Source of the DNA: Bolinopsis microptera
Lineage: Eukaryota; Ctenophora; Tentaculata; Lobata; Bolinopsidae
Direction of reading: 5' to 3'
Length of the DNA: 62,000 nucleotides
Assembly (NCBI RefSeq): GCF_026151205.1
Contig: NC_087081.1
Coordinates: 1,477,886 to 1,539,885, forward strand
Shown here piece after piece: positions 1 to 62,000 of this stretch (within the stretch, counting starts at the first letter, position 1; each line of letters begins with the position of its first letter). Below the pieces are notes generated by a model. The model did not search any database, was not told where the DNA came from, and worked only from the letters and a program-made list of their open reading frames with translations. Made by a program: the position numbers and the translations under genes.

Positions 1-139
<139 letters not shown>

Positions 140-305
140 CCAACAAAATTGGACATCACATAAAAACAACCAAGAGTTGTCCCAAAACTGGATTTCAATT
201 ATACCACTTGACACTTTGAAAACATATTCTCCTGCAAGCTCTCTCGGCCTTCCGGGTTTCTCCCCTGGCCTCTGCCAAACCTCAGGATGCAGCAAGCCAC
301 TCTCT

Positions 306-1872
<1,567 letters not shown>

Positions 1873-4800
1873 ATGAAACTTTTTAACAGCTTTCAAAAAT
1901 TCCTAATGTTCATTATTGCAGCTAGGAATGCTATGTGGTTTATTGCTATCCTGTTGAATTTGTTACACTCCTCAGCTCCTGCTTATAACTACGAAAGATC
2001 AGGTACACATCTAATACCCACACTATGGGGAAATAATCAATTAATTAATTAATCAATTAATTGATTATAATTCTGTGGTAATTTTAGTTTACAGAATCAG
2101 CTACCAGCAAAATATCCCAGTTCAATTTGTAACGGTGTTTTAGGAAACGATGTAACAGAGTCGATATATTATAATGTTGCCATGGGGTGGCAAGTCCCCA
2201 TACATCGTAGTCCGATAGTTTCACTACGTCCTAATACTCTAATATCTTAATTAATACTAACTAATACTAATTAGTAATAACTAATTCTCTAATATCTTAA
2301 TATAATATGAAGTCTCTACTCTCCTTGTAATACTGGGTATAAATTTCGGAGCTCATGAAAATATTTTATTCTTTAACCTTTGTATTTTCAGACTCAGCTT
2401 GCTCTACCCTGATAAACTCTTGCAACAGAGACACAATAGGAAAGTGCGATAGCTTATACCACACCTACTTCATGGAGTGCGAGCAGGAGCTGGATGATAC
2501 CCAGAGCCATTCTTGTGGCAGGAGATGCAAACGAGCCTTTAAAGCTCTCTTAAAACACCCTACCTTCAGTTACGACAGGTCAGTTATAATAATAGGTTAG
2601 CTAGGTTAACTAACTAGGTTAACTTATAGCTATAGTTTAGTTAGAATACTCTTAGATAAAACAGGTTTGGTATGACGCTACAGTTGTAGGTATCCATTAT
2701 ACGATTAGTTCCGCTGCCTTTAGTTACGACATTTAAGTTCTTCTACGTTTTGTTTTAGTTAAGACAGGCTTGTAATTCTCTAGTAAGTTTTGACAACGAG
2801 TTTTGACAAACGAGTACGCTTCACTACAACACATTTCAACAGTAGTTCCAGCAAAATTTTCACATTTTAATTACCCTGCGACAAGTTAAAAGCCTCCGGA
2901 ATCTTAATTCATTTTATAGCGACGCTGTTGAAATTTCATTACTTGATTTTGTTCGACTTCACATTCTCGAACTAATTCCTGGAAATGCTGGCTTCCCATC
3001 TTCAATGCTCACATCTTGAAACTAATTCCCACAGCTGCTGAATTCACATCACCGAACTTCACGTAATCAAACTTGATATCCTCAAACTAATTCCCACAGC
3101 TGCTGAATTCACATCACCGAACTTCACGTAATCAAACTTGATATCCTCAAACTGATTCTGCCACTTATTCCAATATCCTCCTCGGAAGCGATTGACAGCT
3201 CGACTTCAAAGTTAACATCCTTAAATTTATTCCCACAGCTGCAGTATTCACATCCTCCCCGTCACCGCAAAGTTCACATCCTCAAACTCTAAACTGATGA
3301 CTAAAATCAGTATTCCCCCCGGAAAGTGAGCTCGTCCTATTTAGTCGGCCGCGTACGCTCTGGGAACTCCAGGAGCCCGTTCGTTTAGTAATTTGCCGAT
3401 GACATGAGTGTAGAAAACTAGAGTCTGGGTAGGAGGTGCAACTAGACTTACGTATTAATTGTAGTGTAATTGTAGTGTACAGTCTCACGAGCCCTTTAAT
3501 GGGGTACACGTCACGAGCAAACGTCACTTTTTAATTGCTGAAGATTGTGTGAAATAATTTCGAGTTAAAATATCGTGTAACTAAAACATTTGGGGTAAAA
3601 CAAGAATTTAAATAGCCAAGAATCATTTGTGGCATCTTAATATATTGGTTGTCACGTGCAACTAACTAATCTAATGGTTATCCCACTAATATGCTGATAA
3701 CTTTTATCTTCCCGACTATCGAGAAGACAGAAGACAGTTGTCACCCTTGGCTTTCAACAACTGTGTACTTGCAGTTGCCATGAATTGACCATAATTCTGA
3801 TTCTTGAACAAATCCATTGTAATTAAGCAGTTATATAGCTGTATGAGTGTACTACAAGGAATATCCAGCCCTGACTAACTGATTTCAACTTTTTTCAGGT
3901 TCCAAAACTGTGACTGTCAGGGGGATCACAATTGTGTCAAACAGAAATGCAAACTCATTACATCGTGTCTCGGAGGTGATTATTTCTTCTTTTTGTCCAG
4001 CTTTTATACAGTTTTAGGCAGGTTCCAAGTAGAGGGTGTTCCTGGACAGGTGAACCCTAACCCTAATTAGCGGATATTTTCTTCTTTTTGTCCAGCGTTT
4101 ATACAGTTTTAATTTTAATCAACCAAAACTTTAGAAAGGTAAAACCATTTTACATAACTCAAATTTTCATAAAATTCTTAGCATTCACAAACGTACATCT
4201 CTACTTTCACAAGACTCGGGAATGCAAACAGTGCAGGCAGCATATTTGTGATACTATGATAGTGTGATAGAGTGATTAGGGCTATGTAAAACTGTTTTCT
4301 AATTTATCATAAATTAACGCAAAGCAGTTGTAAGGACTCAAACTTTTCACGTAATCTCGCTTCAATTAGAGTCTATTAGAGGTACACACAGTCTGATTAA
4401 GTCCACAATTGACGTCACAAGTCAGTTAGACGCGCCCTTTCTTCTGTCTTAACTATAAAACCCATGAGTTAGGTAGTGTCTTGTTTGAATACACACAGAC
4501 GTAAAGTGAAAATATTGTCATCACAGCACACGTCCACACGTGCACTGCATCCCTTATTTTAGTGGAATTGTCATACTTGTCACATTATTATAACTGTGAC
4601 GAATCATTGCTTCTGTGTCTGATGATTCAAAACTTTATTTCTTTATGATTCATAATATATCCATGACTTGAATCTGTGAAAATTCCGAAACAAAAACGTA
4701 TGCGATTAATTAGCTTCATGATATTTGAAGAAAAAGTATAAAAGTTTTGCCGAATATATAAATTTAAGTGCTGCACAAAGGTTTCTGCAGCACATCATCG

Positions 4801-7800
4801 TATCTACACGCCATATAAAATGGGAAATCCCACATTCGTTTTGTCCTCATGGGAATCGAAATGAGAAGAGATAGAAGAATCACAATATCACCCAGTGACA
4901 TGAGTATTGGCACGTGCCTCCCCATGGCAACGGATATCCGGTGTTATAGCTCCTGTCAATAGCCATGGCAGACACCCAATACCTTAATTGGTGCGGAAAA
5001 GAAGTCATTCAACTACGAGATAATATATGAAGTGGGGACTTGAACTGGTTGTGGGAACTGTTCTGTGTGTTTAGGGGAGCATTATAAAGTTATAAGGGCA
5101 AAGATGATGGTGGAAATAACACATTACTACATTAATATTGATCAAGACTCGATCAAGAGGCGATCATATTATTCGTCGCTTACATCACATTTACTCATTA
5201 ATCAATCGGCAGAACGACCAATTAACTGTTTAACTATTAACTAACTAATTATCCGTTTTCAGGAGAGTGTAGGGACCAGATAGCAGCTACGACCCCCTCT
5301 CAAGTTGAACCCGCCTCAATCAGCACCTTCAGCTCAACCCCCTCCGAGACCTCTATCACAATGACCTCCTCGACCGTGGCGCTTCGCAAGGTCAGCCTTT
5401 TTTATCATTTCCTTTTTCTCGTGATAGTTAAAAGTTGCGTTAAAGAAAATGATACAATTTTCGATTAAGAATTTATAAACTTTATCGATTTTATCACTGA
5501 AAATTTAAGGTATCTTCTGTAGTTGCTCCTCTAATAATATTCACTTAAATGTAGCTCTTTTCACACGAATTTAAGAATTAAGATTTGTGTTTAATTTTAT
5601 AAATTTAGATAAAAACAAGGTCCACAAAATGCCGTGCCCACTGTAGGCGCAAGTAATATATCAATATGACAACAACCGCCACGTATGTTACGAAAAAGCT
5701 CAAATATTATACTTCTACCTTACTTTTTGAGTCAATAGGTGAAAGTTGACCTATACTTTCCTAGACTCCCCCGTCTCTGCACTTGCTGTAGACAGTGTCA
5801 GTAATTTGCTCCTTTACATCAATACCGCTGTTGCAGGCCTCAACTTGATTTCTAAGTATCACGCACCGCACGTTTCTTAAATTGTAATATTGGCGGCCGT
5901 TATTAAACCTGATGTTCGTCACAGAGAATCCAGCATCCTGATACCACTTAGTAAACCCCCATCCCAAAACCCAGCTAATCATTGCATGATGATGAACATG
6001 CTGCACCCATCAGAAGGTCTAACTAACAGTTACCGTTAAACTAAGTGTGTTAAACTGTAAACAGATGTATCATACAGTGATCAGACTAACGAGCTGACAG
6101 GATGACAGGGTAATAACACGTGACATGGTACCACGTATAATGCTTTAAACTTTTAAACAACATGGTACAAGTAGGCAGACCGCTCAAATAGTGTTACATA
6201 TCCGAAGAGGGTCCTTACAGTTCCAGGCCCTTAAGTCAGTCGTCCTGGCCCATCAGAAAGTTAATGTGTTGGTGTATACTGTATTATAGAGGTTGAGGGT
6301 CTGTGTAAGCGAGGTTAATGATTCCGGATCTTTAGGGATACCCATTACCGGGCATTAGATGATATTTAACATCTCTATCTCTCTGGGACTGGGGGAACAT
6401 TAGGAACATTAGGAAGGTTAGAATATCACTATCTGAGTTTGGGTAACATTAATATATCGTGATGTGTGTCATCAACATTGTATTTACAGTGAGTTTTTAA
6501 GCTACTCATTGTCCCTCGATTAGATAGACGCAGCTAAATGTAAAAAAATTTATTGAAGCATTAAGTTAAACTATTTGTCTGGATGGGTCTAATCCACAAA
6601 TTCATATTTTATAATTATTTTTCTTACTTCTCACCAAGGTTATAACACATTCTGACATATTTACCGCCGGTGCGGTTTCAAAAACAATTAGATACCTATC
6701 AAACCTAAGAACCTTTTTTTACTAGAATTTTTCAGAACATTTTGCAGGATCTTGAAATTTTTAAAATGTAATTCATTAATGCGTATAATTCTAACGACTT
6801 TTACCTTATTCTCAGGTGAATTGCGAGACGGTGATAGCGCACTGTGACAAGAAAAACGACTGCTTTCCTTTGTTGAAGAGTAGAGACCGAGTATGTTCAG
6901 GGTTCACGGTTCAGAACCAGCTGTGCATTCCTGAGTGTGCACAAGCCAACCAACTTCTCAAGGACAACTTCGTTGGACAACACATGACGTGAGATATGAG
7001 CTAATTTTCTATTTATCTGCGTGTAAAACATATTATGCACACGCTTACAGCTACTTTTAAACAATGTTGGTAAAGAAGAAGGACTATAAAACCACCTGCA
7101 ACTAGTGACCTGTCTAGTGACCGGCTACTAGTGACCTGTCTGTGATGTTTACATATTCTAACAATGTTCATCACCTTTTATATATCTTCAGGACCTGTAA
7201 GTTTGAAACACCCTCGCACGAAACCACTAAATTCAGTAATCTCATCATGTCCTGCCTGCCAAGAGATACTGTGGTGACTCAGGTAACTGCACAGATTGTA
7301 ATCCTCCACTCCTTTTAACGAAGCTGTATCCATGACAACTTGGTCATGTGGTCACGTGGTCACGTGGATGAGAAATCAGAATATTTGCGAATAGGGAATT
7401 TTATTTGTCCATCAGCTCAAGCTATTTAATTATTCTATAATAGAAGTTCAAGTATAGAATACCAGAGTATTTCCTCGAAACCCTTCACCTCCAACTATTA
7501 ACTTATTAATAGTTCAAAGTGTAACACCTTTGGTCAGTGACATAACCACGGCTCCGGTCACGACAAAGGAGTTATAACCCCGGCCCTGTAAAGTATCTGA
7601 TGGCATTTTGCCAGAGCTTGTACCCTTTTTAAAGCTTGAGTACAAACTGCTGAAACTTTGGGCATTTTAATTTACAAAACCAATCTCTCCAGCATTTCGT
7701 GAAACCATGGGTGTCTAGAGGTTAAACCCTTGATTCAGTGTTATCCATACTGAGATAGTTTGAGTTATTCCTATCTATGACAAGCTGCACTGCTGGGGCT

Positions 7801-10800
7801 TGGGCTCCCGCCTGTATAATAAGGCCTAGTCAGACTCTCCAACTCCTAAATTCTTGAAATGTCTATAGAATCTGGAGAAGAGACTCGACATAAGACATGT
7901 CGAGTCTGTAAAAACTTTAATTTGCCATGATGGACAAATAACATACTTTGTCATCACAACATCAGAGACAATTGTAAAAAATATATAATTGCATTATTAT
8001 TAAACTTACAACATGAAAACATTATCAATCATGTTGTGTATTTTGATTTTGCTAAGGCATTTGATTCTGTAAATCATGATATCCTTCTTCATAAGCTAAA
8101 GACCTTATAAAACATTGATGGTACACTTCTCAAATTTCTTACCAATTACCTTCAAGGCCGTTACCAAAGAGTGGTTATTGGTAATGAGATGTCATCTACC
8201 CTCTCAGTTAATTCTGGTGTCCCCCAGGGCTCTATTCTTGGTCCCTTACTTTTTGTATTGTTTATCAATGATATTCCTCCTGGCCTTTCGGATAATACTG
8301 ATATTGTTTTGTATGCCGATGATACAAAAATCTGGCGTAAAATACATTCATCTTCTGATAATACTAATTTACAAATGGATATAGACTATCTCTCTGACTG
8401 GGCACTAAGAAACAAAATGCGATTTCATCCAGCAAAATGTAAAGTGCTTATTGTTTCAGGAAAACCATCTTTATCTCCTCCATTCGCATATAATCTTGAT
8501 GGCTCTCCTCTTGTGTATGTAGAGTTAGAAAAAGATCTTGGAGTCGATGTTACACCCAAGCTAAGTTGGAATAGTCAGTGCGACAGAATTTATACTAAGG
8601 CCTGCCAACAACTTGGTATGGTCAGAAGAGATGGCCATATTGTCATTGATCAGAAACGTCGCCGGGCGCTTTACCTCTCCCTGGTTCGTAGCCAATTCGA
8701 AAATTGTTCCATAATCTGGCGCCCTTGTAATAAATCACTTAGTGATAAATTAGAAAGTCTCCAAAAGAGAGCTATTAAATGGATTCTGTCTGAAGAGGGC
8801 CGCAGTTATCCACCTGAGCAATATGTCAAAAAGTGCAAGCTTGTCGACATTCTCCCTTTGTCTCAAAAGTTTGACTTGAATGATCTTATTTTTTCCCACA
8901 AAGTTCTTAACAATTTAATTCCTGTATCGCTGCCTCACTATCTCTCTTTATATCAGGGCACTTCTCGACTAAGACGTTGCCACCTCGACAGTCTGTCTAT
9001 TATGTCATCAATTTTACCTAAGTTAAGTCAGAATTCACACACCACATGTACCTCAAATAGCCCACTGGCAAAATCATTTTTCTACAGAACCCATATACTG
9101 TGGAATGGACTCCCTTTACAGGTAAGACAGATTGTGTCTACTAGTCTTTTCAAAGCTGAGGTCACTAAGCATCTCTGGAAATGTTTATTGGATAGTGAAA
9201 CAACAGTCTAGCCTAGTCTCTTTGCTCCCCATATTATTATTATTTTTGTTTTATTAATTTTTTTTTATCTACCTTCCTATACTTTCAACATCATATCACA
9301 CTTCACCCGCACACCTTCTCACACATTAATGACCATTTCAGACCTGTATCTTATGTATCTGGAATTTGACGTATTGACATACCAATTTTGACTCTATATC
9401 CACAGTTATTCACCATGGATTTGTTTGTTATTAAATAGTTTTTCATAAATTTTTGGATTTAGATTAATTCGATGTAATGGGTCCAAGTTACTGCGGACAT
9501 AGTTCACTATGTGTTTACCGTGTTTGGGTGCCCATCATATTTTACAGATGGGGGCGATATTTTGAACGATTCTATTTTATATTCATCTATTGCTGTACTC
9601 TGTAAAATTTGAAAAGTATTTAATAAAAAAAACCCTAAATTATCACATCATTCCGGCAATATAATCAAACTTTCAAAACACAAAACGTCCAATCTGAATA
9701 AAGAAATATCTAAAAATAATAAACAGCACATACTACAACATCCTACAATATCTGGATCTGACACATGTAAATTTGTAATGATCTTTCTAATTTCTAATTT
9801 CTAATTTCTCTTTTTGATTATAATGTCAGGATACTTTTCACAGTCGAAACTTATTTACTGATACCTCACTCTCCAGAGTCCGACATATCGAACAGAGCAC
9901 CCCAGCAGACCTCTTGGAGACTGCAAACGACAGTTCATGGAGTGTACCGGGAATGACGACTGTATTAGAGGCTACAACAAGGTCATGAAGGAATGCAAGA
10001 AGAAAGCTGCTAATGTGAGTCCTAGAGAATAATTATTAAATAAAGTGGAAACGGTTTTATTAGTTAAACTGGGATTCAGCTCTAACCGTGCAGAACTTTG
10101 GCCTTAACAGCCGATGAACTGTAGAATTGAAAACATCATTGGTAGCTGGAATCTTTTATTTGAATCTCGTAAGTATTAAGCTGTTTGCGTTCATGAACAC
10201 GTATTATAATTCATCCCCTTAACGTGCACATCCATTTTCAGAAGTTCGAGATATCGACATGTAACTCGAAGTGCGTGACAGCAGTGGGGCAGTTCAGGAA
10301 CCTAGCTCAGGGCAGTGCCCTCTGGGGCTGTTCCTGTACTGGACAACTAGCATCCAGGAGGTGTGACGTCATCAAGCATACCTTCAGCGATATTTGCAGT
10401 AAGGAAGAATTATCATGACGCCATTTAGACTTTCTATATTTATGGTTCATTCAAATTCACAAAATTAATAAAATCGACCGCTTTACCAGACTCTAAATTT
10501 CTAATTTCTCCTCTTTAATGTTAACGTTGTCTGTATCGTGTTTAACGTTTTAACGTTATCTTTACTGTGCAGGTAGTGAACCGTGTGTGGATGTCGGGCT
10601 GCGGGATGAATGTGAACAATGCGCCAAAACCAAGTCCTGCAACAGTGACTGTGGTCTTCTCTGTAAGAAAACCTGTCAAAGATGTCCTGACTCCGTTCAG
10701 CCCGATGATCGTGAGTAAATAAACAAAAAGTACTGTTTATTTTGGAAGCGCAGATTGTTCGTGTCTTGTTGTTTTGGTATTTAGATTATTTAGATTATTT

Positions 10801-13800
10801 AGATTATTTAGGTATTTGGTATTTTGCTATATCACTATTTCGGTATTTCGGTATTTACTGTTCACTTTTTTTGAAATTGCACTCTTATTGCTAATTGTTA
10901 CTGTAATTGTAATATTTCCTATTTCAGCAACTACGGACGGACCATCCAACAAGCCTCTGACACTGAGTACACAGGATGAGACATTGGCCACCTCCCAACC
11001 TACCCCAACAGGTTAATTATTAATTCGATTGTTTAATTAACTACATAATTGTTTGATTTAGATAATGTTTTCCTTATCAACAAAAAATGGGCGCACGATC
11101 ATAGGTAAACTGTTGAATTAATTAAAACTTAAGATTATAAAGCTATCTGACTTGAAAATTTGATATCTAGATGAAGTCCTGAAAGTTATTTTTCTAAAAT
11201 AAGACTTGAGAGTTGTATTTATAAATTGAGACTTGAGAGGCTGCATTTATCACAAAATTGATATGTGACAACCTCGTGGAGATCAAAATTATTCGTTTGA
11301 TAAATTTCGTTTCCTCAGAAACCTTACAGATGGAAACTAAAACTACATCGGAGAAGAAAATCTTACAGAAATTTTACAAAGGTAAAAATTGTAACTTTTT
11401 TCAATCCACTTCATACTTTCATAGTTTCATTTTACTTCGAATGCTTTGTTTTTTAAATTCGCCATTCCAATATACTTGTCCATTGATAGTATCCTAACTT
11501 AATGTACAATTTCAGTAAATGTAACATGTGAAGATTACATGAGTGTCAGGATAGATTACAGTGCTGAAATAGACTACTCACCTCATTTCACTGCAGAAGG
11601 TATTTACTTAATAGACAAATTAATTTGCTTATTAAATAAATAACAGCAGTCTGTTCCTTGTATGTACGTGTTATTCCTTCATTTAGTAAAAATATGAGCT
11701 GTATTCGAAAAGCTGATGAAACATAAAGTGTAGCTAAGAATTCGTATATACACGGTGCTGTGTGGCCCATAACTATAAGTCCGCGTGTAAACGTTTGGGC
11801 TGACCTATGGGCCACCCTGTAGCAAATTAAAAGCAATTGATAACCAATCAAAGCCTCACAAAATCTCATACAACATGTCTAAAACCTGGAACTAACAGTC
11901 TCATCTCCCCAGACAAGTCATGCGAAGTGGAAGGATCTCAGGGGTCTCACACAGCTACCCTCCGACTAAAATATAATCCACCTGACTGTGGAACTAAAGT
12001 TGTGAAACCTCATGCCTCCTCCGGTGCCCAATACAGGGTCATGAGAAATAGGGTCAGTATTCTCCTCTTTTATTGGCCCGATAATTTGCTATTTTGTTTT
12101 TATCTTGCTTGTTTGGACAGTTCACTGTTTTGCTGACAGAAAAGTATAAACGAAATTGTCCGATAGTCTATCAAAGTATCAAGACATGTCTAAAACTTAG
12201 TCCATTGTTTTTCTCTCTTTGGGTCAAACCTAAAAACTGTGTCACCACCGTTATTATCTCATAGTCACACTTTGTCAATCGGGAAATGATGCAAATAATT
12301 TAGATTTTCTGTTGTTGAAATCAAAAGATTTATCAAGAAAAGCATAATTCCTTTATTACCCCTTTATTACCCATTTATTACCCCTTTATTATTTCATCAC
12401 AGATATACGTAAGAAGCTTAGCCGGAGGAGGATACGATCCTATACAAGAAATAGAATGCCCGATTCCTTTCGATAAACCACCTGCAGAACCCATCGAGAT
12501 GTCTTTTTACAGCGACAGCCATTTCACAAGACAGTTCGGATCTTTTGTTAACGAAGTGGACCATGATGTTTTATATCTTGGAAATAATAAGGTGAAATAT
12601 TGAAATATCTTTTGTTAACGAAGTGGACCATGATGTTTTATATCTTGGAAATAATAAGGTGAAATATTGAAATATCATCTGTTTTTACTCGTTTAAATTT
12701 GTATAGTATTAGGCTTAAGATTAGAAAACAGGTTAAGGAGAGGATTGAGAGACTTATTTTGCGGACAAACTGAACAATTCACGGTTATTACTCTCAATCA
12801 TTCTCAAAAATGTCCATTACGATTAAAGAATGCAAACTATCACATGCTATGCATGGTAGCCCGTAGCCATTATACATGGTATGCATCTACATTCTACTTC
12901 TCAAATTCCTCTTTACTGAATTTTAAAGACCCTGCCAGTGCTGTACAATTCTGGCTACGTTTTGTAAGAAATAATTTCTATCGTGTTATATTTCCAAACC
13001 AATACATTGTTTGAAGACCTAGCCATAATTCTTCCTGTGTATTACAATTGTAGCTTACAATTTATAAGCGAAGATGCGGTTTCTAAGGTGATATTTTCCC
13101 ATGTGATCATCTCAGACAGTCAAACTATGGAAAATTTCGAAGATCATACTAACCCTCATAATTTTCACAGACTGTTTTCGTGGAGCTGAAATCAAACGAT
13201 AGCAGCAGCTTTATATTGGAATCCTGCTTCGCAACTCCCAACGGAAAAACTGATTATCCACATCCTCACTATTTCATCAAGAATGGGTAAGAATAGTTCG
13301 TAGTAGTTGTCGATGTTTCAGGCTACGGCACAAAAATTCGTTATCACAATTTGGCATTCTTTCAGAGCCGAGAAAATACATGAATAACACCATGGTTCAA
13401 ATGAAGTATACGTATTTTACTATCTCGCAACTTAGCCAAAAAGTTTAGCTTGGAAATCTATTTTATGGCTTGTCTTTCATCACCTATCAAGTACTCAAGT
13501 CTTTCAAGTTCCGAACTTGTTCACACTTGCTTTCCTGTTGAAAGTCGGCTCACAAGTTCTACCCCAGGTGCAAAGAAGACGACAGCTTCACTGTGGCAGA
13601 CTTCATACCTGGCACTAGAGCCAGATTCAGCTTCTATCGTATTATGTTCTCTGATAACAGATTCTCCGGGCGGGTAATTCTCAGATTTTAAGTGATTTTT
13701 AAAACAGACGCTGAATTAAACTAAATTAATAAGATTTTCATTTAACTATACCTGGATATTTTCACCTCACCCTTTAGAACCGCTCTGACGTGGTTAGTAC

Positions 13801-14335
13801 CTGACAATTGTGTAAGTTGCTAATCATATGGGCGGTATTATACAAGCACAAAGCACATTATTTCATTTCATTTAACTATACCCAGCTGATTCTTTAAAAT
13901 AAACTTCCAACAAAACTTAACTTTTAACGACTTTTTATTTCAGGTTTACGTACATTGTAACGTGCGGTTCTGTGTGGAGTCAGATCCCGACTGTCGTGTC
14001 AACAACTGTCGGATAAACGAGATGGACATGTTCGAGAAACTGTCCGTGTCCCAGGGACCTTACACCTACGCTCTCGCTCTGTCAAGTTAGTTATTCTTAA
14101 TCTTATGAAATAATGTGATTATGATAAATCGGGATTCTGATTAACAATTATTATTAACTAATTAAGATAAAATTGTTCTAAAAATGATTACCCGGTTCAC
14201 AAAATTAAGATACCAAATATACATTTTGAAACACCTTTAATTCTTAATGAAATTTTTTCTTCAGGAGTATCCAGGACGTCACATAATATCCTGTTGTTGG
14301 CTATCTCTTCACTACTCCTTCTAACCATCAGATGA
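1873..14335 (+). CDS. Secreted or surface protein: GDNF/GAS1-like repeats x3, ShK-like knot, ZP domain (18 exons)
   Basis: Exons: 1873-2002, 2392-2578, 3899-3975, 5263-5390, 6816-6988, 7192-7282, 9877-10014, 10242-10398, 10573-10710, 10928-11011, 11319-11381, 11516-11599, 11913-12052, 12403-12591, 13171-13286, 13568-13673, 13944-14085, 14265-14335. All junctions are GT-AG, every phase matches and the sum is 2214 nt (737 aa). The N-terminus has a hydrophobic signal (MWFIAILLNLLHSSAPA after an upstream Met). Three Cys repeats, each opening with C-x6-C, occupy about residues 47-131, 176-262 and 263-360, with a Ser/Thr-rich linker at 132-174. An ShK-like Cys motif is near 361-400. The ZP domain is about 457-700. 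The C-terminus is a short hydrophobic tail (NILLLAISSLLLLTIR), like a GPI signal or a very short anchor. An alternative start at the MWF methionine is possible. Function is unknown; ZP proteins usually polymerise into extracellular filaments. Confidence 0.85.
2392..3975 (+). other. GDNF/GAS1-like repeat 1 (exons 2-3)
   Basis: The two exons encode 12 cysteines, beginning CSTLINSC and including RFQNCDCQGDHNC. The C-x6-C opening and a helical middle with a C-G-R-R-C step resemble the GDNF-receptor/GAS1 fold. The match is by eye, not by profile. Confidence 0.6.
3020..3150. repeat. 65-bp direct tandem duplication in intron 2
   Basis: A segment beginning ACTAATTCCCACAGCTGCTG repeats after 65 bp almost unchanged, with a more diverged third trace near 3225. 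Confidence 0.85.
7900..9633 (+). mobile_element. 5'-truncated LINE (CR1/jockey-like RT) in intron 6
   Basis: The reverse transcriptase region begins around 8035 (VVYFDFAKAFDSVNHDIL) with an in-frame TAA near 8108. It then stays open at 8171-9211: SGVPQGSILGPLLF, the catalytic YADD box in VLYADDTKIWR, then a thumb and C-terminal part ending at the FYRTHILWNGLPL motif typical of CR1/jockey-type elements. The 3' UTR ends in an A-rich tail at about 9620-9632. Sense orientation within the host intron. The endonuclease and ORF1 are missing, so it is dead. Confidence 0.88.
8171..9211 (+). pseudogene. Truncated LINE reverse transcriptase (346-codon open frame)
   Basis: The open frame covers the palm with YADD and the C-terminal part. 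The same frame extends upstream past a stop, so the apparent start is not a real initiation codon. It is closely similar to the minus-strand copy at 46391-47359 (shared KMRFHP-KCKVL, RRALYLSLVRSQFE and LQKRAIKWIL blocks). Confidence 0.88.
10573..10710 (+). other. ShK-like Cys-knot exon (exon 9)
   Basis: The exon encodes a dense Cys pattern beginning CVDVGLRDEC and ending CKKTCQRC. The C-x-D opening and the final C-x2-T-C-x2-C resemble ShK/ShKT domains, but there are extra cysteines. The assignment is tentative. In the ShKT family such modules are structural as often as toxic; nothing here implies toxicity. Confidence 0.4.
12542..12675 (+). repeat. 67-bp tandem duplication spanning the exon 14 5' splice site
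   Basis: The last 50 nt of exon 14 plus 17 nt of intron are repeated in tandem. The donor (AATAAG|GTGAAA) therefore occurs at 12592 and again at 12659. The second copy would read an in-frame stop, so the first donor is used in the model. Confidence 0.92.
13761..13873 (+). mobile_element. Solo LINE 3' end with ATTTC tail (intron 16)
   Basis: It shares with 22278-22388 a CTCACCCTTTAGA..CCGCTCTGAC segment, a stem-loop around GGTTAG..CTAA and a tail of ATTTC pentamers. This is a severely 5'-truncated non-LTR insertion. Confidence 0.7.
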
Positions 14336-15219
14336 TAGGCTCACCGGCTAAGGACTGTTCAGTGTTCCCACACTAAACAGTTTTATCTTTACTCGACCAT
14401 TCACCAGCCGATATCCCTGATTTACAAAGCCGAGAAATTGGAAGATTCAACAAAACATGTTAGAAGACCCTAATGGTACAGTGTAACACAACACTAAATG
14501 ACATTAAGGAACTGTATGACATTGATAACGCTGTTGATGCAGTAAGAACACTATTATAATGTGCAGTGCGTCATGTAGACCCTTCTTATTTGATAATTGA
14601 CTTCAGAATCTTGTTGAATGGATAATTTTATACGTTTCAAATAACACTTGGTGATTGCAGAATCATGATCAGTTTTCCAGTGATCCCAAATGTGTGCCTT
14701 TTTGTCGTACTTGAACTTCCTGAACAGCAAGCCTCAACTTGTAGCAGGTTAAAACGTTTAACCAGAAAGTTTAAGATTTCCCGTTTTGAATTTTGTATAT
14801 ACTTCTTAATTCTCATTTCCCGTGGGAATGTTCATTGTAATAATTTTAACCCACAACATTCGCACGGTCAAATGAGCCATGAACGAAAACTTTTGATTGA
14901 GAGAATTAACCATCCATGCTCGATTAAATTGCGAGCTTTTCATCAATGTCAGTTTTTTGTTAAAGCGCGAGCGAACTGAAATCATGGCTACAAATCTGAA
15001 ATAAAAAGTTTGTTTTGTTATAAATGCATGAATATTGTTGTTATTCTTAAATTTAATATTTATAGATTTTTATTTTATTTATGATTAAATGGTGTTTCAA
15101 ATCGCTTCCACTTATATAAATTGCTCGCCTCAATTTTTAAAAATTCTTGTGAAAAGGCTTTAAGGGTATGAAAGTAATCTAAAACGTTGTAATTTTGGAC
15201 GCTGATAGTGATTCCAAAT
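14336..15219. other. 3' UTR and flank of the ZP gene
   Basis: A polyadenylation-like AATAAA lies at 15000-15005, giving a possible 3' UTR of about 670 nt. The short open frame at 14665-14979 shows no recognisable domain. Confidence 0.4.
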
Positions 15220-15239
15220 CCCCCCCCCCCCCCCCCCCC
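15220..15239. repeat. Poly(C) run of 20
   Basis: Twenty consecutive cytosines in otherwise AT-rich DNA. The length may be unreliable in the assembly; on the opposite strand it is a G-run able to form quadruplex structures. Confidence 0.95.
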
Positions 15240-15584
15240 ATTGCATGATGCATGTAGGGTTGATTGTTGACGGATGTTACTCGTCTAAATTTCTTCGAAG
15301 TAGCGCGCGCCGGGCCAAATCATTAACAATGGTCAAGGTTGATTGACGATGTCGACCCATCAATAAAATCGTTGTTTTGCAACGCACAGCAACAATCGTC
15401 GATGCGAAGCAAGAATGCTAGTTTATGCGGCGCGTCGAAGCGGCGAAGTCCTTCGATCCAGATGTAAGGTCAAAATGAGCTTCTCTGGCACAGGAGGCTG
15501 AAATTAGGTTTTCGATCAAACGTTGCCATTTAATTACATGCACCATGCGAAACGCTGCCATTTAATTCATTTGAACATTGTACT

Positions 15585-16430
15585 TAACGGGTGATACTCG
15601 TAAAATATTTGTTGCATACAGCTAGGACTGTCGACGAGTCCAACTCGGCGCGCGTCCTGGTAGGTTGTAAACTTACAAGCGAGGCCCATTGGACGGGCCA
15701 TTGGTGCATCTCGCGTCGCCAATATTAGGGGGTGCACGATAAAAATAAACTTGCTCGGATTTAAAAAATTTTGGACCACTGTTTTCTAGAGCCTGTGAGA
15801 ATTTTCACAATACCAAATTTGTCATACCTTTTTGAAAAGATCAGTGAGTTTCGCCTAGGTGCCATATTTAATGGTGCGCGGCTTTTGGAGCAAAAGTAGG
15901 CTCATTGAGACGAAACTTTTAGTACTAATATTTTAAGATTTAAAGGAATTTATTTTCCAAAAGTTTTTAATCTGAACACAAGGGTCCCCCCTTGTGTAAA
16001 ATTTTGAACAAATTTTCGTGCTTTAAATATTATAATTTTGATACCAAAAGTTGTGTCTAATTAATAAAATGAATAAGTTCATTACGATCCTGTAAGAATT
16101 ATTTCAAAATATTCAATATTTTAGGAGTTATAGGCATTTTAAGCAATAAATTAACCATTTTTCGTCCTTTGTACACTTTTGCAATGCACAGGAGACCCAC
16201 ATACATTTTAATGTTATCGTGCTACACTGCGAATTTTCATTATTAACAGTTAAAGGCAACTTTTGGTACCAAATTTATTAAAATCAGAGACAAAAAATCT
16301 GTGCCAACTCATGGCGCTTATTACATACACTACAAAGTAAAGCTTAGTATTAACGGTTGATACTAATTGTAAAATATTTGTCCCAATTTAAGCTTGACTG
16401 GCCGTCGACGAGTTCATCTTGGCGCGCGCG
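15585..16430. repeat. Two diverged copies of an approximately 65-bp GC-rich repeat
   Basis: Blocks at about 15590-15655 and 16355-16425 share GTAAAATATTTGT, GTCGACGAGT and GGCGCGCG in the same order. The surrounding 15240-17000 has no supported gene; it may be an unclassified non-autonomous element. Confidence 0.5.
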
Positions 16431-17324
16431 TTTCGGTCATTGTTGATTGTGCATTGACAAATTACTTGTATCACGTTGTGACCTGGCCCATTTCCGTTTC
16501 ACTAAGTTTTTACAATACAGGGGAGCCGCGCACTCGTGCGCGGCGGGTCATACAACCAACAACGTATGACAACAAATTACCAACCTTTAAATAATAGCAC
16601 GCGCTGCGGGTCAGTCCATTAATAATGGATAGCATTGTGCATGTTGCGCATTCGATTGGGGACCAGCTTTTGGTACACTGGTCAATGTATACTATAATAT
16701 TAAAGTATTACAATTACATAAAATTAGATAAATATAAATTCCCTTTGCTTAGGACGTACCAAAATATCCAAAAATGAAACGATGCACCTTAGCACACAAC
16801 ACAATACATAAACAACTGGCAGTGTATCCTCAGAAAAGAGCCCTATAGATAAACCTGGCCTGGGTGAGACCTGCATTGCGATTGCTATTCAGCGATGTGT
16901 GCTCTACAAGTCATCACATACCTGAGTTACAATCACGGTTGCAGTTTATAATTTTTAATTTTCTTTAAATTGATTTGCATGGCAAAAGGTTCACATCAAT
17001 AAAATTAATTAATATGCTTACAAATAAAGTCTATTTGATATTTTAAACAAAATCAACCATGACCAAATTATTGTCAAAATGTTTTTTGAAAACTGCAAAA
17101 TAGATTTTGGCATGTTCAAGAATTGCCTGAATAAGTTTTTCTCCGCGATTTTGTCCTGACGGAGTGTTTCTATTGCTTCAGCAATATCTTTGTCTCTAGT
17201 CATCTGTGCCTCTCGGAGCAGATTCTCCCCTAACACAATAAAACACTGAAGGGTCTTCTGATTAGATGGAGCATCACTCCCCATTATTCTGCTCAAGTAA
17301 TCTGCTTCCAGGTTACCCTTCAGC

Positions 17325-17325
17325 T

Positions 17326-17359
<34 letters not shown>
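17325..17359. repeat. (AGTA)n microsatellite
   Basis: About nine copies of a tetranucleotide within the retroelement debris. Confidence 0.9.
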
Positions 17360-17724
17360 GATTATGACATAACATCATCACAAGTGTCTACAAAATATCA
17401 TTGCACTAAATAAAAAAATAATTTAAATAAATATATTTTTCCATCAACATTAATAATTTATCAAATTCAATTTTATTAATTAATAAAATCTAATACATTA
17501 TCTATAAATAATTCATTAATACTTCCCAGTGGAATAAAGATTTAGTAATTAAGATTCAGTAATTAAGATTCTCTAACTCTAATATCCAACGGCTGATTTT
17601 CCCTCTGGGATCTTTCTGAATGAATATATGAATGTTGCTCAGTGGCTCATGATCCGAATAAAACGTGATCCTTTCATATATAATAGCAAAAAGCTTTACA
17701 CTTTTTGCTGGCACTTAAAGTGAT

Positions 17725-18440
17725 GCCATAAAGTTCTAACTCCGTAGCAAACCAGTTCTTGTATTCTTTGTATTGGAGAAACAAAGATTTCAATGCTCTA
17801 ATCTACAATTTGACGATTAAGTTCTACCCTGGTGTCAGCAACAAAATGATTACCTTGAAATGAAAATATACGGTCCGTACATAATTCTTGTATTACATGA
17901 ACTATGACATGAATAGAAACAATGTTTTGTATACAAGAATATTTAAAAATTAAATTGGATAGTGCATTTGTAAATGATATTGACTTGCTATTAAGTTTGT
18001 AAGTTGATAGGTCAGCTAGTCGGCAAGAATGACGGGTTGATGGAATTTTCGTCCCCACATATCGGTAGATTTTGAACCATTAGAAGGACTGAAAACTAAA
18101 TTTTGATGGAGCTTGAGGCATGAATTGCTAAGCCAGAAGCTTTGGCTTTTTCTTGAAGTGGGAGCAGAATTCCTTATCTTAGCAATGTTTTTGGTTCCTG
18201 GTTCAGGTATTTCCATCTATCTGAATCTAAGAATTGGATTTTGATTCCAAACTCACATTGTCCTTCTCGTGACATGATTTGCTCTCCAGCACTTGCAGCA
18301 AGGATGTCAAGGGTATTGATATGTTCTGACATGGTGTGGAGCACAAATCAGGTTGTACTACGATCTAGCACCTTTCTTGCACTCTCACAACTTGCCCCTA
18401 CCCTGCAACTTCCTTGCCCCGCTAGCTGCCAGTCCTTGAC
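17725..18440 (-). pseudogene. Second, deletion-riddled copy of the gypsy RT/RNase H segment
   Basis: 17731-17775 and 18100-18340 correspond to 18577-18620 and 18830-19110 in the same order. The upstream copy differs by roughly twenty changes, nearly all one-base deletions in short runs (for example GCCAGG to GCAG, CCTG to CTG). The reading frame is lost. Confidence 0.8.
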
Positions 18441-18758
18441 AACTTCCAATAGCAAAGATCAACTAGTCATTTACAAATTGAGCACTATACAATTTTGATT
18501 GTTTTAAATATTTGACTTTGTAAAATGAGCTAAAACATTGATTTATTAGTTTCATTGATTTATTAGTTTCATTGATAAAGTTCTAACTCCGTAGCAAACC
18601 AGTTCTTAGTATTCTTTTGGTTGAGGGTTTCGGAGTGATAACCAATGGGTTTGAATGAACTATCCCTATCATACTGCTCTAGCACACTCCTCACTGCAAT
18701 CTTAGAAGCGTCTGTTCTTATTTAAATAAATCACAAATGGCAGACCAATCTGGTATGA

Positions 18759-19200
18759 TCAGCGAAAGAGCAGCATGATTACGCGATTCAACAGGAAACA
18801 TATCACAGAATAACCGTAACCAATAAATCTGCAATTGTAATTGGCTAAGCCCAGGAAGCTTTGTAGCTCTTTTCTTGAAGTGGGAGCCAGGAATTCCTTA
18901 ATCTTAGCAATGTTTTTGGTTCCTGGTGTCAGGGTTTTCCCATCTATCCTGAATCCTAAGAATTGGATTTCTTGATATGCAAACTCACACTTGTCCTTTC
19001 TCAGTGACATGATGTTGCTCTCCAGCACTTGCAGCAGGATGTCAAGGGTATTGATATGTTCTGACATGGATGTGGAGCACACAATCAGGTTGTCAACATA
19101 CGCATCTAGGCACCCTTTTCCTTGCACTCCTCTACAATCTTGTCCATACACCTCTGAAACGTTCCCTGTGCATTCTTCAAACTGTCTAGGATGCCAGTTC
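18759..19200 (-). pseudogene. Ty3/gypsy reverse transcriptase fragment
   Basis: The open frame holds the catalytic box as YVDN rather than YVDD, then KDKCEF, FLGFRIDGK and the FLAPTSRKELQSFLGL block that links RT to RNase H in Ty3/gypsy elements. The last Asp of the catalytic pair is Asn, and the N-terminus continues only after a frame break near 19150. It is dead. Confidence 0.85.
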
Positions 19201-19519
19201 TTGCCTAATTCAATATGTCCTTCAACTTTGCTGTCATATAGTCATCTTTTGTCATGGTTGTTCCACTTTGGAGGGAACTTCTTATTGAACCTAGAAATTC
19301 TATTCAATGAAACAATAAGTTTTATTTTACATTCCTTTCATAAATAAAATAAGAGCTTAAACCACGAATTAGTTAAAACTAGAAGTAAACCTGAGGAAAT
19401 ATTCTTTAGTGGTTGTATATAATTATTTAAAAAAAACTTTATTTGTTAGTATTTTTATTATGGAAAGTGGTTGAATTTAGTGAGACAAGGTCAGTTTCTC
19501 TATTGTCTCAGAAAAATTT

Positions 19520-20359
19520 CTACTTTACAGTAGGCAATGCTGAGTGGCAGGTATGACGGACCAAAACGCTTGGGGCTAACAATGGCCCATTGTAGGGGCA
19601 ACCCTCCTCATCATGTCCTTTTCCACCACAACAGCTACAGACTCTTTGGTCACATAAGATGACCTGTCTGCTTACAGATATCACATATTGGTCTGTCTTT
19701 TTTTTCAAACTTGCCATCTGAATGGACAGAATACATTTCAGTATCCTCCTCATCTGTCATTTGACTCACTTATAACCTTGAACGAAGCTCATCCACATCC
19801 TTCAGTAACTCCCGAGCCCATTGAGGTACTTGCTGTTCTTGCTCTGCCTGGAACGCAAATGTTTCACTAGCCAAAGCCTCTGAACTTGTTGAATTCTTTT
19901 GAAGCTTTTCCATACAGTCCTTGAAAAAACTGGCTTCATCTAGTTCGCTTTTGATTTTATCTTTCTTACACTCAAATAGCTTCTTCCCTTCGGGTACGTT
20001 TGTCAGAAACCGCATGATGAAGACATCAGACGGGATATTAGCGCGTCTGGCTACCTCCAGTTGGAAGAAATAAGACCGTATCCCATCATCGAAGTATTAA
20101 ATGGAAGCAAGTTGAAAAATGTCATGCTTTCGGCGAACTGACATGGTGGGCCATCTATGAGATCTTCAAGGAACTTAAAAACTGTCGTCAAATCTGCCTC
20201 TTCTGATGCGGTGAATGCAAGTTGCTTCTCCCACTCAGTCCGGTGAATATAAACTGGTAAACATGCAAGCTGCTGTTGAGGTTTAAGGGTTGCTGTAGCT
20301 GCTAAGAAAACCTTCTTAAACTGTGCAATTTTCTTGCCTTTCCAGATGAGGAATTTCAA
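19520..20359 (-). pseudogene. Gag-like fragments with CCHC zinc knuckle
   Basis: Three consecutive minus-strand frames (20359-20051, 20015-19770, 19753-19520). The last includes CSCCGGKGHDEEGC, an exact C-x2-C-x4-H-x4-C knuckle as in retroelement nucleocapsids. The position upstream of RT fits gag. Frame breaks separate the pieces. Confidence 0.65.
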
Positions 20360-20380
20360 TTGCCGTTATTATTCTTTGAG

Positions 20381-21840
20381 GATATAATGTAGGCCTGTAG
20401 TCTGGGGCAATGATAAACAACTGAGTATAATGAAAGTGCATTCGAAGTATTAACTCAGGAACATGTAGATAACAATATATCCTGAGAGATAACAAAGTTA
20501 AGGTAAAAGTATATAAGCCAAAGGTCCTATAATATAAACCAAAGGCGTAATATATAGAACTGGAAATATATAGCCTGACACTCTTTTGATGCTCTATCCT
20601 TCATTTCCTTGACTAAGTCTCTTTGGTTTTGACGTTTTTCTAGACATCGATCTGGACAGACAAAAACAGTTTAAAACTTTTCTGTCATCCAAAGATTCTT
20701 GGCGGTAGCATAAGCTGGTCAACAACAATAATTAAGCTTGATATTTCACTTTGACCAGCTGGGCAGTAACTGTATTGTCCCAACAATTGGGACAATTTTC
20801 AGTTTCTGTCCAATGTTTTGAAATATTTCTTAAATACTTTTGAAATGCTGCCCCCATTATATTTTTCTAATATCCTGATTTTAGAGAATACGCTGGCTTC
20901 TGAATTCCTGTTCTGCTGTAAAATGATCTCATTACGTATCTCAGTAGAACTGAAACAAGTCATAAAACAAATTGACTAGCTCAGGCTTGTTCAACTTAAT
21001 TTCTATCTTATCAATATCACTAATGATTGCATAAGGTTTCTTCAACTGCATTAAGGCATATTTGCTCCAGTTAATTCCATTAAGTAATTCTCTTTCCGTT
21101 ACAAGGTGAGGCTGTGGCGGTAAATCAAGCTGTGTAGAATACTAAGTGATAACATAGGTATTAGATTAGGTACAATTTAGCAACACATTTAACATTTTAA
21201 TTACTGTGAAAAAGTGTAATTGCAATGTCAAAGCTTTTTGACTTTTGTTACTGAATGAGTCCTTTTTTAAATTGCCTGAACAAGGTTCTCTTATAACTGT
21301 TGTTTTTTTGCACTTAGAGCCCTCGACCTCAACACCTAAGTAAGGCGGTATTTATTAACTGAAACTTTCAAAATCCCTATATATTGCGTATAAAATATTT
21401 TGTTGACAAAGGAACTCATTACCTTATTTTAACTAATATATTCCGTTTTAATCTAATAATATGATATTGGTATAATGTTTAGAAAGTTAGAATGTTACAA
21501 TAATATTATGTAGTATACGTGCGTTAAATATTAGGAAGCTACACATCAGGCCCTAGTAGGGGGCCTTCATACATCTGCCCCCAGAGGACAACGCCTTGTA
21601 GACGGCTCCACCCAAATAGTGATTGCCAATGCTCTAATATTTGAAAGTATTTCACTCAGACAACTTCCTATATAAAACAAGGACTCCCAGCATTCTTCCA
21701 GCTACAACAGTCTGCACACAGTTCATTGTGTCATTACTGATTACGATGCAACAACTTTTTCAATTCACAAACATCCCTTTTCTAAAATTAAGTTCAACCA
21801 AAAACCGAGAAAAAATATCTTTGTAATACTATATAGTAGA
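20381..21840. other. Non-coding stretch
   Basis: No supported gene. A 61-codon frame at 21641-21826 has no recognisable feature. The segment at 20380-21150 may belong to the gypsy debris. Confidence 0.3.
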
Positions 21841-21844
21841 GGAC

Positions 21845-22388
21845 CGCAGTAGGAATTTGGTCGTGTTCGGTTTAATGGAGACAGATGATGAGAAACTATC
21901 CGATAAAGTAGACGAACTGTTTGAACAAATCGAAGTAAAACCACGCTATGAAGCTGTCAGGATTGGAAGGAGATTAGCCGACAAGACCAGACCTGTCAAA
22001 ATATCGGTCTCAAATACCAACAGTGTCCACGATATATTATTGAAATCGAAAAAACTGAAACTGAGTCAGCACCACAAAACAGTTTTCATTTCTCCGGATC
22101 GGTCATCTGAGGAGCAAACCAAACACCATCTGCTGGTATTGGAAATGAAACAGAAGGCAAAGGAAGATTTGAATAGACGCTATTATATCAGAAGTGGTAT
22201 TATTTGTTGTGAGGACAAGATCCTAGACTAATTTAAATTATTTACGACATTGTCATATTCATTTTCACGCTTGTCTTTTTCACTCACCCTTTAGAGCCGC
22301 TCTGACATGGTTAGTAGCTGGCACTTGTGCCGGCAGCTAACCATATGGGCGGGATATAAGCACATTATTTCATTTCATTTCATTTCAT
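21845..22388 (+). mobile_element. ORF1-only LINE fragment with ATTTC tail
   Basis: The open frame at 21857-22231 encodes VVFGLMETDDEKL, then AVRIGRR, TRPVKISVSN and KTVFISPDRSSEE, the C-terminal half of an ORF1 protein homologous to the minus-strand one at 25118-25981. The ORF is followed directly by a 3' UTR with a stem-loop and ATTTC pentamers; there is no ORF2. Confidence 0.75.
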
Positions 22389-22583
22389 AGTACAGCGAGA
22401 GTTGTGAAATTTATAATTACTTAAATTTTGTTTGCTACTGTAACATTATAGACACGCACGTAGCATATTATGTAGTTGTAGTATTTAAGTTTCCAGCTGT
22501 TCTTGCATAATGTAGTAGATAGTTTTATGTTTTATACTTACTTTTAAGTACCATATTTTATACAATAACTATTTATAGGTATA

Positions 22584-22732
22584 ATGATACGACATCAAGT
22601 TTCATTCATTTTGATTTGCTTGCTTTTCCACCTGTCATCATGTCAAGAAGATGTAGCAATTGGAGAGGGATTAGTGACGATAGAGGCATCATGTGACATG
22701 ACCATCAGCTCATGTACTTCACCTCCCTGCCG
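22584..22732 (+). pseudogene. Remnant of a secreted Cys-rich gene (first exon)
   Basis: MIRHQVSFILICLLFHLSSC is a clear signal peptide. Then comes a segment with CDMTISSC, the same C-x6-C opening as the GDNF-like repeats of the upstream gene (CSTLINSC), followed by SPPC. A donor-like CCG|GTTTGT lies at 22732. No downstream exon was recognised; a 33-bp-arm palindrome begins at 22755. It may be a truncated paralogue or an isolated exon. Confidence 0.4.
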
Positions 22733-22754
22733 GTTTGTGGACACTGTTTACATT

Positions 22755-22823
22755 AAAAAATCAACGTGATTAAAAAGTTTGGTACATATTATGTACCAAA
22801 CTTTTTAATCACGTTGATTTTTT
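22755..22823. repeat. Long palindrome, 33-bp arms
   Basis: The arms at 22755-22787 and 22791-22823 are reverse complements with a 3-nt centre. They start in an A-run and end in a T-run. Confidence 0.92.
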
Positions 22824-23103
22824 TCCTTCAATTAGAGCTGTTATACAACAATGCATACTACGTTTTGAGTTTTGTTTATTTATTATTTGTTTTGACGAAT
22901 TACTTTGAATAACTTAAAAGATTTGACAATTTAAAGGTTTATATGAATTTATACCGGTAGAAAAAAACTAGGCCTGTAATCTGAATGTGATCAGAGCCCT
23001 TATTTTTATCATAAGTTTATGAGTCGTGACACTTAAACATCAAAACAAAATTGAATAAGCAAATAAGTTCAAAGTTAATCACATAAAATTCAAATCTTCA
23101 TTT

Positions 23104-24507
23104 TTAACCAAATGATCTTCGGAGAGCACCATATACGATGTTAGTAGCTCTGGTATTAGGAGTGCCACTCAGACAGACGATCACTGCACCAGGTCTAGTA
23201 CTCATAGCAAGTCTCACTCCGTAGAAGAGTCGTCCAAGGAACATCTCGTTGATCACTCTTACAAGATCGGCATGAGAGGCCCTTTTCTCGAGTAGCTGTC
23301 GTCCTTTGAAAGCTTTATCGATGATACTTAGCAGCATGTCGACAATCTTTGAGAGGTCAAGATTCACGTCAAGTTCAATTGGGCCTTTAACTTGAATTTT
23401 GACGTTAGAAAACATGGGGTTTTCGTTGTTGGGTGCTCTGACGATTACTTCAATTGGCTTTGTTTCTGTTCCTGGGACAACGTTTCCATCTTTGTCCAAG
23501 ATTCTTCCCGATGCTGCTACAGAGAAATGGAATTCTTGTGGCCTCGCTAAGAACATGGGGGATTTTGTGAGGGTTCCTTGCACAAACACCATATCGTTGA
23601 AGATTTCTCCAAAGAAAATCTTCAGAATGCTCCCTACATCAATAGCAAAGGAAGATCCAGGTGGGAGGAAGGTTCTGGAGGCAGTGTTAACCACAAAGTC
23701 AGATACAGAAACACATGTCATATGACCATCCTCAGCTTCAGGAAGAGGTAAACGTCTGATGCCACTGTGGTTGACACCCTTGTTATTGACAGGCCTCACC
23801 TCCATACCCACTCCTGCAACCATGTGTCGGCTCCAGGACCTGAAGTTCCTGACGGGGAACTCCAAGCGGAAGAGGTTGAGAACGTTGATGTTGGTGGGTA
23901 AAGCCTGGAAGACACTGTTAACCATCCCATCTCCGTACTTCTTCACTCCATTGCAAACTCCCTGGGTTACACCAGGCATCAGACCTTGGATAATCATGTT
24001 GGCCAGATAGTTGATGATCCCGCAATGGAGGTCAACTCGTGGCCGTCCAACGTGGAGATTACATCCCATACCTTGACTCCTGAACTTACCTCCGGCTACA
24101 CTGAGTCCAGTGTCCAGCTGAGCGTTGATGCCATCTCCGTAAGTGTCGAACTGTCCTCCCACTCTAATTTTTCCTATAAGTACGTTGATGTAGACAGCAA
24201 TCTGGGCGGTGAGATGTACTCTTCCGTTGGTAAGCTTCACTCCCAATCTGTTCCTCTCCATGATGATGTTCACGTTGGCAGTGTCCAAGGTCCTCACTTG
24301 GAATGACTCCAGATTGGCTGGTCCGAGCCGCATGTTGTTCACCCTGGTGTACCTCTTGATCAGGTCGTTGACTTTTCTGATCATTCCCCTCATCATATTC
24401 TCCACCACTTGGGTCCCTCTTGGGTTCAGTCTCCCGCGGAACGTCTCCGTGTTCACTGCCTCCCCGCTGAGCGCCAACGCTGCTATGAGTAGTACCAGTA
24501 CTTTCAT
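23104..24507 (-). CDS. BPI/LBP/PLUNC-family lipid-binding protein, copy 1 (intronless)
   Basis: A 467-residue single-exon frame. Residues 1-17 are a signal peptide (MKVLVLLIAALALSGEA). The rest has the long alternating amphipathic pattern of BPI-type barrels. C149, C162 and C185 lie where BPI/LBP proteins carry their conserved disulfide (GMGCNLHVGRPRVDLHC then QGVCNGV). The length suits a two-domain BPI/LBP protein. The family binds lipids or lipopolysaccharide extracellularly, often in antimicrobial defence; the ligand here is unknown. A TATAAAT element on the minus strand lies at 24584-24590, about 80 bp upstream of the ATG. The lack of introns suggests retrocopy origin or intron loss. Paralogue at 28071-29474. 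Confidence 0.85.
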   Translation of the reverse strand: MKVLVLLIAALALSGEAVNTETFRGRLNPRGTQVVENMMRGMIRKVNDLIKRYTRVNNMRLGPANLESFQVRTLDTANVNIIMERNRLGVKLTNGRVHLTAQIAVYINVLIGKIRVGGQFDTYGDGINAQLDTGLSVAGGKFRSQGMGCNLHVGRPRVDLHCGIINYLANMIIQGLMPGVTQGVCNGVKKYGDGMVNSVFQALPTNINVLNLFRLEFPVRNFRSWSRHMVAGVGMEVRPVNNKGVNHSGIRRLPLPEAEDGHMTCVSVSDFVVNTASRTFLPPGSSFAIDVGSILKIFFGEIFNDMVFVQGTLTKSPMFLARPQEFHFSVAASGRILDKDGNVVPGTETKPIEVIVRAPNNENPMFSNVKIQVKGPIELDVNLDLSKIVDMLLSIIDKAFKGRQLLEKRASHADLVRVINEMFLGRLFYGVRLAMSTRPGAVIVCLSGTPNTRATNIVYGALRRSFG

Positions 24508-24583
24508 CTTTAGAATGGTCTAAATAAATGTGAGCTGACCAGAGAGATTAAAGATTTGAATTTTAAACTTTGATTTGGGTGTC

Positions 24584-24590
24584 ATTTATA
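24584..24590 (-). promoter_or_regulatory. TATA box of BPI-like copy 1
   Basis: TATAAAT on the minus strand, about 80 bp upstream of the start codon. The surrounding promoter is conserved in the second copy. Confidence 0.6.
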
Positions 24591-24776
24591 CTGGATAGTT
24601 GCAGCTGGTACTTTAAGCAGATGTTCTGTTATTATTCATCGTGGCGTGAAATGTCCCATAAACCCGGCTTCCAATACAAAAGAAGTTTTCGAAAACAATG
24701 AAGGTCAGACTTATCGATAGATTTGACACCTATTTGAAAGTATCCATTGTTTGCGGAAAGTAACAGTTTGATTGAT

Positions 24777-26092
24777 TTTTTTTTTTGGGAACTGGGTTTT
24801 ACTACCCCAGTTAATGTTTACTAAAATAGATATTGAACAGCAATTTAATAAGATAAAAATCGTACCAGCGTACTTTAAAATCTGTATGATTCCTGAAATT
24901 AAAAGTAGCTATGACCATTAAGAGTTAAATATATTGTTTATATTCCCCATCATGGACTAGTGGCTCAACAAAACTGCGTCGGAAATTAAAGCTCAGCTAA
25001 AGCCTGAAGACTGTTCAGTCTTGTTTAGAAAATAACTACAGCTACCAATATGTCCCTCACAAACATGGTCCAAAACATATCAAAACAGCACACGAAACAC
25101 ACACTCAAAAAAAGTTGTCAACCGTTGCTCTCATCGGCACAATAAATTTGCCCGTTCTTTATGTAAAACTTTTTGGTCGGTTCTGCAAGTGCCCGCTTCT
25201 TCATGTCCTGTACCAGATCTTTCCGGAGCTTCCTCTGTTCGACAGACCGATCAGGGCTCAAGAAAACTGTCTTAAACTTCTCACTCTGCCGCAGGTTCCT
25301 GGCATTCCTCAGAATCTGATCAACGATGAGCGAGTTTGAGGTGATAACTTTAACTGGTCGCGTTGAGTCAACCGTTTTCTTTTTTCCTATTCTCTGAGCC
25401 TCTACTTTTGGCTTTATGCCAATAGTTTCCAGAACTTCACTGACTTGAGATTCGAGCTTCTCTTCTTTTTCCTCAGGCAGACCGAAGATAAGAAGGTTCC
25501 TGCTGCGGTCCTCCTCTGCAACAATAGTCTTGACTACAGACGTCAATGCTTCCGGGCTGATTACTGGAGACTGTGCTGGAAAACTTTGAACGACTGAGCT
25601 GTAAGATTGGAACTCCGCTTTCACTGAATCAGCTACTGAACTTGACACAGTTTTCTTCATCGCTTCAAGTTTCTCAGTCTTGCAAGCTGATAGCTCGGCC
25701 TGAACACCGATAACCTGCTCTTGCTTCTCAATTAACTGACCCTGAAGTCTGGTCAACACATTCTTATACGCTTCAACGGTCTCCATAAGATAGTTCGTAT
25801 ACTCAAAAGATCGACCACACACATCGACAATCTCCGGCTTATTCAGTCTGTTGAAGTTCTTAGCATCCGCAATGTCCTTTAACTTTCCGTACGGCTTGCC
25901 AAATTTCTTCAGAGTCTCTTTGCTCCAGGTGAACATCTCATTCCACATGTAATTGATACTTCCAAAGTCCAAATCTGCCATCGTAAAGATCAGCAGAACA
26001 AGCTAGCAGCGCAGTAGCGGTGCAATTATCAAAAGATAAGCAGTGCGATAACGAGAGCTAACAAATTTAAAACGGCAGTGAGAGTGTATTAT
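24777..26092 (-). mobile_element. ORF1-only LINE insertion in duplication unit 1
   Basis: On the minus strand the insert has a 5' leader of about 110 nt, one ORF1 (25981-25118), a 3' UTR of about 330 nt and a terminal A-run (24777-24786). It is absent at the matching place in unit 2, where AACAGTTT joins AAATAAA. There is no trace of ORF2. Confidence 0.75.
25118..25981 (-). CDS. LINE ORF1 protein (intact, 287 aa)
   Basis: The start MADLDFGSINYMW follows the leader of the element. Residues about 75-110 are rich in Glu, Lys, Gln and Leu and could form a coiled coil. The C-terminal half has NLLIFGLPEEKEE, RIGKKK, TRPVKVITSN and KTVFLSPDRS, the fold seen in ORF1 proteins of CR1/L2/L1-type elements (RNA-binding RRM-like, then a C-terminal domain). 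No stop or frameshift is present, unlike most elements here. It presumably binds LINE RNA as a chaperone. No RT is encoded in the same element. Confidence 0.75.
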   Translation of the reverse strand: MADLDFGSINYMWNEMFTWSKETLKKFGKPYGKLKDIADAKNFNRLNKPEIVDVCGRSFEYTNYLMETVEAYKNVLTRLQGQLIEKQEQVIGVQAELSACKTEKLEAMKKTVSSSVADSVKAEFQSYSSVVQSFPAQSPVISPEALTSVVKTIVAEEDRSRNLLIFGLPEEKEEKLESQVSEVLETIGIKPKVEAQRIGKKKTVDSTRPVKVITSNSLIVDQILRNARNLRQSEKFKTVFLSPDRSVEQRKLRKDLVQDMKKRALAEPTKKFYIKNGQIYCADESNG

Positions 26093-26129
26093 TAAATAAA
26101 AAGTTTATATTTTCCAACTTCAGGAGGTT

Positions 26130-27226
26130 TTGTTTGTTGTTTGGGGACCGGTTTTTGGTACCCGGCCAATGTTTACAAAATAATATAATACATAACAATA
26201 TAATTTTATTTAATATGCGTGAATATGAAAATTGAAAATGTTGATTACGTCTATTCATTAAAAACAAAAACAGAAACTTTAAAAATTAAAACTTGTATAT
26301 CATGATTTATTAACATATAGTGACAAATAATTTGATTTGATACGACAGATGATCACACGCACTGTTTTATAAGCTACTTGAGGTTAAAACAAAAAAGAAT
26401 AACTGAGCCCATGTCTTATCAGCACCTGCTAGCGCTATCTATATGATGCTATTAATATGACAGTGAATGGGCAGTGAAAAAAGTGGCATATGGTTGATAG
26501 TGACTAGTGTGCTAACCGTCTGGTTTTATTTATTCCTTAGTTTATTCTCGGTAGTTGATTTGTTGTGTGCCTGATCTTGTCGATTTACGTAGCCCGGGTA
26601 TATTATTCTTCATCGTTTCCTGAGCTTTGTAGTTCTATCATTACACGCTTCGCTGATTTCTTATATATGCTTATTGAGAAAATGCTAGATGGGCAAGTTA
26701 TGCGACTAATGTTGTGCTCGGTAATAGCTAATATAGGACCTTTATACAGAACACTAGCGCGTAGATCTGGTTGAGAGTACGTTGTTAGCCAGTCGATATT
26801 GTCGTCATAAGACGTGCCATACTTTGGTATATCGGGAGGAAATAAGTCTTTTATCGACGACGGCAGAAGGCCAGGCATGTAAGTTATCTTGTGCATCAGA
26901 GTCAGAGCATTTTTTATGATGACCCTGTTTACAGATAATATTTCGTACTCTTTAAACGTAGTTTTAGTATGATCCGGAAGCTTACCGTCCTTGTAATAGT
27001 AATTCACGTAGCCCGGCATAACTGCTCGTATTCCCTGCTTTTGTTTAGTGAACAGTGATTCAATATGGGATTTTGCAGCAAAGCCCCAAACTAGTGAACA
27101 GAAATTTAAGTGAGATTGTACAAAACTTTGGAAGATCTGTAAGCGTGCTTTGATTGGTAATTTGCAAAAGCTGATAAATAAACCAGCTTTCACAATAAAG
27201 TCATTAGCGTACGTGTGAACTGTGTA
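26130..27226 (-). mobile_element. 5'-truncated LINE RT C-terminus
   Basis: The open frame at 27193-26603 encodes the C-terminal part of a reverse transcriptase protein (ARLQIFQSFVQSHLNFCSLVWG and following), then a 3' UTR with the GGGGACCGG..CCGGCCAATGTT stem-loop (minus-strand complement) also seen near 24790 and 16660. Unit 2 retains only about 55 nt of its coding start (29788-29840), so the insertion predates the duplication and was mostly deleted there. Confidence 0.75.
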
Positions 27227-28070
27227 TTTGAGAGGCTATTCAGTGAGAGGATGAATTTAATAACTGATCTCTTGCACAACTCACGAATAATTCAGATGTC
27301 TCATATTATAAATGTAAGATATTTCTGATGATGATAACAGTGAAAATCTAATATATATGGATACAAAGAGCATTTTACAATGTGCAATTTTATAATAATA
27401 TTAAATCCGTTATAAATAGATGTTCTTAACAAACTTCTTAACGGCCATGTAATTGTGTTGCTGTTAAAAATTAGAGTGCTACTCTTGGACAGCCGTCTGA
27501 ATACAATATGCTCTTAAGCGGACATTTTGTGTGACACAGTAAGTTTCCCGTTCTAACTTTAACATTCTGACATAAATGACGAAAAATTACGGCTCGTTTC
27601 TCACAATATTATGGTAATCACCAAATAAGAAAATATAAATTGTGCTTATAATACACACTGGTAGGAAAGTGATAGTGCCGTAGTTAAGTGTACCAGCTAT
27701 CGAGATCGTGAGACTATCATTAATCATGCATGCTTGCTCTGGCATGTATTTGTGTACATCATCATATCATCATACACACGTGATATATACATCATCTATA
27801 ATCCCTATAATACACGTAACACGCGCGTCTCTTTTTATCATAACGTTTAGTCGTTCATTCCATGGCTTCTACATGCCTTTGATTTTATCTTATCTCGTAT
27901 TTAATCTTTCATTATCACCACATTTTGCCGTCAAACTAGGCCTGTAATCTGAATGTGAGCAGAGCCCTTATTTTTATCATAAGTTCATGAGTCGTGACAC
28001 TTAAACATCAAAACAAAATTGAATAAGCAAATAAGTTCAAATTTGATCACATAAAATTCAAATCTTCATT

Positions 28071-29474
28071 TTAACCAAATGATCTTCGGAGAGCACCATA
28101 TACGATGTTAGTAGCTGTAGTAGTAGGATTGCCACTCAGACAGACGATCACTGCGCCATGTCTTGTGCTCATAGCAAGTCTCACTCCGGAGAAGAGTCGT
28201 CCAAGGAACATCTCGTTGATCACTCTTACAAGATCGGCATGAGAGGCCCTTTTCTCGAGTAGCTTTTGTCCTTTGAAAGCTTTATCGATGAAACTTAGCA
28301 GCATGTCGACGATCTTTGAGAGGTCAAGATTCACGTCAATTTCAATTGGGCCTGTAACTTGAATTTTGACGTTAGAAAACATGGGGTTTTCGTTGTTGGG
28401 TGCTCTGACGATTACTTCAATTGGCTCTGTTTCTGTTCCTGGGACAACGTTTCCATCCTTGTCCAAGATTCTTCCTGATGCAGCTACAGAGAAATGGAAT
28501 TCTTGTGGCTCGGCTAAGAACGTGGGAGATTTCGTGAGGGTTCCTTGCACAAACACCATATCGTTGAAGATTTCTCCAAAGAACATCTTCAGAATGCTCC
28601 CTACATCAATAGCAAAGGAAGATCCAGGTGGAAGGAAGGTTCTGGAGGCAGTGTTGACCACAAAGTCAGATACAGAAGCACATGTCATATGACCATCCTC
28701 AGCTTCAGGAAGAGCTAAACGTCTGATGCCACTGTGGTTGACACCCTGGTTATTGACAGGCCTCACTTCCATACCCACTCCTGCAACCATGTGTCGGCTC
28801 CAGGACCTGAAGTTCCTGACGGGGAACTCCAAGCGGAAGAGGTTGAGAACGTTGATGTTGGTGGGTAAAGCCTGGAAGACACTGTTAACCATCCCATCTC
28901 CGTACTTCTTCACTCCAGTGCAAACTCCCTGGGTTACACCAGGCATCAGACCTTGGATAATCATGTTGGCCAGATAGTTGATGATCCCGCAATGGAGGTC
29001 AACTCGTGGACGTCCAACGTGGAGATTACATCCCATACCTTGACTCCTGAACTTACCTCCGGCTACACTGAGTCCAGTGTCCAGCTGAGCGTTGATGCCA
29101 TCTCCGTAAGTGTCGAACTGTCCTCCCACTCTAATTTTTCCTATAAATACGTTGATGTAGACAGCAATCTGGGCGGTGAGATGTACTCTTCCGTTGGTAA
29201 GCTTCACTCCCAATCTGTTCCTCTCCATGATGATGTTCACGTTGGCAGTGTCCAAGGTCCTCACTTGGAATGACTCCAGATTGGCTGGTCCGAGCCGCAT
29301 GTTGTTCACCCTGGTGTACCTCTTAATCAGGTCGTTGACTTTTCTGATCATTCCCCTCATCATGTTCTCCACCACTTGGGTACCTCCTGGGTTCAGTCTC
29401 CCGCGGAACGTCTCCGTGTTCACTGCCTCCCCGCTGAGCGCCAACGCTGCTATGAGTAGTACCAGTACTTTCAT
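28071..29474 (-). CDS. BPI/LBP/PLUNC-family lipid-binding protein, copy 2 (intronless)
   Basis: 467 residues, identical in length to copy 1, with the same signal peptide and the cysteines at 149, 162, 185, 265 and 445. By eye it differs at 20 residues (about 96% identity). Only two lie in residues 1-180; the others are at 186, 243, 254, 266, 297, 318, 322, 350, 374, 379, 395, 403, 404, 429, 439, 449, 451 and 453. Several change charge (R322E, K350E, K374T). The promoter TATAAAT is conserved (29551-29557, minus strand). Both copies look functional. Confidence 0.85.
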   Translation of the reverse strand: MKVLVLLIAALALSGEAVNTETFRGRLNPGGTQVVENMMRGMIRKVNDLIKRYTRVNNMRLGPANLESFQVRTLDTANVNIIMERNRLGVKLTNGRVHLTAQIAVYINVFIGKIRVGGQFDTYGDGINAQLDTGLSVAGGKFRSQGMGCNLHVGRPRVDLHCGIINYLANMIIQGLMPGVTQGVCTGVKKYGDGMVNSVFQALPTNINVLNLFRLEFPVRNFRSWSRHMVAGVGMEVRPVNNQGVNHSGIRRLALPEAEDGHMTCASVSDFVVNTASRTFLPPGSSFAIDVGSILKMFFGEIFNDMVFVQGTLTKSPTFLAEPQEFHFSVAASGRILDKDGNVVPGTETEPIEVIVRAPNNENPMFSNVKIQVTGPIEIDVNLDLSKIVDMLLSFIDKAFKGQKLLEKRASHADLVRVINEMFLGRLFSGVRLAMSTRHGAVIVCLSGNPTTTATNIVYGALRRSFG

Positions 29475-29550
29475 CTTTAGAATGGTCTAAATAAATGTGA
29501 GCTGACCAGAGAGATTGAAGATTTGAATTTTAAACTTTGATTTGGGTGTC

Positions 29551-29557
29551 ATTTATA
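29551..29557 (-). promoter_or_regulatory. TATA box of BPI-like copy 2
   Basis: TATAAAT on the minus strand, about 80 bp upstream of the ATG, in sequence matching copy 1. Confidence 0.6.
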
Positions 29558-30759
29558 CCGGATAGTTGCAGCTGGTACTTTAAGCAGATGTTCTGTTATT
29601 TATGAAGATCTTTCTTTTGTGGCGTGGCGTGAAATGTCCCATAAACCCGGCTTCCAATACAAAAGAAGTTTTTGTAAAACAATGAAGGCCAGACTTATCG
29701 ATAGATTCGACACCTATTTGAAAGTATCCATTGTTTGCAGAAAGTAACAGTTTAAATAAAACGTTTCTATTTTCCAACTTCAGAAGGTTTTAAAAGCTGA
29801 TAAATAAACCAGCTTTCACAATAAAGTCATTAGCGTACGTGTGAACTTGAGAGGCTATTCAGTTAAAGGATGAATTTAATAACTGTTCTCTTGCACAACT
29901 CACGAATAATTCAGATGTCTGATGATGATAACAGTGAAAATCTAATATATATGGATACAATGAGCATTTTACAATGTGCAATTTTATAATAATACTAAAT
30001 CTGTTATAAATAGATGTTCTTAACAAACTTCTTAACGGCCATGTAATTGTGTTGCTGTTAAAAATTAGAGTGCTACTCTTGGACAGCCGTCCGAATACAT
30101 GCTCTTAAGCGGACATTTTGCGTGACACAGTAAGTTTCCCGTTCTAACTTTAACATTCTGACATAAATGACGAAAAATTACGGCTCGTTTCTCACAATAT
30201 GGTAATCACCAAACAAGAAAATATAAATTGTGCTTATAATAAACACTGGTAGGTAAGTGATAGTGCCGTAGTTAAGTGTACCAGCTATCGAGATCGTGAG
30301 ACTATCATTAATCATGCATGCTTGCTCTGGCATGTATTTGTGTACATCATCATATTATTATCATACACACGTGATATATTATACATCATCTATACACGTA
30401 ACACGCTCGTCTCGTTTTATCATAACGTTTAGTCGTTCATTCCATGGCTTGTACATGCCTTTGATTTTATCTTATCTCGTATTTAATCTTTCATTATCAC
30501 CACATTTTGCCTGAGAGTCCGTCAGGTATAATAAGATAATACTCGTGTGTTTGTTGAAATATTGACAAATGACGATTATTATTACACTGCCGCGAGAGAC
30601 AAAATTTTATAATTCTCCGACTTAAAATTAAGGTCATTAGTTACCTACCTATTAGTTAAACACTTAAACTGTTTGAATTCTGTCTGACTCTACATTATAT
30701 GCCTTAAATGCACGTCTTAGCTACCACAAAATAATAGTGACCGCAGTCTAGTACATAAG

Positions 30760-30853
30760 AGGCTAATTAAGAGACCGATTAAGAGACCGATTAAGAGACC
30801 GATTAAGAGACTGATTAATAGACTAATTACGAGACTAATTAAGAGACTAATTA
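30760..30853. repeat. 13-bp minisatellite, about 7 copies
   Basis: The unit resembles AGAGACCGATTAA, drifting to AGAGACTAATTAA at the right end. Confidence 0.9.
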
Positions 30854-31242
30854 AAAATTAACTATGACGTAATATGAACTAATTTCTCTTATTCGTGGTA
30901 GTGGGGTAATCGACATTTGAAAGTTGGAAATAGTGAATATACGATGGTGAAACAATTCTTTAACTATGCTACCCCCTCCTTAAGATTGCATTGTTCACGA
31001 AAGACCGAGAGAGGAACCCCTTTAGTGCACAATTCACGTGATATTATCTGCATATATACTCCTGATTTGCTCTCCTTAACAGTGGGGTAGTAATCAGCCC
31101 CGCCGTCCACCCTATCAATGAGATAATATATTTGAAATAAAAATGCCCAGTTTTGCTGATCCCCATATTATCTCCATGTTATTTTAATATGGATATATCC
31201 ATGTCTAGTATAGTATGAAGAGGTCTAGTGTACCTGTCTACC

Positions 31243-31310
31243 CAGTAGATGTGTCTACTGAGCCTACCACTTACAAGGTAAGATTGTAGGCTCAGTAGAC
31301 ACATCTACTG
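31243..31310. repeat. Perfect 25-bp inverted repeat, 18-nt loop
   Basis: The arms at 31243-31267 and 31286-31310 (CAGTAGATGTGTCTACTGAG at the left end) are exact reverse complements. The left arm contains a smaller palindrome of its own. Confidence 0.92.
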
Positions 31311-32799
31311 CCTTATTGCACAATCTCTCAAGTATCACTACTCATTACGATATCGGTAGTTATACTCATTACAATATCGGTAGTGATACTCATGATGTAT
31401 CACACTTTAACAGTAGGGTAACCATCCACCCCGCTGTCCCTGACATTATTTAGAAGAATTCTCTGGAATCTATGATAAATATATGGTAGTATTAATGACT
31501 ATCGGTGTTGCACCGTGGTTATACTCAGTGATATCAAGACATGTGAACTGTGAGAGTGTCAGTTGCGATGCTAATGTAAAATGTAATTATATAATTGTAT
31601 ATCAAGTACCTAATGTATTATGTGTCAAGCATAATGACGTATCCACTTTATTACCCATATTAATCATACGGATCAGACATGTGGATCAAACGTTTAACAA
31701 TGTATAGGCACAGCGAGTTATTAACATTATTTGGTGGATGACTACCATTGCTGGAGGAGTACTCCTTCATAAAATGTAATGTTAATAACTACCGTGATAA
31801 TGGCTGCTGACAGGTTACATATTCATGGGGATGACATTATCGGTGTTTAGTGAAGGTTTAGCTGTTCTGGGATCAATTAGACTTCCAATTAGGAGGGAGA
31901 TGTGATGAGTACTTTACATAATATTCTGTAGTATAAGTTGGTTAACAACTGTTTAAAATAAGTCAGTTCATTACTTTAGCTTTAGCTTCATTTCAGACCA
32001 TTTAAGATCCAGATACTGTTAGGGAGGTTAACCATGTTATGTATTTTGACACGTGGCAGTGATTCTGAGATCTGATTGGTATATCAATGTCACGTGCCAG
32101 AAAAACAGTGCTAAATAAAACACTGCAGCCCTGCTTATCACAGACCACGTGACCAAGTTAATATCACGTTACTTAGAACTTTAGAAGTCGGTGCTAATTT
32201 CCGTTCCTCGTCTTCAATTTTATTCAAATATAAGGTGTTCCAGGTTATAAGTCGGTGCGAAATTCCGTTCCTCATTTCAGATTTAGTTGAAATAGATATG
32301 ACTACTACTACTACTACTACTAAAGTTTCAATATTTTGGAGTAATGTTCACTGAAAAGCTCCACACACCCCACTAGTCAACATCTCACTAGTAAATCACA
32401 GTCAACTGCAGACAAATCGCTATTTAAACAGCTGCACTGGCAAACATTATTGGATAAACACAGGGAAGCATATCTATTGTCTGTAGATACATTGTTACTA
32501 TAAACGTTCATTATGGTCTGTTTATAACTTTTTGTTGGGCTGTGCTTGTACGTTAATCGTGATTATTCCTTTAAAGAGACGGTCTGAAGAAACAGAAAAG
32601 ACAAATTGCTGTCACGTGACAACCCACTGTTTTACCAGCAGCTGTAAGGTTGACCGCTAAAAAGCAGAATTACTTGTTTATGACATAAATTTCATTATAA
32701 ATGTACTAATAATTTCATGATTCTTACAGTACATGTTAAGTTGTGACGACACTGCTACACACAAGTACTTAAACAAGCACACAAGTACTCACAAGCACT

Positions 32800-32803
32800 T
32801 AAA

Positions 32804-32846
<43 letters not shown>

Positions 32847-32935
32847 GCACTTAAACAAGCACTCAAACAAGCACACTCACACTCACACTCACACTCACAC
32901 TCACACACACTCACACACACATACACACATGCACA
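32800..32935. repeat. (CA)n and (CACTCA)n microsatellites
   Basis: A CA dinucleotide run followed by ACTCAC hexamers; short ACTTAAACAAGC repeats flank them. Confidence 0.95.
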
Positions 32936-34218
32936 CAGCCGATATAACTTTGTATTTAATCCTCTTCTTACATGTGTAAAAATACACAAGTACAACAATA
33001 CACTACACCAGGAAATCAAAATCTGTCAGCCAGCCTGAGAGATCTAACCGAACTATCCCGTACCGCCCGGTACCTGGCCATTTATTACACTAATTTCCTA
33101 ATTTCTAGCCCAGATTCCCAGGTTACGTCACTTAAAACTAAAGCGGGTGATAACTAAAACAGTAAAACGGGTGTGCCAGTTTAAGAGCTATTAAAGCTTT
33201 AAAATTATCTAGCTGACCAAGAATATTTTAAATATGTTAAATTCTTTAATATGGAATGAAGCAGCATACTTCTGACCGGGACCAGACGATTTCAGGCATT
33301 TTATATTTGGTGATTACAACAGTTCTGACTGACTTATTATCCGTAAAATTTGATTTGATTTGAGATGAATTGAGGTCCGCTGTAGTTTGGTTTATGGAGG
33401 TTAAGTTAAGTGAAACACGCCTTTTATTTGAGGATTGAACAATGAAATTACAAACGATATGTTTTTTGACTCAGCTAATCTCACAAGAGGTAAAGTACCT
33501 CCAAAGTCTCTTAATCAAGATCCAACATAGATATCCCAACAATCATTAAGTTCAAAAAGTTTGTTGATCAGATTTACACAAAACTGTCTCTCATACTCAG
33601 ACTATTCTGCAGTTTGATTAGCTTGATCCTGGAATTTTATTAGGTCATGTTACATTAATTCTAGAAAATTGAAAAATAATTGTATAGTTGAACCAGCGGG
33701 GAACCTAGAAAAGAAAAGGAAATCATTCTAAAGAAATCCTGAAAGCTCACCCATGTAGAAGTCATGGACTATTATAGAATATGGACTTGTGATTTTTTGA
33801 TGACAAAAACACTGTAGCGTCAAGAATTGTTGACAATTGACATGATCTGATGATTCGTCAGTGTATGGGAAAGAAATAGCTCTCGTGATTATAATGGGAG
33901 AATAGTTGATTACAGATGGTTAAAGATATCAGCAATTAGTATTATCATTATATACAATTAATAGTGTTATTATCATTATAATATGCATAGTATGACAAGA
34001 ACAAAATAGCCACTGAATAGGAAGAATATAAACATTAAAACAAAACCAATCTTATTCAAATATTATGATGAATTGATATAATACTAATACAAACATGATA
34101 TTAATATTTAAAGCATAATAAAATGAAGCGATAATGAGCATAAAATACGATATTAAGCACCCCATTCAGCACACGAATTAAAAAACACAAAACAAAAATA
34201 GAAGGTGAATAATTTCCT

Positions 34219-34438
34219 TTTTCTGGCAGACAATCTTCTTTTCTGGCAGACTGTCCTTTTTCTGGCAGACTGGCAGACAGTCCGTTTTCTGGCAGACTGG
34301 CAGACATTCCTTTTCTGGCAGACTGGCAGACTGTCCTTTTTCTGGCAGACTGGCAGACAGTCCTTTTCTGGCAGACTGTCCTTTTCTGGCATACTGTCCT
34401 TTTCCTGACAGACTGTCCTTTTTCTGGCAGAATGTCCT
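34219..34438. repeat. Minisatellite of 18-28 bp units beside the GPCR
   Basis: About ten units built from TTTTCTGGCAGACTGTCC with an optional internal TGGCAGAC duplication. It lies just beyond the stop codon of the minus-strand GPCR, so it is probably in its 3' UTR or flank. Confidence 0.9.
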
Positions 34439-34455
34439 GTTCAAAGGCAATGAGT

Positions 34456-34531
34456 GCGACAAACTGTAGACAAACTGTAGACAAACTGTAGACAAACTGT
34501 AGACAAACTGTAGACAAACTGTAGACAAACA
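34456..34531. repeat. 11-bp minisatellite (GACAAACTGTA), about 7 copies
   Basis: Nearly perfect tandem repeat between the previous minisatellite and the GPCR stop codon. Confidence 0.93.
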
Positions 34532-34561
34532 CGACTGGAAAAATAACTGCTAATAGTCAGA

Positions 34562-35902
34562 TCAGCAGAAAGATTCATAATAAAAAACAGGCTCTAATAC
34601 CCCAGAACTCTTCCTCGGGGACTCCTCACTTTCATAACTTCTGGTTAACTCCTCAATCAAATCATTACAATCCATTCTCACATCATCAGGTCCACTGTCA
34701 AATTCGTTACAACTATCTGAACTACCAGCACTATTGTCATTTCTCTTTCTCGTTCGGAGCTTTAAGACTTGACATGACTTTATGAAACATGAAACAATTT
34801 TATTAACATAGGCCCTGAATTCCTCCAGTCTCCAATAATATATGATAGGATTAATAGCGGCATTAATGGCAACGCTTGAAATATAAACAATGCTCGGCAT
34901 ATAGAGGGAGAACCACCATGGTTCTGATGACAAGGCTGCAAACACACTGGAACCACTTAGGATCTTGATAACCAACGAGAAGATGTACACAGCCAGGGGA
35001 GCTTGAAATAGCAGATAGACAGCCATGTAGGATGATATTGTCACCATAGCTTGGAGTTGGAACCTTCTGGCTACTCCGAAATTGGCAGCTGCTCTGGCTC
35101 TGACTCGCAGCAGTTTGTATGTTATTATAAGGTAGCAGCCCAAACTGATAGGTATTGGAAGACAATATACTAGTCCAGGAATATGGGATAGAATTAAACT
35201 TTTAAGTGACTTAGGTTCGATGTTGTCGGCTGCAAAACCTGGGGTACAAGCTCCTATTATACCTATGTAGAAGAACTTTTCATTGTAAAAGAAAGGGCAT
35301 ATCTCAAGGACGAGGAGAAATACCGCAACAGCAATAAGCGTTATCTTCATTTTATTGATCGTTACCATCAAGGGGTTGTAAATGTTCATCACACGCATAA
35401 CACTGGCGATGCAAACAATGTTGGCAGAGCATCTTGAAGCAAAGCTCCATATAGATCCCCATACCTGACATATCAATACGTTGGAAAAAGCCAAAGGACG
35501 TCTATCTCCGAAATGGGATATCGCTGGAAACACTGCAAGGGAGCATATAACTAGATCAATAACAGCGGCAGCCCGCAGGATTATTTTAAATTTGAAAGCT
35601 GTGGATCTTTTGAGGAAGAAGATGAAGGTGATGAGGTTGGTCATGATGCCAAAACAACAGCAACCTGCCAACAATGACCCCTGGATTATGGCCAAGACTT
35701 TGTCATTGCTGCCATCAATTCTCCCTTTGAATGCTTCCACGACATTTTGAAATGAATAAGGTTGAGGTTTTCCCGGACCAGACATAATCTGCCACTTTGC
35801 TGAAGTGTAGATGTTAAGTGAGCGAGTCTCAGGTTTGCACGATTGGTTTTGAATTGGCTGAAAATTTATTTCAAAAATATTGCTTGCAGTAAAAATATTC
35901 AA
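34562..35902 (-). CDS. Class A (rhodopsin-like) G protein-coupled receptor, orphan
   Basis: Single-exon 446-residue frame with seven hydrophobic segments: about 70-97, 108-128, 145-171, 186-206, 238-262, 283-312 and 333-356. TM1 has the conserved Asn (N89), TM2 the Asp (D116) and TM7 the full NPxxY motif as NPIIY (351-355). C145 and C219 can make the extracellular disulfide. The DRY motif after TM3 is replaced by VMRV, keeping only the Arg (R170). The tail is Ser-, Asp- and Glu-rich with many phosphorylatable Ser, suitable for arrestin regulation. Start may be Met1 or Met40; Met40 gives a more usual N-terminus. The ligand is unknown. Confidence 0.88.
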   Translation of the reverse strand: MNIFTASNIFEINFQPIQNQSCKPETRSLNIYTSAKWQIMSGPGKPQPYSFQNVVEAFKGRIDGSNDKVLAIIQGSLLAGCCCFGIMTNLITFIFFLKRSTAFKFKIILRAAAVIDLVICSLAVFPAISHFGDRRPLAFSNVLICQVWGSIWSFASRCSANIVCIASVMRVMNIYNPLMVTINKMKITLIAVAVFLLVLEICPFFYNEKFFYIGIIGACTPGFAADNIEPKSLKSLILSHIPGLVYCLPIPISLGCYLIITYKLLRVRARAAANFGVARRFQLQAMVTISSYMAVYLLFQAPLAVYIFSLVIKILSGSSVFAALSSEPWWFSLYMPSIVYISSVAINAAINPIIYYWRLEEFRAYVNKIVSCFIKSCQVLKLRTRKRNDNSAGSSDSCNEFDSGPDDVRMDCNDLIEELTRSYESEESPRKSSGVLEPVFYYESFC

Positions 35903-36027
35903 ACAGAAAATCTAATCACTATAATATTAGATAGGAGCAATACAAGTCACTGCTATCAAAATATGACTAACAACGCTCACACTAGATGCAACCGAAAACT
36001 TCAATTAATTTAGACTGAGATTTAACG

Positions 36028-36384
36028 GCTTAGTGGCTCAGTTGGTTAATCCGGGCCTGGTATTGCTTGAGGTACCAGGTTCGATTCCCGACTCTGCCAC
36101 TAGCCGTGGGGCGAGCGTCGTCGACGCTCAGCTAAGGATCCTGAGTGGTCTATGCAGCCCCCTGGTCCACTCAGCCAAATACTCGAGAAATCGGGTGTGA
36201 GGGTTAAATGAGGAGCTGCCCATTGCAGCAAAGTCTCGGGCGAAGAAAGTATGGTACACACTACCTTAACCGTCACTGGCCTAATGTATAATTGAATCCT
36301 TCGGCTTCCTGTAATTGGCTGGTTACACACTTGTGTAACAATGTGGCTGTTGGAATGTCCGAAGTAAAATAAGAGTTGAGATAA
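36028..36384 (+). mobile_element. tRNA-derived SINE
   Basis: The tRNA-like head has A box TGGCTCAGTTGG and B box GGTTCGATTCC, then an unrelated body and an A-rich 3' end. The presence of a body and the poor cloverleaf argue for a SINE rather than a tRNA gene. It lies just upstream of the GPCR start, in the opposite orientation. Confidence 0.75.
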
Positions 36385-39030
36385 AAAAATCGACTTCGGG
36401 ATCGCTGATCCTTTAAAGGATTCTTAACGCGTTGTTTCAATACCATCTTCCTCCTATTGGTTTAGCGTGTTCAATCCTCCCGAAGTATTTCATGTCTAAT
36501 CAGCAAGCAAAGATCAAACAAGTTTAGTCACGCGAAAATCAAACTTTTAAATGCTCATTTTAATTATTGTGTCGTAACAGCGGTTTAATTGCCCTGTAAG
36601 ATCCTTCAATGAAACGATCATAAAAAAGGTATTTCTGTTTATAAATAGTTGTATGTAATAAAACGTATGTCAGCGCTTACCCCTTCATGCGTAGTGTGAG
36701 TTTTAAATGATCATTTAAATTCCTCGCCGGTCAAAATATAATGTAACAACATCTTAGATCAGACTAAAAAATCAAAAATGCCAATAAAAATTTAACTGAT
36801 ATTATTAAATTTGTAGATCTACCTGTCATGAACTTTGTCAACGGTAAAATAAATAAATCAAGTGGTACCCGGTCGTAAAATCAATAATAAGTTCAAGATT
36901 CACAACCAGCAAGAGTACGAGATAAACTCATGTGATCCTCAGTCTCTCAGTCCTCACTCAGCAGGAGTTGGAGAATGGGGACGCGTTGTGAAAGCCACCG
37001 TAAGGAAGGCTTACTGTCGACGCCGACCAATCAAAAGAAGAAGACTGGCTAACTGGTCACGTGACAAGCGTTTGTAGAGCACGTGACTTCAGTTACACGT
37101 CTACTAGTTCAGTGGTGATTTCAGCGAGAAACCATTATAAAGTTATAAGTACTGACAAGAATTAAATTTCGATGCAGTCCGAACTCCGACATTTATATTA
37201 AATTACAGTACTGGTGCCAATCATTTGTTGCTGCACAAAGAAATGATACAGATTGATCTCAAGGATCTTAAAAGATCTCAAAGATATCAAAAGTTCACAA
37301 GAATGCTGCCTTTGACCCTGATCAGCTGATCAAATCTTTAATTTGCCCCAGTATCTACTATTATAGTATTATAGCTTACCATGGCCCTTTGTACCTGCTT
37401 CTTTGTTGAGTTATGTGTGACGTTAATTTGCACCCACTTTCGAGCAGATTGATCTGATCACTATTATAGCAATACAAGGTTTAATGATAATAATGTTGAT
37501 GCATATTTGAAAATAACCATTATTAGCGTGATTAGCAAAAATTAATGTTGTAGCACCTCCCTGAGGCTAAAAATGTTGACTTGAAAATGCTATTTTGGAC
37601 GGCAAATAGCGAATTTGCACGTGCAAATGTGTTTTTTATTGTAACATTTTACACGAATTTGTGCTGGATCTATTTTTTTTTCTGCGTTCTGAAATTTAAT
37701 TTTTTTCCCAATCCTACGAAATTTAGCATCAGCGCAAGAAGCCAACAAAAATCTTATTCCTACGTGCAGCTTTCCTACGTGTAGCTTTCAGCGGGTAGAC
37801 CCGTTGAGCAATATGGGAGGTCTAGAATCCTTTAATTAAAGACCTTTATCTTTTCCTGACTCCTGAAGGGACTATGAAATGCTATTTTACAGGTGAGAAC
37901 ATGACGTGTGCTAAATGGAAGTTTCGTTGACAATATTATCTGTATAATATTATTCTGGTACATTTATCATAACCAGTAACCACGACTTGCTGCATTCTTC
38001 AAGGAAGATTTGTGGGTTATCCTATCTACTATTGGTGACTATTCTGAGTTTTGTCGCTGTGGGTAACCGTAAGCTAAGATACCTGAATAATAATAGCAGT
38101 AGAAAGTTGTAACTATAGACATGTGAAATATTATATGCCTATCTTAAAAGTTCTTCCTGTGACAATCTTTAAAAATTAAATTGGGAAAAAACGTGGTCCA
38201 TCTCGTGCTAACTTTCCTAATGTTTAGTATGTATTTATAATGACCAGGGTCTAGTATGTATCTATATCTCTATATCTCAGGAAAGTTGTGTAATAATACC
38301 ATGGAAACCCTGCTTGGGTTTCCTAAAAGAACACGTATCTTGAGCGACCTCGTTGTGACGACCATGTTATATTAGACTGACGCCTAATAAAAGTGACTAT
38401 GCCGTAATTTTAGCGTCAAATGTGTTGACAAAATACTTAATACACCGACTAATTAATTTATTTTACAGCTTAGCATATCCACATGTTTAGCAGAATTGGA
38501 ACTCTTCTCCAATATTCTCACTTTCTTACACTCATCGCCTATTATAATAGCTGTGTTAGCGTAAAGTTTAAATGTTAGAGAGAAAACACTGGCTAAGTCC
38601 ACCTAAAGTCGGTAAACACAACGTTGTCGTCACTCTTTCTGAGAATTTCTAAACGTCTAAAGGTCTGGGATTCCAGCTCATGATTGTCGTAAATGCGCGG
38701 GAACCCAAGTCAGAATCACTAATCAAGGCTTCTAAGTTTCCCTAATTCACCCAGTTCTCCTCTAATTACCCGTGGTTTGGTTTGATATTTCATAAACCAT
38801 GTGTACTTTAAAATCCAGGAAATACTAGTTTCCATGCCAACAAGCCGGTTAATTTGTGAGTCTAACTTGGAGCGCGTCCTGTGATTGGTCAACAGTCTAA
38901 GGTCCTGTGTTGTGATTGGTTAATGGTTGGTCACGTGAGGTGGTCTGCATGTTTGGTGCGTGTGGGAGTCTGACGGTGACTCCCTGAACCACACGCAAAT
39001 GTAGTTAACTACTAAAAACTGTTTAAATCT
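36385..39030. other. Non-coding stretch upstream of the Ig gene
   Basis: No supported gene. Several CACGTG or GTCACGTGAC sites occur (for example near 37055 and 38930). Short open frames (36862-37077, 37581-37784) show no recognisable feature. Confidence 0.35.
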
Positions 39031-39034
39031 AATC

Positions 39035-39299
39035 ATGTATTATGTATTATGTATTATGTATTATGTATTATGTATTATGTATTATGTATTATGTATTATG
39101 TATTATGTATTATGTATTATGTATTATGTATTATGTATTATGTATTATGTATTATGTATTATGTATTATGTAGTATGTATTATGTATTATGTATTATGTA
39201 TTATGTATTATGTATTATGTATTATGTATTATGTATTATGTATTATGCATTATGTATTATGTATTATGTATTATGTATTATGTATTATGTATGTATTTT
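39035..39299. repeat. Heptamer satellite (ATGTATT)n, about 37 copies
   Basis: Almost perfect 7-bp tandem repeat with rare changes (TAGTATG, TGCATT). Because 7 is not a multiple of 3, all forward frames read the same MYYVLCI cycle with no stop; there is no reason to call it coding. Confidence 0.97.
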
Positions 39300-40647
39300 G
39301 TGAATGAAATCCCAACCTTATCCTATCTTATCTTATGATTTCTGTTTTCAGGTATGTTATCTTTCATGAATAATCTGATTATCTTGCTGATAGCCTTTTG
39401 AAATACGAATGATCTTCCCTTTACTGCGTTGTTTGCTATGTTCTTAAAAATTTTCGGTCAAAAAGAGTAGGCATGTAGTGAAAATTGCGAAAGCAGAATC
39501 GGGTAGGGTGGTGACAGAAATAACAGCAAACATATTATCGAATAGTATATAAACTATTGATAAAGTCAATTATATCTAATGTAAAAGGTCTATTAATATA
39601 TAATGTTTGGTATATAAGTATATACTGGTAAATCCCGGAATTCGACTAATAATATGTCCGGAATTTGCGGTTCTAATGTATCTCACCCCACAAGTAGTAG
39701 CTGCACACGCCCTACGGGTGAATTTAAAAGCTTTAAACATGGGACTAAAATGTGCACACCGACCCTCCTTATTGATATTTGGTGCACGTGTTCATTTGGC
39801 GCACGTGGAGAACAAACACCACTCTGTACGCAGCATGTGCAGAGTAAAAACGAGTTATAACATCTAAAGCTGGGCTGCACTTCCGGATCTTTAGAACTAC
39901 AACATGGCAAAATATTATCCACATGTTGTCCAGTGTCCACCCGGCGTCGGTCAGGAAGTTTTAAAATTTTACGGTAGATTTAAAACTTTTAAAATAATAT
40001 AAGTCTGTTTCTTATGAGGAGTAACATGAATGATTGATAAGACAACTGACGACCAAATTTAAAATTTGATGTTCTGAAATTTGATGCCAAGACATTGAAC
40101 CCGCGGCATGATCATTGAACCGAACTCTGACAATAACCAAACGAATAGTTCTAGATGTGAAGGATCATATTCATCCTTCTGGACACAGGACAACTGAACC
40201 CAATCGTCACTAGATATCCTTCTGGACAGCGCGTGAACAATACAAAAATAAATTTGTTTGGAAAACAAATAGAATAATATATAACAATATAATTTACAAC
40301 AATGTATATCGACCAGATTTGAATCATCAATTAGTTGAGTCCATAGGACTCATAATTAGCTAAGCTTTGATACAAAGCATGCGAACTCAAAGTCGCTTTC
40401 ACAACTTTTATCAACTGAATTGACAGAAGATCTGGTTCCTTTTATATACAAGAATAAATGAAGAAAAAACACCGGCTCCTCCTGCACCTGCTCCATTTGC
40501 TACACCGGTTCTTCTAAATTACATTTCGTAAAAAAATGGTACCATTTCCTAACGCAAGCTCACTTGCTCCTTCGTAAAGACCAACTCACATAATCCTTTG
40601 GTGGTTTTAAGCAACTTTAAATCGAAGGTGTCCGATAGAACTTAGAA

Positions 40648-40682
40648 GGTGTTCGAAGATAATGATATTATCTTAGAACACC
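40648..40682. repeat. Short palindrome, 16-bp arms, one mismatch
   Basis: GGTGTTCGAAGATAAT pairs with ATTATCTTAGAACACC across a 3-nt centre. Confidence 0.8.
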
Positions 40683-40836
40683 CTCGATATTAAATGAAAT
40701 TTGCTATGTTTAATTAAATAAATGAACGTTCTACAAATTCCATGGAATAAAGCGTAGCTACCGAATGCCAAGCTGGTCAGCCACTGAACCGAAAAAAAAA
40801 TTGGAAAAATACTTAGAATTCTCAAAATTCTAAGTA

Positions 40837-41018
40837 CAGTAAAACCCCGATTCACTGTATACCCCGATATACCGCGGCCATTTCCTTTCCCCCAAATAGG
40901 GCTGAATAGGGCTGAACAAACATAATGTAAACCAAACAAACCCCCATTTACCGCGGACCCCCATTTACCGCGGATGTTTCCTTTCCCCCAAACTCCGCGG
41001 TAAATCGGGATTTTACTA
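40837..41018. mobile_element. pogo/Tc1-mariner-like MITE
   Basis: Terminal inverted repeats (left CAGTAAAACCCCGAT, right ATCGGGATTTTACTA) are flanked on both sides by TA, the target duplication of the Tc1/mariner/pogo superfamily. The 182-bp interior holds CCGCGGTAAAT-type subrepeats and no coding frame. Confidence 0.8.
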
Positions 41019-41310
41019 TACCGAGAATATTTTGAAAGATCGAAATTGTTGAACCTAATTTGAAAAAAATATATAATATGTAGTAGATAAGATTAGGATA
41101 GTGCAAGATTTATAACGAACAGCTTCTGATCCTCGAAGGAGGGAGCAATTAGAGGAAGCTTCGTAGTTTTAAGGAAATGTGGTCAAGATAAATTTAGTGT
41201 GTCATTTATAGGGTGCTGTAATCAGCAACAACAATATTGCAGCGCCCAATTGTTGGTGCGTTTATTATGAACATAGGTGTGCGAATCTTGATTATCTAAT
41301 CTTATTTCAG

Positions 41311-44300
41311 ATTTGTTTGTCCGAAAGATTGCATCGCAACCAACTTCACCGGGGATTACACAGAGGTTGGTAGTTCATTTTACAAATTTTTAGCGCTCCT
41401 TCGATGTAGGCAATGCAGTATTTTTGCAGTATTTTTAATTTTCACAGTAACTGACTCAGTACTGTCGCAGTACCTTTTTGTCACAGTTTTGTTGTCGACA
41501 TACTATCGCATGACCGATAGTTTGAGCTACAACTTCAATTATATAATAAATATAATGTTTTTACCAGTTTCGGGAGTAATAAAGTTTATTATTATCAATA
41601 ACATGTTTTTGCAGGAGAGCGCACCTTGCAGAGACGCACAAAGCTTATTCTCTGCCAATAACGCTGTTGATATGTTTAAAGATGGGAATGGGACGTATTC
41701 TCTGATATCCAGGTTAGAGCCTTTTTAGTGTTTCTTCTCCTTACTCTTTTGGTCAGAAAATCTTATAAAAATTTTCACTGAAACCCTAGGCCTAAGTAAG
41801 CCATTTCTGTGCTGCCTGAAAAGTTTTTAGGCAGCACAGAAATGGCCTAAGATGGGAAGCTAAGGGCAAATAACTACAAATGAGAAACTTAAGCATCTGG
41901 ATTCAGGACAGTATTCAATTTTTGGTATCTACTAAACAATGGTGCACTTTTCCTTGCCAATATCTCTCATTATCTTATTACTGTAATTTATATTACTCAA
42001 GTCTGAAAATATATAACACTCTCAGAGACGGGACTTGTAGGCAAGAAATTGATACCCTGGCAAGCCACCTTTGAACCTGACCATGTTTTACAATCTGAGC
42101 CCGAGTATTAATTGCCTGCTCTCTTCCCCTATTGGCTGAAACAATACCACGTGGCAGTATTTGATTAATAAGGGGTTCTTTGGAGAGTGCAGAGAGTGCA
42201 AGGACCATGTTTTGTCATCACGTGTTATCACGTGACATAGCCTTGGGTTTTTGGTAGGTCACGTGATGCTTTGTATTACAGCACGGCCCGGAGTTGCTTT
42301 ACTATTAATGTTAGGGTACAGTCAGGCTGTCTTTACTCGTTGGGTAATTAATAGGGTGCATGTGTTGGGTATTGTATTTTTCAAGAACATGATCCTACAC
42401 GCAAATTTTATCCAATTTATGATAAAAAATATGACTTATCTGGTAAAATCAACCAGATCTAACCTTTTTGACCTAGAAATAGGCTATATCTGGGGTAGAG
42501 TTCATATGACAACTCTATACATAGAAGCTATAAATTAAGAAGTGAACATGATCTGTTGATCTCTCTGAACTTACGACCGTTAACTTGTTCGGCAGTGAGT
42601 CGCATCAATGAATTCAGGAGAAATTGGATATTATTAAGTGTCTTGGAGAACTATCTGCTGTATTCGAGAGTCTTCTTGGGTCCTTTCAAGGTGACAGTCT
42701 CTCCGGCAAGCTTTTCACTCTTGTCCTAGCAGGAGCTCTTATAGAACTACGCCATCGACTAGCAGAATCTCCCCCACACATACCCAATCCCCCTATTTCA
42801 AAAGAAGGTATGCCACTGGAGTCAGCGTATTCAGATGATTGTAACTTCATGAACGTGGAAAAAGAATCCTTAGAAGCTATCCTACCAATAGCTAAGGAAG
42901 TCTTCAAGGAGTTTAACCTGTTCATTAACACAGAGAAAACAGAATTTACCCATGTTTTCCTCGCTCCTGTTGGGGAAACAATCCCTGGTCGTGATGATAC
43001 CATGTTACGTGGAAATGAAGATTGGCGGAAGAGTAAGATTCTTGGGTCATTGTTGTGTAGTGAAAGTGATATAGCTGCTCGATGCATTGCTGGGAACAAT
43101 GCCTTCTATAAGTTCACCAAGATCTGGTCTCAGCAGAATATCTCCGTTACCAGAAAGATAGCAGTATACGAAGCCCAAATTGTATCAATCATCATGTACA
43201 ATTGCAGTAGTTGGTGTCCTACTGCAAAGTCACTAGAAAAACTAGACATTTGCCATAGAAAACACCTTAGATCATTACTGAACATTTATTGGCCTCATGG
43301 AACAATATCCAATGCAAACTTATACCTAAGATGTAACTCAGTCAAGCTATCAGATCGTGTCCCTAAAGCAAGGTGGAAGCTCCTAGGTCATATCTTGCGT
43401 AGTGCTGATGACTCCCCCGCTGCATTAGCGTTAAAGTTTGCTGTCACAACAAACTGTAAAGGGCGCGTCGGTGCGCATCGTAAGAATTTGTTCAAGATTA
43501 TTGTGAATGATTTGACCCGTAGAGGTTTAAAACTTAACTCTTTGAATGATCTTAATAAGCTTAAGATATTAGCCGATGATAGAGTTGCTTGGAGAAACAA
43601 ATTTTAACTCTAGCTGTCTTGATCTGTACTGATCACCATTTTAGGATGACTTGATTTCTTTTAGGGGTTTTGAATATTTTAATGGTGTAAACAGTTTCTT
43701 AATAATAATATTAAGTGTCTTTTGTGTACACTTTCTGATTAGCACATCGGTTGTGTAATGTGTTCCTAAGAATAAAAGAAGAGCGAAATTACCGCCCATT
43801 TTGCAATCAGACGCAATACGTGCGGAAAATTGACAATTTAATTGGCGTTTCGGTCATGATTGCTACTAGTTATTGTTCGTGAAGCACATATTCAAATATT
43901 CAAAGAACTTACTATCCAACCTAACAATTTTGGCATATTTTAGGCACTTTTAAATTTTTATCACTCAATAAAGTTGGCACAATGTTAACCCACCCTAATT
44001 GTGGTGAAATTGACGGCAGCCTAATTATATTCCTTGCTTCTTACAAAATACCTAACCTAACCTGTCAAGCTACCTTATTATACAGTTGTTATATACGTTA
44101 ACCTAACTCTGCTCTGTATATTTTAGATTTACTACTGCCCACTGTCTACATATAGAGCCAGTAATAATAATAATATTACCGTCTGTCTACAGTTACTAGC
44201 AACATCCCAATTACTGTAAGTCTCATATCCTCTATTTACCTTCAGCCCTGAGATACCTAAGTAGGTACACACATGCGCATGGGTTGGTAAAGTTCTCATT

Positions 44301-47300
44301 ATCTGCCCTGTAATGCCCCGAGGTAGCAGGAAATGAGGTCGATTATCTTGTTACAGACTGGCCGGTCTACTTTATTATGTCTTCTTCCAATCACCGGCCT
44401 CCTTGGCCGGGTATTATTGCACAAGATTTACAAAAATGGCTGATTATCCCTCGTAACAATATTTATAAGTTGCGGGATGGTTCGCTCTCAACTTGCAGTA
44501 GCGCGCGGTGCATAAATTTTGAAAAAAGCTTGCTGCAAATCACTCAGTAAATTCGCGCGCACACTATTATCTGGCACTGTCTATGTGAAAAAATTAATAC
44601 ATTTCCCGCTTGTACAGTCGTCTCATTTTAATCATTACATACATGCATGCTCATTAACATTAACTGGTCTGACCAGCATTGCCAAAGAGATGAATATGCA
44701 GCTAGATATTTTATGCAGATAAAACTATATATTTATGAATAACATTTCAGTGTGCATACGGCCAGCGTTGGACGAAGAAATTCAGAGCCATGTAAGTTGG
44801 ATTTGCAGAATTTATGAATAGCTTGTCATTTTTTGTCAAGGACGTTTCTAGGATTTGAGTGCACGATATCACATCGTTTGAGCGTGTGGGTAGCAGTGGC
44901 CTGCTGTTGACTGCTAACGCATTTCGTGCGTAGTAGCAGGCCCCGCGTCATGGGGCAAAAATTATTGGCGTATGCTTGATGTTATTCATGTTTGTTATTA
45001 TAGCGGTCTCATACTTATCAAAACAAGCTCCGGGCCGCTACCATCTGAATATTGTATCATATGATACATGAACATGAACTATTTCTAGACCGCTCAGTGC
45101 TCATCAAACTCAAGATCATTTGGGTTTGACCCGGCCAGGTCAGACTAAATATCGACAAAACTTGTCAGGATCTAGCAGAGCTGAAGATTTGGCTAAGAGA
45201 ATGGTGCAATTATCAGTAAAATTTTATGGTATAAAATGTATTGTAGTCTACAAATATTTGAATATTGTTGAAACATGATTAGATCGGCGAGAAAGCAACA
45301 AGGCCAGCTCTGATAATATGCAAGATGATCTTAATTCAAGATGAGGGATTGATAAGCCCTGAGTTTGCTCAAACAATGGCTCGAGTTCAGAAAAATAACG
45401 ACTTCATGCCTGATCACCAGTTGGAAGCTCAAGAAAATCAATGTGGCTTAAAAGAAGCACCACTAGAAGACAGATGAACATATTGTGAAGAGCCCATTCG
45501 TTAGAATTTCAATTCAATCGGTGGTCTCGGCCGGGCGTCAATTGAATAGCGACTCGGTCTGTGGTCGTATTGTTATCACTTCTTAATGAGACCACCGGCA
45601 TTATTAATGAGAGATTATCGAGAGGTGCAGAAGTAGAGATTATAGAGATTTAAGATGCTTTACCTAACTCTCTAACTCACTCCTCGGAGTTAGGGGTACC
45701 AACATATGGAGAGGCTAATATAGAAAATACTGTTTCGTGCAGTGAGATATGGTAACTTGGAACATATCGATGTGGACAACTTCATACTGTTAAGTGGAGC
45801 GTAGGCGCTTAAATAATAAAGCCTTGAGCAAAGAACTGTACAAAATTCGGAACTGAAGACTGTAATTTAAACTATTCTATCGGAATTGGAAGTATGGAAG
45901 GGAATCGTTTGAAGTTTGAAGTTTGCGGGTCACGTTTTGAGAGACAAAGAGATATTCAAGAAATGATCCTCACGAGGTGTAACCATAGTTCCATCTTAAT
46001 TTACGTATTTTTTTATTGAAATCTTTCAAATCGATCAATTACATACAAATTTACACAATGAATGAACAACATTAAATTTTCTCAAAAGTATAAGACTCCG
46101 ATAAAATCAGATTTTCTAGGACAAAATGTATGTAATCAAAGGACCTGAGGGTCACCAAAACACAGATGTTGAGAGCAAAATGCACCTCCTGCACAAGTAT
46201 GGGCCCACGAAAATCTTAAATTTTAAATAGAATTTCAAATAGAAACACACAAAAATATCAAAAGCAATCAAATCATATAATAAAGTGAAATCCATGATGT
46301 GATGACATGCACTAAAATGAGAAATGAGAAATACAGACAACAGGGATTTAAGCTCCTTATGAACATATTGTTAGCTTTAGGTAAACTGCTTCACATCTCT
46401 GTCTCGAGGGAAAAATCTAGATCATAATCAAAGTCCTCCGGCATAATTTTATCCCACATGTAGGAGGTCAATTTGCTTTTGAACTCAGAAATAGTCTCTA
46501 TCTCACGTATATCTAGAGGAATATGATTCCATTTGGAATGGGTCCTAAAGTAAAAGTTCTTAGCAAAAGCGTTAGAGCTTGCTCGTGGTAAGATCGAGCT
46601 TACAAAACATAAGGGGTCCATGTGGCTATTTCTTAACCTTGAGTGGCCTTGATATGGTTGCAAATATGAGGATAAAGTGACAGGAATATGTTGCTTCACA
46701 ATTTTAAAGAAGAAAATAAGGTCAAGAAAGTCGAAGCGGTCTTCTATGGGCATAATCTTAAGCTGTCTGCATTTCTGAATGTATGTGGATGGTGGATAAC
46801 TCATATACTCCTCGCGAAGAATCCACTTAATAGCACGCTTTTGGAGGCCCTCCAGCTTGCTTATCTGGGATTTTGTGACCGGTCTCCATATAACTGAGCA
46901 ATGCTCAAATTGACTTCTCATTAAAGTGAGATACAGTACTCTACGACGATTTACATCTTGAACAAAATAGCAATTTCTCCTTGCCATGCCTAATTTTTGG
47001 TTGGCCTTTGAGAGGACTTTAGAGCACTGGTCTTGCCAGTCGAGATTCTTGGTCACAAAAACACCCAAATCCTTTTCATGATCGACATAGTCAAGTGCGA
47101 TTCTTCCCATGGAGTATACAAAGTTAAAGAGTGGTAGGACACTAAGGAGGGAAACTGTTTCGGATATCCTTCCTGCGACGGTGAGGACCTTACATTTGTC
47201 GGGATGAAATCTCATTTTATTAGAAAGAGACCAGTCATGGAGATAATCAATGTCCTTCTGCAGTCGCAGGATATCAGACTCCGAAACAATCTCACGCCAA

Positions 47301-50300
47301 ATTTTAGTATCATCGGCATACAGTGACAGTTGTGTGCCAGGTGAAGAAAGAAAATTCATACCTCAAAGAAATTCAGAGAATCATGTTTAGTCAAACTAAA
47401 TTGATTTAAACTGTCGTTTAGCTATAAAAGTATAAAGCATTTGTTTACAAATAAGCTATTAATTCCTGGATCCAAACCAACAATATGAACTGTCCGTGTC
47501 CTTTGAACGCCAAATTAAGTGTGCTCATAACTTTGACAATTAAATCTATTTATGTCACAGCTGGGTTTTGTGATCACTATTTTGCTACCACTAGGAACTA
47601 CGTTAAAACTGACTTCTTTTATAATTCATACAGCACTATATATCTATTACATTTATTGAGAACTATGTAACGTGATGGAAATATTTTAAACGGGTCATAT
47701 CCTGTCCAAACCCAGGATGCTTAACACGAAGAATTTGTTGTAACTTTGTATGAAAAGCTTTAATACGTATGTTAAATATCAGATATGCTTCAAATTACGT
47801 ACTTCAAATTACATACTGAATAAATAATATGGAATCATGATAACCCTGGAATCTGGATTTAGCTCAATGGGACCTTGATAATGGCTCCTTTGACTTCAAA
47901 AAGAAAAACGAACCTTAGCATAACGCTTCTGAGCGGTCACGAAAGAGTTCATGTTCATGTCTAACATGATAAAATAAAAAAGGAATTCTCAAAATTGCAA
48001 TATGAGAATGTGACTGCAAACTTTTTCAGTAACAAATTTTCCTAAATATTGTAACTTTTTATCCTCAGTTTGTACAGGAGACCTTAGTCTCGCTAACGAT
48101 GCCTCCATCTGTATCGTAACCTGTTCTCTGCCTGACTACGAATGTCCACGTCAGTTCAAACAGTGAGTATTTGGGTGTAAAAAAAATAGATTACGATTTC
48201 CAATACGACAACAAGATATTCGAAAATCTAGACGTCATGATTTTGAATGAATAAAGAAAAATCGAATCTATTATTCAAAGTTCGACATACACATTGCACA
48301 TATTGCACATATCGCGGTGTTCTTTCTGACAATCAATTATTTTTAATCGCACTAACTCTAGCTGTCCTGGTAATACAATACTTAAATATTTTAGACGTTG
48401 TGCCTGCCCGTGGAGTAAGCCTATACTAAAGGATATAAATAAAGGAATATGTGTGAGAAGTATACGGGATTGTCCTCCGTATAACACGTATATTCTACCT
48501 AAAAACGGTAAGTTTTTTTCTGTTATAACACGTATATTCGACCTAAAAACGGTAAGTTTTGTTCATTTTTTGGCAACATTTCATACAGTTTATTGTTTCT
48601 AAATTGCAGTATCGAATTCTAAGTAGGGATAAACCTGTCGATCAATTTAACTAAATAGTCTTTTAGCTTTTCATCGTATTAGTCCGTTCTTTAATTGCTA
48701 AAGCTAGATTCTAAGATGCAGTTATATTATTAAACTGTTCTATTCAACTGAAAACGGGGTTTAGCTATTTAGTGCTTACGGACCATTTTGATTTTTAGTC
48801 TAACGAAAATTTTGCTGAAACAGCAATTTAGCTGTATAACCCTTTAACTTTAAAGTCCACGCTTCATCTCACCTTCAGGTCTATTATAATTTAACTTTAT
48901 GAAGTCCAATCTCTAATTGCTACTGAAAACTGAAAACGGGCTTTAGCTATTTAGTGCTTACACGGACCATTTTGACTTTTAGTTGAATGAAAATTGAAAT
49001 GTCGGACAACCGTTTACGCTTCATCTCACCCTCAGGTCTATCAGAATTTAACTTTACGAAACAGCCGGAAGACTTGATCAAGAAGCGGGGAGATAAGATA
49101 AGGATGCAATGTACTGTTAACGGTAACACCAACTATCAGTATTTCTGGTACAAGTCCCAGACTCTCGTCATGGGCTCTCATTCTATCAGCGTGAGTTTTA
49201 CTTTCATTTCTGACGCGAGAGGGAGGGGAATTGGGCACTATATCATCAAATCAATGCCCAATGGTCTGGGTCATTATCAACCAATTTGGAGCACCCTAAT
49301 ACAAGGTCAACCTTTCGTATAATTCAATTATGACATTATATAACCTGGGGACCCCAGCATTTTTTTAAAAAGGCTATTATGTTCATATTCATAAACATAT
49401 AGATTCGGCTGAATGACAGGCTGAGCGCCGCCCAGTAAGATCAAGACATCATATTTATACCTTATATTGTTAACTATATTAAACTACCTCTCTTTCAGAG
49501 ATCCATAGACGGATTCCTACAACAGACGGGTAACCCCTACTACGACATCAACTCTGTACAACCATCAGATTCAGGTTAATAAAATTATCACAAAATGTTT
49601 GGTTTTTTAGCTAATGGTTTGTTTATCTGGCTCTATACTAGTTGATTTGATCAAAAACGTTTTACTAAAGCTTATTAGCAGAACATTTATGTTTAAATCG
49701 TATCATGGTGAGTCTTTTTTGGCCCACTACGGGATGATATCTCATTACTCATTACTAGTATCCGTGACAAAATAAAAAACGATCGATTTACACTTGAACC
49801 TGATCGTATATATACGATCAGGTTCAAGTGTAAATCGATTTTTTTTTCATGAATCAGTTATGCTCCGATAACTGATTCATGATATTATATATATATATAT
49901 ACATTATCATGAATCAGTTATCGGAGCAACTCGAAATGTTTGATCAATGAGAAATGAAACCACTTTTGACTTAAAGTTAGTGAATTAGGAAATAATTAAT
50001 TAATTTGTGTGACAGGATATTATCACTGTGTGGTGAGGACAGGAGATACAGTGGCGGGTATGAGGGATCCTAAATATGGATCCAGAGACGCCAAGTACTC
50101 CATTATCTCCAATATTGGATATCTAAAGGTTTGTTATTTCCGATATTGGATATCTTATGGTGTGTTATCTCCAATTGGCTCAGTGGCTTAGTTGGTTAAT
50201 CTGCTTGTCTACTGGCCCTGACGTTGCGAGTTCGAATCCCAGTTGGGCCAAGATTTCAAAATTGATGGGCAGCCGTCACTCACCAAACCATGGTGTGAAT

Positions 50301-53300
50301 GGTAGTGGCTCTCATTAGAGCTGCGAAAATAACACGAGTGCATATGCCTGGGGTTGCGTCCCGACTATGCTGCAGGGAAATCTGTACCGAAAGGACCGTG
50401 GCCGCACCGCAAAAGAAAAGGAGATCGGCCCCTCGAATCTCGATCCTAGCTTGCTAGGTTCGCCATTGTTGTTGTGTTGTTGTATCTCCAATTATATTGG
50501 ATATCTTAAGGTTTGGAACTATTAGAATGGAAATCGTATCAGTAAGGTTTTCTTATCGTGACTAATACATCTGTGATATTGGTATTTCTTTGCTGTACCT
50601 ATTAAAAAGGTTCTATGTAACCCTTATAGTTTACAAATAACACTGTAATTTCACTATAATTGACAGGTAGCATATCTGGATACACCAAATCTAGGTGACA
50701 CTGTTACCATAGTGACACAAAAAGAGACCCTAAAAACAGTGCTGCCTTGTGACCTCCCCAAGAGTGAACCTCCTGTAGAGGCTGTCTGGTAAGGCTCACC
50801 AAATACATGATTACTAATTACTTATTATAATTACTAATTATTATGAATTACTAATTAGCTTGGTTAATTCATTAGAATAAATCAATTATTTGGCACTTTA
50901 ATCAAACTAAGCTTAGGATTTGATGCCATTTGTTACAAATTTGGATAAAACTGCAATGAAACAAATTTAAATTATATCATAAAGAAACCTAGTGCATTTT
51001 ATGGTTGTCAAAGGGGCATGCAACACGTGCAACCTGTGTAGTATTGCAACCTGTGTGGTATTGAAACCTGTGTGGTATTGCTCAAACCAAACCGTAACCT
51101 AGTAAAAATTAGTGGTTTGGGGCATTAAATAGAGTGACGGCTAAATTAAAGTTTAAAATCTAGGTCTCTTTGGAAATATAAAACTACAATCTGTTTGCTG
51201 ACGTGTGCCACTTTAAGTTCATATAATAATGAATGAATAACATGACAAGCTTGTGGACAGAATTTTATTAACATTTTATGGCGATTTACAAAATATTCTC
51301 TTTGATAATTTCAAGGATAGTTTATGGACTGAAGAAAACTGCCAGATTGGTCAACAAGGGGATGTTTCTCAAATTTGTACCATTACATAACAATTAATAA
51401 GTTTATTTGCTTTTCTGAATAATTGTTCAGTTTTTGTAATTAGCTAATGAGTCATGATTCAGGTACAAGGGAGACAAAGTCGTTAACGATAAACGAATGT
51501 TCGTCGTACCTCAGGCTCAAAAAGCTGGTTTGGAATTTTAATTCCTTAATTTTATTTCAAGATGAGAATCATTCGTGTTTAATCCTAATTGTTTCGATTT
51601 TAGTTATCGACTTTAATTTTCTACCTCCCAAAACAAGATTGATGTCAGAATGGCCTACTTATATTCCGGCGCACGCCGCGCACGCCTGAAATTTGTTCTA
51701 ATATTAATCACCAGTTAAAGCAACAACTAGCAGGTACTCAATAGTCACTCAATAGTCACTCAATAGTCACATAATAGTCACTCAATAAAGCAACAAGATT
51801 AAATCCTTAGGTGACAAAGCGAAGCGGGGCTCCCTCTACATCATCATGGCAGAAACGGGAGATGCTGGTGTATACACCTGTAAAGCAACATACGGAGGCG
51901 AGACTTTCGAGGTCGCTAAAGTAAACCTCGAAGTAACGGTGGGTTTTATAGTCAATAATATTGTCTAAAAATGGTATGATTTTAGCTATTTAAAGTATTT
52001 TTAAAGTATTAAATAGTCCATTAAACTTCAAGTTCTGAGGGACGAATAACTCACGGTTATCAAGGTAGTGGTATTTATCAAATAGCGAGAATAAAGTCCT
52101 AGTAGTAGTAGTAATAATAAGTATGATAATGTTCGAATATACTGGATTGATTCAAGTGGTAAACACCTCCTCTACAGGGAATGATAGGACAGCCGATCAG
52201 TGACCCGGAGATAGTGGTCCAGGTAGCAGGTCGAGCTCGGGTCACCACTAACCACACCACTAACCACACCTCTAACCACACCACTTACCACACCACTAAC
52301 CACACCTCCTCTACAGGGAATGATTGGACAGCCGATCAGTGACCCGGAGATAGTGGTCCAGGTAGCAGGTCGAGCTCGGGTCACCACTAACCACACTACT
52401 AACCACACCACTAACCACACCTCCTCTACAGGGAATGATTGGACAGCCGATCAGTGACCCGGAGATAGTTGTCCAGGTAGCAGGTCGAGCTCGGGTCACC
52501 ACTAACCACACCACTAAGTTCTAACCACACCTTCTCTACAGGGAATGATAGGACAGCCGATCAGTGACCTGGAGATAGTTGTCCAGGTAGCAGGTCGAGC
52601 TCGGGTCACCACTAACCACACTACCACTAACCACACCTCCTCTACAGGGAATGATAGGACAGCCGATCAGTGACCCGGAGATAGTGGTCCAGGTAGCAGG
52701 TCGAGCTCGGGTCACCACTAACCACACCACTAACCACACCACTAAGTACTAACCACACCTCCTCTACAGGGAATGATTGGACAGCCGATCAGTGACCCGG
52801 AGATAGTTGTCCAGGTAGCAGGTCGAGCTCGGGTCACCACTAACCACACCACTAACCACACCACTAACCACACCACTTACCACACCACTAACCACACCTC
52901 CTCTACAGGGAATGATTGGACAGCCGATCAGTGACCCGGAGATAGTTGTCCAGGTAGCAGGTCGAGCTCGGGTCACCACTAACCACACCACTAACCACAC
53001 CACTAACCACACCACTTACCACACCACTAACCACACCTCCTCTACAGGGAATGATTGGACAGCCGATCAGTGACCCGGAGATAGTGGTCCAGGTAGCAGG
53101 TCGAGCTCGGGTCACCACTAACCACACTACTAACCACACCACTAACCACACCTCCTCTACAGGGAATGATAGGACAGCCGATCAGTGACCCGGAGATAGT
53201 GGTCCAGGTAGCAGGTCGAGCTCGGGTCACCACTAACCACACTACTAACCACACCACTAACCACACCTCCTCTACAGGGAATGATAGGACAGCCGATCAG

Positions 53301-56300
53301 TGACCCGGAGATAGTGGTCCAGGTAGCAGGTCGAGCTCGGGTCACCACTAACCACACTACTAACCACACCACTAACCACACCTCCTCTACAGGGAATGAT
53401 AGGACAGCCGATCAGTGACCCGGAGATAGTTGTCCAGGTAGCAGGTCGAGCTCGGGTCACCACTAACCACACCACTAACCACACCACTAACCACACCTCC
53501 TCTACAGGGAATGATAGGACAGCCGATCAGTGACCTGGAGATAGTTGTCCAGGTAGCAGGTCGAGCTCGGGTCACCACTAACCACACCACTAACCACACC
53601 ACTAACCACACCTCCTCTACAGGGAATGATAGGACAGCCGATCAGTGACCCGGAGATAGTTGTCCAGGTAGCAGGTCGAGCTCGGGTCACCACTCACCAC
53701 TAACCACACCACTAACCACCACTACCACCTCCTCTACAGGGAATGATAGGACAGCCGATCAGTGACCTGGAGATAGTTGTCCAGGTAGCAGGTCGAGCTC
53801 GGGTCACCACTAACCACACCACTTACCACACCACTAACCACACCTCCTCTACAGGGAATGATAGGACAGCCGATCAGTGACCCGGAGATAGTTGTCCAGG
53901 TAGCAGGTCGAGCTCGGGTCACCACTAACCACACCACTAACCACACCATTAACCACACCTCCTCTACAGGGAATGATAGGACAGCCGATCAGTGACCCTG
54001 GAGATAGTGGTCCAGGTAGCAGGTCGAGCTCGGGTCACCACTAACCACACCACTACACACACTAACCACACCTCCTCTACAGGGAATGATAGGACAGCCG
54101 ATCAGTGACCCGGAGATAGTTGTCCAGGTAGCAGGTCGAGCTCGGGTCACCACTAACCACACCACTAACCACACCTCCTCTACAGGGAATGATAGGACAG
54201 CCGATCAGTGACCCGGAGATAGTTGTCCAGGTAGCAGGTCGAGCTCGGGTCACCACTAACCACACCACTAACCACACCACTAAGTACTAACCACACCTCC
54301 TCTACAGGGAATGATAGGACAGCCGATCAGTGACCCGTAGATAGTTGTCCAGGTAGCAGGTCGAGCTCGGGTCACCACTAACCACACCACTAACCACACC
54401 TCCTCTACAGGGAATGATAGGACAGCCGATCAGTGACCCGGAGATAGTGGTCCAGGTAGCAGGTCGAGCTCGGGTCACCACTAACCACACCACTAACCAC
54501 ACCACTAACCACACCTTCTCTACAGGGAATGATAGGACAGCCGATCAGTGACCCGTAGATAGTTGTCCAGGTAGCAGGTCGAGCTCGGGTCACCACTAAC
54601 CACACCACTAACCACACCTCCTCTACAGGGAATGATAGGACAGCCGATCAGTGACCCGGAGATAGTGGTCCAGGTAGCAGGTCGAGCTCGGGTCACCACT
54701 AACCACACCACTAACCACACCACTAACCACACCTTCTCTACAGGGAATGATAGGACAGCCGATCAGTGACCCGGAGATAGTGGTCCAGGTAGCAGGTCGA
54801 GCTCGGGTCGGACAGACAGCAACTTTCTTCTGTGCAGGAGTCGGTAACCCTGTACCTACTGTCTCCTGGAGCAAGGAGGACGGTGAGTTCTGAGTTCTGA
54901 GTTCTGAGTTCTGAGTTCTGAGTTCTGAGTTCTGAGTTCTGAGTTCAGTCAAGGTTGCAGTTTCATGGTTGCAACCGGGTTAAATGGCATGCTGGTTTTG
55001 AGCAAGTTTAAATTAAACTTGCTCAAAACCAGCATACCTTTTAAACCAACCCAATTAAACTTTAATTGGGTTAACCTACAATATATTTAAGGGCCGGTTA
55101 AAACTACTTCTTTAAATGTAATGAATTACAGGCACGAGAATTGTTGAAAGTGATACGGTGGGGCTGTCAAACTTTAACAGAAAGCTCACCATCGCAAACG
55201 TTCGGCCAGAGATGACACGAGATTTCGCTTGCACTGTTCGGTAACGGCTTGAAATTTGTTATAAAACTGCTTTAACCTGAGTCCTGACTAGTTTTACTCT
55301 TGGCGTTAATGAAACTATTAAAGCTGATATATAATCCTCTCCAGATCAGAGAACAGCATGAACTCAAGGAAGACCATCCTTTACCTTTCTATCATGCCCT
55401 CGTCCTACCAGATCAACTTCCAGGAGACCCCCTCCTCCCAGATCATAAGACCTAATGTGTACACCAACTTTACCATGCGGTGTGCCATAACCGTGGACCC
55501 TGTTATGTAAGTGTCACGCTGTAGCCTGTATCACGCTGCTGACATGTGTCTAGGTTACCCTTTTTTTGGGACAGTACCTTCTGTATGCAATACGTGCACG
55601 TTTGAAATACATGTTTTGAACAGAATGTGGGCACGTTATGAATGTTATCATGGTTCTAATGTTTTCCATTTTTTTTCAATTTTCTGTATGTCAGTCTGTA
55701 TGACTATAATACATAAGCAATCAATAGGCACGTATACAATGTGGTATAGCAATCCATGATATGTAATAATAGGATGGTGCGGATTTTATGGCCTGATGAA
55801 AAATAACGATAGATTATATTAATATTATATAGTTCGGAGTTTCGCTGCTATCTGGTCAGGACCAAACCACCAAACTAGTCAACCACTCGAAGGACCTAAT
55901 ACTAACTGCCACATATTTCCAAATATCCCCCACTTTTTCTTTAGACGATTTTTATGCTGATCGAAACTTTTGTACGCGCACCGGTTTAGAAAATATAAAA
56001 ACCTTTGTTATTTAAATTTACAATTTTTTTAAATGTTTAAATTGAAAACCTCGGGAATGTTCGGCTATTGTTTATATCATTCAGATGTTCGCGATTAGTA
56101 CAGTCTCATATTAAGGTCAATCGACGCTCAACTTACTTTATGAAGAGAAATGAGAAACTTAAAAGCAAAATTCAAGCACAAATCAATTCTTTAATTACAG
56201 TTCAATGAACCACCAGTACCAACGTCTTACTGATGAACGACATAAATTTGCCTTATAAGCTCTCAAAATTTAATTTGCCTTATGAGCTTTCAAAACTCGA

Positions 56301-59300
56301 ATAAATACTATTTAGTTGAGTCCTAGCTTTAGTAACTGTATTTCGGCTCTAAAATCATTATTCCTCGGCCAATTTTTTATTTTTTCATGCTGATTTGGAG
56401 GATATTAAAGCATTTGACCCTGCCAAAAAAGTTTCAGTTGTATATCTTTTACGGTTTTTGCAGAAAGTTGCGTTAAAGTCGATGCCGTGGTGTCAGTAAA
56501 ATGGCACAGATATATATATATCGTCTCGCTTTATATATAGTAAGATTCTGTAAAACATTTTTTCGTCGGCTGTGTACTAGTAACGCAGTTGGTAAAAACG
56601 CCAGTTTAAGCCAACCTGTGTTTAGAGGTTGCGAGTTCAATCCCCGTCAGGGGCAGTTCTCAACATATAACCAAAAATGGTAATCTTTTTTTGCTCTTAT
56701 GAGTGGGTCAATCATTTATTTTGAATTGTAGTTGACGAAGTGAGAGTCTCCACTCAGTGTGTTAAAACATAATTCTTTGTCGACAAAGAATTATGTTTTT
56801 CGTCAACTACAATTCAAAATATATAACCAAAAAGGAACGACCGATCACCAAACCATGGTATTGGTGTTGCTTAGCACAAAATGGTACACGGACTAGGCCT
56901 TGGAAAAATTAATTGTTGGTAGTTGTGATGGGCTCCTCGTGCAGAAATGCATGAATATCTTCCTCCTTGCTAACACTTGCGTGAGCACTGAGCTTGGAGA
57001 AGCATCATGAGCGGGCGTTGCCAGGTAACTGGCTATCCCGTGAATGGAAGCTTGTGTAAAAAAAAGGGGGGAAAAGTAGAATATACTAAATATCTGTAAA
57101 CATTTTGTTTTGCAATTTGCATGACACAATGCATGACATTTAATACAATATTCTGTCCACCTGCAATCCTGCATGTCTTTTTTGCATGTCTTTTTTGCAT
57201 GTCTGTTGCATGATTACATGTTGCATGATTCACTAACCCTGACTCCTAAGTCTCTACCACAGTGAAGCGCCGGTTATGTACTGGATCAAGAACGGAGCCT
57301 CGCTGGACATGAAGCCTCCCAGCAGAATAAGAACTGAAACTACAGGTAAGTGCGCAGAATAAGAACTGAAACTACAGGTAAGTGCGCATAATAAGAACTG
57401 AAACTACAGGTAAGTGCGCAGAATAAGAACTGAAACTACAGGTAAGAGTGAAGAATAAGAACTGAAACTACAGGTAAGTGCGCATAATAAGAACTGAAAC
57501 TACAGGTAAGTGCGCAGAATAAGAACTGAAACTACAGGTAAGTGCGCAGAATAAGAACTGAAACTACAGGTAAGAGTGAAGAATAAGAACTGAAACTACA
57601 GGTAAGTGCGCATAATAAGAACTGAAACTACAGGTAAGAGTGAAGAATAAGAACTGAAACTACAGGTAAGTGCGCATAATAAGAACTGAAACTACAGGTA
57701 AGAGTGAAGAATAAGAACTGAAACTACAGGTAAGTGCGCATAATAAGAACTGAAACTACAGGTAAGTGCGCAGAATAAGAACTGAAACTACAGGTAAGAG
57801 TGAAGAATAAGAACTGAAACTACAGGTAAGTGCGCATAATAAGAACTGAAACTACAGGTAAGAGTGAAGAATAAGAACTGAAACTACAGGTAAGTGCGCA
57901 TAATAAGAACTGAAACTACAGGTAAGAGTGAAGAATAAGAACTGAAACTACAGGTAAGTGCGCATAATAAGAACTGAAACTACAGGTAAGTGCGCAGAAT
58001 AAGAACTGAAACTACAGGTAAGAGTGAAGAATAAGAACTGAAACTACAGGTAAGTGCGCATAATAAGAACTGAAACTACAGGTAAGAGTGAAGAATAAGA
58101 ACTGAAACTACAGGTAAGTGCGCAGAATAAGAACTGAAACTACAGGTAAGTGCGCAGAATAAGAACTGAAACTACAGGTAAGTGCGCATAATAAGAACTG
58201 AAACTACAGGTAAGTGCGCAGAATAAGAACTGAAACTACAGGTAAGTGCGCAGAATAAGAACTGAAACTACAGGTAAGTGCGCAGAATAAGAACTGAAAC
58301 TACAGGTAAGTGCGCATAATAAGAACTGAAACTACAGGTAAGTGCGCAGAATAAGAACTGAAACTATAGGTAACTGCGCAGAATAAGAACTGAAACTACA
58401 GGTAAGAGTGAAGAATAAGAACTGAAACTACAGGTAAGTGCGCATAATAAGAACTGAAACTACAGGTAAGAGTGAAGAATAAGAACTGAAACTACAGGTA
58501 AGTGCGCAGAATAAGAACTGAAACTACAGGTAAGTGCGCAGAATAAGAACTGAAACTACAGGTAAGAGTGAAGAATAAGAACTGAAACTACAGGTAAGTG
58601 CGCATAATAAGAACTGAAACTACAGGTAAGAGTGAAGAATAAGAACTGAAACTACAGGTAAGTGCGCAGAATAAGAACTGAAACTACAGGTAAGTGCGCA
58701 GAATAAGAACTGAAACTACAGGTAAGAGTGAAGAATAAGAACTGAAACTACAGGTAAGTGCGCAGAATAAGAACTGAAACTACAGGTAAGAGTGAAGAAT
58801 AAGAACTGAAACTACAGGTAAGTGCGCATAATAAGAACTGAAACTACAGGTAAGTGCGCAGAATAAGAACTGAAACTACAGGTAAGTGCGCATAATAAGA
58901 ACTGAAACTACAGGTAAGTGCGCAGAATAAGAACTGAAACTACAGGTAAGTGCGCATAATAAGAACTGAAACTACAGGTAAGTGCGCAGAATAAGAACTG
59001 AAACTACAGGTAAGAGTGAAGAATAAGAACTGAAACTATAGGTAACTGCGCATAATAAGAACTGAAACTACAGGTAAGTGCGCAGAATAAGAACTGAAAC
59101 TACAGGTAAGTGCGCAGAATAAGAACTGAAACTACAGGTAAGTGCGCAGAATAAGAATTGAAACTATGAGTATGAGTTAAGTGTGCAGGAGAAAGGAAAT
59201 ATATTATCAAAGCTGGCAGTAGGTAATGACTAATGATACAGATAATGAAAGTTCTAATTAGTAATAAGATAGTTTTGTCGCTGTAAGACAGTTTCATTCA

Positions 59301-60905
59301 TTATAAAGTTTTAAGTTTCATCCATTCCTCTCAATTCACCAGTCCAATCTTTGTCCTATTTTCCTATTTTAATTGTCAGTAATCAACGTTTTGTGGTTAC
59401 TCTTATAATGACAGTTGTCTAGATATCTTAATGTTAATCTGTATCTTGTTGCAGAAAGAAGTGTGTAACTAGGTGGTAACTAGGTGGTAACTAGGTGGTA
59501 ACTAGGTGGTAACTAGGTGGTAACTAGGTGGTAACTAGGTGGTAACTAGGTGGTAACTATGTGGTAACTAGGTGGTAACTAGGTGGTAACTAGGTGGTAA
59601 CTAGGTGGTAACTAGGTGGTAACTAAATGTTAATCTGTATCTTGTTGCAGAAAGAAGTGTGGGTAAAGTGGTAACTAGGTGGTAACTAGGTGGTAACTAG
59701 GTGGTAACTAGGTGGTAACTAGGTGGTAACTAGGTGGTAACTAAATGTTAATCTGTATCTTGTTGCAGAAAGAAGTGTGGGTAAAGTGTGTAACTAGGTG
59801 GTAACTAGGTGGTAACTAGGTGGTAACTAGGTGGTAACTAGGTGGTAACTAGGTGGTAACTAGGTGGTAACTAGGTGGTAACTAGGTGGTAACTAGGTGG
59901 TATCTAAATGTTAATCTGTATCTTGTTGCAGAAAGAAGTGTGGGTAAAGTGACCATCAGAACGAGTAAACTAATCTTCGACACCCCAAATGAAAGTGACA
60001 AAGGTTAGTTTTCAGTTGCCTTATTAGTTACTTTAATGTTTTAAAATCCGTGGACGCTGGAGGCCCTAGTGTTCATAGGTATGTCTGTTCAATTTAATTC
60101 TGTCCGTCCAAATAAAAATCCGTTCAAATTCAAGTATCCCATTGCAAACTTATTATCCAGGATATGACTACTTTTTAATTTCGGACAATTTCAATTTCAT
60201 CCGGACTAAATTATATAATATTGATTAATTTTCTTTCTAACTTCCTAATTCTTCTTCCGTTTTTCCACATCACCGTTTATTTATCTTTTATTCAAGTGTA
60301 CACTGTACGTGTATGATAACTACTAAATGTTTACTTTAGTGCTGAATAAGAGCGATGCTCTGTTCTCTTTCACTCATTGTTTACTACTTACAGATACAGT
60401 CTGTTTCTAATTTATTACTTTCGTTTTTGTTACTTTCTTCACATATTTCAGCTGTAGTTATGCAAGGCTTCAACAAGTCTGAAAGTCATATAAACATAGG
60501 CTACATGATAGGATTCACTGTACAGTGTACCGTCTAGGTTGCCACAATACATATTTTGTAATTAATCATTTCATATTCCCATATTATTCAATCCAACAGA
60601 CTTCAGATTTATATCATAGTAACATGTGCCCGTACTCAGATTTGTCGTGTTGAGACTTGGCGATCAATATCACTGGTATTTACACATTCTTCTCAGCGTA
60701 CTTACGTTGCAGCAACTCAGAGTCAGACGCAATTAGTTCTGGCAACTCTATGGTTATACATTTTTTCCTTTTTTCCTGCGTGTGCCAGATATATTTCTTG
60801 TATGACGTATTCTTCTACAGTCCACAGAACATTGTCATGGCCCTTATTCTCACTTCAAAGGAAGAGGTAAAACAAATACTAATTGGTTTTCACTTTTCTC
60901 TATGA
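41311..60905 (+). CDS. Immunoglobulin-superfamily protein with Cys-rich N-terminus (5' end not found)
   Basis: Exons: 41311-41365, 41615-41712, 44751-44791, 48069-48162, 48395-48507, 49036-49190, 49499-49574, 50016-50128, 50667-50788, 51463-51527, 51811-51938, 54744-54882, 55132-55240, 55345-55506, 57263-57345, 59932-60003, 60697-60905. All use GT-AG and every phase agrees across sixteen junctions. The product, about 610 residues as seen, has a Cys-rich region, then four Ig domains. The first visible exon starts mid-codon, so at least one upstream exon with the signal peptide is missing. The last exon supplies the F-strand Cys of Ig4 and a hydrophobic stretch, possibly membrane-spanning; a donor-like GAG|GTAAAA at 60866 leaves open further exons. 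Introns carry a LINE RT copy, a SINE and splice-junction minisatellites. Partner and pathway are unknown; adhesion or recognition is likely for the family. Confidence 0.8.
41800..41846. repeat. Perfect 18-bp inverted repeat
   Basis: The arms GCCATTTCTGTGCTGCCT (41800-41817) and its complement (41829-41846) are separated by 11 nt; partial complementarity continues outward. It lies in an intron of the Ig gene. Confidence 0.9.
42600..43790 (+). mobile_element. 5'-truncated LINE with open RT C-terminus (intron of Ig gene)
   Basis: The open frame at 42624-43607 (327 codons) includes GDSLSGKLFTLVLAGAL, the catalytic pair in AYSDDCNF, then a thumb and C-terminal region (SIIMYNCSSWCP, RWKLLGHILRS). 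It is from a different lineage than the 8171 and 46391 copies. The frame is unbroken but lacks the first half of the RT and the endonuclease. The 3' end is near an AATAAAA at about 43772. Confidence 0.8.
43791..46380. other. Intron sequence of the Ig gene
   Basis: Apart from exon 44751-44791 nothing coding is supported. A sense-strand open frame at 44519-44722 has no recognisable feature. Confidence 0.4.
46391..47362 (-). mobile_element. 5'-truncated LINE RT (CR1/jockey-like), antisense in the Ig gene intron
   Basis: The open frame (322 codons) begins at the catalytic YADDTKIWREI and runs to the FYFRTHSKWNHIPL motif and stop. It is homologous to 8171-9211 but diverged, and the 5' truncation falls just before the YADD box. 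There are no internal stops. Confidence 0.85.
48470..48560 (+). repeat. 44-bp tandem duplication spanning a 5' splice site
   Basis: TATAACACGTATATTC, then ACCTAAAAACG|GTAAGTTTT, occurs twice. Donors are at 48508 (in-frame model) and 48552. The second would shift the frame. Confidence 0.92.
48748..49060 (+). repeat. Duplicated 3' splice site with start of Ig1 exon
   Basis: Blocks at about 48748-48903 and 48927-49060 share GGTTTAGCTATTTAGTGCTT, the pyrimidine tract GCTTCATCTCACC and TTCAG or CTCAG, then the first 25 nt of the exon. The upstream copy reads a stop in the frame of the real exon (CTA TTA TAA), so it is a decoy acceptor at 48878. Confidence 0.85.
49036..50128 (+). other. Ig domain 1 (3 exons)
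   Basis: RMQCTVNGN (B-strand Cys), QYFWYKS (Trp), then PSDSGYYHCVVR (F-strand Cys in the D-x-G-x-Y-x-C signature). Confidence 0.85.
49782..49926. repeat. Cluster of nested palindromes
   Basis: A loopless perfect palindrome of 2 x 29 bp centred at 49810/49811 is followed by a 14-bp-arm hairpin (49848-49881). The right arm of that hairpin also pairs with 49905-49926 through an AT-repeat spacer (22 bp). The cluster is intronic in Ig domain 1. Confidence 0.93.
50104..50515 (+). repeat. Triplicated exon end and 5' splice site, interrupted by a SINE
   Basis: ATCTCCAATATTGGATATCT followed by a G|GTTT-like donor occurs at 50104-50132. A diverged copy is at 50135-50166. A third copy is split by the SINE and completed at 50484-50515 (ATATCTTAAG|GTTTGG). 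Confidence 0.85.
50177..50483 (+). mobile_element. tRNA-derived SINE with 10-bp target duplication
   Basis: A box TGGCTTAGTTGG, B box AGTTCGAATCC, an unrelated body of about 230 bp and a GTT-rich 3' tail. The flanks ATCTCCAATT at 50167-50176 and 50484-50493 are a perfect target-site duplication. Sense orientation in an intron of the Ig gene. Confidence 0.9.
50667..51938 (+). other. Ig domain 2 (3 exons)
   Basis: TVLPCDLPKS (B-strand Cys), AVWYKGDK (Trp codon split by the intron), GSLYIIMAETGDAGVYTCKA (F strand), ending EVAKVNLEVT. It is a clean I-set-like domain. Confidence 0.88.
51733..51788 (+). repeat. 12-bp repeat just upstream of a 3' splice site
   Basis: Four to five copies of ACTCAATAGTC(A) end about 20 nt before the acceptor at 51810, where the branch point would be expected. 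Confidence 0.85.
52165..54743 (+). repeat. Minisatellite of 3' splice site plus Ig exon start: 22 decoys
   Basis: Units of about 103-139 bp each contain CTCCTCTACAG|GGAATGATAGG and then 66 nt identical or nearly so to the start of the real exon at 54744. The unit then leaves the exon at CGGGTC and continues into 1-4 copies of a 12-mer (ACTAACCACACC). Decoy acceptors begin at 52178, 52317 and so on to 54526 and 54629; the real one is 54744. Every unit keeps the AG, the pyrimidine tract and a CAG|GTAGCA donor-like site 45 nt downstream. Units 19 and 21 have an in-frame TAG (CCGTAG), unit 16 a one-base insertion. Long minus-strand frames here are repeat artefacts. Confidence 0.95.
54884..54946 (+). 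repeat. 7-bp minisatellite (TGAGTTC x9) seeded on a 5' splice site
   Basis: The donor GACG|GTGAGT at 54883 forms the first unit; nine perfect heptamers follow without a break. Confidence 0.95.
54989..55035. repeat. Perfect 22-bp inverted repeat plus adjacent 10-bp one
   Basis: ATGCTGGTTTTGAGCAAGTT begins the left arm; the right arm ends at 55035 with a 3-nt loop. A second hairpin (CCCAATTAAA/TTTAATTGGG) follows at 55050-55070. Confidence 0.92.
56577..56680 (+). mobile_element. tRNA-like SINE head
   Basis: A-box-like TAACGCAGTTGG and B-box-like GAGTTCAATCC occur with tRNA spacing. No convincing acceptor stem. A SINE fragment is more likely than a tRNA gene. Confidence 0.45.
56718..56820. repeat. 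Bulged long palindrome
   Basis: Inner palindrome AAAACATAATTCTTTG with its complement around TCGA (56764-56799). Outer arms at about 56718-56738 and 56801-56820 pair perfectly, with about 26 nt extra in the left arm. Confidence 0.88.
57346..59169 (+). repeat. 57-copy, 32-bp minisatellite of a 5' splice site
   Basis: The exon 57263-57345 ends AAGAACTGAAACTACAG|GTAAGT. The last 17 nt of exon plus 15 nt of intron are then repeated 57 times in exact 32-bp register, with no insertion or deletion. Three unit types: GTAAGTGCGCAGAAT (24), GTAAGTGCGCATAAT (17) and GTAAGAGTGAAGAAT (16). Two units (at about 58370 and 59042) carry TATAG|GTAACT instead. Almost every unit therefore has CAG|GTAAGT or CAG|GTAAGA. 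It lies wholly within one intron of the Ig gene. Confidence 0.97.
59430..59931 (+). repeat. Composite array: 11-mer repeats and three decoy 3' splice sites
   Basis: The segment ATGTTAATCTGTATCTTGTT, then GCAG|AAAGAAGTGTG, occurs at 59430, 59627, 59744 and finally at the real acceptor (59931). Between copies lie blocks of the 11-mer TAACTAGGTGG (about 14, 6 and 11 copies). Decoy exon starts are 59455, 59651 and 59769; the real one is 59932. Confidence 0.95.
60452..60537 (+). other. Possible alternative terminal exon of the Ig gene
   Basis: After acceptor ATATTTCAG, in phase with the exon ending at 60003, it encodes VVMQGFNKSESHINIGYM then IGFTVQCTV and a stop. It resembles the A-B strands of Ig4 (TNFTMRCAITV). 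Its use would truncate the protein before the F strand and the hydrophobic end. It could also be a dead exon copy. Confidence 0.35.
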
Positions 60906-61411
60906 TGATATTAGGCTACTAAATTTTAAGTTGAGTACTAAAAGCAAAGATATCTAATATATCATGACTTTCTCAAGAAGTAGGACATAGATCAAAGAGC
61001 ATGGGCAATGGCACTGGGACTACCAAATTAATTGTTTCATTTCTTAGCTTCCTTTGGCAGTCACAGGCTGCTATTACAGTATTACTTTTAACCAGTAATC
61101 TCATTTGACTAATTCGTGTAATGTGGGCTCTTTTGAGAGATTTCTTGATTAATACTTTATCAGTTACCGATTTAGAGAATTAATGGTTGAGATCACTGAT
61201 AATTATGGCCTGACAGTTTTCTCGTTAGACGGTAGACACGCTAGGAGCTCTGGACGAATTTTTGACCGTAAGATTGATTAAAAGTGGTCAGGTAATGATT
61301 GACTGATCTGGGAATCTCTAAAAAACCGCCATTCCAAATCGAAGCACTATAATCAATTAAATAATTGTTAATAAATTAGCAATCTCCTGAACCTTCCTCT
61401 CGTCCAGAATA
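60906..61411. other. Intergenic, Ig gene to GPCR
   Basis: An AATAAA at 61370-61375 could end the Ig transcript. Otherwise nothing is recognised. The GPCR start follows about 40 bp later. Confidence 0.4.
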
Positions 61412-62000
61412 ATGACACACCAGGACAACATGACATCAGGACTACATGAACACCGTAGTGAACGTTACATCTGGATCCTCTTCAACACCATCGTCCTCCT
61501 TTCCTCCCTGATCGGAGACACCGTCATCCTGTACGGGACCATCAGACACAACGCTATCACCCTGCACAGAGTTGTAGTGGTCCTCATCCAGCACCTCGCA
61601 GTATGTGATATATTCCTAGCTGTCTTCAGAGTCTTCCCCACCATTGTGTCTCTCATCACGGACAGATGGGTCTTTGGGACGTCTCTCTGCTACCTCAATG
61701 ACCATGTACATTGGTTGTGTAACCCCCTGGTGATGGCCCTGACATGTGCTCTCTCCATTGCTAAGTTCCTGTCTGTAAAGTTCCCGTTCCGAGCTGACAC
61801 CTGGACCAGGAAACAAGCTCACATTGCATGTTTCGTCCTCTGGGGAGTCTGTCTTATCTCACCTTCTCAGCTGATCCGTGCAGTCTACAGTAAACAAAAC
61901 TCAATGCATTTCTGCTACATTGACTACTCCTGCAGCTATAACATGTCCATCAATAACACTAATGCTCCCACATGGCTGTACTACTCTACTTCTACTTTCT
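61412..62000 (+). CDS. Rhodopsin-like GPCR, N-terminal part (runs off the window)
   Basis: An open frame of 196 codons from ATG at 61412 (in-frame TGA upstream at 61388) to the window end, without stops. Hydrophobic segments correspond to TM1 (ILFNTIVLLSSLIGDTVIL), TM2 (QHLAVCDIFLAVFRVF, with the conserved LAxxD), TM3 after a Trp and Cys (RWVFGTSLC) and TM4 (HIACFVLWGVCLIS). The DRY site is AKF in LSIAKFLSVKFPFRA, so both the acid and the Arg are missing. CYIDYSCSYNMSINNT looks like extracellular loop 2 with a Cys and N-glycosylation sites. The TM1 Asn is replaced by Asp (GD). A start downstream of a splice site is not excluded. Ligand unknown. Confidence 0.85.
   Translation, partial: MTHQDNMTSGLHEHRSERYIWILFNTIVLLSSLIGDTVILYGTIRHNAITLHRVVVVLIQHLAVCDIFLAVFRVFPTIVSLITDRWVFGTSLCYLNDHVHWLCNPLVMALTCALSIAKFLSVKFPFRADTWTRKQAHIACFVLWGVCLISPSQLIRAVYSKQNSMHFCYIDYSCSYNMSINNTNAPTWLYYSTSTF

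What the first reader, a model, noticed from the sequence alone, without database searches (positions are those of the whole stretch)
57346..59169. A 5' splice site amplified into a 57-copy 32-bp minisatellite
Seen directly: the end of an Ig exon plus its donor is tandemly repeated 57 times in perfect register. About 40 copies carry the full CAG|GTAAGT consensus, which complements U1 snRNA at every position; most others have GTAAGA. A pre-mRNA from this intron would carry nearly sixty strong U1 sites. Possible consequences are donor redundancy, length-variable alternative exon ends, U1 recruitment that protects from premature polyadenylation, or local U1 titration. I know of no standard feature class that describes this.
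Basis: partly seen in the sequence, partly recalled or inferred. Interest (0 to 1): 0.95.

Follow-up and report, generated by a model that had tools for sequence, protein, structure and literature searches.

The report
Splice-junction minisatellite in an Ig gene
The end of one exon and its splice signal are repeated 57 times in the following intron; this is a known but little-studied kind of repeat ("mirage", described in lancelets) that recurs in other genes of this animal and probably leaves the message intact because only the first copy gives a readable protein.

Summary
The array at 57322-59166 holds 57 donors spaced exactly 32 bp: 39 CAG|GTAAGT, 16 CAG|GTAAGA, 2 TAG|GTAACT. Six of the genome's ten U1 matches were read and all six fit the donor.

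It is not alone. The same gene has its exon-2 acceptor in 23 copies, its exon-6 acceptor in 4, and two small donor-spanning duplications. Of 5,244 acceptor/donor/acceptor combinations only one keeps the frame: last acceptor, first donor, last acceptor.

Genome-wide, triples of perfect donors are over-represented (CAGGTAAGT 444 overlapping matches against 0 reversed), although by distinct arrays the excess is modest. By eye 11 of 16 such array loci lie at exon ends, including homeobox and ADAM genes.

This is the class called "mirages" in lancelets, so "no standard class" is wrong. The donor motif is no better conserved than the rest of the unit (20/513 against 49/1311). The best account is a self-masking, neutral minisatellite that grew by block duplication. 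Use of the first donor is inferred; no RNA was seen. The apparent genome-wide scale, probably outside lancelets, is the new part.

The parts
57263..57345 (+). Exon 5 of an Ig-domain gene; its last 24 bases are the exon part of the repeat unit
57322..59166 (+). Donor mirage: 57 copies of a 32-bp unit (24 exon-derived + 8 intron-derived bases)
57346..57351 (+). First donor, the only one of 57 that keeps the frame
59465..59906 (+). 11-bp array (GTAACTAGGTG) between the duplicated exon-6 acceptors
59429..59951 (+). Acceptor mirage: 4 copies of the exon-6 acceptor (first exon bases 59455, 59651, 59769, 59932; outer limits approximate)
59932..60003 (+). Exon 6
52163..54809 (+). Acceptor mirage: 23 copies (103-139 bp apart) of pyrimidine tract, CTACAG and exon-2 start, with branch-point-like CTAAC upstream in 22 of 23
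54744..54882 (+). Exon 2 (the frame needs the last acceptor)
54884..54946 (+). 7-bp array (TGAGTTC x9) starting at the exon-2 donor GTGAGTTC
50103..50175 (+). 31-bp x2.4 duplication spanning an Ig exon end and its donor (AAG|GTTTGT)
48480..48564 (+). 44-bp x1.9 duplication spanning an exon end and donor (ACG|GTAAGT); the exon is an open frame read by eye, without a Pfam match
51811..51938 (+). Exon 1 of the modelled stretch (end of a V-set domain)
55132..55240 (+). Exon 3
55345..55506 (+). Exon 4

Best explanation
The array is a 'mirage': a minisatellite born by tandem duplication of a segment that spans an exon-intron junction (shown by anatomy). Duplicates on the intron side are harmless because the junction copy next to the exon still works, so the array is removed with the intron (inferred). 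Splicing joins exon 5 at the first donor to exon 6 at the last acceptor (inferred; that it is the only open combination is shown). The array grew further by duplication of multi-unit blocks, as other minisatellites do (repeated blocks shown; mechanism inferred). The other 56 donors have no selected role (inferred); U1 may still bind them.
For: The unit begins 24 bases inside the exon and ends 8 bases into the intron. One of 5,244 splice-site combinations is open: last acceptor, first donor, last acceptor. Donor-motif sites vary as much as other sites: 20 minor copies in 513 cells against 49 in 1311; 3 of 9 motif sites and 3 of 23 other sites vary. An 11-unit block repeats (0 of 2000 shuffles). 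The four TRF arrays with units of 30 bp or more in 48396-60004, plus the composite exon-6 acceptor array to which I assigned a 118-bp unit, all span an exon edge; random placement does this with frequency 3e-5, or 8.5e-5 if exon interiors are forbidden. Same anatomy elsewhere: of 16 array loci in the rows listed by eye have an open coding frame at the junction. Pfam matches run across the array for a homeodomain (L052, 1-57 of 57, above cut-off), an SH3 domain (L054, above cut-off), and, below their cut-offs, disintegrin (L040), Img2 (L039) and spectrin (L058). Near-identical loci on one contig differ in copy number, 28 vs 3 and 37 vs 26. Published mirages are said not to interfere with splicing (passages).
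Against: No RNA evidence was available. CAGGTAAGTGC is the strongest donor of this gene by U1 duplex energy, so downstream copies could compete; PMC3087553 itself says the copies could act as cryptic sites. The conservation test has little power in a homogenised array. 5 of 16 motif-picked arrays show no clear exon edge. Shorter arrays in the same stretch (50822, 51028, 51736, 57170) do not span a modelled edge. Some edges used were recognised while looking at the arrays.
Confidence: 0.75

Rival explanations
1. The array is a functional decoy or rheostat: many strong U1 sites in the intron recruit U1 snRNP, protect against premature polyadenylation, or divert splicing to nonproductive, stop-containing forms.
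For: 55 of 57 donors are CAG|GTAAG, with duplex energies of -13.2 or -11.0 kcal/mol against the genome's own U1 end. All other combinations give stops, as a poison-splicing switch would need. The same gene has arrays at several junctions.
Against: Donor motif not better conserved than the rest of the unit. Near-identical loci keep their exon frame with 3 or 28 copies. Arrays occur in unrelated genes, one of them a probable mitochondrial ribosomal protein (Img2, 32.4 bits, just under the cut-off).
Confidence: 0.12
2. Alternative donors make length-variable exon 5 isoforms that encode protein variants.
For: Every unit has a usable-looking donor.
Against: 1 of 228 donor/acceptor pairs is open; all extensions share the first extra unit, which holds an in-frame stop.
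Confidence: 0.02
3. The array or its copy number is an assembly artefact.
For: Single assembly; homogeneous tandem repeats are prone to collapse or expansion.
Against: Variant units are interleaved in a structured order, the contig is 18.3 Mb, and the same anatomy recurs at other loci.
Confidence: 0.06
4. The unit is a dispersed satellite or transposon repeat that happens to contain a donor.
For: Some motif-picked arrays come in near-identical pairs (L042/L043, L044/L045), and two non-donor arrays (L055, L056) share a 16-bp unit.
Against: The exact 26-mer of this unit is found only here, and its first copy is coding sequence of the exon. The pairs share exon and flank, not only the repeat.
Confidence: 0.03

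Closest known systems
Amphioxus 'mirages' (Adh3, globins BflGb6/BflGb9, TnC, PGBD5)
   Same: Minisatellite-like tandem duplications that span 5' or 3' exon-intron boundaries, many with AG/GT signals, with length instability (passages of PMC3087553, and PMC3902484).
   Different: Here 57 copies at one donor and 23 at one acceptor of one gene; the globin case read has 6 or 3 units of 150-160 bp. Adh3 units are 10-72 bp, but I did not see their copy number. Host genome is 264.65 Mb, smaller than any lancelet genome I recall, so probably not a lancelet; phylum not established. Splicing not tested here.
Human internal tandem repeats at exon-intron boundaries (PMC2812944)
   Same: Minisatellites at exon-intron boundaries, average unit 30 bp (passages).
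   Different: Those average 4 units, lie in segmental duplications, and are reported to form novel introns or alternative splicing patterns.
Intronic TERT VNTR (38-bp unit; PMC11830802)
   Same: Similar unit size and copy number (24-66.5 repeats) in an intron (abstract in search listing).
   Different: [quoted passage not shown] not described there as made of splice sites.
Intron gain by duplication of AG/GT proto-splice sites (Rogers model)
   Same: Tandem copies bring AG|GT into register so that a copy could be removed as an intron (described in PMC3087553).
   Different: Here the array lies inside an existing intron; no new intron is shown.

Membership tests
Mirage (splice-junction minisatellite) | Tandem repeat unit spans an exon-intron boundary | tested here: met
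   24 exon + 8 intron bases per unit
Mirage (splice-junction minisatellite) | Both 5' and 3' boundaries can be affected | tested here: met
   Donor array at exon 5; acceptor arrays at exons 2 and 6
Mirage (splice-junction minisatellite) | Repeat units carry AG/GT splice signals | tested here: met
   57 of 57 AG|GT, 55 with CAG|GTAAG
Mirage (splice-junction minisatellite) | Normal mRNA splicing is not disturbed | not testable with these tools
   No RNA data; that only one combination is open fits
Mirage (splice-junction minisatellite) | Copy-number instability | tested here: inconclusive
   Not testable for this locus; near-identical loci elsewhere differ 28 vs 3 and 37 vs 26
Mirage (splice-junction minisatellite) | Host is a cephalochordate (the cases are) | tested here: inconclusive
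   Genome 264.65 Mb; let-7 not found, but the tool says this does not show absence; no COX1 in the assembly; mir-124 search did not complete
Selected U1-recruiting or decoy array | Donor motif conserved above the rest of the unit | tested here: not met
   20/513 vs 49/1311 minor copies
Recursive (ratcheting) splice sites | Pyrimidine tract directly before AG|GTAAGT (definition recalled) | tested here: not met
   Unit reads AATAAGAACTGAAACTACAG|GTAAGT, A-rich (by eye). Another array, L050, does have TTATTTCAG|GTAAGT

The most novel reading that the evidence does not exclude
In this animal, probably outside the lancelets, tandem-duplication mutation is aimed at exon-intron junctions (not merely tolerated there). 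Mirages would then be a genome-wide class that lengthens introns, supplies a large stock of spare U1 and acceptor sites, and is a standing source of new introns and poison-splicing switches.
Probability: 0.3. Interest if true: 0.8.

Novelty: new member of a known kind. Interest (0 to 1): 0.55.

Why it matters
It is a natural test of splice-site choice: 57 near-identical, near-perfect donors and 23 acceptors in one gene, where only one pairing is productive. It would show how strongly exon definition or first-come recognition beats sheer number of sites. If mirages are genome-wide outside lancelets, they are also a ready system for watching intron growth and intron gain.

Tried and rejected
Considered and rejected: alternative in-frame exon ends; recursive splicing at this array (no pyrimidine tract); dispersed satellite (unit found only at this locus).

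Weaker than hoped: acceptor-motif arrays. TTTGCAG triples are enriched (452+321 matches against 19+46 for the reversed pattern), but of the 10 arrays in the rows listed, all read, only L072 is clearly an acceptor array. By number of distinct arrays the donor excess is modest: on contig C1, 5 arrays for AGGTAAGT (two of them one near-identical pair) against 6 for three non-donor octamers together (rows). The large match counts are inflated because one array gives many overlapping matches. Arrays picked by a non-donor motif (9 in the rows listed, read; the output was cut, so L059 was judged from the part shown): 2 of 9 (L054, L058) begin at a donor, 2 (L059, L060) lie in coding-like frames, 5 (L055, L056, L057, L061, L062) show nothing evident.

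Phylum: COX1 not found; let-7 not found, weak; mir-124 did not complete. CAGGTGAGT triples did not complete. Literature searches. The 2002 Adh paper cited as the source of the term is not held, so I rely on passages of two later papers.

Full report
Observation. The array is real. TRF reports it at 57322-59166. I count 57 donor-like sites, 56 spacings of exactly 32 bp, 39 CAGGTAAGT, 16 CAGGTAAGA and 2 TAGGTAACT. The first copy is the last 24 bases of exon 5 plus the first 8 bases of the intron. An exact 26-mer of the unit was found only at this locus in the genome (38 matches).

Gene. Six exons (51811-51938, 54744-54882, 55132-55240, 55345-55506, 57263-57345, 59932-60003) read through in one frame, and the product has Ig domains (best PF13927, E 1.2e-17). 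Exons further upstream, joined by eye, also give an Ig domain. The model uses the last of 23 exon-2 acceptors, the first of 57 exon-5 donors and the last of 4 exon-6 acceptors. Of the 23 x 57 x 4 = 5,244 combinations only that one is open.

More arrays at junctions. In the exon-2 acceptor array (TRF period 115), 20 of 23 acceptors have CTAAC with its branch-point A 17 nt before the exon, and 22 of 23 have a CTAAC within 45 nt. From first to last acceptor it makes up 2566 of the 2805 bases of its intron. In the exon 5-6 intron the donor array and the acceptor array make up 1821 and 503 of 2586 bases. The exon-2 donor is followed at once by a 7-bp array. Two small duplications, 44 bp x1.9 at 48480 and 31 bp x2.4 at 50103, span an exon end and its donor; the first of these exons has no Pfam match. 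Between 48396 and 60004 all four TRF arrays with units of 30 bp or more, and the composite exon-6 acceptor array for which I set a unit of 118 bp (its copies are 196, 118 and 163 bp apart), span an exon edge. Random placement does this with frequency 3e-5, or 8.5e-5 if units inside exons are forbidden. Some of the 18 edges were recognised while looking at the arrays, so the figure is optimistic. Shorter-unit arrays at 50822, 51028, 51736 and 57170 do not span a modelled edge.

U1. Ten U1 matches exist in the genome; the six that I read all begin ATACTTACCTG. Against that end the main donor scores -13.2 kcal/mol, the GTAAGA type -11.0, the TAG|GTAACT type -6.4, and the gene's other five modelled donors -5.2 to -9.4.

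Selection on the copies. Minor variants occupy 20 of 513 motif cells and 49 of 1311 other cells, so the donor motif is not better kept than the rest. Unit variants are arranged in repeated blocks, the longest 11 units, not reached in 2000 shuffles. This points to growth by block duplication.

Genome-wide. Patterns of three donors with short gaps: AGGTAAGT 450+762 matches against 11+0 for the reversed pattern; CAGGTAAGT 149+295 against 0+0; AAGGTAAGT 212+248 against 0+0. Three non-donor octamers together give 183+188, reversed 167+116. These are overlapping matches, not arrays; distinct arrays on contig C1 number 5 for AGGTAAGT against 6 for the three octamers, so the excess in number of arrays is modest. 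The rows listed hold 16 array loci including this one (the lists are cut; the whole genome holds more). By eye, 11 of 16 have an open coding frame at the junction: L039, L040, L042, L043, L044, L045, L046, L048, L052, the window, and L050 as an acceptor array whose exon was read from the DNA. L041, L047, L049, L051 and L053 do not clearly. L042/L043 and L044/L045 are near-identical pairs, and there the exon is on the strand opposite to the motif. Pfam: with the 21-donor array left out, the L052 homeodomain is complete (1-57 of 57, 81.3 bits). Disintegrin (L040) and Img2 (L039) also run across their arrays but score just under their cut-offs; the WD40 hits of L048 are weak and cover the upstream exon only. 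L046 and the L042 peptide had no Pfam match. Of the non-donor controls, L054 (SH3, above cut-off) and L058 (spectrin, below) run across theirs.

Instability. L044 and L045, on the same contig, share a stretch 97.4% identical over 2419 aligned bases but hold 28 and 3 copies; L042 and L043 hold 37 and 26.

What it is. [quoted passage not shown] they are reported at Adh3, globin, TnC and PGBD5 genes and are said not to disturb splicing, and Adh3 shows somatic instability (passages). The window array meets the testable anatomical features. Whether the host is a lancelet is not settled: its 264.65 Mb is smaller than the lancelet genomes I recall (recall, not a call).

How it works. Shown: anatomy, reading frames, U1 match, unit structure, copy-number differences between near-identical loci. 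Inferred: that the spliceosome uses the first donor and last acceptors, that exon definition explains this, and that growth is by slippage or unequal exchange. I put 0.75 on the neutral, self-masking account and 0.12 on a selected U1 or decoy role.

Novelty. The kind is known. Several arrays in one gene and the apparent genome-wide frequency go beyond the passages that I saw; I did not see copy numbers for Adh3. My searches cover only open-licence PMC papers and mostly gave listings; in them I saw no report under the name mirage outside amphioxus, though human repeats at exon-intron boundaries are described.

Noticed in passing
12540-12683: 67-bp x2.1 duplication in another gene on the + strand that spans the end of an open frame and a donor-like AAG|GTGAAA, another likely mirage; the frame's peptide had no Pfam match.
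   Followed up: partly
50177-50483: A SINE-like insert inside the 31-bp donor mirage, flanked by ATCTCCAATT on both sides; no tRNA called by ARAGORN.
   Followed up: partly
L050, array near 2824-3120: 9 copies of CAG|GTAAGT, most with TTATTTCAG before them, a joined 3' and 5' splice site as in recursive splicing, before an exon-like frame starting GTGCTACCG.
   Followed up: no
L044 and L045: Near-identical loci with 28 and 3 copies of a 19-bp donor repeat: a natural comparison for effects of copy number.
   Followed up: partly
G000 C2:21866316-21873721 and C3:9771139-9774988: Multi-kilobase stretches with tandem AAG|GTAAGT repeats, seen as match rows only.
   Followed up: no
42612-43604: Unbroken ORF with a weak reverse transcriptase match (RVT_1, 28.9 bits, just under the cut-off of 29.6).
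   Followed up: no
61391-61999: Rhodopsin-family receptor (7tm_1) reading frame reaching the end of the window.
   Followed up: no
39035-39292: 7-bp (ATGTATT) array of 37 copies.
   Followed up: no
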